Assembly (NCBI GenBank): GCA_031267825.1
Contig: JAIRYJ010000003.1
Coordinates: 1-63,919, forward strand
Reading direction: 5' to 3'
Origin: Bifidobacteriaceae bacterium
GTDB lineage: Bacteria > Actinomycetota > Actinomycetes > Actinomycetales > WQXJ01
DNA: 63,919 nucleotides
In this document: positions 1 through 63,919 of the stretch, one piece after another
Layout: every line of letters begins with the position of its first letter
Numbering within the stretch: position 1 is the first letter of the stretch
Program-made: the position numbers and the translations under genes
Notes under the pieces: model-generated
Told to the model about the DNA's origin: nothing
The model's database searches: none
What the model saw: only the letters and a program-made list of their open reading frames with translations

Positions 1-364
1 GGGATTCCTGGTTCAACTAATGTTGGGTCGTGGAATCCTTCACACCAGCCCCCAAAACTATTTAAACGACACAACTATTCACGTTACACACAAAAAGTTG
101 ACCTACACGGCTCAAGACCCTGACCGGTAGACCCTGTGGAGGTAAAGGTACCTGTGTCTCATAGGAGAGATGGAGGTGGCCGGTGATGGCCAGCGCGATA
201 GCGGTCGGCGGGGCGGCAGGCGGATTCCAAGGCCAGATGAGCCAAACAGGAAGCATCAACAATCTCGTTCATGTAGGCTGTTGCCTATCTGGAAGCAACG
301 ACCGGGTAAAGCCAAAGAAGGCCCCAGCCCGATCGGCGGCACAAGAGAGCGGGGGGTGGGATGA
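1..364. other. Leader region without a convincing gene
   Basis: I see no recognisable protein here. A 64-codon Arg/Gly/Pro-rich reading frame (ATG at 170, stop at 362-364) has an AGGAGA stretch before its ATG and ends directly against the ATG of the universal stress gene, so it could be a small leader ORF. Its composition looks like translated non-coding DNA and I do not call it. A purine-rich stretch before position 365 probably supplies the ribosome binding site of the next gene. Confidence 0.4.
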
Positions 365-1315
365 ATGTCTGGCAAGGCTTTGGTCCTGGCAGGAGTGGAC
401 GGTTCCGCTTCGTCCTTCAACGCTGTCACCTGGGCAGCCAAGATGGCACGGCGCCGGGGCCAGTCCTTGCGGGTGGTGTGCGCCTACGCGGCGCCCCGCT
501 TCGGCGCTACATCAAGTGACGCGGCCTTCCTTGATGTTGGTGGAGCGGCCCTCGCGGAAGGCGCCCGAGCTGTGGTGGACAGCGCGATCAGCCAGGTCAA
601 GGCAATCCATTTAGATGTTGAAGGACACGCCGCACCGGGTGATGCGGCTGGTGTCCTGGTAGAAGCATCGAAGAACGCCAGTCTGGTGGTGGTAGGGACA
701 CGCGGTAAAGGCGGCTTCGCTGAACGTCTGCTCGGCACCGTCAGCACGGCTTTACCAGTTCATGCCCACTGCCCAACGGTGGTCGTACCAAACTCATGGC
801 AACTCGCACCTAACGACGCGGCGGAAGGTAGCCAGCCTCTAGTGCGGCGCCTGGCAGTCGGAGTTGACGGCTCGGAAGCCTCCCGGGTGGCGTTGAAACA
901 TGCCATCGACGCGGCCATCGACTGGCAAGCTGAACTAGTCGCCGTATCGTCCATGCCGATCGCCTCTGGAACTTCCTTGTTCGCCTGGGCCCCAGGACAA
1001 GTTGATCACGCAGCGGTGTTGGCTGAACTCGATGATGAGATTGAACGCCTGATCGCCGAAGAACTAAGCGGCCGTAACCTGCCCGACGGCTTCACCGTAC
1101 GGCACCACGCGCTTGACGGGACGGCGTCGTCCTTGCTTGTGGAACTGTCCGAAAACGTTGACCTGGTGGTTGTCGGCAGCCGCGGTAGAGGCGGCTTCAC
1201 TGGGCTGTTACTCGGCTCAACCAGCCAAGCCGTGCTGCACCACGCCCGTTGCCCGGTTATGGTGGTACCCATGCGCTTGAAGCAACCCCTGGCCGTCGCG
1301 GGAAACCCCAGGTGA
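365..1315 (+). CDS. Tandem-domain universal stress protein
   Basis: 316-residue cytosolic protein made of two UspA domains in tandem, the form common in actinobacteria. Each half ends in the nucleotide-binding signature G-x2-G-x9-G-(S/T): VVGTRGKGGFAERLLGT near residue 100 and VVGSRGRGGFTGLLLGS near residue 275, both followed by an H-x-x-CP-V-x-VVP strand. Members with this motif normally bind ATP and act in dormancy and stress survival; the binding is inferred from the motif. The ATG at 365 is preferred because the first beta strand (KALVLAGVDGS) begins right after it. The stop codon overlaps the GTG start of yggS, which suggests translational coupling. Confidence 0.93.
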   Translation: MSGKALVLAGVDGSASSFNAVTWAAKMARRRGQSLRVVCAYAAPRFGATSSDAAFLDVGGAALAEGARAVVDSAISQVKAIHLDVEGHAAPGDAAGVLVEASKNASLVVVGTRGKGGFAERLLGTVSTALPVHAHCPTVVVPNSWQLAPNDAAEGSQPLVRRLAVGVDGSEASRVALKHAIDAAIDWQAELVAVSSMPIASGTSLFAWAPGQVDHAAVLAELDDEIERLIAEELSGRNLPDGFTVRHHALDGTASSLLVELSENVDLVVVGSRGRGGFTGLLLGSTSQAVLHHARCPVMVVPMRLKQPLAVAGNPR

Positions 1316-2046
1316 TCGCGGCAGACCAACCAGATCCGGCCGACTCAGAACTGGCCAGACAAATTCAGGACAGGCTGACGCGGGCACGCCAAAGGATAGA
1401 CCAGGCCACGGCCGCTGCGGACCGCCCGGCCGGATCGGTCAAGCTGCTGCTGGCGACCAAGAACCAGTCGGCCGACGCGATCAGATGCGCGCTCTTGGCT
1501 GGGGCTGGTCTAATCGGCGAAAACCGCGTCCAAGAACTGGCCGCCAAAGGGCCCGCCTTGGCGGACCTGCCACACCAGACGCATTTCATTGGCCAGCTCC
1601 AATCGAACAAAGTCAACTCGGCTCTAAGTTGGGCGACCTGCCTCGAAACAATCGACTCGTTACGCCTAGCTCAACGCGTCAGGCTGCGATGCGTCGCGCG
1701 GCCTGTCCCGTTGGAAGTCATGGTGCAGGTCAACACCTCAGGCGAAGCGGCCAAGAACGGCGTCGACCCGGCACAAGCCGAAGACTTAGCCTGTCAGGTG
1801 GCTGAGTTGCCGGGGTTGCGTCTGACTGGGTTCATGACCGTTGGTCCCTTGACCGACGATGCCGCCCAGATAGCCCGTGCCTACGCCGACTTACGCCAAA
1901 TCAGGGACCGGGTGGTGGCGGCCGGCGGTTCACTAGCTGACGCGACTGAATTGTCGATGGGTATGAGTGGCGATCTAGAGATCGCCATCGCAGAAGGCGC
2001 GAGCATCGTGCGGCTCGGCACGGCCGTCTTTGGGCCGCGCCAATAA
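1312..2046 (+). CDS. yggS: YggS/PROSC-type pyridoxal phosphate homeostasis protein
   Basis: Fold-type III PLP-binding protein of 244 residues, without the decarboxylase domain. The PLP lysine lies in LLLATKNQ, followed by the family blocks GENRVQE, HFIGQLQSNK and SMGMSGDLEIAIAEGAS. The family buffers free PLP and affects amino-acid and keto-acid balance. The open frame reaches back to 1249, but I choose GTG at 1312: it overlaps the upstream stop as GTGA, and the longer N-terminus would lie entirely inside the stress-protein gene. In many Gram-positives yggS sits with ftsZ and sepF, so its position after a stress-protein gene is less usual. Confidence 0.93.
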   Translation: MIAADQPDPADSELARQIQDRLTRARQRIDQATAAADRPAGSVKLLLATKNQSADAIRCALLAGAGLIGENRVQELAAKGPALADLPHQTHFIGQLQSNKVNSALSWATCLETIDSLRLAQRVRLRCVARPVPLEVMVQVNTSGEAAKNGVDPAQAEDLACQVAELPGLRLTGFMTVGPLTDDAAQIARAYADLRQIRDRVVAAGGSLADATELSMGMSGDLEIAIAEGASIVRLGTAVFGPRQ

Positions 2047-2110
2047 AGCTAATGCGTCAGGCATTTGACACCACTTGGACGTAGTCTGGGCGCAGTCTGA
2101 AAAGTTCATG

Positions 2111-3385
2111 TCAGAGGTTTCCAAGGCCAGATAGCTGTTCCTGCCAGAACTCTAGACCAGCCGGCAACGAAGCGATCGTCATGGCCCAAGTGTGCCCCAA
2201 GCCTTTCTGGACGTGAACCTCGGCGACCAGGCCACGGCGGTGCAAAGCGGCCACTATGGCCTCGGTTTCCTGTCCCATCCGGCCGTCGGCCTCAGCTTGG
2301 TTGACGGCGAACCAAGTCGCCACAGGGCTGCGTTCAAGACCTTCAAGAGTTGAGGCATAGAGCAGCGGAGTGACAGCGTCGATTTCCGCCTGCGATGACT
2401 TCATCGCCTCTCCGGCCGCTCCAGGAGCCCCATAAGGCAGAATCGACAAGATTGTGGCGAAGTCCTCGAAGTGGCGTAAACCCTGATCAAGGGCGCAGTA
2501 TCCGCCCATCGACATGCCGCCGATGGCTGTCCGGGCACGGCTGATGCTGACCGGTAAGTGGTTCTCAACCCAAGGACGGACAACCCCATGAAGATATGAC
2601 TCGACCTGGGAGCCACCTGGTTCGCTGGCGTCAAGACAGCCTGAATCTGACCCGGTGCTAGCCCGCAAACTCGGCGCTACCAGGATGATTGGAGTGATCT
2701 TGTGGTTGGCGATCATCGCGTCAACCACCGCCGGGGCACCAGTGGCGAACCAATCAGCCGCTGAGCCGGGTGAGCCGTGCATCAAGTAGAGCACCGGGTA
2801 GGCCAGCTCACCTGACGGATCAAACCCGGGAGGTGTGTAAACCAGCAGATCATGGCCCGGGAGGTGATACGACTCGGCGACTGGCAAGGTGTACTGGCCA
2901 ACCGCGCCGCGGTCCGCCAGCCGCCTGCTCGGGTCAAGGCCGTCAGGGATCGAACTGATGGCCGCCTGTTTAGTCCCCTGGTCAGTCACCGGCTTGTCGC
3001 CGATGATCTCCGGACTGGGCGCATTGGCCGCCAAAGTGGCCGACGGCCGGAAGGTATCCGGCAACCCAGCCCGGATTTGGGCGGCCTCAAGATTCGGCGC
3101 CCAGCCAACGTAGGCATTTGTCGCCACACCGAGCCCCAAGACAAGCGCCAGACCGCCCGCCGTGTAACAGGCGGCCCGCCAAGCCCTTCTTCGCCGGACA
3201 CGGTGCGGCCGCCGTAAGACGAACACCGCCACGGCCAGCGCCGCCAGACCGGCTGAGGCGATGATCAGACCGGCTGGCAAAGATGCGAACAGGTCGCGTT
3301 CCGGCCTGGCCGGGTAGGCCAGGCCAGCCGGGTTGGCCAGGCCAGCCGGGTTGAGCATTAGGCCGCTGCTGAGGCCACCGAACAT
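2111..3385 (-). CDS. Membrane-anchored esterase of the esterase D family
   Basis: Alpha/beta hydrolase of the putative esterase family (esterase D / mycolyltransferase-like). Two or three hydrophobic segments lie in the first 130 residues, then an exported catalytic domain with the oxyanion strand YPVLYLMHGSPGSAADWF, the nucleophile elbow GGMSMGGY (Ser) and a C-terminal GLGHTW supplying the His. Likely substrates are cell-envelope or acyl esters; nothing fixes them. The open frame runs to 3601, but that would overlap the divergent DUF2079 gene. The starts at 3385 or 3358 leave a normal intergenic space, and neither has a clear ribosome binding site. It is convergent with yggS. Confidence 0.8.
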   Translation of the reverse strand: MFGGLSSGLMLNPAGLANPAGLAYPARPERDLFASLPAGLIIASAGLAALAVAVFVLRRPHRVRRRRAWRAACYTAGGLALVLGLGVATNAYVGWAPNLEAAQIRAGLPDTFRPSATLAANAPSPEIIGDKPVTDQGTKQAAISSIPDGLDPSRRLADRGAVGQYTLPVAESYHLPGHDLLVYTPPGFDPSGELAYPVLYLMHGSPGSAADWFATGAPAVVDAMIANHKITPIILVAPSLRASTGSDSGCLDASEPGGSQVESYLHGVVRPWVENHLPVSISRARTAIGGMSMGGYCALDQGLRHFEDFATILSILPYGAPGAAGEAMKSSQAEIDAVTPLLYASTLEGLERSPVATWFAVNQAEADGRMGQETEAIVAALHRRGLVAEVHVQKGLGHTWAMTIASLPAGLEFWQEQLSGLGNL

Positions 3386-3524
3386 GAGGTAAGCCTGACA
3401 TGTCCCGTGCCCGCCCGCCGCTGGCGGAAGGTGTTTCCCGGGTGGCGGAATCAAGAGCCGGGAGTTGGCGAGGATTGTGAAGGTTGGGCCTGAGTTTGGG
3501 AAGCCTGCGGCTATTGTTACGAAC

Positions 3525-5012
3525 ATGATGGCGGATTGGCGGGGCTGGTTGGGCCGCCAGAAGTGGTACCGCCCGATTCCCCTGGCGGTGGGCTCAGCCA
3601 CGGCCGTCGCTTTGATGATTTATCTCATAATCGCACTATCCCGTTGGTTCAACCTGTCTTCGCCAAGCTGGGACCTGGCGATCTTTGAACAAGCTGTCCG
3701 TGGATACGCCGAGGGCACCGGACCAATCATTGACGTCAAAGGGCCTGGAACTAACCAACTCGGCGACCACTTTTCACCGGCACTAGCTTTACTGGCGTTG
3801 CCATACCGGGTGTTTCCTTCAGCCGTCACCCTGCTAGTGATCCAATGTGGCCTGGTGGCCTGGTCGGTTGGGATCGTGGCAATTGCGGCCGGCCGTGTCT
3901 GGGGTGGCCGCGGCGCCTTATGCCTGGGCCTGGCTTACGGTCTGAGCTGGGGCTTGGCGACCGGGATCAACGCCGAGTTTCACGAATACGCACTGGCCGT
4001 ACCGTTCATCGCTTTGAGCCTGTCAGCCTACTTGGGGCGGCGCTGGCTGAGATGTTTCGCCTTCGGCCTGGTGTGGCTGTTCATCAAGGAAGACTTGGCT
4101 TTCAACCTGGCCGCCCTGGGTCTGGTCATGGCCCTGTCAGGACTCGCTGCCCGGCGGCGGGCGATCCGTCAATCAGACGACTCCCCTAGCGGCGCTCTAG
4201 CGGACGCGACAGTCAGAATCAGGCTTGGGTTCACCATGACAGGGCTCAGTTTGGTCCTGGCAGCGGTGGTCTTTGGGCTGGTCATACCCTATTTCCGGGG
4301 AGGTGAACAGTGGGAATACTGGAATAAGGTTCCCGCCGGGTCAATCCTGGACGTGCTGGCCGGATTATGGAACGGACAAAAGATCCTCTTGGTTGCCTTG
4401 CTGTTGGGCGTGACGTTAGGTGTAGCGGTGGCCTCGCCGTTGTTCCTTGTCGCCTTGCCGACCCTGGCCTGGCGGCTGGTGTCAGATAATCCACACTATT
4501 GGGGCACAGCCTGGCACTATTCAATGATCCTGATGCCAATCGTGTTCTTGGCCGCGATCGACGCCGCCAGGCGGTTGAAACGTTCACCAGGCCGGTTGTG
4601 GCGGGCGCTTGGGCGCCACTTGCCGCTGCTGAGTCTTTGCTTCGCCTTAGCGGCGGTACCGTTCTTCCCTGGCCGGGCGGCGTTCATGCCGTCGTCTTAC
4701 CACGCCTCACCAGATCTGCCTGCCGCTGAGACGATTTTAAGAGCCATCCCAGACGACACGCTGGTCGTGACTGACACTGGTTTGATGTCCAGGCTAAGCG
4801 GGCGCTGCCGGGTTGTGTGGCTCGGAGGCGGCGCCGATCAGGTAGTGCCGGACTACATTTTGTTTGACAAAGCCGCCTGGGCCTCAGATCCGGGCGAACC
4901 GGCCGCTTACGGCGAGTCAGTTTATCCGGGTACAACCTTCGTGACAGTCGAACCGGATGGCACCGGCGGCGAAAACCGGCGGTTCCGGCTGGCCATGCGG
5001 ATCCGCCCGTAG
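3525..5012 (+). CDS. DUF2079 polytopic membrane protein
   Basis: About 495 residues with roughly ten transmembrane segments. The region WDLAIFEQAVRGYA followed by GDHFSP is the hallmark of DUF2079 (predicted membrane protein, GT-C-like fold). Relatives sit in envelope glycan or lipid pathways, but no reaction is established and I assign none. The open frame begins at 3465; the ATG pair at 3525/3528 directly precedes the basic segment and first membrane helix and is the better start. The C-terminal 100 residues form a soluble extracytoplasmic domain. Confidence 0.85.
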   Translation: MMADWRGWLGRQKWYRPIPLAVGSATAVALMIYLIIALSRWFNLSSPSWDLAIFEQAVRGYAEGTGPIIDVKGPGTNQLGDHFSPALALLALPYRVFPSAVTLLVIQCGLVAWSVGIVAIAAGRVWGGRGALCLGLAYGLSWGLATGINAEFHEYALAVPFIALSLSAYLGRRWLRCFAFGLVWLFIKEDLAFNLAALGLVMALSGLAARRRAIRQSDDSPSGALADATVRIRLGFTMTGLSLVLAAVVFGLVIPYFRGGEQWEYWNKVPAGSILDVLAGLWNGQKILLVALLLGVTLGVAVASPLFLVALPTLAWRLVSDNPHYWGTAWHYSMILMPIVFLAAIDAARRLKRSPGRLWRALGRHLPLLSLCFALAAVPFFPGRAAFMPSSYHASPDLPAAETILRAIPDDTLVVTDTGLMSRLSGRCRVVWLGGGADQVVPDYILFDKAAWASDPGEPAAYGESVYPGTTFVTVEPDGTGGENRRFRLAMRIRP

Positions 5013-5450
5013 GTGGCTGGCCTGGTCCGCGTCAGCAAGTTGGTTGGTGCCGCAGCTAAGTGGAGCCGTCAAGTTGAGCCCGTCACCAAGTTGGACGATG
5101 CCGCCCAAACAGCCGGTATCGCGGGGTCGGGAAGTGGACACAGTCGGGTCAATAGAGTCACTGTGACCACACTTCCTGACCTCACGCCCGGGATGGTGTT
5201 AGCGAGACAAGAATTCTGATCCACTGGTGGATCAAGACTCCGGGTTTGCTCACGTTTGAGACCCGATCTGGACGGTTTCAAGACCAAGACCAGACTAAAC
5301 CGGTCAGATCAGCCCGGATCAAACCGACAAACGAATCAGGAATCGTGTCTTGCTCGCACCGGGCACACCAACCCAGCCAGCCACGGCACCGACCTGGGTA
5401 ACCCTTACAGGAAGATCAACCGCCCGCGAGGCGGTAGAGTTTACCCCTGC
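5013..5450. other. Intergenic region with dispersed repeat and motif copy
   Basis: There is no gene. It holds one copy of the short motif GGACGATGCC (5093-5102) and one copy of a longer hairpin repeat (about 5130-5260) whose relatives are at 58.75 and 63.13 kb. Similarity to the 63.2 kb copy continues in patches to about 5370. The last 30 bases before the tRNA are AT-poorer and hold no promoter I can define. Confidence 0.6.
5130..5260. repeat. Dispersed hairpin repeat, copy 1
   Basis: There are two consecutive inverted repeats. The first pairs GGAAGTGGACACAGT with a right arm around 5158-5175 (CACTGTGACCACACTTCC). The second pairs TGATCCAC with GTGGATCA (5217-5234) inside longer imperfect arms. 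The copy at 63131-63235 has the same order: GTGGACACAGT, ACTGTGACCAC, GTGTTAGC, then TTGATCCA. The second hairpin recurs at 58.75-58.82 kb. The role is unknown; it could be a non-autonomous mobile element or a REP-like sequence. Confidence 0.65.
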
Positions 5451-5523
5451 GGGCCTCTAGCTCAGTTGGCAGAGCAACGGACTTTTAATCCGTGGGTCGT
5501 GGGTTCGAGCCCCACGGGGCCCA
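5451..5523 (+). tRNA. tRNA-Lys (anticodon TTT)
   Basis: Complete cloverleaf: acceptor GGGCCTC pairs with GGGGCCC, D stem GCTC/GAGC, anticodon stem ACGGA/TCCGT around loop CTTTTAA (anticodon TTT), T stem GTGGG/CCCAC with loop TTCGAGC, discriminator A. CCA is not encoded. The metal-resistance islet begins right after its 3' end, a usual insertion place for integrating DNA, although I found no duplicated tRNA 3' end downstream. Confidence 0.97.
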
Positions 5524-5711
5524 CCCACGTGTCTTACGGGAACACCGACATCGGAAGATGTGTGGGGGTGTTCTCGTTTGGCTTCCTTGCCTCCGTCACG
5601 GCCCGCTCGGGCAGTTCTTGGGGATATCTTCTCGGGGTTGGCATGGTAATAATCCTTTCCAGAGATCAAACCCTCCACTAAACCCAGGGCGTATCAGACT
5701 GTGGTGAAGCG

Positions 5712-7586
5712 CTATCGGGTGCGTCGTCCGGGGATGAGGCGTGCGGAGTTTAGGATGAACGCGGTCTCTGAGCCGACGTGGATGAGTGCGGCGCTGACAG
5801 GGCTGAGAAGCCCGAACGCGGCTAGGCCGATGCCGACGAGGTCAACGGCGATGGTGCCTGCGAAATTGAACATCACGATCCGCCGTGCGCGCTTGGCGAT
5901 CCGTACCGTACGGGCGAGGTCGTTCAGGTCGGAGCTGATGAGCACCACGTCCGCGCACTCGCGGGCGATCTCAGTGCCCGATCCAACCGCAATGCCGACG
6001 TCGGCGCGGGCGAGTGCGGGAGCGTCGTTCACGCCGTCTCCGACCATCGCAAGCTTGTGCCCGGCCTCTCGTTCGGCGTCGATGGTGGTGAGCTTCCGCA
6101 CTGGGAGCAGTCCCGCGCGCACGTCGTCAATCCCGAGTTCAGCGGCCACCGCCCGCGCGGTTGCTTCCTGATCGCCGGTGATGACGAGCGTGCGCAGCCC
6201 GCGTTGGCGGAGTTCGGCAACCGCTTGTTTAGCCGAGTCACGGATCGTGTCAGCCAGCAGGATCGTACCCGCATAGGTGCTGTCTATGGCGACATGCGCA
6301 GCGGTCGCAATGCCTTGCCCCTCGACCTTGTCGGGGGCATCGGCGACAAGACCTCGGCTGCCTGCCGCAATCATCCTGCCCGTGACTCTGGCTGTAACGC
6401 CAAGACCGGGCCGGTAGGTGAAGTCTTCGGCCGGGCCGACGGGCAACCCCAGTCCACGCGCGTGCCTGACGATCGCCTGTCCCAGCGGATGCTCTGAGTA
6501 GGCCTCGGCAGCGGCCGCGAAGATCAACAGTTCCTCTTCGGTGATGCCTGGGGCGGTGCGTATCTGAGTGACGGCGGGCGAGCCGATGGTGAGGGTGCCG
6601 GTCTTGTCGAACACCACGGTATCGACGGTCGAGAGTGCTTCGAGGTGTGCGCCGTCCTTGATGAACGCGCCGGAACGGGCGATGCGGGCGATAGCCGCGA
6701 GCACCGCGAGCGGCGTGCCCGCGACGACACCGCACGCACCCGCGACGACGACAACCGCAATCGTTGAGGTGATGTCTCGTGTGACCAGATAGGTGATGAC
6801 CGCGCCGCCGAGGGCGAGATAGATCAGCCAGGAGGCGAGTCGGTCGGCCAACCGTTGTACAGGAGGCTCGGATTCCTGCGCCTGCCGCACCGCCTCGACG
6901 ATGTGCCCATAGGACGACTCCGCACCGATACGTTCGGCGCGCAACTCGACCGCTCCGATCTGGTTGACCGAACCAGCGAACACTTCACTCCCAACCGCAA
7001 TATCGACGGGCAACGACTCGCCTGTGATGCGCGACTGATCCGCCGTTGACTCGCCTGCGACCACGATCCCATCAACGGGAATACGACCGCCGGGAGCGAC
7101 GACAACGATCTGCCCCGGCTCCACTTCACCCAGCGGCACCGTTACGGTGTCGCCGCCCTGCCGCACCCGCACAGCGTCAGGCAGGAACGCCATGAGGTCG
7201 GTGAGGGCATCGCGGCCGCGATCCATCGCCAGGTCTTCGAGGATCTCCGCCGCGAGCACGAACGTGGCGATGAGCAGCGCGGTCACCCACTCTCCGATCG
7301 TGGCGGCCGCGACGATAGCGATCAGCATGGACAGTTCCATGCTCATGCGCCGCTCGCGGGCATCCCCGAGTGCTTCCTTGAGGATCGGCCAACAGCCCAC
7401 CGCCAGCCCTACGACCGCGACCACAGGCACCTGCGGCCAGGGCCAGGCCAGACCAAGGGCTACCGCGAGAGCGCAGGCCGCAACGAACAGGACACGCGCC
7501 AAGTCACCTCGGTCGATCTTCCGCCACAGGCTCACCGCACCGGTCGATGCGATGGCACCGGCCTGGTGCGTCTCCGTCGTGCTCAC
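5712..7586 (-). CDS. P1B-type heavy-metal ATPase with altered CPx motif
   Basis: 624-residue P-type ATPase: no N-terminal metal-binding domain, actuator motif with SRITGESLPV (about 185-194), phosphorylation motif DKTGTLT (Asp327), the HP locus SEHPLGQA that marks the P1B class, and the hinge GDGVNDAPALA. In the sixth transmembrane helix the expected CPC/CPx metal motif reads GACGVVAGTP, with a single Cys near residue 285 and no adjacent Pro. Zn/Cd/Co-type export is the natural guess from the ArsR partner, but the altered motif leaves the ion open. The start codon overlaps the stop of the ArsR gene by four bases, so the two form one operon. Confidence 0.9.
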   Translation of the reverse strand: MSTTETHQAGAIASTGAVSLWRKIDRGDLARVLFVAACALAVALGLAWPWPQVPVVAVVGLAVGCWPILKEALGDARERRMSMELSMLIAIVAAATIGEWVTALLIATFVLAAEILEDLAMDRGRDALTDLMAFLPDAVRVRQGGDTVTVPLGEVEPGQIVVVAPGGRIPVDGIVVAGESTADQSRITGESLPVDIAVGSEVFAGSVNQIGAVELRAERIGAESSYGHIVEAVRQAQESEPPVQRLADRLASWLIYLALGGAVITYLVTRDITSTIAVVVVAGACGVVAGTPLAVLAAIARIARSGAFIKDGAHLEALSTVDTVVFDKTGTLTIGSPAVTQIRTAPGITEEELLIFAAAAEAYSEHPLGQAIVRHARGLGLPVGPAEDFTYRPGLGVTARVTGRMIAAGSRGLVADAPDKVEGQGIATAAHVAIDSTYAGTILLADTIRDSAKQAVAELRQRGLRTLVITGDQEATARAVAAELGIDDVRAGLLPVRKLTTIDAEREAGHKLAMVGDGVNDAPALARADVGIAVGSGTEIARECADVVLISSDLNDLARTVRIAKRARRIVMFNFAGTIAVDLVGIGLAAFGLLSPVSAALIHVGSETAFILNSARLIPGRRTR

Positions 7587-7966
7587 TCGGTGGCACCAGT
7601 CGTGCCGATCGACCCATCAGGGCCACGGTGATGCTGGGGGACACCGTCCACGACGTGTTCGGCCTGGAATACCGCGTGCGTCACCAGTTCGCGGGCGTGC
7701 TCGTCGATCAGGCTGTAGAACACACGTGTGCCTTCCTGGCGTGTAGCGACGATCTTTCCCCAGCGTAGTTTCGCGAGGTGCTGCGATACCGCAGTCGATG
7801 ACTTCCCGACCCGCTCGGCCAGTTCCCCGACCGACAGTTCGCCACCGCGCAGAGCGAGGATGATCCTGATCCGTGTCGCATCCGACAGCAGCGAGAACAC
7901 CTCCGCCGCCAGCTCGACGTACTGGCTCCCAACCCCGAAACCATAAGTCTTCATATCTTCACACAT
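7583..7966 (-). CDS. ArsR/SmtB-family metal-sensing repressor
   Basis: 127-residue winged-helix repressor: recognition region VGKSSTAVSQHLAKLRWGKIV and wing TRQEGTRVFYSL. The alpha-3 Cys site typical of CadC/ArsR is absent (GELSVGELAE). The C-terminal helix carries Asp, His, His, His in the spacing IDEHARELVTHAVFQAEH, resembling the alpha-5 sites of CzrA/NmtR that sense Zn, Co or Ni. By family logic metal binding releases it from the operon promoter just upstream (7967-8010). It is first gene of the operon with the ATPase. A second in-frame Met at codon 5 is a possible start. Confidence 0.92.
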   Translation of the reverse strand: MCEDMKTYGFGVGSQYVELAAEVFSLLSDATRIRIILALRGGELSVGELAERVGKSSTAVSQHLAKLRWGKIVATRQEGTRVFYSLIDEHARELVTHAVFQAEHVVDGVPQHHRGPDGSIGTTGATE

Positions 7967-8015
7967 ACGAAGACAATAAGGCTCAGTTCCACTCGCTGCA
8001 AAGAGACGGACGCTG

Positions 8016-8151
8016 TCAACGCGTCTTTACCCAAACGGTGCCTCGGCGGACACCGAACCGCTTTGCGAGCGCGTTCACACTGACGCCGCGCTCACGGGCT
8101 GTTCGCATAGCGTCCAATTCGCTGTCCGTGAGCCGTGTTCGAGGTCGTTTC
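8016..8151 (-). pseudogene. Resolvase/invertase C-terminal remnant
   Basis: Reading the minus strand from about 8151 to the TGA at 8016-8018 gives about 45 residues containing RTRLTDSELDAMRTARERG, then VSVNALAKRFGVRRGTVW. This is the helix-turn-helix tail of Tn3-type serine recombinases. An in-frame TAG stops the frame just before it and no catalytic domain is present. It lies upstream of the ArsR-ATPase operon and is probably debris of the element that delivered it. Confidence 0.75.
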
Positions 8152-8332
8152 TATGGTTACGCAGCGGCCCCGATCAGACTGTCGTCAGGCTCGCCTTCGG
8201 AGTCAGCATCGGCGCGAATCCCTTGATTCCATGCGCAGACAAGCCTCTCGGCCCGCGGTCGCCTGTTCCTGCGGTGCTTAATTGGCTCTCATCGTAGGAA
8301 AAAGGATGTCTGTCGTGGAAACCACGAGGGGC

Positions 8333-8470
8333 GGCATCGGGCAATACAAGGCTGGAAACCTGACTGGTGGCAGGCAAACCGTGACGGACGGCATCGGGCA
8401 AAACAAGGCTGGAAACCTGACTGGTGGCAGCCAAACCGTGACGGACGGCATCGGGCAAAACAAACCGGGA
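8333..8470. repeat. 57-bp tandem repeat, about 2.4 copies
   Basis: Copies begin at 8333, 8390 and 8447 with a period of exactly 57 bp. Each starts with GGCATCGGGCAA, one form of the motif scattered through the window, and the first two continue with GGCTGGAAACCTGACTGGTG. The period is a multiple of three and open frames cross it on both strands (a 19-residue repeat starting GIGQNKAGNLTGG on the plus strand), but neither protein resembles anything I know and neither has a good ribosome binding site. I treat it as a DNA repeat. Confidence 0.85.
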
Positions 8471-8529
8471 AACAGCCAAGGCTACCCAGGTCCGCTGGAC
8501 GGCGCCCAGACGTGTGGCACCCTGGAATG

Positions 8530-9174
8530 ATGAGCGAAACGCCTTTGCCACGGTTCAAGCGGCCAGTCATGATGGACCCGTTCGCGGCCGGTCAACTGCC
8601 CGGTGGGGTTGACCCGGCGGTCCAAGCCGAGCTGGCGCATTCCAGCGCTCAAGCCCTTGTCACGCGGGCGCGGCGGCAGGCGCCATCCGACCCAGCCATG
8701 GTGCGGCGTCTGCTTGATTTGGTGCAAGCTGAAGGCGTCGAGATCATCGCTGGTTTGTGGGCGCAATCGCCCGCTGACTCGTTGCCGGGAGCGTTGTGGC
8801 GTGTCTACATGCTGCGCGAATGGGTCAGACGCGATCCGTCAACTGTCGCTGAACGGTACAAGGCGGGCGTTTCCCGCCAAGCCGTAGCCCAAGTCGTGGC
8901 GGGTGCCGAAGACCCGCCCGGGCCGGACGAGATGATAAAACTGGCGGACGCCGTACTCTCAGGAGTTTTCACAGGTGATCTAGATGTTGCCCTGAGCCGG
9001 GCGGGAGCCTTCGCCCGCATTGTGGCGACCGGTTCAGCGATGGAGGCTGACTGGATGCATGAGACGCGGTCAGATGAAGCCAGCGTCCTGACCGGGCGGG
9101 CGGCCGCACTGCTGGACAACGCTGAAGCGCTCGACCGGGCGGCCCGCCGCTGGCGCCGGGGCGACCTCGACTAG
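8530..9174 (+). CDS. Conserved actinobacterial protein of unknown function
   Basis: About 214 residues, predicted soluble and mostly helical. I recognise the pattern (ETPLPRFKRPV at the N-terminus, PADSLPGALWRVYMLREWVR in the middle, LADAVLSGVFTGDLDVAL later) as a conserved actinobacterial family with no established function. It carries no catalytic motif or membrane segment. ATGs at 8527 and 8530 are adjacent; neither has a strong ribosome binding site. It is followed 58 bp later by mshD on the same strand. Confidence 0.8.
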   Translation: MSETPLPRFKRPVMMDPFAAGQLPGGVDPAVQAELAHSSAQALVTRARRQAPSDPAMVRRLLDLVQAEGVEIIAGLWAQSPADSLPGALWRVYMLREWVRRDPSTVAERYKAGVSRQAVAQVVAGAEDPPGPDEMIKLADAVLSGVFTGDLDVALSRAGAFARIVATGSAMEADWMHETRSDEASVLTGRAAALLDNAEALDRAARRWRRGDLD

Positions 9175-9232
9175 ATACCTGACCGGCTCCGCGTTACAGC
9201 CGCGACCAGAAAGACCGCCAAGGAGGTAGGTG

Positions 9233-10204
9233 ATGACAACTCCAACCGAAGAACCCCTCGCCCGGGTGGTGGGGGAGGTCAGTCCTGCGACACAACGCCA
9301 GGTGGTGGCGTTAGCTGAACGGGTCAAAGAATACGACGGGGTGGAAGCCATCAGCGAGGCGCCGCTACTGGCTTTGGCGGCCGCCGATCCGGCCGTAACC
9401 CACTTCCTGGGCTGGCGAAACAACCAGCTAGCGGGCTACGCCCAACGCAGTGGTGATGGAGCGGCCGCTGAACTGGCGGTTGATCCAGCGCACCGGCGCC
9501 GCGGGATCGCCCGGGCGGTCATCCGTCTGCTGGCCCAAGATAACCCGCGGACCCGCCTTTGGGCCCACGGCGACATGGGCGCCTCGCGCCAAGTGGCGGC
9601 CGCGCTTTGCTTGGTACCAGCCCGGGAGTTGTGGCAGATGACGGTTGATTGCCGGGCAGGCCGGGCTGATTCAAGTTGGACGATGCCGCCCCCCGGGTCT
9701 TTGCCTACCACATCGGTTATCGCTTCGCGCCAGTTTGAGCCGGACCGCGACCCCGCGATCTGGGTTGAGTTGAACGCTTTGGCTTTCGCTGGGCACCCGG
9801 AACAAGGTTCCTTGACGCTGGAGGATTTTGAGCAGCGGATGGCGCAGCCCTGGTTTGACCCGGCCGGTTTGATATTCGCCGGCTGGCCGGGCGATGACCG
9901 ACAGAGCGGCCAGGCGGCTGTTCCCGGGGTGGCTGGGTCGGGGGCGGCCGTTCCGGCGGGCTACGTCTGGACCAAAATCGAAGCTGGGATCGGTGAAATC
10001 TATGCCCTGGCGGTTCATCCAGCGGCGCGCGGCCAGCGTCTCGGAACACATCTGCTGGATGTCGCGATGCGTCACCTTGAGGCGCAAGGCGTCAGCGAGG
10101 TCAGGTTATTCGTTGAAGCGGACAACAAACCAGCTATCGCCGCCTACCACCGCCAAGGCTTCCGCACTACCCGGCGCGACATTCAATACGCCTTCCGTTA
10201 CTGA
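9233..10204 (+). CDS. mshD: Mycothiol synthase (MshD)
   Basis: 323-residue protein with two GNAT acetyltransferase domains, the architecture of MshD, which acetylates Cys-GlcN-inositol with acetyl-CoA in the last step of mycothiol synthesis. Visible features are the N-terminal acetyl-CoA loop (DPAHRRRGIARAV), LWAHGDMGASRQVAAAL, the core LNALAFAGHPEQGSLT, and the C-terminal loop HPAARGQRLGTHLL. AGGAGG at 9221-9226 favours ATG 9233 over GTG 9230. The linker between the two domains contains a copy of the dispersed motif (9678-9687, read as WTMPP). Mycothiol restricts the host to Actinomycetes. Confidence 0.93.
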   Translation: MTTPTEEPLARVVGEVSPATQRQVVALAERVKEYDGVEAISEAPLLALAAADPAVTHFLGWRNNQLAGYAQRSGDGAAAELAVDPAHRRRGIARAVIRLLAQDNPRTRLWAHGDMGASRQVAAALCLVPARELWQMTVDCRAGRADSSWTMPPPGSLPTTSVIASRQFEPDRDPAIWVELNALAFAGHPEQGSLTLEDFEQRMAQPWFDPAGLIFAGWPGDDRQSGQAAVPGVAGSGAAVPAGYVWTKIEAGIGEIYALAVHPAARGQRLGTHLLDVAMRHLEAQGVSEVRLFVEADNKPAIAAYHRQGFRTTRRDIQYAFRY

Positions 10205-10219
10205 AGGGCGTTTAGCTGG

Positions 10220-10876
10220 TCACGGTGTCAGAAGGAACCAGGTCTTGTCTGAGGCGACCTCGGCTATCGTCACGCTGGCGTTGTAGGTGGCGTCCTTCGA
10301 ACGGAACGGCAGCTCTTTGATCTCGCGGCAGCTTTGCTGCGACCGGGTAGCGTCCCAGCTAATCGGGATCTGGCCAACAGCGCCAGCTTTGATGGTGATA
10401 GCCACGCCCGATTCGGCGGAGACCGCAGCAGCGCAGTCAGCCGAATTGAAGATCCGGTCGTTACCGGATTCGACCGCTAGTACCACGTTATGGGCGTTGT
10501 TCAGGATTGAGCAGTCCTGGCCGCTGGTGTTCTTGACTGTGGCGGTGAAGGTGACTGGTTCACCGGTGGTGAAGGCTTCTTTGTCTTTCACCAGTGAAAT
10601 GTCGGCGTCTGGCGCTTGGGCGCCGCCAGTCAGTTGCTGAGCTGTGCAAGCTGGAGGAGTTTCAGGCTCGGTTGGGTTCGGTTGTACCGCCGCTGGGGGC
10701 GGTGAGGTTGTTGGACCTGAACTGGCGTCGCCGTTGCCACCAAGTGCTTTGATAATCATCACCACAAGCACCACTACGATCACCAGCCCGGCTAGCACTA
10801 TGGCGCGGTTCCGCCAATAGACCGCGGGTGGTTCTGGTCCGGCCGGGCGGAACAATACGTCCAGTTTTGGATGCAT
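10220..10876 (-). CDS. Membrane-anchored extracytoplasmic Ig-like protein
   Basis: 218 residues. A short cytoplasmic N-terminus, one transmembrane helix (about 28-45, AIVLAGLVIVVVLVVMII), a Ser/Pro/Thr-rich linker, then a beta-sandwich-like domain of about 140 residues with FTTGEPVTFTATVKNTS, typical of Ig-like or DUF4232-type exported domains. Three Cys in the domain could form disulfides. Function is unknown. It is convergent with mshD; the genes end 15 bp apart. Confidence 0.75.
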   Translation of the reverse strand: MHPKLDVLFRPAGPEPPAVYWRNRAIVLAGLVIVVVLVVMIIKALGGNGDASSGPTTSPPPAAVQPNPTEPETPPACTAQQLTGGAQAPDADISLVKDKEAFTTGEPVTFTATVKNTSGQDCSILNNAHNVVLAVESGNDRIFNSADCAAAVSAESGVAITIKAGAVGQIPISWDATRSQQSCREIKELPFRSKDATYNASVTIAEVASDKTWFLLTP

Positions 10877-11079
10877 CTTTGGAGTCTATTGACTTCTAAA
10901 CTGTGGCGCTGTCATGCCACGCCGGCGGGCCCAGGCTGACCGGTCAGGGCGGGGGTGGTCAAGGCGGGCGTCAGGGCACCCAGGCAGACGCGACCCCGGC
11001 GGGGATGGCGCCATCAGTTCCGGCCAGAGGTGCTATTCATTCGCCGGTGGGGTTGTTCGTCACCTCGGGGTGATATCCG

Positions 11080-11601
11080 TCACCCTTCAAGGTGCAGCAG
11101 CATCCGGGTGTTGCCGAGCGTGTTTGGTTTGACCCGAGCCAGGTCGAGGAACTCAGCCACACCGTCATCATGTGAGCGCAGTAACTGTTCGTAGACCTTG
11201 GTGCTGACCGGTATGCCTTCAAGTGGTTCGAAGCCATGGACGGAGAAGAAACCAACCTCAAAGGTGAGACAAAACAAGCGGTCAAGCCCGAGGCGCCGGG
11301 CTCGGGCGATCAGCCCGTCAACAATGCTGTGACCGACGCCTTGGCCTTGCCAGGTAGGTTCGGTCGCCAAGGTGCGGATTTCGCCGAGCCCCTTCCACAA
11401 GACATGGACCGCGCCGCAACCGATCAGCCGTCCAGCGGGCGTGACGGCTACTAGGAAATCCGGCAACGACTCGTAATAGGCCACGGGCGGCTTGGTCACC
11501 AGGCGACCTTCGGTGACATAGTGCGCTGTCAGCCCACGGATCGCTTTGACATCTTGGCTGACAGCGGGTCTGATCTGGTATTCGGCGGACACGCGCTTCA
11601 T
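11080..11601 (-). CDS. argA: Amino-acid N-acetyltransferase (Rv2747-type NAGS)
   Basis: Single GNAT domain of 173 residues closely matching the short actinobacterial N-acetylglutamate synthase that starts arginine synthesis: GCGAVHVLWKGLGEIRTLA, acetyl-CoA loop WQGQGVGHSIVDGL, FCLTFEVGFFSVHGF, and the C-terminal block AEFLDLARVKPNTLGNTRML. The open frame extends to 11745, but the first 48 codons have no family similarity and overlap the upstream gene, so Met49 (11601) is the likely start. Confidence 0.88.
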   Translation of the reverse strand: MKRVSAEYQIRPAVSQDVKAIRGLTAHYVTEGRLVTKPPVAYYESLPDFLVAVTPAGRLIGCGAVHVLWKGLGEIRTLATEPTWQGQGVGHSIVDGLIARARRLGLDRLFCLTFEVGFFSVHGFEPLEGIPVSTKVYEQLLRSHDDGVAEFLDLARVKPNTLGNTRMLLHLEG

Positions 11602-11674
11602 TATCACATTGAGCCGCCGGTTTGCCCGATGCCGTCCCCGCGGCGTGGTGCACCGGGTTGGCCCCAGGTGGTGG

Positions 11675-12415
11675 TCACTCGGAGAAAGCTCGTGGCTGTG
11701 ACTGGGAGTCTTCGCTGTAACCCCAGTATTCCTGTGGCAGGTCAACCCGTGACATGGCGATGGCGGATTCCATCACGATAGCTAGCGCGTCACACGGGTG
11801 GAGGACTTCTTTGGCCTGGTTCATGGCTGTGCGCACCGCGATGGTCATAAGTTCGGGCTGTTTGTCTGGGGAAGGGGCGAAGAGCCGCAAATCTGGCGCC
11901 CATTGCGGCCAGAAGTGGCGTAACGCTTCCTCTGGGGAAGGTGTGGCGCCGTGGCCTGGTGGGAAGCGGACATAACCGAACTGCCCCATGGCGACAGTCC
12001 AGGCGACATATTGGGCGATCTCAGTCACGTTGGGCAGTTCGTGGTCGGCTGCCCCGAGTGCTTTAGCCATGCTGGAAATGCCGCGCCAAACGGAACGAGG
12101 CCCTTGGAAAAGGAAGAAGTTGAGATGGTCGCCAGACATGTAGCGTCTGCCATCGCCGCCAGTAGTGATGGTGAAGATTAGTTGGGCTGGGCGCTGCTGA
12201 GCGGCCGCTATCTGACGGACCGCCTGCTGGCAGGCGTAGCCGGTAAGGCTGCCAAGGATCATCATGAGCTGATCAGCGTTGATGCCGGATTCAGTTTGCA
12301 GCGCATACGTCAGGCGCTGGACAAGACTCTTAGCGCCAAGTCCGAGACCCGCGTTCGGGTCGGTTTGGCGAGCTTCCTTTAGTGACTCAAGCAGAGCCTG
12401 AGTGTCTGGGTCCAC
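11675..12415 (-). CDS. Conserved hypothetical protein
   Basis: About 246 residues; I do not recognise the family. It is soluble and mainly helical, with VWRGISSMAKALGAADHELP in the middle and an aromatic-rich stretch (EEALRHFWPQWAPDLRLF). The open frame starts at 12481, but GTG 12415 has a GGGAG ribosome binding site at proper distance. The gene lies between clpC and argA on the same strand. The hairpin between it and clpC suggests separate transcription. Confidence 0.65.
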   Translation of the reverse strand: MDPDTQALLESLKEARQTDPNAGLGLGAKSLVQRLTYALQTESGINADQLMMILGSLTGYACQQAVRQIAAAQQRPAQLIFTITTGGDGRRYMSGDHLNFFLFQGPRSVWRGISSMAKALGAADHELPNVTEIAQYVAWTVAMGQFGYVRFPPGHGATPSPEEALRHFWPQWAPDLRLFAPSPDKQPELMTIAVRTAMNQAKEVLHPCDALAIVMESAIAMSRVDLPQEYWGYSEDSQSQPRAFSE

Positions 12416-12502
12416 TGGCGACTCCCGGCTTAGGATTTTTTTGGGGCGGCCAAAGGAATTGTCCTCAGATTGAGGCCCCAAGGGAAGAGCACCTGAGTAG
12501 CG

Positions 12503-12545
12503 CTACCCAAGTGGCGGCACTTTGGCGGCACCGTCACTTGGGTAG
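12503..12545 (-). terminator. Hairpin downstream of clpC
   Basis: Perfect 11-bp inverted repeat CTACCCAAGTG / CACTTGGGTAG with a 21-nt loop that itself contains GGCGGCAC twice. It lies 17 bases beyond the clpC stop. No T-run follows on the minus strand, so it may work as a stability hairpin or a Rho-assisted end and not as a classical intrinsic terminator. Confidence 0.5.
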
Positions 12546-12561
12546 TTCGGAGCGGACCGGC

Positions 12562-15078
12562 CTATTCGGCGGTTGGAAGATCGCCTTCGCTTAGAGTCTC
12601 ACCAGCCATCACCGGGACCGGTTCGGCTGAATGCGGCAAGAAAACGAACTTAGCTTCGGGGCCTTCACCAGTGGCGTCAACCTCGACTCGCTCGCCGCGC
12701 CGGATTTCACCGAACAGGATCTTCTCAGACAGGACGTCTTCGATCTCACGTTGGATGGCGCGGCGTAAAGGCCGTGCCCCAAGGACTGGGTCGTAGCCGC
12801 GTTCAGCCAGCAGGTGGCGGGCGGCTTCCGTCAAGCTGATCGACATGCCCTGGTCATTCAAACGCTCATCAAGACGGGCCATCATCAAATCGACGATCTG
12901 TTCGATCTGATCCTGAGTCAACTGCGGGAAGACAATGGTGTCATCGACACGGTTCAAGAACTCTGGCCTGAAATGCTGTTTCAGCTCATCTTGGACTTTG
13001 TCTTTCATCCGCTCGTAGCTGGTTGAAAGCGTGCCGCCAGCCTGGAAACCAGTCATGACACCTTTGGCGATGTCTTTGGTGCCAAGGTTGGTTGTCATGA
13101 TGATGACAGTGTTCTTGAAGTCGACCGTGCGGCCTTGGGCGTCAGTTAGTTTGCCTTCTTCAAGGATCTGAAGCAACGAGTTGAAGATGTCGGCGTGAGC
13201 TTTTTCAACCTCATCGAACAGAACAACTGAGAAAGGCTTACGCCGGACTTTCTCAGTCAACTGGCCGCCTTCTTCATAACCGACATAACCAGGCGGTGAA
13301 CCGAACAAACGGGACACAGTGTGATGCTCTGAGAACTCAGACATGTCGAGTTGAATCAAGGCGTCCTCATCACCGAACAGGAATTCGGCCAGTGCCTTGG
13401 CCAGCTCAGTCTTGCCGACACCGGTCGGCCCGGCGAAGATGAACGAACCGCCAGGCCGCTTCGGGTCCTTCAAACCAGCCCGGGTCCGCCGGATGGCTTG
13501 CGATAGGGCTTTGATCGCCTCATCTTGGCCAATCACACGCTTGTGCAGTTCGGCTTCCATGCGCAGCAGTCTGCCGGACTCTTCCTCCGTCAGTTTGATA
13601 ACTGGGATACCAGTTGACATGGCGAGCACTTCGGCGATCAGTTCTTCATCAACTTCAGCCACAGTGTCAAGGTCACCGGCGCGCCAGGCTTTCTCCCGCT
13701 CGGCCCGAGCCTCAGTTAGCTTGCGTTCGTCATCACGTAAGGCCGCGGCCCGCTCAAAGTCCTGATTGTCGATGGCGGCTTCTTTCTCTTTGCGTGTCTT
13801 GGCGATCTGTTCATCCATTTCACGCAGTTCAGGCGGGGCTGTCATCCGGCGGATACGTAGCCGGGCCCCAGCTTCATCAATCAGGTCGATCGCCTTGTCC
13901 GGCAGGAACCGGTCATTGATGTAACGGTCAGCTAACTGAGCGGCCGCCACCAGCGCGGCGTCAGTGATTGAGACGCGGTGGTGTGATTCGTAGCGGTCCC
14001 GTAGGCCGCGCAGGATGTCAATGGTGTGCTTGACGGACGGTTCTTGAACCTGGATCGGCTGGAAACGCCGCTCCAAAGCGGGGTCCTTCTCGACATACTT
14101 GCGGTATTCGTCCAGGGTGGTCGCGCCAACTGTTTGCAGCTCGCCGCGGGCCAGCATCGGCTTGAGGATGGAAGCCGCGTCGATCGCGCCTTCAGCTGCT
14201 CCAGCACCAACCAGGGTATGGATTTCATCTATGAACAAGATGATGTCGCCGCGGGTTCTGATCTCTTTCAGAACCTTCTTCAAACGCTCCTCAAAATCAC
14301 CCCGGTAGCGTGAACCAGCCACCAAAGAACCAAGGTCAAGCGTATAAAGCTGCTTGTCTTTGAGTGTTTCTGGGACATCGCCGCGGACGATATCTTGGGC
14401 CAAGCCTTCGACTATGGCCGTCTTGCCGACGCCAGGTTCACCGATCAGCACCGGGTTGTTCTTGGTGCGGCGGGACAAGACCTGCATGACTCGTTCAATT
14501 TCTTTGGCCCGGCCGATAACTGGATCAAGTTTGCCTTCGCGGGCGGCCTGGGTCAGGTTGATACCGAACTGGTCAAGGATGGCTGAACCGGCTGGCGCCG
14601 AGTCACTTGGGGCGGTCCCCGCCATCTGCTCTTTGCCTTGGTAGACCTGCAGCATCTCGATCACCTGCTGGCGCAAACGGCCCAAGTCGGCGCCCAATTT
14701 AGTTAGGACCCGGGCGGCTACGCCTTCGCCTTCGCGGATCAGGCCAAGCAGGATGTGTTCGGTGCCGATGTAGTTGTGACCCAATTGGAGGGCCTCACGC
14801 AATGTCAACTCAAGGACACGCTTGGCGCGTGGCGTGAACGGAATGTGGCTACCCGGCGATGCGGCTTGACCCTCGCCAATGATTTCTTGAACTTGGGCGC
14901 GGACCCCGTCCAGAGTCATTCCGATGGCTTCCAGTGCCTTAGCGGCGACACCCTCACCCTCGTGGATCAGGCCAAGCAGAATGTGCTCGGTGCCCAGATA
15001 GTTGTGGTTCAGCAGCCTGGCCTCCTCCTGGGCCAGGACTATTACCCGCCGGGCGCGGTCCGTAAAGCGCTCAAACAT
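12562..15078 (-). CDS. clpC: ClpC AAA+ unfoldase
   Basis: 838-residue Hsp100 protein that unfolds substrates for the ClpP protease. Order: two Clp-N repeats (residues 1-145), first AAA+ module with Walker A GEPGVGKT (213-220) and Walker B FIDEIH, a middle region with the coiled UVR-like segment near 420-480, second AAA+ module with [17 protein letters not shown], and a D2-small domain. It is full length. The ATG at 15078 has AAGGAG 10 bases upstream. No mcsA/mcsB/ctsR genes accompany it, as expected in actinobacteria. Confidence 0.97.
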
Positions 15079-15310
15079 ACTGCTCCTTGCTTCGGGCCGG
15101 GCCAGGCAGCGGCCGCTCCGCTGCGTAGACTAAGCCCACTCAAACGACTGTATCTAACAAAAGTGCTTGTCGGGGCCATGTTCGCCAACGGCGCAGAGCC
15201 AGTTAGCGCCCAGGGCGACGGTCCGCCGCTGGCACTAGTGTTTGCCAAGACCAACGCTCGGCTGACCCGGCCGATTCCCGCCTTCGCCGGCAGCGCAGAC
15301 CCGTTAGGTT

Positions 15311-15736
15311 TCAGGTTTCGACGATCAGTGTCACCGGGCCGTCATTGGTCAAGCTAACCCGCATGTCGGCTCCGAATTGGCCGCGCCCAACCACCAGGCC
15401 ACGTCCTTCAAGCTCAAGTGCGACTCGTTCAACCAGTGGCTCAGCCTCAGCGCCGGGTGCGGCCTTGGACCAGCTTGGTTTACGGCCTTTCCTAGTATCG
15501 CCATACAGCGTGAACTGGCTGATCAACAACACTGGGGCGGCGGCCTCCTGAACTGAGCGGTCGCCGCGCAGCAATTTCAATTCAGCGATCTTGCGGGCCA
15601 AAGTCTCGGCCTGGCTGGGTGTATCGCCGCGCCCGGCAGCGACCAGCACAACCAACCCCTCGCCGGTCAAACTAGCTAACTCGCGTCCGTCGGTGGTGCA
15701 TTGCGCCTGAGTGACGCGTTGAATCACGGCGCGCAT
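15311..15736 (-). CDS. dtd: D-aminoacyl-tRNA deacylase (Dtd)
   Basis: 141-residue protein that removes D-amino acids and glycine mischarged on tRNA. The family signatures are present: MRAVIQRV at the N-terminus, SQFTLYGDTRKGRKPSW in the centre and NDGPVTLIVET at the C-terminus (the Gly-Pro of the chiral pocket). The open frame runs to 15814; Met at 15736 matches the family start and falls one base before the stop of the DUF2516 gene, so the two are probably co-transcribed. Confidence 0.93.
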   Translation of the reverse strand: MRAVIQRVTQAQCTTDGRELASLTGEGLVVLVAAGRGDTPSQAETLARKIAELKLLRGDRSVQEAAAPVLLISQFTLYGDTRKGRKPSWSKAAPGAEAEPLVERVALELEGRGLVVGRGQFGADMRVSLTNDGPVTLIVET

Positions 15737-15737
15737 G

Positions 15738-16082
15738 TCACCAGCCCGCGCTTTGTCCAGGTTGATTCCGGGGTGGTCGGCGCCGTCCAGTGACACTGGG
15801 ACGCACCGACACAAGATAGACCAGGGCGGCGACCAAGGCCGCTAGCCACAAGATGGAAGCGAAAGACAACATTTGGAAAGGTGTCGGCAGTGCGATCAGG
15901 CCGATCAACGCGGCGGCGGTGTTGATTCCTAGCCAGGCCCCCTTCTTTAGTCTGCCGTTCAAGGTGAAGGCCGCGGCAGGCGCTTTGACGACAGATATTA
16001 GAGCCCAAAGCTCAGCCACAAAGGCGCCGGCTGAAAGCAGCAGGACCACTAGAAACTGGGTGGTGCCAACAAAAGAAGCCAT
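15738..16082 (-). CDS. DUF2516 family small membrane protein
   Basis: 114 residues with three hydrophobic segments: 8-30, about 48-65 and 72-92. The segment between them (VKAPAAAFTLNGRLKKGAWLG) is characteristic of DUF2516, found only in actinobacteria. Function is unknown. The C-terminal tail is basic and Pro-rich. It sits directly upstream of dtd on the same strand. Confidence 0.85.
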   Translation of the reverse strand: MASFVGTTQFLVVLLLSAGAFVAELWALISVVKAPAAAFTLNGRLKKGAWLGINTAAALIGLIALPTPFQMLSFASILWLAALVAALVYLVSVRPSVTGRRRPPRNQPGQSAGW

Positions 16083-16517
16083 CCGACTAGATTAACCGCC
16101 TCAGGCAAACCGCTGGTTGGTTAGCCTCGTCGGTGTCGTGGCGCGCGGCGATTATCCCTTCCGGCCCGCTGAACCGCCTTCGTGGTCTACCTACCTGTCC
16201 CGGCCGACCGATCGGCGCTCGTGTTTCACTTACCGGTCCTGGCTGGTCCAGCAGCGCTCGTGGTTTACCACGAACCCATGGTGCGGGTTAGCACCCTCCG
16301 GCCGTGTTGAGGCAGGTCGCCGCATCGTGTTTACCAGCGTAAACGCGGAAGACCGGCACAGTTTGGTGTCCTAAGAACCTGTTGTACGACAGACGATATG
16401 GGGGTTGGGGGGCTTGGGTTGGTGGGTGTGGTCTGGGTGAGGGTCCCTCCGTCAAAATCGTGGGTTGTCGGCGGATAGGCCGCCGACCTGGTAACACATT
16501 GACGGGGAGGGACCTTC
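16083..16517. other. Non-coding region upstream of IS110 remnant
   Basis: There is no supported gene. It contains a 23-bp sequence (16370-16392, CCTAAGAACCTG then TTGTACGACAG) that recurs with three differences at 21860-21882, and a strongly structured stretch at 16442-16514 just ahead of the IS110 transposase start. Confidence 0.5.
16442..16514 (+). ncRNA. Structured leader of IS110 remnant, possible bridge-RNA relic
   Basis: Outer arms GGTCCCTCCGTC (16442-16453) and GACGGGGAGGGACC (16501-16514) pair apart from two extra G. Between them is a perfect hairpin, GTCGGCGG / CCGCCGAC with loop ATAGG (16467-16487). IS110-family elements encode their guide (bridge) RNA in the non-coding end next to the recombinase gene, where this lies. 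The right arm also covers the ribosome binding site, so a translation-control hairpin is the main alternative. Confidence 0.3.
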
Positions 16518-16652
16518 ATGGAGGATTTTACAGCGGTTGGTTTGGACGTGCACAAGAACAGCGTGGTGGCCTGCGCTATCAATACCCGGACCGGGGAGAT
16601 GTGGACCCGCCGGTTCGGTCATGACCCGGCGGGTTTACCGCCTTGCCGCTAG
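16518..16652 (+). pseudogene. IS110-family transposase, N-terminal fragment
   Basis: 44 codons from ATG to a TAG. The start MEDFTAVGLDVHKNSVVACA matches the first beta strand of the IS110 RuvC-like (DEDD) domain, in which the Asp of GLDVHK is the first catalytic residue. The rest of the recombinase is missing and the nitrobindin gene ends 11 bp downstream. GGGGAGGG before the ATG gives a proper ribosome binding site, so the fragment keeps its original start. Confidence 0.78.
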
Positions 16653-16662
16653 GGGCGACATT

Positions 16663-17367
16663 TCAAGGCTTGAGTGGGGCGGACCGGCGCAGTTGCAACG
16701 CCATGTAGGAGCCGAGCGGTTCGCCGAAACCAGCGATGTCCCAGGCCCAGAACAGTTCGCCGTTGACAAGGCCGTACATTCTGGTGGCGGCGTTGACCTC
16801 GGGAGCTGAAGCGGAGCGGACCATGGCATCAGTGCCGAGGTCGATCCTCGGTCCATCGACCTGTCCCAAATAGAGGGAAAGATAGCCGGCCGCGTCAGTT
16901 ATGACGGCTTCGATTTGGAAAGGTGGGTCAAGCTGGTCTTGGCCGGGTGAGACCCGCCAGAAACCGGACTCCTCGTGCCAAAGCTGCCAGTCGCTGGGAG
17001 CTGTTGGGACGGGATCGGACGGGTTGGTCGACTTGGCGCTGGGAGCTGCTGGGGCGGGATCGGACAGGTTGGTCGACTTGGTGCTGGGAGCTGTTGGGAC
17101 GGCATCGGACGATGCCGTCTGCCCGTCTGGCGCTGCTGGGCCAGGAGGCGAGGGCGGACCAGGAGGCGGCGGCGGGCCAGGCATCAGCCAAGTGCGGGCC
17201 GAATAAGTCAAGTAGGGGCCATCGCCGGGAGTGAAGCGCAGTTCCTGAGTGAGATGGCCTGGTTTGATCGGCCCGTAACCGATCGACCCCTGGCCGCGCC
17301 ACAAGCCAACCAGCCAAGCCAGCGGATAAACCTCGTGAGCTAGTTCAGTCGCATCAGGCAGAATCAT
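16663..17367 (-). CDS. Nitrobindin-like heme-binding beta-barrel with repeat insertion
   Basis: About 234 residues. The first strand LAWLVGLWRGQGSIGYGPI and the end DIAGFGEPLGSYMALQLRR match the FABP-like nitrobindin (THAP4-type) family, which binds ferric heme and nitric oxide or peroxynitrite. The barrel is split by a Pro/Ala/Ser-rich insertion of about 60 residues containing three 15-residue repeats (encoded by 45-bp DNA repeats at 16993-17128), which is not part of the fold. The open frame runs to 17520 but Met at 17367 fits the family start. Confidence 0.82.
   Translation of the reverse strand: MILPDATELAHEVYPLAWLVGLWRGQGSIGYGPIKPGHLTQELRFTPGDGPYLTYSARTWLMPGPPPPPGPPSPPGPAAPDGQTASSDAVPTAPSTKSTNLSDPAPAAPSAKSTNPSDPVPTAPSDWQLWHEESGFWRVSPGQDQLDPPFQIEAVITDAAGYLSLYLGQVDGPRIDLGTDAMVRSASAPEVNAATRMYGLVNGELFWAWDIAGFGEPLGSYMALQLRRSAPLKP
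16993..17128. repeat. 45-bp in-frame tandem repeat in the nitrobindin gene
   Basis: Three copies start at 16993, 17038 and 17083 with a 45-bp period, each beginning GCTGGGAGCTG. They encode 15-residue Ser/Pro/Thr-rich units. The third copy carries a back-to-back pair of the dispersed motif at 17098-17119, where GACGGCATCG and CGATGCCGTC form an inverted repeat separated by GA. Confidence 0.85.
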
Positions 17368-17602
17368 CGGAACCACGCACCAAGCCAGCGCCAAGCCGCC
17401 ACAGCCGCCCAAATCCCCAAGGTGAGCGTGCCCGCCAGCAGCACAATCCAGCCAGCCAACTCCATGCCAGCGATCATAGCCCGGACACCCGCCGGATAGG
17501 GCCGCGACTTGGCTCATCAAAGTGGTTCGCGAACGGGGAGGCCTACCTCATTTCGGGATGATCGCGAAACGTGGTGTGGCGTTTTGATGGCCCGCCCGAG
17601 GC

Positions 17603-17658
17603 GGCCGGAACTACGAACTACGCGGCCGGAACTACGAACTACGTGGCCGGAGCTACGG
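17603..17658. repeat. 21-bp tandem repeat between two genes
   Basis: GGCCGGAACTACGAACTACG is repeated at 17603 and 17624, with a degenerate third copy at 17645. It lies just before the end of the convergently read membrane-protein gene. No function is visible. Confidence 0.75.
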
Positions 17659-17670
17659 CGTCGCGACCGA

Positions 17671-18444
17671 TCAGCGCATCAACTGCGCGGCCCAAACCGG
17701 GACCGCCGCGACAGCTAAAGGCAAAGCCAGCAGGGCGGCATCGCGCAACCGGAGACGTCCGGCGAAAACCGAATGAGTCTGACCGACAAGCCAAATCGCG
17801 CCCGGCGCCACAGCGCAAGCCGCTGCCACCGCCAACCCAGCCCACCACGATGTGCCTACAACCACCGACAGACCAGCTCCGGCCAACCCAGCCAAAACCA
17901 CCCCAACGACAGCGCTGATCTCAGGCCTGGAAGCCAACTGACGGATCATGCCCAAGCCAAGAGCGACGCAGGCCGCACAAACGCCAGCCCCAGCGATGAT
18001 CGCCAGATCGCGGAAATACGGTAGCTGAGCCGCTGAAACCCACAACCCGCAAACCGCCGCCGCCATGACACCACAAGACGTCGCCGCCACTGAGCGCACC
18101 AAGTCTGGCCGGGGCGCGGGCCGGGCCAACTCACGGACAAACACGGCCGGGAAACCCAACCCCAAAGCAACCAGCACAGCCACATTGGTGCCCTGCCAGG
18201 CAGCCGCCAAAACAATCGTGATTAGGCTGGTCAAAGCCAATACAAGGCGAGCCGTGGCCGGTTCTGGAACACCAGTCAAGGCAGGCCAACCAACTGACAA
18301 AGCTAAAGCGGTCAGAGCCATAAACGCCACCATGACGGCGTTTTGGTGACCCCAGACGGACCCCAAGTAGAGGCCAGCGGCGGGCGCGAAGCCCGCTAGG
18401 GCAATGCCCGACAGGCGGACGATTCTGGGCACAAAGCCTCCCAC
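17671..18444 (-). CDS. Polytopic membrane protein of unknown function
   Basis: 257 residues with about seven hydrophobic segments, rich in Ala, Val and Leu; no catalytic motif. The pattern resembles conserved actinobacterial permease-like proteins of undetermined role. It is divergent from glnR, the two starts lying 63 bp apart, so it may share a regulatory region with it. Confidence 0.7.
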   Translation of the reverse strand: MGGFVPRIVRLSGIALAGFAPAAGLYLGSVWGHQNAVMVAFMALTALALSVGWPALTGVPEPATARLVLALTSLITIVLAAAWQGTNVAVLVALGLGFPAVFVRELARPAPRPDLVRSVAATSCGVMAAAVCGLWVSAAQLPYFRDLAIIAGAGVCAACVALGLGMIRQLASRPEISAVVGVVLAGLAGAGLSVVVGTSWWAGLAVAAACAVAPGAIWLVGQTHSVFAGRLRLRDAALLALPLAVAAVPVWAAQLMR

Positions 18445-18507
18445 ATAGTTAAATAGAACCCGCTGCGACCATCAGGTCTCAACACAAGACTACAAAGGAG
18501 CTTGGGT

Positions 18508-19281
18508 ATGGCGGAGATCTTGCTGTTAGCGCCAGACCCGTCAACGGCTGGTGCTGCCCTGCCGGCACTGGAATTTCTGCCACATCACGTCCGGCAGGCC
18601 CCATTGGCGCCGTCCTCGTTGGTTGACTTGCCGAACACCGATCTGATCATGCTTGACGCCCGACGTGACCTTCAATCAGCCCGCGCTACGGCCCGGTTGC
18701 TGCGGGTCACAGGGGTTGTTGTGCCAGTTTTGCTGATCGTTACCGAAGGCGGTTTGACAGCTCTGAACGCCGACTGGGGAGTGCGTGACTTCCTTTTGTC
18801 GGGGGCTTCGCCAGGAGAAATTGAGGCTCGCCTGCGATTAGCTTTAGCTAACCCGGTCACAATGGGTGCTGATCCGCCCGATGAAGCCATCGCCCAAGGT
18901 AACTTGGTGATCAATCCGGTGGCGTACACCGCGAAGCTGCATGGCCGCACCCTTGACTTGACCTATAAAGAATTCGAGTTGCTGCGCTATCTGGCCTCAC
19001 ACCCGGGCCGAGTTTTCACCCGCACCCAGCTATTACAAGAGGTTTGGGGCTACGACTATTACGGTGGCACGCGGACAGTTGATGTCCATGTGCGCCGTCT
19101 GCGAGCCAAGCTAGGCCCCGAAAACGATCAGCTCATCGGCACGGTGCGTAACGTTGGCTACCGCTTCGATTCGCCTAAGGAACGGCACCGGTCGCGTGGT
19201 TCTGGGTCTGATGGCCGGTCTAGTGAAGGGGGCGCCGCGGAGGAGGCATCGGACGATGCCGCCCACCGGGCTCCGGCCTGA
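18508..19281 (+). CDS. glnR: GlnR-type orphan OmpR-family regulator
   Basis: 257 residues: an atypical receiver domain (1-120, with [20 protein letters not shown] and [22 protein letters not shown]) and a C-terminal winged-helix domain ([40 protein letters not shown]). Both halves match actinobacterial GlnR, the regulator of nitrogen assimilation, which works as a dimer without a partner kinase. AAAGGAG at 18494-18500 supports ATG 18508. After the last wing there is a 35-residue Gly/Ser/Ala tail that other GlnR proteins lack; it contains two adjacent copies of the dispersed motif (19245-19260). Confidence 0.9.
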
Positions 19282-19672
19282 AACGTCGAGTTTCCGCCGG
19301 GTTGGCTGGGTTGCCGCTCCGCTGGCCGGGGTTCTGCTGGGTTGATTGAGTTCCCGGAGGGCTGGTTAGGTTCCCGCTGGTATGGTCAGATTTCCGAAGG
19401 GCTGGCTGGCGGTGCCGGAGCTAGGCGTACCAGCCAGTGAGCCTGAGCCTTAGGGAGCGCCTTCGGCTGGTTCAGTCCGCTAGTCTGGGTGGCGACTGGG
19501 CGGCGGATGCCCCGGGCTCCAACATTTGCCGCTACGAGCGGCCTTCGCGCCGACTGGCGCTCCGCCGCCCAGCCAACCCAATCAGCCCGGTCAACCGGGG
19601 CCGTCCGGCGGCCTTGGGTTTTGGCCTAGTCTTATGGATATCTGATTCCATGATCTACGTCCAGGAGCGCTT
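19282..19672. other. Intergenic region without a gene
   Basis: 390 bp of GC-rich, partly repetitive sequence (degenerate repetition of GTTCCCGGAGGGCTGGTT and related stretches around 19340-19420). No ORF has the codon pattern of its neighbours. The last 30 bases hold CAGGAG, the ribosome binding site of the DUF47 gene. Confidence 0.5.
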
Positions 19673-20293
19673 GTGCGGTTTAGGTTGACACCTACAGATG
19701 CCTCATTTTTCGACATGTTGGCTGCTCAGGCGCGGTTCCTGGTTGACGGCGCCGACCTTCTAGAACAGATGGTGGGAGCTGATTTTGATGAACGGGTTGA
19801 TCTGGCGGCCCAGCTACGTGAGATCGAACACAACGCTGACGCGGCCGCCCACGCCATCATCAAGCGGCTCAACTCAACTTTCGTCACACCGTTTGACCGG
19901 GACGACATCTATGACCTGTCATCCGCCCTCGATGACTGCATGGACTATATGGAAGAAGCCGCTGACCTGATAGTGCTTTACCGCATCAACCGGTTACCAA
20001 AGAAGACCGGTAAACAGATCAGCATCCTGCGCCGGGCGGCCAATGAGACAGCCGAAGCGATGCCACGGTTACGTTCGCTTGACGGCCTGTCAGACTACTG
20101 GGTTGAAATCAACCGCCTAGAAAACCAAGCCGACCGGGCCTACCGCGCGCTGCTAGCTGACCTGTTCGAATCTGAAACAGATGCCATCTTGGTGATGAAA
20201 CTCAAAGAACTGATCGAAGCTCTGGAACACGCCGCTGACGCCTTCGAAAAAGTCGCAAACACGGTTGAAACCATCGCCCTGAAGGAATCTTGA
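19673..20293 (+). CDS. DUF47 (PhoU-like) accessory protein of the phosphate transporter
   Basis: 206-residue all-helical PhoU-like protein. Conserved acidic clusters YDLSSALDDCMDYMEEAADL and ALEHAADAFEKVANTVETIA match the DUF47 family, which is almost always encoded beside PiT transporters and thought to modulate them. Start is GTG with CAGGAG seven bases upstream. The stop is six bases from the PiT start: a two-gene unit. Confidence 0.92.
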   Translation: MRFRLTPTDASFFDMLAAQARFLVDGADLLEQMVGADFDERVDLAAQLREIEHNADAAAHAIIKRLNSTFVTPFDRDDIYDLSSALDDCMDYMEEAADLIVLYRINRLPKKTGKQISILRRAANETAEAMPRLRSLDGLSDYWVEINRLENQADRAYRALLADLFESETDAILVMKLKELIEALEHAADAFEKVANTVETIALKES

Positions 20294-20299
20294 CGTCCG

Positions 20300-21337
20300 A
20301 TGGGCTCGGAGATCATCTTGGCCGTGACAGTCATGGCCATAGCGTTGGCGTTTGACTTTACGAACGGTTTCCATGACGCCGCTAACGCCATCGCCACAGC
20401 GGTTTCAACCCGGGCTTTACGGCCAAGAGCCGCCCTGACAATGGCGGCATTCATGAACCTGGTTGGTGCCCTTCTGGGAACCGCTGTAGCTGAGACGATA
20501 GCGACCCAAATAGTCAACCTTGATGGCCTAGAACAACACGAACAACTCTCGATTGTGCTGGCGGCGCTACTCGGCGCCATCACCTGGAACCTGATCACCT
20601 GGTGGTTCGGCTTGCCATCATCTTCATCACACGCCCTGATTGGTGGGCTGGCCGGAGCTGGCCTTGGCGCCGTGCTGATCAACTGGGAGGACGTTGAAGT
20701 CCAATGGGGGAAGATCGTCGAAAAGGTCGTTATCCCGATGGTTGCCTCGCCAGCGATCGGGTTTACGTTGGCCTTCTTCGCCATGGTTGGGGTGCTTTGG
20801 CTGTTCCGTAACTCCGCGCCACACCGGACATTGCGCCGCTTCCGCATTGGGCAGATTGGTTCTTCAGCTGCCTTAGCTTTAGGTCACGGCCTGCAAGACG
20901 CCCAAAAAACGATGGGCGTCATCTTCATGGCTTCGATCGCTGTTGGCTGGAACAAACCAGATGAAGGCATCCCGTTCTGGATTAAAGCCCTGGCGGCTTG
21001 CGCTATCTCCGCTGGGACCTATTCCGGCGGTTGGAGGATCATGCGGACATTGGGTCGGCGGGTCATCCAAGTTGACCCGGCCCGTGGTTTTGTGGCCGAA
21101 TCAGTTGGTGCGATAGTGCTCTATTTGGCGGCCTTCACACCGATTCACGCACCAATTTCCACAACCCACACCATCACCAGCGCGATCATGGGAGTCGGGG
21201 CGACACGATCCTTCTCAGCCGTGCGCTGGGGTGTAGCCAAGAACATTGTGGTGGCTTGGGTAATGACCATGCCGATGGCGGCCGCCACCGCAATCGTCTG
21301 CTTCTTGGCGATCCAAGGGATCGGGGCGCTAGTTTGA
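20300..21337 (+). CDS. pit: PiT-family inorganic phosphate transporter
   Basis: 345 residues, about ten transmembrane helices. It contains both copies of the PiT signature: FDFTNGFHDAANAIATAVST near the N-terminus and GHGLQDAQKTMGVIFMA in the second half. The family imports phosphate, often as a metal-phosphate complex, by cation symport. Its stop overlaps the start of the lipoprotein gene by one base. Confidence 0.95.
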   Translation: MGSEIILAVTVMAIALAFDFTNGFHDAANAIATAVSTRALRPRAALTMAAFMNLVGALLGTAVAETIATQIVNLDGLEQHEQLSIVLAALLGAITWNLITWWFGLPSSSSHALIGGLAGAGLGAVLINWEDVEVQWGKIVEKVVIPMVASPAIGFTLAFFAMVGVLWLFRNSAPHRTLRRFRIGQIGSSAALALGHGLQDAQKTMGVIFMASIAVGWNKPDEGIPFWIKALAACAISAGTYSGGWRIMRTLGRRVIQVDPARGFVAESVGAIVLYLAAFTPIHAPISTTHTITSAIMGVGATRSFSAVRWGVAKNIVVAWVMTMPMAAATAIVCFLAIQGIGALV

Positions 21338-21738
21338 TGCGCTCAGCTGCCGCCAGGCTTGGCTGGTCAGCCAAACTAGCTGTCCCACTAGTGGCGGCCC
21401 TGGGCCTGATAGCTGGGTTGACGGGCTGCGCCGACTCGAAAGAGTTCGACTCGGAAGCCTATTGCGAGGCGATCACCAATCCGGCTTTGACCTTCGATGC
21501 CAAAGCCCTAATCGACGGTGATGAGGAAACCCTGACCAAAGCGACCGACTTTTATATTGAAATTGGTTCACAAGCACCAGAACACCTCAAACCAAACTGG
21601 GATGTTCTGGTGACAAATCTGGGATCAATGCTGCAAGTGGCGCGCGGTGAACTGGACGTCTCCGACGTTGACTATGAGGCTTTCAGCGACGCCTTCGACA
21701 CGATTGAACAGGACAAACACCAACGCTGCCAAGATTAG
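21337..21738 (+). CDS. Small lipoprotein co-transcribed with PiT
   Basis: 133 residues with a lipoprotein signal peptide: basic start, hydrophobic core and lipobox LTGC near residue 30, then an acidic domain (EAYCEAITNPALTFDAKAL) of about 100 residues. It is predicted to be anchored outside the cell membrane. Overlapping the PiT gene, it could be an extracytoplasmic helper for phosphate uptake, but I know no family that proves this. Confidence 0.8.
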   Translation: MRSAAARLGWSAKLAVPLVAALGLIAGLTGCADSKEFDSEAYCEAITNPALTFDAKALIDGDEETLTKATDFYIEIGSQAPEHLKPNWDVLVTNLGSMLQVARGELDVSDVDYEAFSDAFDTIEQDKHQRCQD

Positions 21739-21859
21739 GGTGGTGGTCAAAACTAGCGGCCTAGGTGGGTGTTGAACAACACCTTTCGCGGCCCAAGTTG
21801 ACGCGCTGGGAGCGAAGCTCTCACCAGCGGAAACGCGGTGATAAGGGGCTGTGGGACCG

Positions 21860-21891
21860 CCTAGGAGCCTGTTGTCCGACAGGTCCCTAGG
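21860..21891 (+). terminator. Terminator-like hairpin after the phosphate operon
   Basis: Arms CCTAGGAGCCTGT and ACAGGTCCCTAGG pair with two mismatches around the loop TGTCCG, followed by GATCCTTTT. It lies about 120 bp after the lipoprotein gene and before the convergent mutT1 gene. The left 23 bases resemble 16370-16392, so it could instead be the end of a mobile element. Confidence 0.5.
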
Positions 21892-21932
21892 GATCCTTTT
21901 CGGAGTATCCGACGGGCTTCTAGAGGTCAAAC

Positions 21933-22928
21933 TCAGGTAGTGGCCGGGCGAATCCGGTCAAGGGCAACAACTTTGACCTTGCCGCTCGCCGTGTGCGCGG
22001 TGTGAGCGATGGCGGCTTCGCCAGCCGCCAACGGCCCGGCCGCCAAAGAACGGTGAACCTGGCTGGTGGCACGCTGGCCTACGACATCAAACAGCAACGG
22101 CAAAACCGGCCGGTGCGAACAGATCACAACAGGTGGACCACCCTTCAGGACACGGCTCATCAGGCCTCGGGCCCGTTCCGGGCGTTCAGCCGCGTCCGTC
22201 TCAGTCAGCCAGCGTGAAGTCGTTACCGCCAGACGGGCCCGGTTAGCGAAAAGCCGTACCGTGGCGCGGCAACGCAGCCACGGCGAGGAAATCACCTGAC
22301 GGACACCGAGCGCCGCCAACAGTGGAACCTCACAACGGGCGGTGGTTCCGCCACCATCGGTCAACGGGCGTTGGCTGTCCGGTTTGGCCCAGCCACCGCG
22401 CGGCACCGCCTGAGCGTGGCGCAAAACCACCACCGGTCTGGTCTCAAGACGGCCGCGTTCAAAATGCTGGCGCAATTTGAGCAACGGAACACGGTCAGTT
22501 GGACGAGTCAAGCGACGCAAAGCCTGACCGACCGGCAACCACCTGGTCCGGTCAACTTCGCGCTGTGACGCCACCGCCACAGCCGGACGGGCGCAGATAG
22601 CCGGGTTGTCGGCATCGTCCGCTAAACGGGCAGCCCAGTAGTAGACAGTCTTGATACGCCCGGAAGCCAGCGGGTAAGCGACTTTAGGCAGCGGCCGCCC
22701 GATGACGACCTGTCGGCCAGTCTCCTCAAGCACTTCACGCCAAGCACAAGTTATGAGATCCTCGCCGGCCTTGAGTTTGCCTTTAGGCCAACTCCAATCG
22801 TCATAGCGTGGGCGGTGAACCAAGAGAACCTCGAGACGGCCATCGTTGACCCGCCAAACCAGGCCGCCAGCGGCGTCAAGACCAGCCGTGGCGGAACGGG
22901 GCCGGGCCAGCTGCTTGGATTCACCCAT
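21933..22928 (-). CDS. mutT1: MutT1-type Nudix hydrolase fused to histidine phosphatase
   Basis: 331 residues. The N-terminal Nudix domain has the complete box GKLKAGE ... REVLEETG; the C-terminal domain is a SixA-like histidine phosphatase starting VVLRHAQA with a later CSHRPVLP. This is the layout of mycobacterial MutT1, which removes 8-oxo-dGTP and diadenosine polyphosphates. It lies 12 bp downstream of ppk on the same strand, an arrangement shared with other actinobacteria. Confidence 0.92.
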   Translation of the reverse strand: MGESKQLARPRSATAGLDAAGGLVWRVNDGRLEVLLVHRPRYDDWSWPKGKLKAGEDLITCAWREVLEETGRQVVIGRPLPKVAYPLASGRIKTVYYWAARLADDADNPAICARPAVAVASQREVDRTRWLPVGQALRRLTRPTDRVPLLKLRQHFERGRLETRPVVVLRHAQAVPRGGWAKPDSQRPLTDGGGTTARCEVPLLAALGVRQVISSPWLRCRATVRLFANRARLAVTTSRWLTETDAAERPERARGLMSRVLKGGPPVVICSHRPVLPLLFDVVGQRATSQVHRSLAAGPLAAGEAAIAHTAHTASGKVKVVALDRIRPATT

Positions 22929-22940
22929 GGTGTTGGGATC

Positions 22941-25061
22941 TCACCGGACCCGTGCACCAGAGCGGCGCTGACGGTTCATGAAGGCGGTCTGAATATCCTC
23001 CAACGGGTGGCCTTGGCCATCGCAGCGGTTAGCTTTCCACGAACCATCTGGTTGCAGATCCCAGGCCGCGGTGGTCGGCTGCATCGACAAAGCCAACATG
23101 TCGAGCAGCTCGGTGACGTGCTCCTGACTGGTCAGATTAACCAGTGCCTCAACCCGGCGGTCAAGGTTGCGGTGCATCAAGTCAGCTGAGCCGATCAGAA
23201 CATCCGGATCACCAGCGTTAGCGAAAGCGTAAACCCGGGCGTGCTCCAGAAAACGGCCCAAAATGGAACGGACACGTAAGTTCTCAGACAAGCCTGGAAC
23301 GCCAGACCGAACAGCGCAGATACCCCGCACCACCAAGTCGACTGGTACACCGGCGCCTGAGGCGCGATACAAAGCGTCAATCGTGGCCTCATCAACGACC
23401 GAGTTGACTTTAATCCGGACCCAAGCTTCCAGGCCGGCCTCATGGTTGGTGATCTCTTGGTTGATCCGTTCAATCAGACCAGAACGGATCGAGGAAGGCG
23501 CCACCAGTAGACGCTGGAAAGTGGACGCCGGGGCGTAGCCAGACAATTGGTTGAACAGCCGGGTAACATCCTGGCCAACATCAGGATCACAGGTCAGCAA
23601 GCCTAAGTCTTCGTAAAGGCGGGCGGTTTTCGGGTTGTAGTTGCCGGTTCCAACATGAACGTAGCGGCGCAGACCGCCGGTTTCTGAACGGACCACCAGC
23701 ATCAGCTTGCAGTGAGTTTTTAAACCAACCACACCGTAAACCACATGCACCCCGGCTTCTTCCAGTTTGCGTGCCCAGGTGATGTTGGCTTCCTCATCAA
23801 ACCGGGCCTTGAGTTCAACCAACGCCAGAACCTGCTTACCCGCCTGGGCGGCATCGATCAACGAATCAATGATCGGAGAATCACCTGACGTGCGGTAAAG
23901 CGTCTGTTTGATGGTCAGCACATTCGGGTCGGCCGCCGCTTGGGCCAGCAAGGTCTGAACTGAAGTTGAGAACGAGTCATAAGGATGATGTAACAGCATG
24001 TCGCCGCGTCGCATGGCGGCGAAAATGTCTGACGGCTCGGCGCTCTCAACCTCAGCCAAACTGGGATGGGTGTTCGGCACGAACGGCGGATAAGTCAGAT
24101 CTGGCCGGGCCAAGTCAGCGATCACGTTCAAGCCGCAGTAATCCAACGGGGCCGGCAGTTCGAAGACTTCCTTCTCAGTTATGCGCAAACCGCGGGTCAG
24201 CAATTTCATGGCTTGTTCAGAGATCCCAGTAGCGACCTCAAGACGGATCGGCGGCCCAAAACGGCGCCGCAACAGTTCGCGTTCCATGGCTTTGAGGAGG
24301 TTTTCGGCATCGTCCTCTTCGACTTCGACATCCTCATTGCGGGTGACACGGAAAGTGTGGACACCAGCGATCTCCATGCCGGGGAACAACTCAGCTAGAT
24401 GGTTAGACACCACATCTTCGATCGGCACAAAAGAAGTTGGTCCTTTGTCCAGGTCAGCCACACCTGGCTGGCGCGGTTTGCCTTTGGCGTCAACAGCGAT
24501 GAAACGCGGTAAAGTCTCGGGGATTTTGACCCGGGCGAAGTGTGTTTTGCCTTTCTCGTCTTTCAAAATGACAGCCAGGTTGAGTGACAAGCCTCTGATA
24601 TATGGGAACGGGTGGGCCGGATCGACCGCTAGCGGCGTCAGCACAGGGTAAATCTGTTTGCGGAAAAACTTGCCGAGCCGGTCCTGTTCGTGTTCTTCAA
24701 GCTGATCCCAGTGGACCAAGGTGATGCCTTCACCGGCCAGGGCCGGGCGGATCATAGTTTCAAAACAGGTGACTTGGCGGTCGACTAGTTCATGGGTGCG
24801 GACCTGAATAGCGTCCATCAACTGGCGCGGGCTGAGACCAGAGGCCGCGGTGACAGCCATTCCGGCATCCATCCGGCGTTGCAACCCAGCGACCCGCACC
24901 ATGAAAAACTCGTCCAGATTTGAACTGAAAATAGACAGGAAGCGGACCCGTTCCAGCAGCGGCTGATCGGCGTCTTCAGCCAACTCCAGGACACGCTGAT
25001 TGAAGGCCAGCCAACTCAATTCCCTGTCGCCGTAGCGATCTGATGCAAGTTCGCCGTTCAT
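22941..25061 (-). CDS. ppk: Polyphosphate kinase 1
   Basis: 706 residues, full length: N domain ([17 protein letters not shown]), head domain and two phospholipase-D-like C domains. The catalytic His regions are present, including [25 protein letters not shown] (autophosphorylated His) and [20 protein letters not shown]. It makes polyphosphate from ATP reversibly. Together with PiT and MutT1 it forms a phosphate storage cluster. Confidence 0.97.
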
Positions 25062-25214
25062 GGCACTGATACTGCCACAACGTCTGGGAAAATGCCTGGG
25101 CTCAAGCTCAAGGTTCTGCCAGGCTGGCGCCTAACTGGTGCCAGATGGGTGCTTTTCTGGCTCCGCCAGCTAAGCGGATCACCAGCTAATCAGCTATCGA
25201 CCTGGGAGGTCCCC

Positions 25215-26324
25215 CTAGACGAAGCGTTCCAAGGTGACAGTTTCAGCGATGCGTGACAGTCCTTCGCGGACAGCCCGGGCACGGTCACGGCGGAAACCCT
25301 CAACTCGCATCAGTTCCTCCAGCGGTGCCCCCAAAATAGCTTGCAGCGTGCCGAAATGCCGGACTGTCCGGCAAGCTTGCTCCTCACTTAGGCCAGGTAC
25401 CCGTGACAGCAGCCTAAAACCGCGCGGCGAGACACCAGCGTCAGCCTCAAGGCCGGGGCTGATCAGCCCTAGAGCTCCGGCCACAGCCTCAGGCTCAATC
25501 AGAGCCGCCGAATCAACCGCCGCCAAACGGTTAAGTTCTTCTTGCGGATCACCACCTGGTGCGCCACCGGCCGTGTAATCGCGCACCAGAAGTAACCGGC
25601 CAGCTCCAATACCGCTGATCAGTTCCTCAAACTGGAGCCGCAGCAGCCGTCCCTGGGTGCCCAATTCGGCCAGGATGTCCGCCACCTCATGGCCGATCCG
25701 CCAAACCATTTCCTGGCGTCCGGCCACAGCCGCCACATCACGGGCGGTCACCAGGTCTTCGACTTCAAGGGCGGATAGTGAGGCTTCAACCTCATCTAAT
25801 TTGGCGCGGTAGCTTTCCAAAGTGTCGAGGGCTTGCTTGGCCCGTCCAGCTAACTCTTCTGGGTCAAGCAGAACATGGCGTAGGCCGTGAACATACAGTG
25901 CGGCCATGTTCATTGACTGGCTGACTGAAATGACCGGGAAACCAGTCTGTCGGGCGACCCGTTCAGCCGTCCGGTGGCGAGTACCAGACTCGGTAGTTGG
26001 GATTGATGGATCAGGCAGCATCTGGATGGCTGCCCGGACAATCCGCCCAGCGGCGAAGTCCAGCACTACGGCGCCATCCATTTTGGCAAGTTCGCGTAGC
26101 CGCGTAGCGGAGAACGGCACATCCAATTCGAACCCGCCAGAACATAAGGCATCGACTGTTTCATCAAAGCCGAGCACAATCAGCGCCCCGGTGCGTCCAG
26201 CTAAAATCCGTTCCAAGCCGTCGCGTAATTCTGTGCCCGGAGCGACCGCTTCTAAGGTGGAACGCAGCAATTCGTCGCCCTGAACTGGTTGAACGGGGGC
26301 TCGGTTGAGGGGCGAAACGGACAC
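25215..26324 (-). CDS. disA: DNA integrity scanning diadenylate cyclase (DisA)
   Basis: 369 residues: N-terminal DAC domain with both active-site motifs, KMDGAVVLD (DGA) and GTRHRTAERVA (RHR), a helical linker, and a C-terminal helix-hairpin-helix DNA-binding domain (LEELMRVEGFRRDRARAV). It condenses two ATP into c-di-AMP and responds to branched DNA. It lies 36 bp downstream of radA on the same strand; RadA is known to inhibit DisA in mycobacteria, so co-expression makes sense. Confidence 0.96.
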   Translation of the reverse strand: MSVSPLNRAPVQPVQGDELLRSTLEAVAPGTELRDGLERILAGRTGALIVLGFDETVDALCSGGFELDVPFSATRLRELAKMDGAVVLDFAAGRIVRAAIQMLPDPSIPTTESGTRHRTAERVARQTGFPVISVSQSMNMAALYVHGLRHVLLDPEELAGRAKQALDTLESYRAKLDEVEASLSALEVEDLVTARDVAAVAGRQEMVWRIGHEVADILAELGTQGRLLRLQFEELISGIGAGRLLLVRDYTAGGAPGGDPQEELNRLAAVDSAALIEPEAVAGALGLISPGLEADAGVSPRGFRLLSRVPGLSEEQACRTVRHFGTLQAILGAPLEELMRVEGFRRDRARAVREGLSRIAETVTLERFV

Positions 26325-26360
26325 GCTGGCACTCCGGTGACTAGGTAACAGTACCTACAA

Positions 26361-27824
26361 TCATAACGCGCAGCGGCTTACAGCAGGCTCCGGTAAGACC
26401 AGTGACAGAGCCTGATGAATTGTCGCGACTGGCACCACCTGGAGGCCTGGACGGACAGCTAGTTGAACGGCTTGGCTGTTATGTGGCACCAGGACACGCC
26501 GCAAACCAAGACGTTCCGCCTCAGCCAGACGCCGCGACAACCCGCGCACGCCTCTGATCTGGCCGCCCAAGGCGATCTCACCGAGAGCGGCGGTCTGCCC
26601 GGGGATGACCTGTTCGAACCTGGCCGCCGCGCAAGCCAACGCCAAAGGTAAGTCAAGCGCCGGATCGTGACATCTGATACCGCCACCAGTGGCGGTATAA
26701 ACATCTTTAGCCCGTAAACCAATATTGGCGTGGGCTTGCAACACCGCTAAGACGGCCGCCAGCCGTCTAGGATCAAGCCCGTTAGTGGCCCGGACAGGTT
26801 TTGAGTTCTTAGTCACACTTGTCACCAAAGCTTGGACCGCGACCGCCAACGGCCGCCGTCCATCCAGCATGATGCCCGCGCAAACCCCCGGAGCTGGGCT
26901 CTCAGTATCCTCCAAGAACATCCCACCCGGATCGGTCACCGGTTTGATGCCGTCCTCCTCCATTTGGAAGCAGCCCACCTCATCGGAGGAGCCGAAACGG
27001 TTCTTAGTTGAACGCAACCAGCGCAGCGCCGACTGCTGATCACCTTCGAAAACCAGAACAGCGTCCACCAAGTGTTCGATTGTCCGGGGGCCCGCCACCG
27101 TGCCGTCTTTAGTGACATGACCGACCAGCAGGCAAGCCATTCGCCCTGTCTTAGCCGCCGCCACCAGTTCGGCCGTCACCGCCCGCACCACGGCGACACC
27201 ACCGGCAGCCCCGTTGACCGGATCACACCCTAGAGTCTGGATCGAATCAACAACCAGCAAATCTGGCCGCTCCTGGGCGGCCATCGCCAGAAGCTGGCCG
27301 AGGTCATTGGCTTGGCACAGCTTCAGTGCCGGATGATCAGCTCCGATCCGTTCCGCCCGGCGCGCCACCTGGCTGAGAGACTCCTCACCGGAGGCGTACA
27401 CCACTTTGCGGCCGCGGCCCGCTGCCCGTGAAGCCACATCTAACAGCAAAGTGGACTTACCGACACCTGGTTCACCGCCAACCAGCACAGCCGAACCAGG
27501 CACAATCCCGCCACCCAAGACCCGATCCAGTTCGCTAACACCGGTCGGCCAAGCTTGGGCGTCTTGTGGCGGAACCTGACACAGCGGCACCACCGGTGCG
27601 GCCTCAGCCCGCCTGGCCAAATCGCCCCACGGCGAGCGTGCCTGACTGGGCCTGGTTAGCGCCACCTCTTGGAGGCGGTCCCACTGGCCGCAACCGCCGC
27701 AACGCCCAGCCCACTTGACGGTTTTCCAGCCACAACTGGAACATTCGAATTGACTTCCCTTAGCCACGTCCTCAAACTTAGCGACCACCTCTCTGGCCGT
27801 TCCGACCTGCTTGTTTGACGGCAT
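26361..27824 (-). CDS. radA: DNA repair protein RadA (Sms)
   Basis: About 487 residues. N-terminal C4 zinc finger (CSSCGW and CGGCGQW), RecA-like ATPase with Walker A GGEPGVGKST, the RadA-specific STKNRFG motif, and a C-terminal Lon-protease-like domain. It promotes branch migration in recombination. The first 19 codons are extra compared with the family, whose zinc finger normally follows Met-Ala-Lys; GTG at 27767 (VAKGSQFECSSCG) fits that start but has no well-placed ribosome binding site. It is divergent from the kinase gene with 47 bp between. Confidence 0.95.
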   Translation of the reverse strand: MPSNKQVGTAREVVAKFEDVAKGSQFECSSCGWKTVKWAGRCGGCGQWDRLQEVALTRPSQARSPWGDLARRAEAAPVVPLCQVPPQDAQAWPTGVSELDRVLGGGIVPGSAVLVGGEPGVGKSTLLLDVASRAAGRGRKVVYASGEESLSQVARRAERIGADHPALKLCQANDLGQLLAMAAQERPDLLVVDSIQTLGCDPVNGAAGGVAVVRAVTAELVAAAKTGRMACLLVGHVTKDGTVAGPRTIEHLVDAVLVFEGDQQSALRWLRSTKNRFGSSDEVGCFQMEEDGIKPVTDPGGMFLEDTESPAPGVCAGIMLDGRRPLAVAVQALVTSVTKNSKPVRATNGLDPRRLAAVLAVLQAHANIGLRAKDVYTATGGGIRCHDPALDLPLALACAAARFEQVIPGQTAALGEIALGGQIRGVRGLSRRLAEAERLGLRRVLVPHNSQAVQLAVRPGLQVVPVATIHQALSLVLPEPAVSRCAL

Positions 27825-27871
27825 CGGACAGCCTGCGCGGCGTCTGGCGGGAGGCGCGATAGGTTGGCTGT

Positions 27872-29515
27872 ATGCAGGCGGCGACTCTCCCGATTGGTAC
27901 TGAGGTGGGAGGTTATGTGCTGTCTGGAGTTCTCGGATCAGGCGCTTCCGGTACCGTCTACCGCGCCCAAGACGCCGAAGGCGTACCAGTCGCTCTCAAA
28001 CTGTTGCATCCGGCTGTCGCCTCAGACCCGGCGGCCCGTCAGCGTTTAGCCCGTGAAGTCCAAGCCCAGCGCGCCATCCGGTCGCCTTTTGTGGCTCAAG
28101 TGGTGGATGTGGAACTGGATGGCACCGAAGTGTTCATTGTGACTGAACTGATCGAAGGCACCACCTTGGCGCGGGACATCGCCCAGCATGGTCCCTGGCA
28201 AGCCTCCGATCTGGCGGCCTTGGCGCGTGACCTGGAGCAGGCCTTGGCCGCGGTTAGTGCGGCAGGTGTGGTACACCGCGACATTAAACCGTCGAATGTG
28301 GTCCTCAACCAGCACGGACGGCCAGTTCTGATTGACTTTGGCATAGCCCAAGGGCAGGCCCAGGACCGTCTGACAGGAACTGGCTTGGTGGCTGGAACTC
28401 CCGGGTTTGTGGCTCCCGAACTGCTCCGGTCGGGTGATCCGGCACCGCTAACAGACATTTGGGCGGCGATCGCTCTGCTGTTGAACGCTGCTACCGGCCG
28501 TCAACCGTTCGGTACTGGGCCGGTTGAAACAGTCCTAGCCCGAGTGTTGGACGGTTTACCGGATGTTGATGGTTTGGCGCCAGCTATGGCTGAGGCGTTC
28601 GAGTTGGGTTTGGCGCCGGAGCCGGATCAGCGCCTCACTTTGGGTGAGCTGGCTGAGGTGCTTGAACGCGCCGTCTTGGCACCGGTTGAGACACCGACCG
28701 GCCAGACCCGGGTTGCCCCAGTTGTGTCGGGTGAGGCGGCTGGTGGCTTAACGGATCTGCTTGAACCGGTCTCACGGCCGCCGGATTATCCGTCATGGGC
28801 TGATGGACCGGGCCCGGTCAGGCCGCTTGGGCCGGTAGGGGGGCCAGCAGCTGGTCCGGTAGCTGCGCCGGGTTGGGGCCAGCCGGATGGCTGGGAGATG
28901 GCTGGGCCAGGTAGGTTTGGGCCTGGTTGGGAGCGGCCGGACGGTGGTTGGGTGGCCAATCCAGTGGACGATGCCGTCGCCTCGCCTTATCCGCCCCGCC
29001 CAGGTCCCGTGCCCGGTTTGACCTTAGCTTTGTGGGTGCTGCTCAGCGCCACGGCCTTAATGTGGGCTTGGGTTCCGGCTTTGGTGGCGGCCATTGGGCT
29101 GATCGCTGGCCGGACAGTCTGGGTGGCGGCCGAGGCCATGGCGATGCGCCGCTTCCGGCGCGGGCAACGCCCATCCGATGGCGCCCGGATGGTGGTCGGT
29201 TTGCCGTGGTATCTGCTGCGTGGCTTGTTCGGTGTTACGCCGGCCCTGACCTTGGCCTTGGCTTTGAGCTGGGGTGGTTTCTGGCTGGCGGTTCAGTTTG
29301 GCGACGGGACCTTTACGCGGGCCGAATTGGGTGCCGCGGCGGTCGCCGTCGGCTTGGTGCTGGCCTGGTGGGGTCCATCGGCCAGCCCGTCAAGGGATGG
29401 CTGCCGGTTGATGTTGCGTTGGTTGACTCGCTCCACCCCGTGGCGGGCGCTACTGGCGCTGGTCATGGTTGGTGGAGCGGCTTTGATCATTGGCTTGTGG
29501 CCCTGGGGCGGCTAA
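27872..29515 (+). CDS. Membrane-bound Ser/Thr protein kinase
   Basis: 547 residues. Hanks-type kinase domain (about 10-275): P-loop LGSGASGTVY, Lys in VALKLL, catalytic loop HRDIKPSN, DFG, and VAPELL before the F-helix. It is followed by a Pro/Gly linker with in-frame WGQPDGW-like repeats and a C-terminal half with four or five hydrophobic helices, not the single helix plus PASTA of PknB. The extracellular sensor is therefore absent and the membrane part may be the sensing device. One dispersed-motif copy (28966) encodes VDDAVA in the linker. Confidence 0.88.
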   Translation: MQAATLPIGTEVGGYVLSGVLGSGASGTVYRAQDAEGVPVALKLLHPAVASDPAARQRLAREVQAQRAIRSPFVAQVVDVELDGTEVFIVTELIEGTTLARDIAQHGPWQASDLAALARDLEQALAAVSAAGVVHRDIKPSNVVLNQHGRPVLIDFGIAQGQAQDRLTGTGLVAGTPGFVAPELLRSGDPAPLTDIWAAIALLLNAATGRQPFGTGPVETVLARVLDGLPDVDGLAPAMAEAFELGLAPEPDQRLTLGELAEVLERAVLAPVETPTGQTRVAPVVSGEAAGGLTDLLEPVSRPPDYPSWADGPGPVRPLGPVGGPAAGPVAAPGWGQPDGWEMAGPGRFGPGWERPDGGWVANPVDDAVASPYPPRPGPVPGLTLALWVLLSATALMWAWVPALVAAIGLIAGRTVWVAAEAMAMRRFRRGQRPSDGARMVVGLPWYLLRGLFGVTPALTLALALSWGGFWLAVQFGDGTFTRAELGAAAVAVGLVLAWWGPSASPSRDGCRLMLRWLTRSTPWRALLALVMVGGAALIIGLWPWGG

Positions 29516-29726
29516 CGGCGGCGTCTTGGCTTTCCCGGCTGGGCCCGGCCTAAGGCATCAGCGGTGGGGTGATCCAAACAGCCTCGGAGGGCGTCAGCGG
29601 GCAGGCTCCCGGGGCCGCCTAAGGCCTCTTGGGTCGGTGTTGTCCAGCAGTCACCCTAACGGTGCCTGCGGGCGGACTCCCGGGGCTGGTCAGACAAGGA
29701 CAAGTGGGGCGCACTATCCTGGCCTA

Positions 29727-30263
29727 GTGAACCAATCCCTGGGCAGCCGGACACGTCTGGCTGAAGCTTGGCAACGGTCGCAGTGTTGGCTGTCACTGTT
29801 GGTCAGACTCGGTTTAGCCGCGGTCGCGGGGTTCGCCGCTGTACCTAAGCTAATGGACTTGACTGGCAGTCAGAACGCGGTGGCGGCCTACCAGTTGTTT
29901 CCTGTGGCCTTGAGTGACCTGATCGGGACAGTCCTGCCAATCGTTGAACTGGTTTTGGCGCTACTGTTCCTCAGTGGCTTACTGACGCGGCCCGCCGCGT
30001 TCTTGTTTGGTCTGATGCTGATAGCTTTCATCGCTGGTATAGCTTCAGCTTGGGCGCGTGGACTGAACATCGCTTGTGGCTGCTTTGGTGTTGGCGGTGA
30101 ACTCACTGGGGGCGAGCAAGCCCAATATGGATTAGAAATACTGCGTGACATCGGATTTATAGCTTTGACCGCGTTCTTAGTGATTTGGCCGCGTTCGGTC
30201 TTGTCACTGGACCGGGTGTTCGGGCTGGATCCGCTGCCACGAGAAAAGGAGATCGGTGGCTAA
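29727..30263 (+). CDS. MauE/DoxX-like membrane protein
   Basis: 178 residues, four transmembrane helices. ARGLNIACGCFGVGG carries the Cys-x-Cys-Phe-Gly signature of MauE-type proteins, which supply electrons or disulfide chemistry to periplasmic thioredoxin-fold partners. Start GTG at 29727. The stop is two bases before the next gene, a DsbA-like protein, so they are surely one operon and probably one disulfide pathway. Confidence 0.85.
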   Translation: MNQSLGSRTRLAEAWQRSQCWLSLLVRLGLAAVAGFAAVPKLMDLTGSQNAVAAYQLFPVALSDLIGTVLPIVELVLALLFLSGLLTRPAAFLFGLMLIAFIAGIASAWARGLNIACGCFGVGGELTGGEQAQYGLEILRDIGFIALTAFLVIWPRSVLSLDRVFGLDPLPREKEIGG

Positions 30264-30265
30264 GA

Positions 30266-31105
30266 ATGGCTCAAGCGAAAGATAAACCAGCCAAAGCGGC
30301 GGCCCAGCAGCGGGCTCGAGAAGCGGCCCGGGCGGAGGCCGCCCGGCTCAAATCTGAAGCCGCCGCCAGAGAACGGCGGCTCCGCCTGATTTACATCGGC
30401 GCTGGTGTCGCCTTACTGGTGGCAGTGGCCGTAATTGTGGTGCTAGTGCTACAAAGCACAACCGCTAAGAATTACGATGAAGTGGACCGCCCGGCTGGGG
30501 CGAACGAATACGGCGCCATCGCCCTGGGGCAAGACATGGTGCCTGGCGGAGCCCTAACCACCGCTGAAGACGCCGTTGTGGTGCGGATTTACGCTGACTA
30601 CATGTGCCCTGGCTGCGCCACACTGGAGGGTCGGCTCGGTTCCAAGCTGACCAGCTTGGCCGAAGCGGGCGAAATCAAACTTGAAATCCTTGTGGTGTCC
30701 TATCTTGACCGGATGGCGCTCGGTACGCAGTACTCAACCCGGGCGGCTAACGCGGCCGCCACGGTGGCGCACTACGCGCCTGAACAGTATTGGGCGTTTC
30801 ACGCCAAACTATTCGAGTCTGATATCCAGCCAGGCGAAAACACTGAAGGCCTAAGTGATGAGCGTCTGGCGGAGATAGCTCAGCAACTTGGGGTGCCAGC
30901 CGACGTGACTGACCGGTTCGCGGCGCGCGAGTTCGATTCTTGGGTGACCTTCGCGACTGACCAAGCCAAGGCTCAAGGGGTTGGTGGAACGCCAGGCCTG
31001 GCGATCGGCAAGTCGGGATCTGACCTGACCTTGGCGAAGCTTCCCGGTTCGATCGATCTGGACGCCGCGATTGCTAGGGTTAGGGCAGGCCAAAGCCCTG
31101 ACTAG
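30266..31105 (+). CDS. Membrane-anchored DsbA-like thioredoxin-fold protein, CPGC type
   Basis: 279 residues: a charged Ala/Lys/Arg-rich cytoplasmic helix, a single transmembrane anchor (about 48-68), and an extracytoplasmic thioredoxin_4 domain with active site YADYMCPGCATL and cis-Pro loop GVGGTPGLAIG. It probably forms or isomerises disulfides in exported proteins, accepting electrons or oxidising power through the MauE partner. AAGGAG at 30246-30251 is distant from ATG 30266; translational coupling to mauE may compensate. Confidence 0.88.
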   Translation: MAQAKDKPAKAAAQQRAREAARAEAARLKSEAAARERRLRLIYIGAGVALLVAVAVIVVLVLQSTTAKNYDEVDRPAGANEYGAIALGQDMVPGGALTTAEDAVVVRIYADYMCPGCATLEGRLGSKLTSLAEAGEIKLEILVVSYLDRMALGTQYSTRAANAAATVAHYAPEQYWAFHAKLFESDIQPGENTEGLSDERLAEIAQQLGVPADVTDRFAAREFDSWVTFATDQAKAQGVGGTPGLAIGKSGSDLTLAKLPGSIDLDAAIARVRAGQSPD

Positions 31106-31251
31106 GTCTACTTGAAGGTCGAGGCGGCGGCAAATGAACCGAATCTCAGTTTCGCGGCGGTGTTTTGTCGGGTTGTCCGCAAGAGATTCGAACCAGCCCA
31201 GCCAGGACGGAGATCTTGTGGGGTGGCAACTAGAAGAGAGGCTGTCTGACG

Positions 31252-32211
31252 GTGAAACAAGACAACGATCCGGGCTATACGCCTGGTAGTAACGCCAGCG
31301 GCGGCAGCACCGCTGGCGAGCGCCGTGATCTGGTGGGGCAAGGCGGTCCGGGCGGTAACAAAGTTGAGCAGCTGGCGGAGCGTTTACGCCTAGCCGAACG
31401 CCGCGCCCGCCTAGCTTTGGTGGTCGCGACCGTGCTGGCGGTTGCCCTATTGGGGTCGGTGGTGATGATGATACTAAGCGGCCAAGAGCGCGAACCGACG
31501 GTCAGCCCGGTGAGTTCTGGGACGGCGTCGGACAACCCACTGGCACCGGCTGGGGCACAAGACGACGGCGGCATACTGCTCGGCTCCGACCTGACTCCGG
31601 GAGGTGAAGCGCCGACCGCCGACCAAGCCGTGACGGTGCGGATCTTCACTGACTTCCTCTGCCCGTATTGCAACTTGATCGAACAGGCGCAAGGTGCGGC
31701 CCTGGCTGAGGCCGCCCAGGCCGGCCAAATCAGGTTAGTGATACACCCAGTCAACTATCTGACCGGGTTCAACGCCGACTACTCGAAGCGGGCCTTGCTA
31801 GCCGCCGAGACAGTAGCGGCACTTGAACCAGCCCGGTTCTGGGCCTTCTATGAGGCCCTTTGGGCCAACCAACCGGCTGAGTCGCAGACCTCAAGCGATC
31901 TGACAGATGAAGCGATCGCCCAGTTGGCGCTGGGCGCCCAGGTCAGCCAATCAACTGTTGACTTGTTTAGCGACCCGCCGGTGGCGCAGTGGGCTAGCTG
32001 GTCGGAGGCGGAAGGCCGCAAACTGATCCGTGGCACACCAACTGTTCTACTGTCATTCGCCGGTTCCGAACCGGTCGCCTGGAACGAATGGGTGATGTCA
32101 GGGGTTGACGCCGATGGCCAGTCAGTCTGGATTCCAGGTGACCTGAGCCAGGCGTTGGCTAAAGTCAGGAACGGTGAGGACCCCAACGCCTCACCACCGG
32201 CTGACGGCTGA
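31252..32211 (+). CDS. Second DsbA-like thioredoxin-fold protein, CPYC type
   Basis: 319 residues with the same layout as its neighbour: Gly/Ser-rich N-terminus, one transmembrane helix (about 60-82), and an exported domain with TDFLCPYCNLIEQA and the cis-Pro loop LIRGTPTVLLS. CPYC is close to the DsbA/glutaredoxin active site, so it is probably the stronger oxidant of the pair. Start GTG at 31252 after AGAGAGG. It is separated from the first by 146 bp, so it may have its own promoter. Paralogy of the two is evident from shared GGxLTTAED-like and active-site segments. Confidence 0.87.
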   Translation: MKQDNDPGYTPGSNASGGSTAGERRDLVGQGGPGGNKVEQLAERLRLAERRARLALVVATVLAVALLGSVVMMILSGQEREPTVSPVSSGTASDNPLAPAGAQDDGGILLGSDLTPGGEAPTADQAVTVRIFTDFLCPYCNLIEQAQGAALAEAAQAGQIRLVIHPVNYLTGFNADYSKRALLAAETVAALEPARFWAFYEALWANQPAESQTSSDLTDEAIAQLALGAQVSQSTVDLFSDPPVAQWASWSEAEGRKLIRGTPTVLLSFAGSEPVAWNEWVMSGVDADGQSVWIPGDLSQALAKVRNGEDPNASPPADG

Positions 32212-32437
32212 CCCCAGCCGGGTTTAGGAAGCTGGTTCGTCCGCCGCCTGATGGTGTTCAGCCCGGTCGGTGGTGTCCGCCCCAGCCGGATTATTCGGCC
32301 GCCGGTGGTGTGGACGGTAAGATGCCAGGCTGCGGGTAACCTTATTGAGCGCTGGCTTTCGCGCGGTGGGAACTCTTCGGGGACTGTTACCGGCAGGCTC
32401 CTGAATGGTTCAGTGGCTCACCGCCAAGGCCAGCCGC

Positions 32438-32513
32438 GCCACCTTAGCTCAGTTGGTAGAGCTTCCGCCTTGTAAGCGGACGGTCATCGGTTCGAGTCCG
32501 ATAGGTGGCTCCA
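32438..32513 (+). tRNA. tRNA-Thr (anticodon TGT)
   Basis: Cloverleaf with acceptor GCCACCT/AGGTGGC, D stem GCTC/GAGC, anticodon stem TCCGC/GCGGA around CTTGTAA (anticodon TGT), T stem ATCGG/CCGAT with TTCGAGT, discriminator T and an encoded CCA (32511-32513). Confidence 0.97.
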
Positions 32514-32751
32514 ACGCGATCCAGGTCATTGGCGTTCGCGCCTGAAGAGCCCACTCGGCGCCCGTCCGCGCTGGCTGACGACACCATCAGTCTTGCCGCC
32601 CTGCGCCAAGCCGCGATCCGGGGACGCTTGAACGCTTCCGTTGACGCCCACGGACGGTGGCGTTCCAACCGCCACGCCGCCCGCCAATACATGGGAAACA
32701 AGTACCGGCGCGCCTGACTTAGGACGACGGGCGCGCGGTACCGGGCGGATT

Positions 32752-32958
32752 TCATGAGGTGCCGGGAGCCAAGGCTTGCAACGCGGCTAGGCGGGCGGCA
32801 TCGTACATGCGGGAGTCATAGGTCACCACGGCTGTCAGTTCCGGAACCAAAGCCAAGGCGCTCGCGACGTGCATCGCGTCAAGGCCGCGCCCGATAGCCG
32901 GGTCGAGGCCCGCGGCCGCCTCGGCCGTGGAACTGACCAGCGGCGGCGGCCCGGTCGG
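32752..32958 (-). pseudogene. PIN-domain (VapC-like) C-terminal remnant
   Basis: Reading the minus strand gives about 65 residues ending at TGA 32752-32754: GLDPAIGRGLDAMHVASALA and then LTAVVTYDSRMYDAARLAAL. DAMHVASAL and TYDSRMYDAA are the third and fourth acidic motifs of PIN-domain RNases. An in-frame TAG closes the frame at the upstream end (near 32959), and the N-terminal half and any antitoxin gene are absent. It probably marks a decayed toxin-antitoxin module near the tRNA-Thr gene. Confidence 0.72.
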
Positions 32959-33028
32959 CTAAGTGGCCGCCCAAGTGGCTGGCGCGGCGGAGGCTAGACT
33001 CAAACGAACCACCACCTAAGGAGTCACC

Positions 33029-33184
33029 ATGACCTGCGAAAAGTGTCACAAGCCGTTACAACAGTGCCAGAAGTGCCGTGGGACAGGCGGTAAAGGACAA
33101 GGCTTTTTCGGAGACCTGACCTGCTCAAACTGTCGGAACACAGGCCTGGTTTGCTTCGAACACGGCGGATACTGGAAGCGTTAG
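33029..33184 (+). CDS. Cys-rich mini-protein with DnaJ-type zinc knuckles
   Basis: 51 residues with AAGGAG at 33018-33023, five bases before the ATG. It has four Cys pairs or near-pairs: CEKC, CQKCRGTGG, CSNC and a single later Cys next to His (VCFEHGGYW). The CxxCxGxGG knuckle resembles the DnaJ zinc-binding domain, as in several tiny zinc-ribbon proteins. It may bind zinc and a protein or RNA partner. There is no homolog I can name. Confidence 0.75.
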   Translation: MTCEKCHKPLQQCQKCRGTGGKGQGFFGDLTCSNCRNTGLVCFEHGGYWKR

Positions 33185-33243
33185 TTAGATAGCGCCTGCC
33201 GGGAACGGCCGCCAAGGCGCATCCGCCATGGGACAATTGGGCG

Positions 33244-35067
33244 GTGGTTCCGGCAACACCCAGCTTGATAGATGGGCCATCTGGGCTCACGGCCGAGGCG
33301 TCAGACGATGCCGTCCTGGCCGCCATCAAACTAATCCGCCAAGCTGAAGGCACCGTCTACGCCTATGACCTGATCCCGGTTCTGTGGGGGTCAACACCAG
33401 ATGATGCCCCCGGCATAACCCGGTACGAGACCCAGATTCTGGCGACAATCAACCGCTGGGGAGCGGAACTGATATTGCCGGACACCACCCGCGTAACTCA
33501 CCGGCCCGGGATGAGCGAATACGTCACCAATATCGCTCTACGGCCAGTGATTGACGCCCTGGTGTTTGAGGACGCCTCCGAGTTCCGAATCCACCCGACC
33601 GCGATTAGCGCTGCTGATCAGGCCGATGGCCAGGTTCAACTTTGGCGCAAGATGGATCCCGCCAGGCTGGCTGAACTACGCGAACTTGGCCCCGGCCAGG
33701 CCGAGGAACGGCTGCTAGCGGCCAAGGACCGCTTCCTGACGGTGGCCGGAGAGCCCCTCAACCTGAACAAACCAACCGATCAGCGGATCGCGGATTCAGT
33801 CATCTGGCCGGAACCCGGCAGCCCACTGGTCCTCAACTTGTCTGACTGCTACTTCGAGGATTTCGATCTGGCTAGAGTGCTCGGTCTGCTCGGCTCGCGG
33901 GCGGTGTCTTGCTATGAGGGAGGTGGTTTGGCGATTGACGCCTGCCGGGCGGTTTTCTCCGGTCAGCGCACATCCTTCAGCCCCCCGCCAGGAAGCAAAG
34001 TGACGATGCCGAGGGCAGAGCTTGAGGGAGCGGTCTTTGATTCGCCTGAAGTGTGTTTTGACCATCTGGAGTTCGCGGCGGGAGCGGCCGACCGCCGCCG
34101 GACGCAAACCAGTCTTCTGAACTTGAGGGATTCCACCTTTACGGCCAGGGTGGGCCGGGCCAGCTTCGAGCAGTGCAAGTTCACTGGTGGTGGGCTGTCT
34201 TTGGAAGACGCCTCGGTTGTGGGCTGCCAGATTAGTTTCGACAACACCCAGTTCGTTGCCTGTCATCTGTTTTTCTACCAGCTAATCGCCGGTGAACAAT
34301 CCAAGTTCACTTTTGTGGGCAGCCGCTTCGAAGAGTCGGTGGTGGACTTTTCTGATTCGTCCGTGCCGAGCTTGCTGTTCTACGACGTCCGCGACATGCC
34401 GCAGTGTGATTTCACATTCCGCCGGTGTGGCGCCCTGGCCATGGAGAACTGTTCTTTAGGTAATCCGATCAAACTGGCCTCGGTGCGGCGGCTTTCTTTG
34501 GCCGGCAGTCATTTGAGTGGTGTTTTGTTGCACATCCGGGACGGCTCCGGTGGCAGTCGACGGTCCAACCGGAGGGCGCGCAAGAACTGGTTCTTGGACG
34601 CATTGGAAGATGGCGAACGGTCCTCCTTAGCTGACGAACTGGCAGCGGTCAAAGAAGTTTTCCACGGCATGGGTGAATATGAACTGGAAGATGAAGCATT
34701 CATCCGCCACATGCGGCGGGTCCCCCGCTCCAAAGCCATGTGGCTGGTGGTCCGGTTACTTGACGCCTTGGGTCGCTTCGGAACATCTCCTTCCCGGGTG
34801 GCGGTCTGTTTGGCTTTGACGGTGGTGTTGTTTTTCTTTGTCAACGCCGGCCTGCTGGCACTGGTGCCGGATGGTTTCGTGGGTCTTCTGGGCGGTTCGG
34901 TCTGGGCCGATTCAGCCCTTTTGACCTGGGCTTCTTTTGTTCAGGCAGGGACGATAGTTGAACCCATTTCGGCTTGGACGATTGGCGTCAGCTTGTTCCA
35001 AACCACGGCGGGCTGGTTCTTCTTGGGATACTTCTTTGTTGCCTTTACCCGCAAGACCTTGAGATAA
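33244..35067 (+). CDS. Beta-helix (pentapeptide-like) protein with C-terminal membrane pair
   Basis: 607 residues. The N-terminal 190 residues are a mixed domain I do not recognise. About 195-430 has repeated short strands with aromatic/Cys positions (FEDFDLA, FEQCKFTGGGLSLEDA, FVGSRFEESVVDFSDS), consistent with a right-handed beta-helix like divergent pentapeptide-repeat proteins. A charged helical region follows, then two transmembrane helices (about 520-545 and 575-600) ending FFLGYFFVAFTRKTLR, which resembles the inner helix of small ion channels appended to pentapeptide proteins. GTG start. A motif copy at 33303 encodes SDDAV. Confidence 0.65.
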   Translation: MVPATPSLIDGPSGLTAEASDDAVLAAIKLIRQAEGTVYAYDLIPVLWGSTPDDAPGITRYETQILATINRWGAELILPDTTRVTHRPGMSEYVTNIALRPVIDALVFEDASEFRIHPTAISAADQADGQVQLWRKMDPARLAELRELGPGQAEERLLAAKDRFLTVAGEPLNLNKPTDQRIADSVIWPEPGSPLVLNLSDCYFEDFDLARVLGLLGSRAVSCYEGGGLAIDACRAVFSGQRTSFSPPPGSKVTMPRAELEGAVFDSPEVCFDHLEFAAGAADRRRTQTSLLNLRDSTFTARVGRASFEQCKFTGGGLSLEDASVVGCQISFDNTQFVACHLFFYQLIAGEQSKFTFVGSRFEESVVDFSDSSVPSLLFYDVRDMPQCDFTFRRCGALAMENCSLGNPIKLASVRRLSLAGSHLSGVLLHIRDGSGGSRRSNRRARKNWFLDALEDGERSSLADELAAVKEVFHGMGEYELEDEAFIRHMRRVPRSKAMWLVVRLLDALGRFGTSPSRVAVCLALTVVLFFFVNAGLLALVPDGFVGLLGGSVWADSALLTWASFVQAGTIVEPISAWTIGVSLFQTTAGWFFLGYFFVAFTRKTLR

Positions 35068-35076
35068 GGATCCGAT

Positions 35077-35568
35077 GTGAGGCCGATCCCGTCCACCTTC
35101 AGCTACCAGGTCCGTCAGTTACGCCAAGGAGAGTCAGCGTTGATGCGCCGCCTGGCGCATGACTGCCCGCCACTGGATCTGCATACGCCTTACACCTACT
35201 GGGTGATCAGCCAGTTCTTCGCTGATTCTTGCTTTGTCTTGGAGGCCGACGGCCAACCGGCCGGGTTCATTTCCAGTGTTGGCCGTGCCAAGACTTGGTT
35301 CATTTGGCAGGTTGGGATTCTGTCGCAGCACCGTGGCCGTGGCAATTCCGGGCTGTTGTATGACGCGTTAATGAGTTGGGCGGTCGCCGCTGGTTTGGAG
35401 CGTGTTGGCTTGACCATCGCGCCAGACAACGTAGCTTCGCGCGCCTCAATTGAGGCTTACTGCACCAGGCATGGCTTCGATTTGAGCCGTTCAGGCGAGA
35501 TCAGTCTGACTGACCTGGTTGATCCTTCCTTCCATGAGCAGGAAGTCCGCTACACCATCAGTTTGTAA
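35077..35568 (+). CDS. EctA-like GNAT acetyltransferase
   Basis: 163-residue single-domain acetyltransferase. LDLHTPYTYWVISQFFADSC, then FIWQVGILSQHRGRGNSGLL and LTIAPDNVASRASIEAYC correspond to diaminobutyrate acetyltransferase (EctA) of ectoine synthesis, including the DL-x-(S/T)-PY block. ectB and ectC are not present nearby, so it may act on another diamine or on free diaminobutyrate. Start GTG at 35077, ten bases after the preceding stop. Confidence 0.75.
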   Translation: MRPIPSTFSYQVRQLRQGESALMRRLAHDCPPLDLHTPYTYWVISQFFADSCFVLEADGQPAGFISSVGRAKTWFIWQVGILSQHRGRGNSGLLYDALMSWAVAAGLERVGLTIAPDNVASRASIEAYCTRHGFDLSRSGEISLTDLVDPSFHEQEVRYTISL

Positions 35569-35615
35569 ACTGGCTTGTCCGCCGGGTGTGGCGGCTCCTG
35601 ACGGCACCACGACTT

Positions 35616-35740
35616 AGTTTGACGTCGAAGTAAGCGAAAACTAATTCCCCGGAGGAATTAGTTGACAGATAGTTTGACGTCGAAGTAAGCGAAAACTAAT
35701 TCCCCGGAGGAATTAGTTGACAGATAGTTTGACGTCGAAG
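35616..35740. repeat. 55-bp tandem repeat with hairpins ahead of the choline kinase gene
   Basis: Two identical 55-bp units (35616-35670 and 35671-35725) and a 15-bp partial third (35726-35740). Each full unit holds a perfect 10-bp hairpin, AACTAATTCC / GGAATTAGTT with loop CCGGA (35639-35663 and 35694-35718). Each also holds TTGACG, 17 bases, TAATTC, the geometry of a housekeeping promoter with a moderate -10. The repeat ends 65 bp before the licA-like gene. Confidence 0.9.
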
Positions 35741-35805
35741 GAGTTGGTGGTGGGGGTAGATTGGGCTGACACGGCCAAGATACGGCCTAAACGTAAGGGA
35801 GGCAA

Positions 35806-36756
35806 GTGTTGGAGCCCGAATCAGGTACTGAGTTGCGGCAGGCGGCGGTGCGAGCGGCCGCCGAACTGATGGGGGTCACGCCGGAACGAATCGAAGGACT
35901 GACCCGCATGCCAGGCGGCATGAGCAACACATCATTCAGCTTTCTGCTGGAAGGCTGGGCCTATGTGGTGCGCCTGCCGGGGCCTGGCGCCGAACACCTG
36001 ATTGACCGTGACAACGAGTGGGCGGCCTACCGGGCCTTGGCCGGATCAGGCCTGACAGATGAGATCGTGGCGATTGACCAGCATGGTCGGCGTGTGACGG
36101 TGTTCTATGAAGGTGCCCGGACGGCTGATCCCGCCAGCCAGGCTGACCTGGCCGTGGCGATGGGTTTGGCTCGCCGGTTGCATGAATCGCGTGTTCCATT
36201 ACGCCACCGGTTCGATTTTGAACGCCAGGTCAGACGATACGAAAGGATCTGCCGGGCGACAGGCCCGGCGCCTTATCCTGACCTGGAACGCCAGCGCTTG
36301 CGCACAGTTGAACTACTTGACTTGCGCCGCCGCCTCGGCGTTGAGGAGGTCTTTAGCCATTGTGATCTGGCCTGTGACAATGTGCTGATTCTGGCGGACG
36401 GTTCGGCCAGGTTGATTGATTGGGAGTATTCGGCTTTGGCTGACCCGATCATGGACGTGGCGATGTACTGCATCTATTCCTTCATGGAGCGTGACCAGAT
36501 CGATTCGGCTTTAGGTCAATACCTTGGTCGCCAACCTCGGGCCGGTGAACTGGCCAGGCTTTACCTTTACGTCGCCTTGGAGGGTTACCTCTGGGCGCTG
36601 TGGGCCCATCACAAGGCGCGGTGCGGTCAGAGTCTTGGTGACTATGGCCGACGGACGTACCAATACGCGCCAGAGTATTACGGCATTCTGATGCGGAGCG
36701 GCCTAGTCGCCGAAGCTCTCGAACAGGTCCGGTCAGGCGGCGGAGGCGGCCGCTAG
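35806..36756 (+). CDS. licA: LicA-type choline/ethanolamine kinase
   Basis: 316-residue aminoglycoside-phosphotransferase-fold kinase. The N lobe has MPGGMSNTSFSFLLEGWAYV; the catalytic loop is FSHCDLACDNVLI (expected HxD) and the metal site LIDWEYSALADPIMDVAM, typical of LicA and bacterial choline kinases. It would phosphorylate choline for phosphocholine decoration of surface polymers. GTG 35806 follows AAGGGAGG. It reads into the LicB-like gene on the same strand. A second LicA paralog lies at 44.0 kb; the two share the DWEYS-x3-DPIMDVAM block. Confidence 0.87.
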   Translation: MLEPESGTELRQAAVRAAAELMGVTPERIEGLTRMPGGMSNTSFSFLLEGWAYVVRLPGPGAEHLIDRDNEWAAYRALAGSGLTDEIVAIDQHGRRVTVFYEGARTADPASQADLAVAMGLARRLHESRVPLRHRFDFERQVRRYERICRATGPAPYPDLERQRLRTVELLDLRRRLGVEEVFSHCDLACDNVLILADGSARLIDWEYSALADPIMDVAMYCIYSFMERDQIDSALGQYLGRQPRAGELARLYLYVALEGYLWALWAHHKARCGQSLGDYGRRTYQYAPEYYGILMRSGLVAEALEQVRSGGGGGR

Positions 36757-37077
36757 GGCCAAGCGGGGCAAACTCGGGGAGCTGACAGGCGGCGGCAGAC
36801 TCAGGTTGGCCGCTGAAATGACCCGGCGGCATCGGGCAATAACAACCCGGCCGCGACAGCCCCAACCACTAGCCGCGTCCCCAAGAAACGGCCAGCCTAA
36901 ACGGGCGGTAACGGCCCGCCTGCGGCAGCCATAACGGCCGGGAACTAATTGGTGGTGACGGCCGAGGGCCAACCAGCTATGCTCTTCCCGAGAAATGTTC
37001 ACTAATCGGCGACGAGGACGTAATATGAACAACCGGATGGAACGTCCAACGCCAACCAATCAGACGGAGGCCCAAGC
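36757..37077. other. Leader of the LicB-like gene with a short upstream ORF
   Basis: 320 bp without a gene. It contains a motif copy GGCATCGGGCA (36828-36838). An 18-codon ORF starts at ATG 37025 and its TGA (37079-37081) overlaps the ATG of the transporter gene as ATGA, so it could couple or control translation. A GGAGG-like element (GACGGAGG) lies 10 bases before the transporter ATG, inside this ORF. Confidence 0.45.
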
Positions 37078-38529
37078 ATGAGCAGTGTCGCAGTACCAGT
37101 CATGGACCTAGCCCGGCTCCAATCCAGGCGCTTCTTCGCCAAAGGCATCACAATAGCCATAGTCTCCGGACTGCTTTACGCCCTGTACAGCGCCTTCATC
37201 ATCGGTGCGGAAGGCACCGGAATCTGGGCCGACTGGTTCGGCGAACAATCCGGCCTGGCCGTCTTTGTTCAGGTTTACGTCCTCGGCATGCTGGCCTGCG
37301 GCCTGAACGATTCACTATCAGCCATCTGGGCGCTAGGACTGGTCGGCCTGAGGGGCAAACTAGTTGACCTGTGGCGCTCAATCCGATCCAAGCCTGGCAT
37401 GGTGATGGTCATCTGCGCCATCATCGGCGGCCCAGTAGCCAACGGAGCCTACCTGATCGCCCTCAAACTAGCTGGCCCGTCCGCCGCGCCAATCACCGCG
37501 CTATGCCCGGTGGTAGGCGCTGTGATCGGCCGGGTGGTGTTCAAACAAGCCATCAACGGGCGGATGGCGGCCGGCATCGCGATCTGCTTGACGGCATCGC
37601 TCATGATCGGCTCAACCTCCCTCGAAGCCGACGCCCCACCAACCATGCTGGCTGGACTGCTAATCGCCCTGGTCGCGGCCGTTGGCTGGGGCATTGAAGG
37701 AGCCGTCGCGGGCTACGGCACTGTGCTGATCGACTACCAGATCGGTATCACAATCCGTCAGCTAACCTCCGGCCTGCTCAGCCTGGGCCTGTTCGTCCCA
37801 GTGTTGTGCCTGATGGCGGGCGGTGACGGGCTGTATGGTCAGGTCCTCGGCGGAGCCTTGAGCGATCCGCGCTCACTTGGTCTATTCGCGATCTCGGCGC
37901 TGTTCTGCTTCTTGTCATTCGGCCTGTGGTATCGCGGCAACTCGATGTGCGGCACCGCACTGGGCATGGCTTGCAACGGTTCCTACAGTTTCTGGACGCC
38001 ACTGTTCTGCTGGCTGGTCCTGGGGATCGGCTTCGGCTGGGCCGATCAAGCCGTGGCGCCGATCGTTTGGTTGGCCGCACCAGTCATGTTTGTTGGCTTG
38101 GTGCTGGTGGCGGTCAACCCGCTTGAGTTGTTTGGCCGGCCCGCCAGCCTGTTCCGGGACGTTGAAATAGTGCCGCAGCCGTCGGGGCAGGACATCCAAG
38201 AAGAGCCACAACCCCTGACGGGCAGGATTCTGCCGCTCAACTACGCGGTTTTGCGGCGGGTCGCGGAGCAGGGTACGGCCGATGCCGACGGGTTGATGAA
38301 CGCTCTGGCGGCAAGTTACGGTGAACGCCGTGTCTTCCGCCGGGAACTGATCGGCGAGGCTTTAGCCGCGGCTGAGAAGAACGGTGTTTTGGAAGTGTCC
38401 GGCATTGGTTTGAACAGTGATGGCCAGGTGGCGATCCACTACAAGACAACGCCAACTGGGCAGACCATGATTGAACGGTTCATTGGCCTTAGCGCCAGCC
38501 TGGCTGCTTGGCCGGGGGCTGGCGCCTGA
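37078..38529 (+). CDS. licB: LicB-type choline transporter with cytoplasmic C-terminal domain
   Basis: 483 residues. The first 350 form a ten-helix drug/metabolite-transporter (EamA-like) protein; the segment FGLWYRGNSMCGTALGMACN and position between licA-like genes point to LicB-type choline uptake. Residues about 365-470 are a soluble domain (ILPLNYAVLRRVAEQGTADA, RRVFRRELIGEALAAAEKNG) that looks like a winged helix, not found in Haemophilus LicB. Substrate assignment rests mainly on context; another quaternary amine is possible. Confidence 0.78.
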   Translation: MSSVAVPVMDLARLQSRRFFAKGITIAIVSGLLYALYSAFIIGAEGTGIWADWFGEQSGLAVFVQVYVLGMLACGLNDSLSAIWALGLVGLRGKLVDLWRSIRSKPGMVMVICAIIGGPVANGAYLIALKLAGPSAAPITALCPVVGAVIGRVVFKQAINGRMAAGIAICLTASLMIGSTSLEADAPPTMLAGLLIALVAAVGWGIEGAVAGYGTVLIDYQIGITIRQLTSGLLSLGLFVPVLCLMAGGDGLYGQVLGGALSDPRSLGLFAISALFCFLSFGLWYRGNSMCGTALGMACNGSYSFWTPLFCWLVLGIGFGWADQAVAPIVWLAAPVMFVGLVLVAVNPLELFGRPASLFRDVEIVPQPSGQDIQEEPQPLTGRILPLNYAVLRRVAEQGTADADGLMNALAASYGERRVFRRELIGEALAAAEKNGVLEVSGIGLNSDGQVAIHYKTTPTGQTMIERFIGLSASLAAWPGAGA

Positions 38530-38668
38530 GGTTCGCCGCTGTTTTGGCCCAGCCGACGGGCTGGTTGGCCAGAGCTTGGTGGGCCTGGTTGGCCGGGGGC
38601 CGGGGCGGATGACCCTGGGGCTGGGAAGATGGCCGGTCGGCAGGCGTTCTTGGTCCCTTAGCTGACGC

Positions 38669-41600
38669 CTAACCGGCGAACAACACTGGGGTGACCGCGA
38701 TCAGGTGCCAGTTCTCGAAATCGCGGGCATCGCCAATCACCTCATAATGCTCAATGTTTTCGCCTTCAGCGGGCTGGCCGCGGCGGAAATAGTATTGCCG
38801 TGGCGTCTGGTCATCATCAGGAACCTGGAACACAGTCCGGACGTGTGCCGGATCCTTGGCGTGGGCATCAGCCAGGAAAGTCGCCCGGACGTTGGCAACG
38901 TCAATCGGCGCCAACGAGTGCCGCATCGGTGTGCCCTCAGCTCCGGCTGGTTTGACAAACAACGCTGTCAGGCGCGGAACGTTCAGACCATCCCGGTCAG
39001 CGTTCGATGTCCACTGACCGTGATCGGCCGATATGACAATAGTGGCGTCCCTATATAGGCCGAGGCGCTTGAGTTCAGCGATGTATTCGAACACCATGCG
39101 GAAAGCGCCGCGGGCTTGTTCTACCAGTGGCTGCGAATCTGGTTCGATCGGTTTGACATTGCGGTCAATTGTTGCGGGGTTGTGGGCGCCATCAAGATGA
39201 ACATAGCTGAAGCGTGGCTTGTCACCTCTGATGTGTAAGCCTTGAGTTTTCAGCTTGTTATAGAAAGCGACGTTCCTGGTAACGAACGGTTCACCGCCGC
39301 CTTGCAAGGCGATCGCCCCTTCACGGAATAGTGAATTCGCCCGCCAGAAGGTTGGTTTAGCGATATGGGGAGCGTATCTGAAAGCGCTTAGCAGGGTCAT
39401 GCCTTTTAGCACGTTGCGGTCTGTTGTTACCATTTTGGTTCGCAGAACGTTATCGGCCAGACCGGCGATATCGTCAATTGAGCCGTAAGAATACCGGGTA
39501 GTCGCGTAGATGTTAGTTGAATAGCCGGCTTCCCGCAGCTCAGGTAAGAATGTGCCATCACGGTAGGCCTGGGTGTAATACTCCGATAACGGGTGATCAA
39601 ACATGAACAGCTCACCGGTTACCATGTCAACCGCGCTTGGTAGTGTCCGGCTGTGATTGGAGATGTAATTGTCGAACTCGGTGAAACCGTCTAGTTGAGA
39701 AGCGAAGAAATCTGGTTCCTCAGTGGTGATCTGGTTAACGAATTTCTGATCCATCATGTCCAGAATGAACATGAATTGGTTAGGCCCGGCGGACGGTTCG
39801 TATAAGCCATCGTAGGTCGGGTAGAGCTGGACGGTGTCCTGTGGCGGTAATCCTCCGGGTGGGAGCGCCGCGACCAGGCCGATTGAACCTGAAGCGATCA
39901 GGGCGGTTGGAAGAACCCAGGCCATCGCGGTCCAAATCTTCCGCGAGATGATCCTGATTAGCAGGGGCAATAGCCCAACAGCAAGCCAGATGGCTGAGTT
40001 GGTGACAGCTAGGCGGGCGAAGCGTCCCCACTGGATGGCTTGGCCGTTGAGGGTACCCAAGTAGCCGTCCAAGAAGCTGCCTTGAACCCAGGCGGCCAAG
40101 GTCAGACCCAAAACCAGTGATACAGCGACGTCGAAAACCCGTCCCCGTAGCAGGTAGAGGACCAGTGTCAGGATCGCTCCGGTGACGCCCCAGACGGCCA
40201 GTGCGATGATCAGCAACTGGCGGGCGCCGAAGGGGAACTCGGCGATGTTTTGGAGAAACAAGTCGAGGAACCCGAAGAAGAAGAATAGGAAACCGGGAGC
40301 GAATCCGGCGGTGCCAGCTATGGCGAAGCGGAGCGGTCGGCCGCGCTTGTCAGACCACAGGAAGGCGGTCTTGGAAACCGCTAGGTCAGGATGTTCCAGA
40401 TTGACTGGCGCTGACTGTTCAGTTGTTTGGCCGCGCCGTTCCCGGGCGGCCGCGAGAGCGGCCTCCAGCTTGTCTGGGCTGGGCCCGTCACTCGTCGCCA
40501 ATGTGGTAACGCTCTGACTGGTCACGGCGCTAGCCGCCAGGTTAGCTGGGCTACCAGAAGCCGGACTCATGCCAGCGCCCACACCAAGACCCGCCACAGC
40601 GGCGCTGGCCGCGTCCGTTGTGGCGGTAGCGGCCGTGCCCGCACCAGCGCTCACCCCGGCGGCCGCACCCAGATCCGCACCAGCGCTCACCCTGGCGCCA
40701 GATTCTGGGCCGACCGTCTCCGTCCGGCGCGTCCGGCGCGTCCTGGGTCGCCGGAATGCCCAGTGTCGGGGTGAGGTGGCCACCACAAACCAAGCCATCA
40801 GCCGTGCCCTGATAGTCATCAAAGCCAGCAAGATGCGTCGGAAGAAGACACCAACCGCAACTGACAGGGTTATCACCAGACCAGCCACAATCTGAATCAA
40901 GTAGCTGGTGGTAGCTGGATCGATATATGCCTGGGCTGGTTCGGGTGCGGCCAGCACCGCCACCGCGGCCACAAAAGCACCAGCTCCGAGCAGCTCGACT
41001 GGGCGGTTCTGGCGTGAGCGGCCAGGTCCGGGATCATCTTGACGGGCGTCGCGTTGGCGGGTTGTGGCCTCAAGTAGGTAAGCCGCCATGGTGACCTCAG
41101 AATGACCAATGTTGTAGATGTTGTCTTGTAGGACCTGTTCGATCCGTTCGCGCCAAACGCTGGTCTGGCGCATCAGATCTAGAGCCACGTCCCCAATTCC
41201 TGCCAACGCGTCAACGTCAATCGAAACGCCAATCATGTCACGCAATGTGATGTCAAGTGGCGGCGAACAAAGCCATTCCCAATTCGGGTTCATTACCTTC
41301 ATCGGTGTGTTGATGAAGATTGATGGCTTCTTGGTGGCATAGGAGAATTCTTGAGCGATCGACGACCAATCAGTTATTACTAAGTCAGCCGAATAGACGG
41401 TGCTATTGGAGGAGAAATCGGTCTGTAATTCAAGACGCCCGGCCTCGATTTCTGGAGCCAATAGTTTAGCCAGTGAAGCGATCTTAGCGCCGAAGCGTTT
41501 AACGAACTCTGGGTGCGGCCGGACTATTACATGGAAACCGGCTTCAAGCAGAGGGGTGACAGTCTCTGGTAGGCACAGTTCGATTAGGTTATCGACCTGC

Positions 41601-43117
41601 CAGCTTGGCGCGACCAATGCGATTGGTGGATCGTTAACTTGGCTGGTATCCAGTCCGGCGACTGATTCAAGCAGATCATCAAGTAGTCCGTAACCAGTCT
41701 TGACTAGCCGTTTGGGTGGTAGTTCATAGACCGCTTCGGCCAGACGGATCTCGTCAATGTGGTTCGGGCCGTAGCAGAAAATAGTGTCGAAGTGGTCCAA
41801 GGCGTTTTCGCGCAGCATCAGATGGAAGCTGGTCATGCCGTGGTCCAGGTAAATGTATTCGGCGTCTTTACGCACCAAGGACCGTTTGATGTGGAAGGTT
41901 TCTAAGTCTGGTGTTGTCATCGCCACCACGTCCACGTCCAGTTTCATCATGAATGAAATGAGGCCGCGCTGCCCAATGTAGTAGGTCTTGAGGCGTTCGT
42001 GTTCCCGGCTGAAGATCTTGTCTTGCGGGTCAGATGTGACGTAGTGGATCGTCAGGCTGGTGTGGGCTAGGAGGTATTCGACCAGCCGCCGGTAGTACTT
42101 CCAGTAGCCGGAGCTTTCGGCGTAGATCATCAGGGCTTTGTCTGGTGTGGCGAAGAATCGTCTGGAATCGCGCCGTTGGCGCCGCTGGTTGGTTCGCTTG
42201 GTCTGGCGTCGTTGGCGGCGTTGCTCAGCGGTCAGCCGGACGGGTTTGGGCATGGCGGAGAAGTTGATGAACTTCTCCGGGCGGTAGAACACGTTGCAAA
42301 GCCAAACCGTGGCGATCGATAGCAAGTTACCGGCGGTCCAGTAAAGGCCCAGCCCACAAGGCAAAACCAAAGCGAAGTAACCGGAGAAGGCGACCATGAA
42401 GACGGTCATGGAGTTGTTCGCCAGGTGACTTTGGAAACGGTTCAGGACGTAGTAGCGGTTCTGGTAGACGCACAACGCCAAGGCGCTGATAGCTGACAGA
42501 ATCGGCCAAATGATGGTCAGTGAATCCCAGGCAGGCACTTCAGCTAGGTTCATACCCCACAAACTGAGGTCAACTGTTTGGATCTGGGCGACCGCCGCTT
42601 CGCTGGACAACCCGGGTGACCCAGCGAAGGCTTCGGGCGAAGCTTGGACTTGTTCCATGACGCGTAGCTGAGCCCCGTAGCCGAGTTCCTGCGGTGTGGT
42701 GTCCAACAGTTCAGCGGTGCGCATGATTAACCCGTTGATGGTGGCCGCTGGCAGGCGCAGAAGATGCTGCAATGGTTTGTAGATGACGTTGATCAGACCC
42801 AGGATCAGCGGGATTTGGATCAGTAACGGCAGCATGCCCTTGAGTGCCGAATAGTGTTCCCGTTTGTTCAGGGCGCGCTGTTCGGCCATGACTTTGGCAC
42901 TGTCGCCATCGTGGCGACGCCGGATGTCTTCAGCTAAAGGCTTGATCCGGGCCATTGTGACGGCGTTCTTTTGGGCCAGCATAGACAGTGGGAAGAGGAT
43001 CACCTTGGTGGCCAAGGTGAACAGGATGATCGCCGGACCGTAGTAGGGGGCCAGGGCGTAGCACCAGTCGAGCAGGTAGCCCAATGGCACGCCAAATAAG
43101 GTATTAAAGACTTCCAT
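38669..43117 (-). CDS. YidC - TagF-like polymerase - LtaS-like phosphotransferase fusion
   Basis: One open frame of 1482 residues. Residues 1-285: YidC/Oxa1 insertase fold with five membrane segments; the hydrophilic-groove charge is Lys38 (TLATKVILFPL). 290-320: very basic linker. 325-690: CDP-glycerol glycerophosphotransferase (TagF/TarL) domain with LDHGMTSFH (His426), VRPHPEF (His535) and ITDWSSIAQEF. About 705-765: two hydrophobic segments around AQAYIDPATTSYLIQI. 790-900: Ala/Gly/Ser linker. 930-1090: about five membrane helices. 1110-1400: alkaline-phosphatase-superfamily domain like LtaS/EptA (candidate nucleophile Thr1158 in SRTLPS, metal ligands Asp1365-His1366 in SADHG, His1307/His1312). 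It would join polymer synthesis on the inner face with transfer on the outer face of the membrane. Confidence 0.87.
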   Translation of the reverse strand: MEVFNTLFGVPLGYLLDWCYALAPYYGPAIILFTLATKVILFPLSMLAQKNAVTMARIKPLAEDIRRRHDGDSAKVMAEQRALNKREHYSALKGMLPLLIQIPLILGLINVIYKPLQHLLRLPAATINGLIMRTAELLDTTPQELGYGAQLRVMEQVQASPEAFAGSPGLSSEAAVAQIQTVDLSLWGMNLAEVPAWDSLTIIWPILSAISALALCVYQNRYYVLNRFQSHLANNSMTVFMVAFSGYFALVLPCGLGLYWTAGNLLSIATVWLCNVFYRPEKFINFSAMPKPVRLTAEQRRQRRQTKRTNQRRQRRDSRRFFATPDKALMIYAESSGYWKYYRRLVEYLLAHTSLTIHYVTSDPQDKIFSREHERLKTYYIGQRGLISFMMKLDVDVVAMTTPDLETFHIKRSLVRKDAEYIYLDHGMTSFHLMLRENALDHFDTIFCYGPNHIDEIRLAEAVYELPPKRLVKTGYGLLDDLLESVAGLDTSQVNDPPIALVAPSWQVDNLIELCLPETVTPLLEAGFHVIVRPHPEFVKRFGAKIASLAKLLAPEIEAGRLELQTDFSSNSTVYSADLVITDWSSIAQEFSYATKKPSIFINTPMKVMNPNWEWLCSPPLDITLRDMIGVSIDVDALAGIGDVALDLMRQTSVWRERIEQVLQDNIYNIGHSEVTMAAYLLEATTRQRDARQDDPGPGRSRQNRPVELLGAGAFVAAVAVLAAPEPAQAYIDPATTSYLIQIVAGLVITLSVAVGVFFRRILLALMTIRARLMAWFVVATSPRHWAFRRPRTRRTRRTETVGPESGARVSAGADLGAAAGVSAGAGTAATATTDAASAAVAGLGVGAGMSPASGSPANLAASAVTSQSVTTLATSDGPSPDKLEAALAAARERRGQTTEQSAPVNLEHPDLAVSKTAFLWSDKRGRPLRFAIAGTAGFAPGFLFFFFGFLDLFLQNIAEFPFGARQLLIIALAVWGVTGAILTLVLYLLRGRVFDVAVSLVLGLTLAAWVQGSFLDGYLGTLNGQAIQWGRFARLAVTNSAIWLAVGLLPLLIRIISRKIWTAMAWVLPTALIASGSIGLVAALPPGGLPPQDTVQLYPTYDGLYEPSAGPNQFMFILDMMDQKFVNQITTEEPDFFASQLDGFTEFDNYISNHSRTLPSAVDMVTGELFMFDHPLSEYYTQAYRDGTFLPELREAGYSTNIYATTRYSYGSIDDIAGLADNVLRTKMVTTDRNVLKGMTLLSAFRYAPHIAKPTFWRANSLFREGAIALQGGGEPFVTRNVAFYNKLKTQGLHIRGDKPRFSYVHLDGAHNPATIDRNVKPIEPDSQPLVEQARGAFRMVFEYIAELKRLGLYRDATIVISADHGQWTSNADRDGLNVPRLTALFVKPAGAEGTPMRHSLAPIDVANVRATFLADAHAKDPAHVRTVFQVPDDDQTPRQYYFRRGQPAEGENIEHYEVIGDARDFENWHLIAVTPVLFAG

Positions 43118-44010
43118 TTACACCACTGTCAGTTGGCTGTTGTGAATTTGGCGCCCTGTCCGCCAGCGGGGTCACGCCGGGTTGGGCGGGTGCCGCGCAC
43201 CCTGAGAACCTCCCGGAGTTTACCTGCGTGTAACCCGTGCCTGCAACGTCACGCGTTGACTCGTTGAAAACCTCGGCGTAGGGATATTACGTTGCCTCAT
43301 TGATCGGCCTCCGCTTCGGCCTGTCGCGGCTGCGAGGATGCCTCGTGACGCGGAACGGTCGGCTTCAACACGGGTTTTGACCCCAGTGGGGTCAAGACCG
43401 GCCACTGGGGTCATTTCCCGTGGGCTTGTCTGACCTCTTCAAGCAACGTCACGACACCACCAGTCCGTTTACCTGTGGGTTTACCAAACGGCCGCTAGGA
43501 GCGGCGCTTCAACGCAAGAGCCGGGATGGCAGTAATCGGTCATAGTTGGCTAGAACAGGCGACTGTGACCGGTTTCTGTAATGGAAAGTGGGTCGACCAG
43601 TGCCGGGCGTATCGGAGACAGTTCGATCCGTAGGGCGGGTTGGTTGGTGCCGGGTTAATCAGGGACAGTTGGCTGACTGGTGCGGGGTGAATCGGGAACA
43701 GTTGGGTGACCTGCGGGTTTGCGAGCGGACTGGCCAAGGCAGGCGGGACTGGAGGTCTGGTGGTGAGGTGGGCGGCAGATTCGAAGTCGGCCGACCTGAG
43801 GCGAGACGTTTGACAGGTGGTGGGCCGTCCACTGGACCTGAGTTGGGTTTGTCGGCTCGGGTGATGCCGCCTGGTTGATGCGGAACTCGGAAGATGGCGG
43901 CGATCTTGGTTACGGATTGGGTAACGAGGGATAAACGGGGGTGGGCGGTTTTTGTGTCTAACTTGCTAGGATTTCTGTCCATGTTCAGACTGACAGATTG
44001 GAAGTGAAGA
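43118..44010. other. Long intergenic region with hairpin and degenerate repeats
   Basis: 893 bp without a convincing gene; the open frames in it have neighbour-unlike composition. It contains the hairpin at 43378-43413, half of the dispersed hairpin repeat near 43566-43580 (GACTGTGACC then TTTCTGT), and three degenerate copies of a 27-base unit starting at 43597, 43644 and 43677 (form TTGGTGCCGGGTTAATC). The final 60 bases probably hold the promoter of the second licA-like gene. Confidence 0.5.
43378..43413. terminator. Perfect 12-bp inverted repeat
   Basis: TGACCCCAGTGG and CCACTGGGGTCA flank the 12-nt loop at 43390-43401, followed by TTTCCC. It lies 260 bp upstream of the YidC-TagF fusion start. 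Stem strength suggests a terminator read from the plus strand; the symmetry also suits an operator. No plus-strand gene ends close by. Confidence 0.4.
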
Positions 44011-45159
44011 ATGAACAGCGGACCGGTTGGTGCTCCAACGATGACAGACAGTGCGGCCAGCCCAGCGCCAAGTGATACGGCGGGCACCAGCGACAGCCCG
44101 GTGGCACTAGACATAACGGGCAGTAAAGACAGGTCCGCGGCAGCGGGCGGCCCGGTGACACTAGACACAACCTGTGGTGAGGTTAGGTCCGCGGCAGCGG
44201 ACAGCCAGGCGGCAGGCACCAGCGACAGCCTGGCGTTGGACTACAGTGCGCCAATCCGGGCGATTGACGAACTGCTCGGGATTAGCCAGTCCGAAGTCCG
44301 TCAACTCAGGCCTCTGACCGCTGGGATGACCAACACGTCCTTCACCTTCCAAGCCGGGCAGCAAGTCTATGTGGTGCGGTTACCTGGTGTTGGCACGGAA
44401 CAGCTAATCGACCGCGAAGCCGAACGCCAGATCTACCTGGCGTTAGCTGACACCGGTATCACCGACGAGCTCTTGGCGATGGATAACACCGGACGCCGTG
44501 TGGCGGTGTTCTACTCCGACGCCAGACAAGCCGACCCGCTGGACGATTCCGACCTGGCGGCCTCGATGCGGATCGTCCGGAACGTCCACCAGATGGAACT
44601 GCCACTAGAACGGCGATTCAACATTGACGGGATGATCACACAGTATGAAGAACTGTGTTCAACAGTCGCCCCGATTTCCTACCCGGGTATCGCCGAATCG
44701 CGCCAGCGGGTGGCTGAACTACAGCGTTTCCGTGACGTGCTGGCAGTACCGGAGGTCTACTGCCACGGCGATTCGGCGCCAACCAACGTGCTGATCTTAG
44801 GTAACGGTGACGTCAAACTGATCGATTGGGAGTATTCCGGGCGGTCTGACCCGATCATGGACGTGGCGATGTACGGCATTTTCTCCTACTTTGACCAAGT
44901 CCGCCTTGACTTGTCACTACAGCTATACCTCGATCGTGAACCAACCGCCAATGAGACCGCCCGGCTCTACCTCTATGCCGCTCTGAGTGGATTCCTCTGG
45001 TCATTGTGGGCCCACTACAAAGAACAAATGGGTCAAGATTTCGGGTCTTACGGGTTGGATCAGTACAGCTACCTGCCGCGGTATTACTCCCAGCTAGCAT
45101 CAGGTGACCTGATGGCACGGGCGGCCCAGACCGCTGGCAACGCGGGAGCGGCCAACTAG
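44011..45159 (+). CDS. Second LicA-type choline kinase with repetitive N-terminal extension
   Basis: 382 residues. The kinase part begins near residue 80: LTAGMTNTSFTFQAGQQVYV, Brenner motif VYCHGDSAPTNVLIL (canonical HGD, unlike the HCD of the 35.8 kb copy) and LIDWEYSGRSDPIMDVAM. The first 75 residues are Ser/Ala/Thr-rich and made of repeated DNA (AGGTCCGCGGCAGCGG twice, GGCACCAGCGACAGCC twice); they are probably disordered. GGAAGTGAAG precedes the ATG. It is convergent with the LicC fusion gene. Confidence 0.85.
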   Translation: MNSGPVGAPTMTDSAASPAPSDTAGTSDSPVALDITGSKDRSAAAGGPVTLDTTCGEVRSAAADSQAAGTSDSLALDYSAPIRAIDELLGISQSEVRQLRPLTAGMTNTSFTFQAGQQVYVVRLPGVGTEQLIDREAERQIYLALADTGITDELLAMDNTGRRVAVFYSDARQADPLDDSDLAASMRIVRNVHQMELPLERRFNIDGMITQYEELCSTVAPISYPGIAESRQRVAELQRFRDVLAVPEVYCHGDSAPTNVLILGNGDVKLIDWEYSGRSDPIMDVAMYGIFSYFDQVRLDLSLQLYLDREPTANETARLYLYAALSGFLWSLWAHYKEQMGQDFGSYGLDQYSYLPRYYSQLASGDLMARAAQTAGNAGAAN

Positions 45160-45283
45160 CCGGACTCACCTAAACCAGTGGGTCGGCATCGTCCTGACGA
45201 GACGTGGGGCGGGATCGTCCGGACAATAAGGGGTGTCCAACTAACCTGACCCGCCCGAAAACGCTCGGGGCGGCATCGCCCGG
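45160..45283. other. Convergent spacer carrying motif copies
   Basis: 124 bp between two converging genes. It holds GGCATCGTCC (45185-45194), a degenerate GGGATCGTCC (45213) and GGCATCGCCC (45272). I see no strong hairpin with a T-run. Confidence 0.4.
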
Positions 45284-47128
45284 CTACAAACCCAGGGCGG
45301 CCCTGGCGTGCTGCTTCGCCCGCCGGTAAGTCAACAAAGGATACTCACCTAACTGTTCACCCAAAGCCTGGCGGTATTCGGCCCACAAAGTGTTAGCCAA
45401 CGCCACCAGCGCCGCTTGAGTGTGGAAACGGACCCACTCGTCGCGGGCCGGGAGCCGCCCGGTGTAAAGCGTCAAGGCGGCGGCCGCCGCGTCACTGTCA
45501 AGACCAGCCGCCAAAACAAACGACGCCACGTCCGTCAACGGGTCGCGCTGGCCCGCTAATTCCCAATCGATCAGGCGGATGGAGCCGTCCGGTAAGACCA
45601 AGACGTTCGATGCCGTGTAGTCGCCATGCGTTGGAACAGTCGGCGCCCCAGCGTTAGCTGGTAAAGCAGCAGCCCGCCTGACCAGCGCGTCAACCTCAGG
45701 GTAGTCGGCGAACTGGATGGCTTGACGTGACTGCGCCAGGCGCCGCAAGCGGTCCAAATCGGCCGTCAACGGCGGCTCAGCCGAAAACACCAAACCACTG
45801 TGATGGACCTGGGCTATGGTTTCCAAAGCGGCCCGCAGCTCGTCCGGGTTGGACGGATCAAGCGGCCGGGCGCCAGTCAAGAAGCGCGTAATACGGTGAC
45901 CATCGGCCGGATCAATCCAAACCAGTTCATCGGTTAGGCCAAGCGGCGCCAACGTGGCGTAAGCCGACCGCTCAGCGGCGTAATCAACCCATTCGGCGGC
46001 ACCGGGTTGTGGCCGGCGGAAAACAAACCGATCAACTTCCGTCCGCCCGGTGCGGAACTGGAAAGAGGCGTTCATCAGGCCGTTCTTGAGCGGTTCAATA
46101 CCACTGATACGGCTTTGCGGGATGTCCAAGACTTGGGCGATCTGCCGCATGATGGCGCTGTGAGCGTCAGCCTGATAAGAAGTGTCAAACTGGCGTAGCT
46201 CAGCTAAGTTCTCAAACTCGTGAAGATTGAACTGGTCCAATAGCCGCAGGTAAATCGGTAACCGTTTAAGGTTGTGCCATAGCACATGTTCGAAGTACCA
46301 GTCCTCGGTTCCGGGTGTGGCATAAGCCCGCTCCAGCAGCGGAACAAATTCGGCGGCGAAGTCAGCACTGAAAAAAGACGGCCCCAACAGCACTGGCGTG
46401 TCCGCCCCACCAATTGTGATGCCTTTGATCCGGCCCTTAGGCCCAAGCTGGGTGGTCCACTCTGAGGTTGGTCCCGCGGCGTAAAGCCCACCCATCCAAG
46501 AGTCAGGTTCGTAACGGTTGAACGGGTTGGTTTCGAGCCAGTTGTCCGCCACTAGGACATAGGACTGGGCTAGCCGGTCACGCACACAGTAAAGCGAAGT
46601 GAGGTTGTTCTTGGTGGCGAACTCCGGGTTGAAGACCAGTTCAACGCCGTACTTGTCGGTCAGATATTCGAACCGTTCTTTGAGATAACCGACAACCAAA
46701 GTGATCCGTGGCACGCCAGCGGCCTGGAGTTGGCGGATCAGCCGTTCAGTCATCGGCTCGCCGCGGACTAAAAGCAAGCCTTTAGGTGTTTCAAAAGTCA
46801 GTGGAACAGCCCGTGACCCGAAACCGGCCGCTAGGACAATCGCGCCAGCGACCTTGAACGGTTCCAGATAGTCACGCCCAGCTTGGGTCAGCTCTAGTTG
46901 TGGTGTGGTCAGGTAGCCGAGTACGGCGGCCTGTCTGATCAGTTGGTTGGCTTTGCCGAGCGAGACGCCCAACTCGGCGGCGATGGCTCGCTGGGTTAGG
47001 GTCACCGGTCCGGCTTGGGCTAGAGCACGGCAAGTCAACGCGACCAAGTTCACGCCCAGCACTCTAGCGGTCTTCTGCCTGATGCCGGTCCGGAAGATGG
47101 GAATATATCGGGCGTACGTGGTGTTCAA
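45284..47128 (-). CDS. HTH - LicC cytidylyltransferase - LicA kinase fusion
   Basis: 614 residues. 1-70: winged helix (RAIAAELGVSLGKANQLIRQ). 73-310: nucleotidyltransferase domain with signature IVLAAGFGSRAVPLTFETPK, VFNPEFATKNNLTSLYCV and VADNWLE, matching LicC, the CTP:phosphocholine cytidylyltransferase. 320-614: LicA-type kinase with PTHGDYTASNVLVL and LIDWELAGQRDPLTDVAS. One chain could thus phosphorylate choline and activate it to CDP-choline; the HTH may regulate the locus. It is divergent from the exported-protein operon (54 bp between). Confidence 0.88.
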   Translation of the reverse strand: MNTTYARYIPIFRTGIRQKTARVLGVNLVALTCRALAQAGPVTLTQRAIAAELGVSLGKANQLIRQAAVLGYLTTPQLELTQAGRDYLEPFKVAGAIVLAAGFGSRAVPLTFETPKGLLLVRGEPMTERLIRQLQAAGVPRITLVVGYLKERFEYLTDKYGVELVFNPEFATKNNLTSLYCVRDRLAQSYVLVADNWLETNPFNRYEPDSWMGGLYAAGPTSEWTTQLGPKGRIKGITIGGADTPVLLGPSFFSADFAAEFVPLLERAYATPGTEDWYFEHVLWHNLKRLPIYLRLLDQFNLHEFENLAELRQFDTSYQADAHSAIMRQIAQVLDIPQSRISGIEPLKNGLMNASFQFRTGRTEVDRFVFRRPQPGAAEWVDYAAERSAYATLAPLGLTDELVWIDPADGHRITRFLTGARPLDPSNPDELRAALETIAQVHHSGLVFSAEPPLTADLDRLRRLAQSRQAIQFADYPEVDALVRRAAALPANAGAPTVPTHGDYTASNVLVLPDGSIRLIDWELAGQRDPLTDVASFVLAAGLDSDAAAAALTLYTGRLPARDEWVRFHTQAALVALANTLWAEYRQALGEQLGEYPLLTYRRAKQHARAALGL

Positions 47129-47182
47129 AAGGGTGACAACAACTCAGAGTCAACCACCACCGACCCCGCGAGGAGAATCAGG

Positions 47183-47926
47183 TTGCGTACCGTGACCAGG
47201 CGTAATGCAGGCAGGCTTGAGGCTCAAGACGGCACCCAAAATGGTGCGATTGAGCCAGCTTGGGCTGGCACGCCCGTCCGCCCGTCGGCTCATCGCCGTC
47301 TGGCTAGCCACCGCCTGGCGGCGATTGGCCGCAGCCGGTGGTTCGTGGTTGCCGCTGGGCTGGTCGCGGTTTTGTCCGGCACGGCACTGGTCTTGGCGAT
47401 GTGGTCAAGTTCAGCTACCGAAGCTGGCGGTGTTATCACCACCGGCGAACTCAAAGCGATCGCTGGAACATTCGAATGGGCTGAAACAACGCCTGATGTC
47501 GCGTCGACCGCCCGCCAGTCCGGAACTGATACCGCTTCGCTTGCCCAGTTCCATGCCATGCCGGGTGACAGTCTTGAAATCCGCCAAGGCGTGGAGGTCA
47601 AAGGCTCTGGTGAGAACCTTCGGTTCGATGTTGAGGCAAGCTGGTCTGGTGGGTCTAACGCGGCGATCAGCCCGCTGGAAGCCGAATATGTTGTGACGAA
47701 CAGCGCTGGCCAAATCTTGGCTGGTGGCCCGTCCGGAGTCAGTTTGGGAACACCGGTCCAGATTGAGGGTTTGACCGAAGGTCAACACGAACTGTTCGTG
47801 GTGGTGACTTTGACCTATCCGGCGAGTTCTGACCTGGTCTATCAGGCGAGCGCCGGTAGCAGTAGCCAAGTTGCCAGCTTGCCGGTTCTTAATTTTGCGG
47901 CGCAACAGGTCAGGGAGACATCATGA
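47183..47926 (+). CDS. Exported protein with SipW-type signal region (1)
   Basis: 247 residues. After a 50-residue basic N-terminus comes RSRWFVVAAGLVAVLSGTAL, then ALVLAMWSSSATEAGGVITT, the alternate-type signal (small hydrophobic core with a W near its end, followed by an amyloid-like domain) recognised by SipW-type peptidases. The mature part is a beta-rich domain of about 170 residues with repeated G-x-L strands. Start TTG 47183 with AGGAG seven bases upstream. Its stop overlaps the next ATG (ATGA). Confidence 0.78.
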   Translation: MRTVTRRNAGRLEAQDGTQNGAIEPAWAGTPVRPSAHRRLASHRLAAIGRSRWFVVAAGLVAVLSGTALVLAMWSSSATEAGGVITTGELKAIAGTFEWAETTPDVASTARQSGTDTASLAQFHAMPGDSLEIRQGVEVKGSGENLRFDVEASWSGGSNAAISPLEAEYVVTNSAGQILAGGPSGVSLGTPVQIEGLTEGQHELFVVVTLTYPASSDLVYQASAGSSSQVASLPVLNFAAQQVRETS

Positions 47927-48657
47927 AGTCTTCAAAGATTGGCCGTTGGGTTGTGGCGGCCGGTTTAGCGTTGGTCACCTTGGCCGGTTCGGCCGGGGCC
48001 GCTTGGGCGCTGTGGCGTAGTGAGATATCTGTCTCGGGGGCGTCGGTTGGCGTGGGTCAGGTTTACGTCAGTTTGATACGTCTCACGCCGGTCGTTCGTG
48101 AAAGTGTGGCCGATGCCGTCACACCAGCTACGTTGTCGGTTACGTCTACCGATGCGGTGGCGGTTTCAACTTCCAGTGATGGCTTAGCGATACCGTTCCG
48201 CGTTGATGTTAAAGGCGATGGACATACTGGTGTCGATTATTCACTGGAATTACCGAACGCAGTGCCAGGAACAGTCGCGGAAGTGTCGCTTTTCTATCTT
48301 TTCCCGGATACCGGAACCTGTTCGGCTGTATCAGTTCCAGGGAACGCTTTCATAGCTAGACCCGGTCAAAAGATTGGGCCGTTCCTGGGGCAAGCCCCGG
48401 ATACGTCAACTAACAGTGCCAGCGGCACCAAATGGTGTCTGGTGATGCGGCTAGATCCGGCTGCTTTAGGTGAATTCAGTAACACCGCTACAGCCACGGC
48501 GACTGGTCCTGGTGGCACTACTGTCACAGCTCAGGACCAGTGGTGGGCCAAGCTGCCGCCTTACAATCCGGCGGCTAACCCACCGTTTGACCTGGTTCTA
48601 GAACCATTGTTCACCAGGTCTTCCACGCCGGCCAGGCCGGCCCCTAGTGTCACCTGA
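47923..48657 (+). CDS. Exported protein with SipW-type signal region (2)
   Basis: 244 residues: MKSSKIGRWVVAAGLALVTL, then the small-residue core and AWALWRSEISVSGASVGVGQ, a SipW-type signal with the ALW box. The mature chain is Val/Ser/Thr-rich, predicted beta, with two Cys (about 129 and 169) that could form a disulfide by the Dsb-like proteins elsewhere in the window. It overlaps the preceding gene by four bases; the TasA-like gene follows after 276 bp. Confidence 0.78.
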   Translation: MKSSKIGRWVVAAGLALVTLAGSAGAAWALWRSEISVSGASVGVGQVYVSLIRLTPVVRESVADAVTPATLSVTSTDAVAVSTSSDGLAIPFRVDVKGDGHTGVDYSLELPNAVPGTVAEVSLFYLFPDTGTCSAVSVPGNAFIARPGQKIGPFLGQAPDTSTNSASGTKWCLVMRLDPAALGEFSNTATATATGPGGTTVTAQDQWWAKLPPYNPAANPPFDLVLEPLFTRSSTPARPAPSVT

Positions 48658-48933
48658 GCGGGCCTGGGGCTAGTCCGCGAAAAATCTTGAACATTTTTCG
48701 CGGATAGGGAATGAAACCGGCTCCGGCCTTGTTCAAATATATGCAAGCCGATAAACCGGCTGAACCGGGACGGAATCCCGTCCGACGGTAACAAAGATGT
48801 CCCCTCGTTTTACGCGGTTATTTCGCCGCGCATTACGAAGGGAAGGAACGGCTAAAAGCCAGCCGATCCGCCCCAACTTCTGTATCAGAAGCAGAAGCTG
48901 GGAAACCCACACAAATGGAGGAATCAAAGGCAG
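48658..48933. other. Structured leader of the major TasA-like gene
   Basis: It contains a perfect 12-bp inverted repeat at 48674-48704 (TCCGCGAAAAAT / ATTTTTCGCGGA, loop CTTGAAC), likely the end of the preceding transcript, and a second hairpin GGACGG-AATC-CCGTCC at 48768-48783. Further down, a purine-rich stretch and GGAGG (48917-48921) lead to the ATG at 48934. The long leader suggests post-transcriptional control; I could not match it to a known riboswitch class. Confidence 0.5.
48674..48704. terminator. 12-bp A/T-ended inverted repeat, bidirectional terminator-like
   Basis: TCCGCGAAAAAT pairs with ATTTTTCGCGGA. The GC base of the stem with A-run and T-run in the opposite arms is the usual form of a bidirectional intrinsic terminator. 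It is 17 bp after the stop of the second exported-protein gene. Confidence 0.6.
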
Positions 48934-49620
48934 ATGAAAGAAAACACGAGCCGCGTTTCGCGGCGCACCAAGGGCGTAATCGCTGCGGTGACAGGTGTGG
49001 CGTTGCTAATGGGCGGATCGACCTTCGCCCTGTGGACAGCAGGCGACACGTTCGACAGCGCGGGGAACATCAGCACCGGTACCCTGGAAGTCGCGAAAGG
49101 CTCGGCAGACGTTGCGTTCTATGACGTTTCGGCGGACCGTGGGAACGCTGACGGGGGCGCCACCAATACGGCGATCGGTGTGGACGGTCATATCATGGAC
49201 GCCGACGGCCTGATTGTCCCAGGTGACACCATCGCGGTGCTCTACCCGGCATTCGAAGTCACCATGAAAGGCGACAACTTGGTTGGTGAAATGAAGCTGA
49301 GCCTGGCTGGTGTGATGAACACCATCGAGATCTCGAAGGTTCAATACAAGGTCAAGATTGGCGGCGGAGCCTGGAGCAGCCTGACCGAGTGGAGCACCCT
49401 GACCGCCCCGGTCTCTCTCGGTTACGTGTCGAACGAGGAAGACTCCGGTGTTGACGAAGTGAAAGCCCTAGGCGGAGAGACGGGCGAGGTCACAGTGGCG
49501 CTGTTCGTCACCTTCAATGAGGCCGCCACCGGCGACATGCTCGAAGACCAGGCGTTGCAGAACCTGAGCCTGGCCGTGACCCAGGTCCGCACAGACCAGG
49601 TGGGCAACTACGCGGTCTGA
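48934..49620 (+). CDS. TasA/camelysin-like exported protein with SipW-type signal (3)
   Basis: 228 residues. RRTKGVIAAVTGVALLMGG and STFALWTAGDTFDSAGNIST form the SipW-dependent signal (FALW box then ISTGTLEVAKG), as in TasA, camelysin and actinobacterial alternate-signal proteins. The mature part is acidic and beta-rich with SLAGVMNTIEISKVQYKVKI. Strong GGAGGAATC ribosome binding site and a long leader suggest it is the abundant subunit of a fibre or surface layer. Two tandem hairpins follow its stop. Confidence 0.82.
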   Translation: MKENTSRVSRRTKGVIAAVTGVALLMGGSTFALWTAGDTFDSAGNISTGTLEVAKGSADVAFYDVSADRGNADGGATNTAIGVDGHIMDADGLIVPGDTIAVLYPAFEVTMKGDNLVGEMKLSLAGVMNTIEISKVQYKVKIGGGAWSSLTEWSTLTAPVSLGYVSNEEDSGVDEVKALGGETGEVTVALFVTFNEAATGDMLEDQALQNLSLAVTQVRTDQVGNYAV

Positions 49621-49632
49621 GACCGGCTAGAC

Positions 49633-49671
49633 GTCCGGTGGATGGGACCTCGGGGGGCCCGTCCACCGGAC
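49633..49671 (+). terminator. Hairpin 1 after the TasA-like gene
   Basis: Perfect 10-bp arms GTCCGGTGGA / TCCACCGGAC, extended inward by GGG/CCC, 13 bases after the stop. No T-run follows. With the next hairpin it may stabilise the upstream mRNA or lower read-through into sipW. Confidence 0.6.
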
Positions 49672-49699
49672 ACCGGCGGGGACTAACCCGCTGGTAGGT

Positions 49700-49738
49700 G
49701 GTGGGCTGGAAGAACCTGACCGGTTCTTCCAGCCCACC
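49700..49738 (+). terminator. Hairpin 2 after the TasA-like gene, 17-bp perfect stem
   Basis: Arms at 49700-49716 and 49722-49738 (GGCTGGAAGAACC / GGTTCTTCCAGCC at the core) with loop TGACC. It is very strong, again without a T-run. It lies 149 bp before the sipW start. Confidence 0.6.
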
Positions 49739-49886
49739 AACCAGACCGGCCCGGGGTCAGGCGATCAGACCGCCTGATTCCGGGCCTCGAAATACCCCGC
49801 CAGGGTGAACGGTTACACCCGGCCCGCCGGCCGTAAGAGCAAGCGAGTGAACCAGGCCGTACCAAACTCTTAGAAGGAGACAGCAA

Positions 49887-51533
49887 ATGCTGCGCCGCGC
49901 GCACAACTCAGGTGCCTTTATCAGTGGCTTCCTATCAACCATCGGAACTGTGATCGTGGTGCTCCTGGCAGCCTTAGCCATCGCTCTGGTAGCGGTCCCC
50001 AAGGCAGCTCACGGAGCGGCCCTGACGGTCCTGACAGGTTCGATGGAACCGACCTTCTCACCCGGTGATGTGGTGGTAGTCAAAGGTGTGACGGACCCGG
50101 TCAGCGAGGTAGCGGTCGGTGACGTGATCACCTACCTGCCCTACCCAGATGATCCGACCTTGATAACTCACAGAGTGGTTGGCAAATCAGTCAGCGCGCT
50201 TGGTGATGTCTCCTTCATCACCCAAGGTGATGCCAATAACACACCAGATGACCCGGTCATGCCTAAGCAGATTCGCGGGTCATATTTGTACGCCGTGCCG
50301 TACATTGGCTACGCCACTTCATGGTTTTCTGGCAATGTTTCCTGGCTGGTGACAGCCGTTGGCGTGGGGCTGATCATCTTTGGCATATATGCCACTGTGC
50401 GTGGCTCGAAGCGCCGCCAAAACCCCGCCCAGCCGGGTGAGACTCAGACCGCCGCTGATCAGGCCGTCGCAGCGGGCCAAACCGTGGTCGCGGGCCAAGG
50501 TGTCGCAGCGGGCCAGGGGTTCGGCTATGAACCGGCTTCAGCTAGTTTCAGTCCCGCTGCTGGATTGCCAGTCGCCCCGGTTGGCGCCATCTATCCTGAG
50601 CCGACCTCCAGCCTTCCCGCATATCAGTCTCCGGCCCCGGCCACTCAGGAAGCTGCCCCGGTGGCCGGGTCCGAGGGTCAATCCTTTGCGGCTGACGGTA
50701 TCGCCTGGCGGCCAACCGCCGGTCTGGCTGGCGTGCCACAGTTCGGCTATGAAACTGAAACTTCGCCCGGCCAAGGCGGCGAACCGACCTACTTGTCTGG
50801 TTTTGTGGCTGAGCCGACCAGCCAGCCGCAATTTGACCTAACTTCCGCCCGTCCTTCCCCGGCGAGCTACCAGCGATCAGTTAGCCCGGCCGAACCTGTC
50901 TCAGATCAGTTCAGCCCAGCCGATTCAGCTCAGCTGGAGGCGGCTGGCGCGGTCCAATCCGGCCCCGCCGAACCGATCCAATACCGCCCAGTTGGGCCGG
51001 TCCAGGCCGCCCAGCCACGGCCAATCGAGTACACCCCGGCCCGGCCAGGCAGCAAGCCTTACTTTGACCAGATCGATTCAGCCAGCCCGAGCGCCGTTCA
51101 AGACAGCCATTCAGAGCTGGACCAGTCGGCGCGGACTGAGGCGGAGCCGGACCAGCCGGTGGAGGCGGAGATGGATTCGGCTGGCTTGCCGCGAATTCAC
51201 CGGACCCGGCCAGTGCTAACACGTCAAGCGATCGCTGTGGAGGACTTGCCCGCGCCACCGCCCGGTTTTGACAACGCACCGCCGCCGTTGGCGGCCGCCC
51301 TGCCACGGACACCCTCTGCCACCCAGCGGCCGGTGGCAGCGCCTCCAGCTAGCTGGTCTGGCCGGACCCGTCCGGTCTCGACCCGGCAAGCTCCCAAGGT
51401 GGCCGATTTGCCGGCCCCTCCGCCCGGATTTGAGGGTGCCCCGCCGCCTTTGGCGGTGCCCGTCGCCCGCAGTGGGCAGGACGCCAGCCGGGTGGCCGCA
51501 TCGCCGAATGGTTCCTTCGGAACCTTTAGCTAA
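49887..51533 (+). CDS. sipW: SipW-type signal peptidase with long Pro-rich tail
   Basis: 548 residues. TM1 (18-36), catalytic domain with LTGSMEPTFSPGD (Ser52) and THRVVG (His95 in place of the usual Lys, the SipW/ER type), TM2 near 150-170, then KRR. Typical SipW ends here; this protein continues for about 370 residues rich in Pro, Ala, Gln, with two near-identical repeats TRQA-x4-DLPAPPPGF and APPPLA near its end. By topology the tail would be cytoplasmic. AAGGAG before the ATG. It should process the three alternate-signal proteins upstream. Confidence 0.88.
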   Translation: MLRRAHNSGAFISGFLSTIGTVIVVLLAALAIALVAVPKAAHGAALTVLTGSMEPTFSPGDVVVVKGVTDPVSEVAVGDVITYLPYPDDPTLITHRVVGKSVSALGDVSFITQGDANNTPDDPVMPKQIRGSYLYAVPYIGYATSWFSGNVSWLVTAVGVGLIIFGIYATVRGSKRRQNPAQPGETQTAADQAVAAGQTVVAGQGVAAGQGFGYEPASASFSPAAGLPVAPVGAIYPEPTSSLPAYQSPAPATQEAAPVAGSEGQSFAADGIAWRPTAGLAGVPQFGYETETSPGQGGEPTYLSGFVAEPTSQPQFDLTSARPSPASYQRSVSPAEPVSDQFSPADSAQLEAAGAVQSGPAEPIQYRPVGPVQAAQPRPIEYTPARPGSKPYFDQIDSASPSAVQDSHSELDQSARTEAEPDQPVEAEMDSAGLPRIHRTRPVLTRQAIAVEDLPAPPPGFDNAPPPLAAALPRTPSATQRPVAAPPASWSGRTRPVSTRQAPKVADLPAPPPGFEGAPPPLAVPVARSGQDASRVAASPNGSFGTFS

Positions 51534-51560
51534 CCGTTTGGGCGGAGATAGGACTAACTG

Positions 51561-52364
51561 ATGAGGCGGCTAAGCGTCCGGCTGGCAGTGGTTTTGGCTG
51601 TCGCTGGGATTATCACCAGTCTGGGCTTGACGGCTGCTGCCGCGCTCGGGCCGGGACAAGACCCACAGCCGCGGGCCGAATCCTCACAAAGCCCGGTCTA
51701 CTTGGAACACGAATGGGATGGCGAAACCGTCCAACTTGACTGGACTGGCCGGGCCCGGCCCGTCCAGCGTGATGAGAACGAGTTCCTCGGCAGCGTTACC
51801 GCTATACCAGGCGACGTGGTGACACGGACCTTGACAGTGCATAACGCCGGACCGGGTGACGCCACTTTGACAATGGAACTAGTTGACGCGTTGACGGTTT
51901 CCCGTCCGCCATCCGATCCGTCCGCCACTGGACCAATTCAGATCGTCTGGCAGACTCCCTCCGCTTCCGGCACCACGCCGCTAGCTGATGTGTTGACCAA
52001 GGGCAGCGTCAAAGCCTTCGAACTGCCCCTGGCCCAAGACGGCGACCTGAAGTTGACCATCGGCTGGACCTTCCCAGCCGACGCCACCGGAAGCATGGGC
52101 ATGGGCGCTGTCAGCTTCGGAATGCGTTTAGTTTTGCGTGGTGATCTTGGTGGATCCAGCCAGAATCCCAGTCGCACAGCCACTTCTCAAGATCCGTCCG
52201 GAACCACCTCACCGCCACCAGGTGATGACGAACTGCCAATCACCGGCACATCAGTCGGCTGGCTGTCACTGTTCGGCGTGACTCTGACAGTTATCGGCAT
52301 ACTGGCTCTGATCGGCCGCCGCCGGGCGGCCGAAGAAGACGAAGAGGACCAGGCCAAGGCCTAA
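51561..52364 (+). CDS. LPXTG-anchored surface protein
   Basis: 267 residues. Sec signal peptide (1-30), a beta-sandwich stalk domain (FLGSVTAIPGDVVTRTLTVH, with HNAGPGDATLTMELVD), a Ser/Thr/Pro spacer, then the sortase signal LPITG (about 225-229), a hydrophobic helix and GRRR. It is predicted to be covalently attached to peptidoglycan. Following sipW by 27 bp, it is a good candidate for the wall anchor of the fibre made from the upstream subunits. Confidence 0.87.
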   Translation: MRRLSVRLAVVLAVAGIITSLGLTAAAALGPGQDPQPRAESSQSPVYLEHEWDGETVQLDWTGRARPVQRDENEFLGSVTAIPGDVVTRTLTVHNAGPGDATLTMELVDALTVSRPPSDPSATGPIQIVWQTPSASGTTPLADVLTKGSVKAFELPLAQDGDLKLTIGWTFPADATGSMGMGAVSFGMRLVLRGDLGGSSQNPSRTATSQDPSGTTSPPPGDDELPITGTSVGWLSLFGVTLTVIGILALIGRRRAAEEDEEDQAKA

Positions 52365-52475
52365 CTCAGGCAGGGTACCGCCCGCTGGTCTCCAGCGGTC
52401 CACCGGACCAGCACCAGCGCCAGGCCCGTGACCCGCTGTTTCGCTGGCGGACTGGCTAGGGACAGCAAGAATCCT

Positions 52476-52988
52476 TCAAGAGCATTTGTTGTCATCCGCT
52501 CCGTCGGTGCCATGCATGGCGGTGCCAGCGGTAATCCAATAGCCTCGTTCTTTGCCGCTCGGGTTGTAGGCCCAGAAACACCAATCTGTGCGGCTGGTGC
52601 CTTTGAAACTCCAGTCAGTTCCACTGGCTTGGGTTCGGGCGACGTTAGGGCTGACCGGGCTGATCATGGTTTCAGCGAAATTCGCCGTGGTTAGGGCTGA
52701 GACTCCGTTAGGCAGCAGATGCCAGCTACGGTCACCAGTATTCGGATAATCCTGCATTATCGCGATCGATGGCGGATCGGGATATTCAGCCCAATAGGCG
52801 GCGATTTCACGGGCGATTATGGCGACATCGTTCTTGGTAGCGGTGTCCTCAGCTTTACCGCGTTGCGTCAAATACAAAGGGAAGGCCACCGCCGAGATGA
52901 TCCCCATGATGATGATCACAACCAGTAGTTCGACCAGCGAGAAGCCAGAGTCGGATGCGTCACAACACCACCGTGCCCGCTTAGCCAT
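52476..52988 (-). CDS. Type IV prepilin-like protein
   Basis: 170 residues. The class III signal DSGFSLVELLVVIIIMGIIS (cleavage after Gly, Phe at +1, Glu at +5) is textbook for type IV pilins and pseudopilins. The C-terminal domain has aromatic strands (DWSFKGTSRTDWCFWAYNP) and two Cys that can form a D-loop disulfide. No PilB/C/D or other pilin gene is in the window, so assembly must come from elsewhere. It is convergent with the LPXTG gene. Confidence 0.88.
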   Translation of the reverse strand: MAKRARWCCDASDSGFSLVELLVVIIIMGIISAVAFPLYLTQRGKAEDTATKNDVAIIAREIAAYWAEYPDPPSIAIMQDYPNTGDRSWHLLPNGVSALTTANFAETMISPVSPNVARTQASGTDWSFKGTSRTDWCFWAYNPSGKERGYWITAGTAMHGTDGADDNKCS

Positions 52989-53468
52989 GACCGTACCTTC
53001 CGCTAAGGCCGCACCTCAGGTTGGTCAGCTAATTCAACCGGTCAAATCGACCGGTTAATTCAGTCGGCCAACTTGACCAACCAATTCGACCAGTCAAATC
53101 GACCAGTCAGCTAACTCCAGTTTCGGCGCGACTCGCCGTGCCCGGATCAGGCAGCGCCCGCAACTTCGCGATTCTTGCCGGGGACGTTAGTGGTGCCAAT
53201 TTCCGGCGATTGAAGTTGATGGAGGTGCCCGCACCGGATGCCTTCCTGGAATACTAGGCCCGGCCGGAAGTAACAAACAAGCACAGCCCGTCTTAGGCGC
53301 AGGATTACCGGCAAGAGCCGCGAAATACCGGTTGACCTGCGGGATCACCCCAACAAATGGCTTTTGTCCGGTCATTGGCGATAGGACTATTGGGACCACA
53401 GTCCCGTTGTACATTTTGTTTATCGTATAAAAGCCTGGTAAACGGTCCTGATCTTGAACCTTGGCTGG
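52989..53468. other. Upstream region of the prepilin gene with repeated operators
   Basis: 480 bp without a gene. Immediately upstream of the prepilin start are two related 27-base elements, at 53032-53058 and 53083-53109. The first is AATTCAACCGGTC, AAAT, CGACCGGTTA (8-bp hairpin 53036-53056); the second has the same frame with CAG in place of CGG. GGTCAGCTAA and CAGTCAGCTAA flank the pair. They look like binding sites. An AT-richer patch near 53405-53435 could be a plus-strand promoter, but no gene follows. Confidence 0.5.
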
Positions 53469-53840
53469 TCAGACTGGCTTTGTGTTATCTGCCCCGGCGG
53501 GCGGTCGGCCCCGCCGGGGCAGTGGGCCAGGATTGGTCGGCGAACGGCCGGCCGCGGCCAGCGACTGTCTTAGCAGGAACTCAACCTGGGCGGTGACCGA
53601 ACGCAAGTCGTCCCGCGCCCAACGAGCGACGGCATCGTACACCGGAACACTAAGACGCAACAGGACGGGCTTACGGGCCGAGCCATCGGGGGGCGGCCCA
53701 GCCACCGCCTGACCGCCTCCGTTGTCCGCCGGGCCGCCGCCACCATCCCCCCGGCGAACACCACCCGGCGGGCCCTTGTCCCCGTCAGCCAGGTCACTGT
53801 CTCCGTCAGCCGGGCCCCTACCCTCGTCAGCCGGTAGCAC
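53469..53840 (-). CDS. Ribbon-helix-helix (Arc-like) protein
   Basis: 123 residues with Gly/Asp/Pro-rich first 55, then KPVLLRLSVPVYDAVARWAR and DDLRSVTAQVEFLLRQSLAA: an Arc/MetJ ribbon-helix-helix. GTG start two bases after the SPFH stop (TGATCGTG), so it is translationally coupled to the SPFH gene. Small RHH proteins of this kind usually bind palindromes and repress their own operon; the 16-bp palindrome at 54794-54809 is the obvious target. Confidence 0.8.
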   Translation of the reverse strand: MLPADEGRGPADGDSDLADGDKGPPGGVRRGDGGGGPADNGGGQAVAGPPPDGSARKPVLLRLSVPVYDAVARWARDDLRSVTAQVEFLLRQSLAAAGRSPTNPGPLPRRGRPPAGADNTKPV

Positions 53841-53842
53841 GA

Positions 53843-54769
53843 TCAGGTGTATAGCGTCCCGCTGTTGATCACCGGGCTGACCGGCTGGTCACTGGTCAGC
53901 ACCACCAGCAGGTTGGACACCATGGCGGCGCGGCGCTCGTCATCTAATTTGATTGTGCCTTCGGCTTCCAGCTGGGCCAGAGCCTGGGAGACAACGCTGA
54001 CCGCACCTTCAACAATCCGTTCACGGGCCGCGATGATGGCTCCGGCCTGCTGACGGCGCAGCATGGATTCGGCGATCTCCGGGGCGTATGACAGTTTGGA
54101 GATCCGCACTTCGATGATCTCAACTCCGGCTACGGCGACACGTTGGACAACCTCGGCCGCCAGTTCAGTTGAAACCTCGGAGGTGGAACCGCGCAGCGTG
54201 ATGGCGGTATCGGCGCCGTCATAGGGGTATTTCATTACGACGTGGCGCAGGGCCGCCTCAGATTGGACCTCAACAAAGTTCTTGTACTTATCGACCGCGA
54301 AACTGGCCTGAGCCGTTTCAGTGACCTGCCAGACGATGATCGCGGCGACCTGTACCGGATTACCGTCCGCGTCATTGACCTTGAGTTCTTTGGTCTCGAA
54401 GTTGCGCACCCGGAGCGAAACCGAATCCCGTGACACCAGTGGCAGCGACAGGCACAGGCCGGTACGGCGCACGGTGCCAATGTAGTTGCCGAAGAAGATC
54501 AGGACTTTGCTGGTGCCAGGCCGCACAATGACCAGGCCGCTCCAGACCACGATGAAGGCCAGCAGTGCGGCGGAGCCGCCGATTATAGCGATCGCCTGAT
54601 CTTGGCCGGAGTAGCCGGCGGAGGCCACCAGCAGAACTACACTCCCAGCCAGCAGGGCGAACATCGCCAGGATCCCGATTACGCCGGGGGCGACCCGGGC
54701 CGGGCGTTCGTGGATTTTGACAGCCGGTTGGGCGTGGCCGGTTGGTTCGGGGTTGGACGATGCCGTCAT
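53843..54769 (-). CDS. SPFH/Band 7 membrane protein
   Basis: 308 residues: two hydrophobic segments (about 30-75), then the SPFH domain (VIVRPGTSKVLIFFGNYIGT, VQVAAIIVWQVTETAQASFA) and a C-terminal helical region (RRQQAGAIIAARERIVEGAV). Such proteins form membrane scaffolds like flotillin or HflK. AGGAGA seven bases upstream of the ATG. A dispersed-motif copy (54755-54764) encodes the first residues MTASS. Operon with the RHH gene. Confidence 0.88.
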   Translation of the reverse strand: MTASSNPEPTGHAQPAVKIHERPARVAPGVIGILAMFALLAGSVVLLVASAGYSGQDQAIAIIGGSAALLAFIVVWSGLVIVRPGTSKVLIFFGNYIGTVRRTGLCLSLPLVSRDSVSLRVRNFETKELKVNDADGNPVQVAAIIVWQVTETAQASFAVDKYKNFVEVQSEAALRHVVMKYPYDGADTAITLRGSTSEVSTELAAEVVQRVAVAGVEIIEVRISKLSYAPEIAESMLRRQQAGAIIAARERIVEGAVSVVSQALAQLEAEGTIKLDDERRAAMVSNLLVVLTSDQPVSPVINSGTLYT

Positions 54770-54793
54770 TACAGTCTCCTTGGTACGTATAGC

Positions 54794-54809
54794 AAAGTGA
54801 TATCACTTT
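54794..54809. promoter_or_regulatory. 16-bp perfect palindrome upstream of SPFH-RHH operon
   Basis: AAAGTGATATCACTTT lies 25 bp upstream of the SPFH start, in the only AT-rich patch of the neighbourhood. Position and symmetry fit an operator for the RHH protein encoded in the same operon; the link is inference. Confidence 0.65.
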
Positions 54810-54815
54810 AGTACA

Positions 54816-54896
54816 CGGTGTCGCTGTTTGGCTAGTCCGTGCGGTGCTGATGCCTGGCGGGTCCGTCCGGTGTCGCTGTTTGGCTAGTCCGTGCGG
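54816..54896. repeat. 29-bp direct repeat with 52-bp period
   Basis: Identical 29-bp copies at 54816-54844 and 54868-54896. The second copy overlaps the 3' end and stop of the truncated metallophosphoesterase gene; the first lies in the spacer, so the gene end has been partly duplicated. Confidence 0.85.
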
Positions 54897-55411
54897 GGAG
54901 CCAGGCCTGTTCGCAGCGAGTAGACCACATCAGGACGTCCATTCGATTCGGCGATCCTCGCGGCCTGTTCCCAATCGTAAGTAAGCGCTTTGAGATCGGC
55001 CCGCCCGCTTTGGCCGTCCCAGGTGGCGACGGCATACCGGGCGTGGGGCGTTCCGGACTCCATGACATGCGGGTACGGCAAGTCATCGGCGCAGGCGGGC
55101 CAGCCGACGCTACCAGGATTGACAATCAACGGGCCTTGCTGAATCTGAACCATCCGTTGAATGTGACTGTGCCAGCGGAGCCGCGGAGCCGCGGTCCTGT
55201 CTGGTCCTAGGCGTTCGGTGATCTCAGCGGCTGTGGCTTGCCGGGCACCTGTTGGGGTGACGGTTTCAAGGAAATACTCAAGGTCGCCGCGAGGCGAACC
55301 ATGGACCGCTACGACGCCTTGAGTTGGCTCAAGGCGAGGCGGCAGAGACCGGAGCCAGTCCATGTCAGCACTTGTCAGTTCGGCCGCGGCCAACTGGTCC
55401 GACAAGCTCAT
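54884..55411 (-). pseudogene. N-terminally truncated metallophosphoesterase
   Basis: 175 residues matching only the C-terminal two thirds of the YfcE/MJ0936-like phosphodiesterase family: WLRSLPPRLEP, VVAVHGSPRGDLEYFL, LIVNPGSVGWPACADD, SGTPHARYAV. The N-terminal metal motifs (D-x-H, GD, GNH-D) are missing and are not encoded upstream in another frame that I can find. The usual CGHTH motif reads RWHSH. The enzyme would lack most metal ligands, so it is probably inactive. Confidence 0.78.
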
Positions 55412-55658
55412 CTGTCCGGCTGGCTGGTCAAGGGGCCTTTCTCGGAGTACCTGCTTTCAGCGGTCTGAGCCTCAGGGATTTGCCCTTCAAGAAGCCGCCG
55501 TTCATGATTACCTCTGATCACCAGAAGGTCCAGTCGCCGGATCCGCCCGGCGCCGAGGCTGCCTAACAGTTCCACTCATGTGCGTCAGCATCAGGCATAT
55601 AACCCCTGGTCAAACTGACTAAATGCCTGTTTGACGTGGGGTTCTAAACCTATAACCG
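55412..55658. other. Spacer between truncated gene and tRNA-Ala
   Basis: 247 bp; no gene or strong structure recognised. The sequence that should encode the missing N-terminus of the phosphoesterase is not here. Confidence 0.4.
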
Positions 55659-55731
55659 TGGAGCTGAGGAGACTCGAACTCCCAACCCCCTCGATGCGAC
55701 CGAGGTGCGCTACCAATTGCGCTACAGCCCC
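55659..55731 (-). tRNA. tRNA-Ala (anticodon CGC)
   Basis: On the minus strand: acceptor GGGGCTG/CAGCTCC with one G-T pair, D arm GCGC/GCGC, anticodon stem CCTCG/CGAGG around GTCGCAT (anticodon CGC), T arm GGGAG/CTCCT with TTCGAGT, discriminator A. CCA is not encoded. The IS cluster starts 80 bp away. Confidence 0.93.
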
Positions 55732-55790
55732 TGATTATTCGCACGTCAGTGCGCGGCCAATGAGTCTATCATTCCGCTGCCGGCCAGCCG

Positions 55791-55820
55791 CAGGCCAGCC
55801 ACCAACCATTAGAGAAGTGC
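55791..55820. repeat. 30-bp repeat flanking the IS cluster (copy 1)
   Basis: Identical to 58504-58533. The last seven bases are the beginning of the IS30 inverted repeat (GAAGTGC); the first 23 are flank or unrecognised element end. The two copies bracket the intact IS30 and the broken ISKra4. Confidence 0.85.
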
Positions 55821-56970
55821 AACACCCTTCCTAGGATGAGGACTGCTTCAAGTTCTCTACAAGGAAGGGTGTTGCTGTGGGTCAACGCTACCTGCGTCTG
55901 TCGGCCGACGAGCGGCTGGCCATCGAGAAGCTCGGCTCCGAGGGCCAATCCATCCGGGCGATCGCCCGCCACCTGGGACGCTGCCCGTCCACGATCAGCC
56001 GGGAGGTGAACCGGGGCCTGTTCTCGGCCGCAGCCGCGGGGACCGCGTACAAGCCATACCGGGACCCACGCCTACGCTCGGCATCCAGCATCCCGGACCC
56101 GGTCTACATCGGCTCGTGGGCCAACCACAAGGCCCAACAACGAGCCAAACGTTCCCACCAGCCGACCCGGATGCGTCAGGACCGGTTGGTGGCTTACTGC
56201 TGTGACAGGCTCAGACAGGGTTGGACCCCGCAACTGATCGCTGGACGGTTGGTCATCGACCACCCCGACGACCCAGCCATGCCGGTGTGCGCCGAGACCC
56301 TCTACAAATGGATCTACTCGGTGGACCAGAAACACTGCCATCTCATCGACTGCCTGCCTAGAGCCCACAAACAACGTCGCAAGAAGACCGGCCGGCGCGT
56401 CAACCGGTCCAAACCCCAAGGCCGCATCCCCATCGATCAACGCCCCGAAGAAGCTTCCAACAGGACAAGATTCGGGCATTGGGAAGGCGACTCGATCGTC
56501 GGCGCCACCAAGGACGCCGCGATCCGCACCGAAGTAGAACGCAAGACCCGGTACCCGCTGGCCGCCCTGGTGCCAGGCACAACCAGCCAAGGCGTCCTTG
56601 ACGCCCAACTAGTGATGTTCAAACCCCTGCTCAAAGCTGCCCGTAAGTCCACCACCTGCGACAACGGCTCTGAACACGCCAAATGGGCGGAGTTGAAACG
56701 CAGGCTCGGCATGGTGACTTACTTCGCCCACCCCTACCACTCGTGGGAACGCGGCACCAACGAGAGGACCAACGGAATGATCCGCCGTTACTGGCCCAAG
56801 AAAACCAACTTCGAACCCATCACACCCGCCGAACTCCAAGACACCGTCAATGAGATCAACAACCGCCCCATGGCCATCCTCGGCTACCTAACCCCCGCCG
56901 AAGCATTCCCAACCGAACTCCAACGACTAAAATCAACACCACCAGCCCCCAACCAGGAATGTTGCACTCC
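55814..56970 (+). mobile_element. IS30-family insertion sequence
   Basis: Left inverted repeat at about 55814-55835 (GAAGTGCAACACCCTTCC) and right repeat at about 56949-56970 (reverse complement GGAGTGCAACATTCCTGG), about 14 of 22 matching. Inside the left end, GCAACACCCTTCCT and AGGAAGGGTGTTGC form a 14-bp stem just before the transposase start. The transposase is intact, so the element may be active. Confidence 0.8.
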
Positions 56971-56977
56971 AGGCTAG
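55877..56977 (+). CDS. IS30-family transposase
   Basis: 366 residues. N-terminal helix-turn-helix (SIRAIARHLGRCPSTISREV), then the DDE core: FGHWEGDSIVG (Asp), TTCDNGSEHA (Asp), HSWERGTNERTNGMIRRYWP (Glu), ending NNRPMAILGYLTPAEAF. It is full length. GTG start inside the foot of the left-end hairpin. The frame reads through the right inverted repeat and stops about seven bases into the flank. Confidence 0.94.
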   Translation: MGQRYLRLSADERLAIEKLGSEGQSIRAIARHLGRCPSTISREVNRGLFSAAAAGTAYKPYRDPRLRSASSIPDPVYIGSWANHKAQQRAKRSHQPTRMRQDRLVAYCCDRLRQGWTPQLIAGRLVIDHPDDPAMPVCAETLYKWIYSVDQKHCHLIDCLPRAHKQRRKKTGRRVNRSKPQGRIPIDQRPEEASNRTRFGHWEGDSIVGATKDAAIRTEVERKTRYPLAALVPGTTSQGVLDAQLVMFKPLLKAARKSTTCDNGSEHAKWAELKRRLGMVTYFAHPYHSWERGTNERTNGMIRRYWPKKTNFEPITPAELQDTVNEINNRPMAILGYLTPAEAFPTELQRLKSTPPAPNQECCTPG

Positions 56978-57004
56978 AAGATGGCCGCCTGGGTGCGGGT
57001 CAGG

Positions 57005-58365
57005 TTTGTTGGTGGGCGGTCTGGGACCTGGCGATTTGGTGATAGTTCCTATCCCAGATTTGGTTGTAACGCCGGTCGCCTTGGTCGCCAGACCGGTTCA
57101 GGGCTCTGAGCGTGATGACTGGGTCGGCCTCGTCGAGCGTCCACCGCATCCCGGACTGGGCGGCCTGGCCTCGACCAGATTGTTACGGGCCCCTTCGACG
57201 GCCCCGCTGCCAATCCAGAAGCCCTCCTTCTTGAACCGGGCGTACCTCATCCGGTGAGCGTCGCGCGTTTACGCCAATGTTGGGTCTATGTCAATAACGG
57301 TGGGTGGGGTTTGCATTGTTAGTTGTCCTCCGCCGGGTCTTGGTCCGGGCTCAGGCGCGGTTTGAGGAGTTCGGCCAGGTCGTGGGCGTGTTCGGCGGCG
57401 TGATAGAAATCAACAATCTGGACAGCAGCGGGCCATAACAGGTCGGCTAGTTTCCATATCCAGCGAGCCCCGTCGGCGACCACCGCCAGGCATGGCACGT
57501 GGGGGTAATCACGACGCGACGCCTCGGCCGCAACGGTGGCGGTGAAATCCCCGGACGATCCGAACGCGGCGACATAACTGGTCGAACCAGCTTGGAGGAG
57601 CGGACGGCCGCTGGGGCCGTATCCGGACTGGACCATCATGCGGGCGATCTTGTTCTCTATCGTCTTAGCCGACCCGTCGGGTTGCTTACCGGCCCGGCCT
57701 TTAGTTTCCCTGAGCACCATCGGAGCGCCAGTGCCGTCGATCATCACATACGCGGTTTCAGCGTTATCCCACGCCCGATGCGACCGGGCCGGGTCAGCGT
57801 ACAACCAGGCGGTCTCTTGCTCAATCATCACCCTGGCGGTCCGCCCAGCCTGTTTCACTATCCGGTCACGAATTTTCGCCGACACCAACTCCATCCTCGC
57901 GACCTCGTCGATCAGGCCCGCCGCCCTGGCGAACGGCATCTCCCGCCCGGCCGGCGGCGTTGCCTTAGGCAACGCCGCCGAACAGGTCTCCCGCCCGGCG
58001 CCCAAAACCCGGTCCGCCGGGCTGAACCCAGTCCCGCAGGAACGGCAATAGAAATATCCGCGGCCTGCGGTCACCGGTCCCGTCATAGCCATGATCGTCT
58101 TGTCTCTGATCGAATGAGCAGACACTTGTCGTCCGCAACCGCACTCGGCGACAGCAGGCTGGGACCGAGCCACAAGGTTCGTCGGTCCCCTTGACCATCC
58201 GGCCGCCGATCCTGGCAGCGGCGGCCCTGGCCGCTTGCTCGACCAAGTCCAGCACTTGTCCGTCCCAGTCAGCCACGGCCCTGGCGGACTCGACGAAGGC
58301 GGCCACCTCGCTGGCCGCCAACTCCGCCGCCAACGCTTCTAACTCCCAGTCCGAGATCCCCCTTT
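57005..58365 (-). pseudogene. ISKra4-family transposase, broken by frameshifts
   Basis: Three pieces in different frames. N-terminal: 58365 to about 58180, with DWELEALAAELAASEVAAFV. Central: 58173-57319, with zinc-ribbon CGCGRQV / YFCRSCGTGF-like Cys pairs, YVMIDGTGAPMVLRETKGR and VVADGARWIWKLADLLWPAA, VDFYHAAEHAHDL. C-terminal: about 57250-57005, with ARFKKEGFWIGSGAVEGARN and MRWTLDEADPVITLRAL. All match the ISKra4 transposase in order, so it is one gene with at least two frameshifts. Confidence 0.8.
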
Positions 58366-58503
58366 TTCCACACCAACGGCCTGACCGACCGCTGCGTCCG
58401 GCGGCGACAGGCGTTTAGCGCGGGCGATTTGGCGTACGGACAGCTCCCAGTCGATGTCCGCGATCCTGGCGCAGGACCGGCCGAACTCCTCCCAACGGGC
58501 CCC

Positions 58504-58660
58504 CAGGCCAGCCACCAACCATTAGAGAAGTGCGACGGGTTGTGGTCTGGAGTAATGCTAGTTGTTGGTTGAAGACTTCGGCTGGTGTTGCCCAGCCGAG
58601 GTGGTTTCGGCCGGCCTTGTCGCAATATTCGGCCGGGTTGGCGCGCCCGATGCGCGCGGA
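58504..58660 (-). pseudogene. Second IS30-family transposase, C-terminal remnant
   Basis: The minus strand encodes PAEYCDKAGRNHLGWATPAE then VFNQQLALLQTTTRR, the conserved C-terminus of IS30 transposases. It ends at GAAGTGCGACGGG-like DNA (58528-58540), which matches the IS30 terminal repeat. The rest of the element is gone. It differs in sequence from the intact copy. Confidence 0.75.
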
Positions 58661-58739
58661 AAACGATTCCTGATCCACTTTCCGCCCCGATCCGGCCGGA
58701 TTTGGCTGGTTTGGTCCGGTTCTAGTCCTGAAACAGCTC

Positions 58740-58930
58740 AGATCAGGCCCCGAATGCGAGCAGAACGAAAGTCTTGTTCCACGGGTGGATCAAGACTCGC
58801 GCTTTGCTGACATTGGCACCCCGGATCCTGCCGTTGTCAGCACGTTATGTCCGAAAATCACCCTAGACAGGCCCGCTGAGGCACCCAAACCACTCTTCAG
58901 TGGATCAAGACTTGCATTCTGCTGACACTG
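58740..58930. repeat. Dispersed hairpin repeat, copies 3 and 4
   Basis: At about 58750-58812, AGTCTTGTTCCAC and GTGGATCAAGACT pair around GG, with outer arms ending TTTGCTGACA. A half copy follows at about 58897-58925 (GTGGATCAAGACTTGC, CTGCTGACA). Both belong to the family at 5.2 and 63.2 kb. Confidence 0.7.
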
Positions 58931-58931
58931 A

Positions 58932-58976
58932 CCCGGCCAAGACCGGCCAAGACCGGCCAAGACGGGCCAAGACCGG
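58932..58976. repeat. 10-bp tandem repeat
   Basis: CCGGCCAAGA is repeated four times in a row, one copy with a single substitution. It lies 24 bp downstream of the SepX/GlpR-like gene end. Confidence 0.85.
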
Positions 58977-58999
58977 GCGACCAGGCCTGCGATTCGTGG

Positions 59000-60484
59000 T
59001 CAGTTGCCGGCCGCCCGGCGGCGGGCGGCAATCGCCCGGTCAACATCGAGCGCGCCGTCCTGGAAGATGATCCGGCCAGGCACTTGAATCGGTCCGGTGG
59101 CGGCGGTTTCGACGCCTTCGGCGCGAGCTTCAGCAGCGGCCCGCAGAGTCGCCCGGCTGGCGGCGTCTCTGGCCTCAGCGTAATCGGCTGCGGTCAGCGG
59201 TCGGGGTTCCCAGCGCGGCGCGGCCGCCATTTGGGTGTAGGCCGGTGCTGGCAGCGGGCTTGGTGTCCATGGTCTGGCCTGGACGGCGGCCGGTTGGCCA
59301 GCCTTGGCTGTAGCCGTCTGTTCGGTTCGACTGTCCGGACTTGACGCCGTGGTCTGGTGGCTGACGCCAACTGTTTCATCCGCTTGCGGGCTGGCCGTCA
59401 GCGGGCTGGTTGGCCGGGCGGTGGTGAAGCGGCGCGGCGCTGAGACCGCCGGAGCCGCGCCAGCCACGGTGGTGTATACGTCTGGCGCCAGCTCGGCCCG
59501 GCTGAGCGGTTCGGACAGGTGGGAGCCGACGGCAGCGCCTTGGCTGGTCATGTGTTCCGACAGTTGCCTAGTGGACGATGCCGTCCCTCCAGCGCTGGCA
59601 CCCGTCAGGCTGCGTTTGGGTTGGGTTGTCTGATGGGATGGCGTCTTTGCCACGGGCGTCTGGCCCGCCCGGCTGGGGGCGCCGTGAGATGAGGCGGGCC
59701 GGGTTTGTTGGGCTCTAGTTTGGGCGCTGGCGGCGCGCAGTCCGGACAGGATGACCGCACCGGTAAGTCCAGCGCAGCAGGCGGCCGCCCACAGTGTCAG
59801 ACCGGCGGTGAGATTGAGTATCAGGGCGCAGATGGTCAACAAGAGGAAGGCGATCAGCAAGGAAGCTCTGATCCGGGCCGCCCGGGCTTGGGCGGCGTAG
59901 CGGGCCTTGGCGGCTTGAGTCGCCTGAGATGCCGGGGTGGTCTGGGTCGCCTGAGCGGCTTGAGCCGCCGGGGTGGCGTGGACTGCCTGGGCAACCTGAG
60001 ATGTCTGGGCGGCATGAGCCGACGCCGACCGCGGAAGCCCAGCCGACCGCGGAAGCCCAGTCGGCCGCGGAAGCCCAGTTGGCCGCGGGATCCCGGCCGA
60101 CCGAGCTGGTCTGGCGGGATGCGCTCCGGCCGACCCGGCGGCATCGGGCAATGCCGAACTGGCTGGCTGGTGGCCGGACTGGCCGACTTGGCTGACCGAA
60201 TCAGGTGTGATCGGACGCACGGCCTTGAGTGGGCGGCTGGCGGAGGGCCTTTGCATGAGTTCCGTCCTTTGCGTGCGGCTGGGACCGAGCAGGGCGATCG
60301 ATGACTGCCCTGGCGGCTGACGTTTGCTGGGGACCTCGATTAGCCGGGCATGCTCTGACAGCTGTTGCTCCAAGGGCGACTGAGCGTTGTTGGCGCGCCG
60401 CCGGGCGGCTCGGGGCAACAAGCCCAAGAGGCACAAGGCAATGCCGGTGATTATCGCCAGTGCCGCCGGACCCGAGTTCTCCAT
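59000..60484 (-). CDS. SepX/GlpR-like membrane protein
   Basis: 494 residues. One N-terminal helix (7-24), a long Ala/Ser/Pro/Gln-rich region with repeats (RPTGLPRPTGLP, ATQTTPASQATQ), two helices near 205-255 (RASLLIAFLLLTICALILNL), a second disordered region, and a conserved end GPIQVPGRIIFQDGALDVDR. Position next to rimJ and galU and topology match Rv0996 / GlpR of corynebacteria and SepX of Streptomyces, cell-division proteins. The assignment rests on synteny and topology because the sequence is low complexity. Confidence 0.65.
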   Translation of the reverse strand: MENSGPAALAIITGIALCLLGLLPRAARRRANNAQSPLEQQLSEHARLIEVPSKRQPPGQSSIALLGPSRTQRTELMQRPSASRPLKAVRPITPDSVSQVGQSGHQPASSALPDAAGSAGAHPARPARSAGIPRPTGLPRPTGLPRSAGLPRSASAHAAQTSQVAQAVHATPAAQAAQATQTTPASQATQAAKARYAAQARAARIRASLLIAFLLLTICALILNLTAGLTLWAAACCAGLTGAVILSGLRAASAQTRAQQTRPASSHGAPSRAGQTPVAKTPSHQTTQPKRSLTGASAGGTASSTRQLSEHMTSQGAAVGSHLSEPLSRAELAPDVYTTVAGAAPAVSAPRRFTTARPTSPLTASPQADETVGVSHQTTASSPDSRTEQTATAKAGQPAAVQARPWTPSPLPAPAYTQMAAAPRWEPRPLTAADYAEARDAASRATLRAAAEARAEGVETAATGPIQVPGRIIFQDGALDVDRAIAARRRAAGN

Positions 60485-60582
60485 TTCCTCAAACTTAGGC
60501 CGGTTGACGTGCGGCGGGCCGCAGGCCGGACGGAGTGTCGGCCACCCAAATTACAAGCTTGTTACTACTGTGACTGAAGTGA

Positions 60583-61230
60583 TTACAGGGGGCGATGTGG
60601 GTCAATCTGGTGCCCGCTGACAGCCCTCCAACGCTCCAGCAAACCATCAGGCACCTCTTCACGCGTCAGAGCGAAAACCCGGTGATCACGCCAAGCGCCG
60701 GCCACATGCAAGAAACGCTGACGCAGGCCCTCATCCCTGAAACCGAGCTTGGCCACAACCCGCAACGAACGTTCATTCTCCGGACGGATCGCCACCTCCA
60801 GACGATGCAACCCGCCAGGGCCAGTGGCATGGTCAAAAGCCAGGGCCACAGCGGTCGGGGCAATCCCCCGCCCCGCCACATCCCGCGACACCCAATAGCC
60901 GATGTTCGCGCTCAAGACAGCCGCCCGGCTGATACCAGCCACAGTCAACTGCCCAACTAGACGCCCTTGATAAAGGACCACCCAGGGCCAGGTTTGACCC
61001 CGGCGGGCCTGACGCGACAGCTGCTGGACGTACTCAAAGAAACTCCCAGGGGAATCGCCCAGCACACCAGCCGGGGTGGTCGCATCCCACGGTGCCAGCC
61101 ATTCCCGGTTGGCGTCACGCAGTTCGTGCCAGGCGCGGCGGTCGGTTTGGCGGATCGGCCGGAGGGTCACCGGTCCCTCAGTTAGTTTGGCAGGCCAGGA
61201 CGATGCCGCCGGGCCGGTTGGGAGGTTCAT
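60583..61230 (-). CDS. RimJ-like GNAT acetyltransferase
   Basis: 215 residues of the RimJ/RimL type: LTEGPVTLRPIRQTDRRAWH, acetyl-CoA loop RDVAGRGIAPTAVALAFD, HRLEVAIRPENERSLRVVAK, GFRDEGLRQRFLHVAGAWRD. These acetylate protein N-termini or metabolites. The start overlaps the galU stop by four bases. A motif copy at 61198-61207 encodes AASSW in the non-conserved first residues. Confidence 0.88.
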   Translation of the reverse strand: MNLPTGPAASSWPAKLTEGPVTLRPIRQTDRRAWHELRDANREWLAPWDATTPAGVLGDSPGSFFEYVQQLSRQARRGQTWPWVVLYQGRLVGQLTVAGISRAAVLSANIGYWVSRDVAGRGIAPTAVALAFDHATGPGGLHRLEVAIRPENERSLRVVAKLGFRDEGLRQRFLHVAGAWRDHRVFALTREEVPDGLLERWRAVSGHQIDPHRPL

Positions 61231-62168
61231 CCGTCGTGGTCAAGGGTGAGTTGGGGGACAAACTCGAGCAGCCAACGGCTGAAATCCTTTCCCAAATCAG
61301 GGTGATCAGCCGCCAGTTGAACAACCGCCTTGAGGTAGCTCAGACGATTGCCCGTGTCATACCGCCGTCCAGTGAACAACACACCATGCAAGCCACCGCC
61401 TTGACTGGCCGGACGGGAAGCCAAATCACCCAATGCGTCAGTTAGTTGGATCTCACCGCCCCTTCCAGGTTCGGTGTGTTCCAAGGCATCAAAGATGACC
61501 GGATCTAGGATGTAGCGGCCAATGATCGCCAAGTCAGAAGGAGCGCTGCCCGGATCTGGTTTTTCAACCAGATCAGATAGTTGAAAGACGGCTCCACTCG
61601 ATTCCGGGCCGGCCAGGCCGGCCAACAAGGCCGGGTCAACTAGCTGAGCTGAGGCTGAGCCATAAAGTGAGATTTCTTCCGGCGGTACACGGATCAAAGC
61701 CACCACCGAACCGCCCAGACGTTGGCGGACTTGGATCATGGTGGGCAGTACCGGGTCCCGGGGATCAATCAGATCATCACCCAGCAAGACAGCGAAAGGC
61801 TCGTCGCCAATGTGTTTCCGAGCTAACGAAACAGCATGGCCCAGGCCGCGTGGAGCGTGCTGACGGGTGGCGTGGATGGTGGCCAGCTTGGCTGAATCCT
61901 GGATCGCCTGGAGGCGTTTGATGTCGCCTTTCTGTTCCAGCACCGCTTCCAAATCCCACAACCGGTCAAAGTGGTCCAGCATGGCGCCTTTGGTTTTACC
62001 AGTAATCATCAACACGTCACGCAGGCCAGCCAGGCTGGCCTCGCGCACCACATACTCCAACGCTGGAGTGTCGACCAACGGCAGTAACTCCTTGGGCACC
62101 GCCTTGGTGGCAGGCAGGAAACGTGTGCCTAATCCAGCGGCCGGGATAACCGCCTTAGTGATTGCCAT
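61227..62168 (-). CDS. galU: UTP-glucose-1-phosphate uridylyltransferase
   Basis: 313 residues, full length. AVIPAAGLGTRFLPATKAVP and KELLPLVDTPALEYVV form the nucleotide site; LLGDDLID and VEKPDPGSAPSDLAIIGRYI the metal and sugar sites. It makes UDP-glucose for envelope polymers. It is first gene of the galU-rimJ-sepX-like unit; the moeA/glp gene normally found between galU and rimJ is absent. Confidence 0.95.
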   Translation of the reverse strand: MAITKAVIPAAGLGTRFLPATKAVPKELLPLVDTPALEYVVREASLAGLRDVLMITGKTKGAMLDHFDRLWDLEAVLEQKGDIKRLQAIQDSAKLATIHATRQHAPRGLGHAVSLARKHIGDEPFAVLLGDDLIDPRDPVLPTMIQVRQRLGGSVVALIRVPPEEISLYGSASAQLVDPALLAGLAGPESSGAVFQLSDLVEKPDPGSAPSDLAIIGRYILDPVIFDALEHTEPGRGGEIQLTDALGDLASRPASQGGGLHGVLFTGRRYDTGNRLSYLKAVVQLAADHPDLGKDFSRWLLEFVPQLTLDHDG

Positions 62169-62208
62169 TGATCGAGTCTAACCGCTGGCCGGGAATAAGC
62201 TGAGTGCC

Positions 62209-62979
62209 GTGGAACGCCTGGCGCCAGACAAGGAAAGCTGGCGCAGGTTGGCCCGGGCCAAGCGGGCCGACTGTGCCAACTGGGCCGATGGGGCCGATGG
62301 GGCCGGCCAGGCCAATGGGACCGATGGGGCCGACCGGTGGCGCGATTTGGCGGCCGGTGGGCATGGCTTGGCGGCCGGTGGGCATGTCTTGCCTGCCCCG
62401 CCTGGGGTGACCCAATTCCCTGAACTGGCACCCGCCTTGAGACCGCCTGGCGGTTTGGTGGCGGCCTTCATCGCGACGCCCCTCGAACCTCCCACGGTAG
62501 GCCTGATAGCCGAGTTGGTCGAGGGCGGTTGGCGTGTTCTGGTACCAGCGCCGGGTCCTGGACGTGACCGGATCGCTTGGACTGACTACTTGGGCCTGGT
62601 CAGGCCTAACGCCAACCTGGAACGGGCCGCCATCCCGCCTGACGAGGCGTTGATCCCGCCTGACGGGCTTGACTCGTTCGGCGGGCTTGATCCGCCTGGC
62701 CCGCCTGACTCGCTTGGGCTGCTCGGCCCGGAGGCCTTGGCGGCTTGCCGCCTGGTGCTGGCTCCGGCCCTCGCGGTAGACCGCACCGGCACCCGTCTGG
62801 GTCAGGGCGGCGGCTGGTATGACCGTGCCCTGGCCTTCGCCGCGCCCGGCGCGCTGATTCTGGCGGTCTGCTTCGATTGGGAGGTTTGGCCAGCTGACGC
62901 GCTGCCGCGCGAACCACATGACCGCCCCGTCGACGGCGTGCTGTCTAGTCAAGGCGTCGAGTTGTTCAACCGGGCCTGA
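62209..62979 (+). CDS. 5-formyltetrahydrofolate cyclo-ligase with low-complexity insertions
   Basis: 256 residues. The signature GTRLGQGGGWYDRALAF is the phosphate/folate site of the 5-FTHF cyclo-ligase family, and PALAVDRTG and the C-terminal HDRPVDGVLSS agree. About residues 25-60 (Gly/Ala/Asp) and 155-185 (Pro/Asp/Gly, IPPDEALIPPDGLDSFGGLD) are simple repeats not found in the family; the first is encoded by repeats of GATGGGGCC and of GGCGGCCGGTGGGCATG. GTG start. Divergent from galU, as in mycobacteria. Confidence 0.85.
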   Translation: MERLAPDKESWRRLARAKRADCANWADGADGAGQANGTDGADRWRDLAAGGHGLAAGGHVLPAPPGVTQFPELAPALRPPGGLVAAFIATPLEPPTVGLIAELVEGGWRVLVPAPGPGRDRIAWTDYLGLVRPNANLERAAIPPDEALIPPDGLDSFGGLDPPGPPDSLGLLGPEALAACRLVLAPALAVDRTGTRLGQGGGWYDRALAFAAPGALILAVCFDWEVWPADALPREPHDRPVDGVLSSQGVELFNRA

Positions 62980-63130
62980 GAACCAGCCCGCCAAGACGTC
63001 GGCCATCTACGGCTGCCGTCTCCGGTTTGAGGGCGGACTTACCTGATCAATGTCCGATGCCGTTAGTGCGAGGGATGCCCTTTTGGATGCCCAGGGTGAT
63101 GCGGGCTGGACGGGCTGGGGTTGGGTGGTC

Positions 63131-63235
63131 AGAAAGTGGACACAGTGGGGTTAAAACAGCGACTGTGACCACTTTCTGTCGCCTACGGCCGGGCAGTGTT
63201 AGCAAGGTTGAGGTCTTGATCCAATGAAGAGTTGT
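63131..63235. repeat. Dispersed hairpin repeat, copy 2
   Basis: The first hairpin has arms GAAAGTGGACACAGT and ACTGTGACCACTTTC, matching at 14 of 15 positions. Then come GTGTTAGC and GGTCTTGATCCA in the same order as in the 5130-5260 copy. Confidence 0.7.
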
Positions 63236-63356
63236 ATGGGCCAGAGAATGAATCAGGGATCGCGTTCCGCTCGCATCAAGGACGTCAACCAAGTCAGCCA
63301 CGCCACCAACGCGGATGGCCCCTGTTAGTGCGGGAATAGTTCCGAGCGTAGTACTG

Positions 63357-63383
63357 TTGGCACTCGCAGATCCAGAGTGCTAA
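63357..63383. promoter_or_regulatory. CIRCE operator (HrcA site)
   Basis: TTGGCACTC, nine bases, GAGTGCTAA. This equals the CIRCE consensus (TTAGCACTC-N9-GAGTGCTAA) with one mismatch. It lies 13 bp upstream of the fmdB-like start, the usual distance for repression by HrcA, the heat-shock regulator of groEL operons. Confidence 0.85.
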
Positions 63384-63396
63384 CCAGCGAGGAATG

Positions 63397-63735
63397 ATGC
63401 CGACCTACACCTACTCTTGCAAGCAGTGCAATCACCGCTTTGACCAGCGCCAATCCTTTACGGATGAGGCTTTGACGGTCTGCCCCGTGTGTGCTGGCGA
63501 TCTGCGTAAGGTGCTCAACTCGGTTGGTGTGGTGTTCAAGGGCTCTGGCTTCTACAGAACTGACTCACGGTCATCCGGGAGCGGCGGCAAGTCGCCCGCC
63601 GGTCCGGCCAAGACCCGCGAGAGTAGCAAGCCGACTGGTGAGACGTCCAAGCCGGTCAGCGATTCATCGAAGACCACCAGCGGTACGTCCAAGCCGACAG
63701 CGGGCAAGACGCCCGTTGGGGCGAACAACCAATAG
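63397..63735 (+). CDS. FmdB-type zinc-ribbon protein
   Basis: 112 residues. MPTYTYSCKQCNHRFDQRQS, then LTVCPVCAGDLRKVLNSVGV and FKGSGFY match the FmdB family zinc ribbon (two CxxC pairs). The C-terminal 55 residues are Ser/Thr/Lys/Pro-rich imperfect repeats (ETSKP, GTSKP), as in many actinobacterial members. Its exact role is unknown. The ATG at 63394 is an alternative start. Expression is likely under HrcA through the CIRCE element. Confidence 0.88.
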   Translation: MPTYTYSCKQCNHRFDQRQSFTDEALTVCPVCAGDLRKVLNSVGVVFKGSGFYRTDSRSSGSGGKSPAGPAKTRESSKPTGETSKPVSDSSKTTSGTSKPTAGKTPVGANNQ

Positions 63736-63784
63736 CTGACCGACTGGGCAGCCATCAACGGCCCGGCTGTCTTTCTGGTTGCTG

Positions 63785-63850
63785 GGTAGTAATTTCTAGC
63801 CCTGACGTGTCATGGTTTTGGTGGACAGCGAATCGAAGGAGGATTGTTCA
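63785..63850. mobile_element. Left end of an IS3-type element
   Basis: The sequence between the fmdB-like gene and the final ORF includes TGACGTGTCATGG and TTTTGGTGGACAGC, terminal-repeat-like for IS3 elements beginning with TG. The right end lies outside the window, so the limits are approximate. Confidence 0.45.
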
Positions 63851-63919
63851 GTGTCTACCAACCGTCACGGGCCTTACTCGGACCAGTTCAGGGCCGAAGC
63901 GGCAGCCATGGTGCTCGAG
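63851..63919 (+). CDS. IS3-family OrfA, 5' part (cut by window end)
   Basis: 23 codons from GTG 63851 with AAGGAGG at 63835-63841: STNRHGPYSDQFRAEAAAMV. The segment YSDQFRAEAAAMVLE is the start of the helix-turn-helix of IS3-type OrfA. It continues past the window. Confidence 0.7.
   Translation, partial: MSTNRHGPYSDQFRAEAAAMVLE

Follow-up and report, generated by a model that had tools for sequence, protein, structure and literature searches.

The window, as we call the whole stretch of 63,919 nucleotides of Bifidobacteriaceae DNA analysed here, encodes a YidC/Oxa1-type domain, a TagF-type transferase domain and an LtaS-type phosphotransferase on one chain, and this gene lies among choline-activation genes. 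The presence of the three parts in a single reading frame, which had been described in a first-pass annotation, was confirmed. We tentatively propose, as a reading that may quite possibly hold, that they form a load-flip-transfer relay by which phosphocholine would be displayed at the cell surface independently of LicD. A broader and somewhat doubtful possibility is that a widespread, unrecognised class of surface-decorating systems exists, in which a TagF-type domain would load phosphocholine or aminoethylphosphonate (AEP) from a CMP conjugate onto a lipid, a YidC/Oxa1 fold would have been recruited as headgroup flippase, and an LtaS/EptA-type partner would pass the headgroup to the surface, with no need of LicD. 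The features concerned are as follows.

38669..43117, minus strand: whole gene, YidC + TagF-type + hairpin + LtaS-type fusion of 1482 amino acids (open reading frame, Pfam and own-profile scores)
42263..43117, minus strand: YidC/Oxa1-type domain, residues 1-285, with Lys38 at the groove position, Gln101 and Trp260
41042..42154, minus strand: TagF-type GT-B domain, residues 322-692, with Asp425-His426, RPH535P and D583WS (profiles, conserved residues and model)
40793..41002, minus strand: signal-peptide-like helix ending AQA730 and YIDPATTSYL hairpin helix, residues 706-775 (profile and cleavage-site comparison)
40478..40756, minus strand: Ala-rich linker, residues 788-880, of low confidence (disordered) in the model
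39866..40339, minus strand: five membrane helices predicted in the model, residues 927-1084
38684..39790, minus strand: alkaline-phosphatase-superfamily, LtaS-type catalytic domain, residues 1110-1478, with Asp1120, Thr1158, His1307, His1312, Asp1365 and His1366
35806..36756, plus strand: LicA-like kinase 1 (PF01633, 47.9 bits, cut-off 29)
37078..38529, plus strand: LicB-like transporter with a C-terminal extra domain (PF00892, 19 bits, below the cut-off; best solved relative LicB 7b0k, E 1.3e-8)
44011..45159, plus strand: LicA-like kinase 2 (PF01633, 74.1 bits; solved choline kinase 4r77, E 4e-29)
45284..47128, minus strand: winged-helix + LicC-like cytidylyltransferase + LicA-like kinase fusion (Pfam; solved CTP:phosphocholine cytidylyltransferase 1jyk, E 1.8e-43)

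The fusion frame starts with ATG and runs uninterrupted through 1482 codons on the minus strand, which the first-pass annotation had left unstated, the plus strand of 38669-43117 being full of stops, and GC3 stays at 0.52-0.80 throughout the gene. Because the linker (residues 781-900) has an unusual GC2 of 0.68-0.83, codon-position GC is compatible with a frame slip within it. The profiles built here, to which the window itself contributed, gave 397, 566, 80 and 689 bits for the YidC, TagF, hairpin and LtaS-like parts, respectively; the corresponding values for P0003, a protein outside profile building, were 401, 568, 78 and 627 bits. This relative of 1515 amino acids aligns over 100% of the query and passes the cut-offs of PF02096, PF04464 and PF00884.

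The three domain identities suggested in the first-pass annotation were borne out by profiles, conserved residues and models, and the key residues that it had named in each part proved to be conserved across 65 (YidC-TagF) and 34 (LtaS-type) sequences. The YidC domain matched PF02096 over residues 26-275 (102.2 bits, cut-off 35; Pfam) and TIGR03592 (99.4 bits, cut-off 84.3; NCBIfam). At the place of the groove residue R366, Lys38 is Lys in 63 of the 65 sequences and Arg in the other 2, while Gln101 and Trp260 are each found in 65/65; a YidC carrying R366K is active, according to the available text of PMC8920935. A second, canonical yidC beside rnpA, suggested as a check in the same annotation, is present in the genome in the order dnaA-rpmH-rnpA-yidD-yidC (names assigned by eye from translations), with Arg in the helix corresponding to the Lys38 helix; given this canonical gene in its usual neighbourhood, the YidC of the fusion is an extra copy.

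For the TagF-type domain, PF04464 scored 19.8 bits over residues 440-602 in hmmscan and 22.8 in the six-frame search (cut-off 22.1), and this cut-off was passed by the relatives P0003-P0005, P0007, P0009 and P0011. His426, Arg533-Pro-His535-Pro and Asp583-Trp-Ser are present in 65/65 sequences, and the model displays a GT-B fold with the invariant His and the DWS motif. Searching solved-structure sequences with the TagF-region profile retrieved neither TagF nor TarL at E <= 1, a longer profile reached TarL at E 0.008, and Foldseek with the YidC-TagF model placed a capsule multienzyme and generic GT-B enzymes in the top ranks. Since UDP-GlcNAc 2-epimerases tie with TarL in the fold comparison, the fold leaves the donor unfixed. 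Two further TagF-type genes of the same genome (contig G000:C25, about 85385-88937; 9386-12938 in locus L108) adjoin two family-2 glycosyltransferases and a class A penicillin-binding protein.

In the LtaS-type part, the PF00884 match (residues 1143-1370, 21.7 bits) falls below the cut-off of 25, which is passed by P0002, P0003, P0010, P0011 and L020. Thr1158 is conserved in 33/34 sequences (Ser in 1) and Asp1365-His1366 in 34/34; by analogy, Thr1158 would act as the nucleophile, and the Asp-His pair as metal ligands. LtaS was the best solved relative by sequence; a sulfatase identity, with fold scores at or above those of LtaS, was set aside on the basis of sequence and the Thr. The membrane part with five helices, as first annotated, is predicted in the structure model. 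The hairpin preceding it gave no Pfam match (two examples) and no NCBIfam match (two examples). Proteins in which hairpin and LtaS-type part form a separate chain usually begin with a hydrophobic stretch stopping right before Tyr-Ile-Asp-Pro, and a loose -3/-1 rule holds at this site in 24/28 of them, three only via a terminal Cys, and one residue earlier in the remaining 4. The window fusion retains this signal-peptide site between AQA730 and Y731 (AQA-YIDPATT), and for this reason signal peptidase may cut the fusion after AQA730, yielding two mature chains. The model is consistent with a topology in which the TagF domain would be cytosolic, the first helix would lead out and the hairpin helix back, followed by the Ala-rich linker, the five helices and a catalytic domain predicted to lie outside. 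In many clostridial loci, a small YIDPATT-type membrane protein adjoins YidC-TagF (L095 10929-11114, L054 12109-12336, L047 9992-10282), unannotated in the examples scanned, and LtaS-like genes occur two or three in tandem beside YidC-TagF in L063 (12435-17499), L086 (3174-8914) and L089 (15188-18881).

A profile scan of genome contigs from 84,980 species yielded 437 relatives, and the best 80 of the 437 loci, ranked with a query containing both YidC and TagF, were analysed. They span Bifidobacteriaceae, Propionibacteriaceae, Coriobacteriales, many Clostridia, Erysipelotrichaceae, one Treponema and one Chloroflexi MAG. YidC and TagF share one ORF in all of these 80 loci (two cut by contig ends), whereas the LtaS-like part is inside that ORF in none and usually has its own signal peptide; hence the initial description of the three machines as normally separate stands for the LtaS-like part and fails for YidC and TagF. 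LtaS-like matches of at least 90 bits were detected in 56/80 loci (none such in 24/80), and hairpin matches of at least 35 bits in 62/80. In the kin of the window, as well as in Clostridiaceae and in Coriobacteriales, a second ORF usually encodes the hairpin together with the LtaS-like part, and it often overlaps the first ORF in a different frame; many loci of Ruminococcus and Lachnospiraceae have a small separate ORF for the hairpin. In the remaining same-genus genomes, the YidC-TagF frames listed are of 506-792 amino acids, none a triple. Though rare, the architecture of the window does recur in relatives: P0003 is a full triple chain, and P0011 (Lachnospiraceae MAG) also combines the three enzyme parts, with no hairpin detected. 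Furthermore, P0010 has the permuted order LtaS-YidC-TagF in one chain, P0007 and P0009 join YidC-TagF to a choline kinase, and P0002 (Bifidobacteriaceae MAG, 56% identical, partial) continues without a change of frame from TagF across the hairpin to the LtaS part. Fusion of parts in differing orders is a classical sign of acting together, and as the parts are found fused in different orders across these chains, they evidently cooperate. Since P0003, whose YidC-TagF region shares 53% identity with that of the window, is fused whereas the nearer L018-L021 (four Bifidobacteriaceae MAGs, 66-70% identical) have no fused frame, at least two separate fusion events would be the simplest reading. The YidC-TagF family is large: its profile matched at least 1276 protein clusters at E <= 1e-50, both Pfam domains were present in 118/120 clusters among the matches listed, and the source names, where shown, were mostly 'YidC insertase'. 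Among viral contigs, 0/182 pattern matches encode a relative.

The choline setting noted at first was upheld, as the best solved relatives of three neighbours are a choline kinase, LicB and CTP:phosphocholine cytidylyltransferase, and the lic1 pathway members LicA, LicB and LicC are all present as -like proteins. The S. pneumoniae LicC specificity residues Asp105 and Asp192 correspond to Val and Glu in the window protein (hand alignment), which leaves choline specificity unsettled. GntI, the best NCBIfam match of the kinases, was rejected, its scores of 85.3, 75.9 and 72.5 bits being far below the cut-off of 357. Given the N-terminal winged-helix segment of the LicC-LicA fusion (45284-47128, minus strand; PF24409 and PF12802, weak), this choline-activating protein may also bind DNA. 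The C-terminal extra segment of the LicB-like protein occurs as a separate ORF of 88-91 amino acids beside a LicB-like ORF of 360-367 amino acids in L026 (6785-8158), L038 (14960-16341) and L070 (6662-8007). Upstream of the choline genes, a 607-amino-acid protein (33244-35067, plus strand) shows a weak pentapeptide-repeat match and a hydrophobic C-terminus, and at 47183-52364 (plus strand) small secreted-looking proteins cluster around a signal-peptidase-type gene (PF10502), a set that may resemble SipW/TasA-like ones.

With choline genes defined by a LicA match of at least 70 bits, and AEP genes by a PEP mutase, decarboxylase or transaminase match of at least 250 bits, the DNA available around YidC-TagF contains choline genes in 23/80 loci, AEP genes in 10/80, both in 0/80 and neither in 47/80 (many contigs being short). 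The chance of zero overlap is 0.026, kinship ignored; the thresholds in these association tests were chosen after the data were seen. A strong PEP mutase is encoded elsewhere in the genome in 4/20 LicA-linked cases (G019, G036, G049, G050). The best PF13714 match of the window's own genome, 60.9 bits over part of the model, exceeds the family cut-off, does not come near the 141-193 bits obtained in ten other genomes, and is probably another superfamily member. LicC-like matches of at least 80 bits were found in 30/43 genomes; the 13 lacking them comprise 7 that have either a strong PEP mutase or an AEP transaminase at the locus and 6 with neither. Of ten genomes of the window's genus, six have both YidC-TagF and LicC and the other four have neither (6/6 vs 0/4; Fisher 0.0048). 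One same-genus genome has two YidC-TagF and two LicC, one pair per contig (G008:C387 and G008:C80).

A further signal comes from residue 425, adjoining the invariant His426, which was the sole one of 647 columns (those gap-free in the labelled rows, 21 choline-linked and 9 AEP-linked) with no residue common to both sets: choline-linked rows have Asp in 19, Glu in 1 and Cys in 1, and AEP-linked rows Phe in 5 and Pro, Met, Asn and Ser in 1 each. Label shuffling, which ignores kinship, gave a fully separating column in 0/2000 cases, and positions 429 and 431 are also in the ten most divergent columns. All 9 AEP-linked rows fall within one part of the tree, of 30 rows, and the five choline-linked rows there carry Glu, Asp, Asp, Cys and Asp; thus, the match at residue 425 is more than the inheritance of one clade. 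For unlabelled rows with genome data, LicC of at least 120 bits accompanied Asp425 in 5/9 and other residues in 0/6 (one-sided Fisher 0.042, threshold set afterwards). Contrary to this trend, L039 has Asp425 in a genome with PEP mutase and without a strong LicC, and L085 is choline-linked yet has Cys425. The other TagF-type pair of the own genome, considered as a control, has Asn or Met before His-Gly and was discarded as too distant. We read this pattern as a TagF-type active site that appears, from the alignment, to be tuned to its headgroup, and a donor of the CMP-activated choline/AEP type is fairly supported.

The chemistry of CDP-glycerol, with CMP as leaving group and transfer of the headgroup together with its phosphorus, applies equally to CDP-choline and CMP-AEP, and LtaS-/EptA-type transferases obtain the group they transfer from a lipid located on the external side of the membrane. 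As the CMP-linked headgroup would be made inside and the donor lipid of the LtaS-/EptA-type enzyme lies outside, one component must load the headgroup and another flip it; for these roles, the conserved fusion offers a probable CMP-releasing transferase and a membrane fold that scrambles lipids in liposomes. According to the proposed relay, the LicB-, LicA- and LicC-like neighbours would provide CDP-choline, from which, in the best supported step, the cytosolic TagF-type domain would move the headgroup to a membrane lipid, freeing CMP; classical TagF uses CDP-glycerol, and in some relatives the donor would be CMP-AEP. The charged headgroup would then pass to the outer leaflet through the YidC-type groove with Lys38, as phospholipids do with YidC in vitro, and the outward LtaS-type enzyme would take it via Thr1158 to a surface acceptor. 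In the window, all steps would reside on one chain, possibly cut by signal peptidase after AQA730. For comparison, the available text of PMC6697681 presents CMP-AEP as an activated headgroup, that of PMC10434233 describes phosphatidylcholine-based phosphocholine transfer with PptA, and that of PMC10491306 reports lipid scrambling in liposomes by E. coli YidC, Oxa1 and Get1, with simulations including B. subtilis MisCB.

The first-pass annotation had instead proposed that the TagF domain polymerises a teichoic-acid-like polyol phosphate, that YidC helps the chain or proteins across, and that the LtaS-type part attaches or transfers units on the outer side, with choline as a mere decoration. We regard this as improbable. 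The own genome (94.6% complete) has no match to TagD and none to LicD (PF04991) that would decorate such a chain, nor a second full-length IspD-type match as possible TarI, the single one being taken as IspD; furthermore, relatives have AEP genes in place of choline genes, residue 425 tracks that linkage, and the TarL-like fold, tied with the epimerases, does not indicate a polyol donor. LicD was likewise not found in 28/42 relatives' genomes, and is absent from 14 and present in 6 of the 20 genomes that each have one LicA-linked locus. TagD exceeds the cut-off in 2/43 genomes, neither LicA-linked, and sub-cut-off TagD-type matches appear in 12 more, 6 of them among the 20 LicA-linked. One long IspD-type match was obtained in 14/15 genomes (the own one plus 14 LicA-linked and LicD-less), G014 having two more. 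On the other side, several observations speak against the relay: LicD in 6/20 LicA-linked genomes, sub-cut-off TagD-type matches in 6/20, a strong PEP mutase elsewhere in 4/20, and the loci that have neither choline nor AEP genes (47/80) or no LtaS-like match of at least 90 bits (24/80). Since the donor of the two further TagF-type genes is also unexplained, a CDP-polyol enzyme may have been missed.

It is also conceivable, although rather unlikely in our judgement, that the TagF-type domain transfers phosphocholine or AEP while YidC is a mere membrane anchor, or an insertase for the hairpin and LtaS-type partners, and another flippase moves the product. In its groove, the YidC domain carries the residues found in functional insertases (available text of PMC8920935), so that an ordinary insertase fits equally well; in the pneumococcus, the MOP flippase TacF moves phosphocholine-loaded chains (available text of PMC13385700), and the hairpin ORF of 62/80 loci is a possible insertase client. 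An anchor, however, would not need Lys38, Gln101 and Trp260, yet these are kept in 63, 65 and 65 of 65 sequences. That the single frame stems from a mistake in assembly or sequencing by which two neighbouring genes were joined is very improbable: the triple is indeed absent from the best 80 loci and the same-genus frames, and the two ORFs of close relatives lie in separate frames or after a stop, but P0002 and P0003 maintain the fused frame, and codons 677-716 contain no start codon, so a split gene would require another start.

If the relay is true, it would explain phosphocholine display in bacteria having LicA-LicC and lacking LicD, offer a candidate transferase for CMP-AEP, give the Oxa1 fold a physiological lipid-moving role beyond protein insertion, and make headgroup choice readable from sequence at one residue (425). 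In the open-access literature, as far as its text was available, no description of a YidC-TagF-LtaS combination was found; YidC and TagF are not mentioned in the available main text of the phosphonate/phosphocholine pathway papers PMC6697681 and PMC10434233, nor choline, teichoic or YidC in that of the taxon paper PMC11707648. The parts and the goal are known, and the combination appears to be new.

Compared with known systems, the window domain resembles the TagF/TarL teichoic acid polymerases (PF04464) in its GT-B fold, invariant His and Asp-Trp-Ser motif, but is distant in sequence, fused behind YidC, and encoded in a genome in which no TagD/TarI candidate was found. As in the lic1 pathway, choline import, phosphorylation and CDP activation would be carried out by LicA-, LicB- and LicC-like proteins, whereas LicD was not found in the genome and the YidC-TagF + LtaS-type system stands in its place. 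With Pnt phosphonate tailoring (PEP mutase, PntC, CMP-AEP) it shares a CMP-activated headgroup, and AEP genes adjoin YidC-TagF in 10/80 loci; conversely, the window has choline genes, and Pnt tailoring, in the available text of PMC6697681, names LicD-like phosphotransferases or glycosyltransferases instead of YidC/TagF. The YidC/Oxa1 insertases have in common with the fusion the fold, a positive groove residue and a Trp at the place of Tyr517, and differ in the usual Arg, replaced by Lys in 63/65 members of the fusion family, whose window copy is extra beside the canonical yidC and joined to a transferase. Similarly, Oxa1-family scrambling, as given in the available text of PMC10491306, involves a YidC fold moving lipid headgroups in liposomes, an in vitro and simulated activity for which we here propose a dedicated role. 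Finally, the LtaS/EptA/YejM-type phosphotransferases also combine five predicted membrane helices with a following catalytic domain bearing a conserved Thr, whereas the window part is preceded by a YIDPATT signal/hairpin segment and attached to YidC-TagF.
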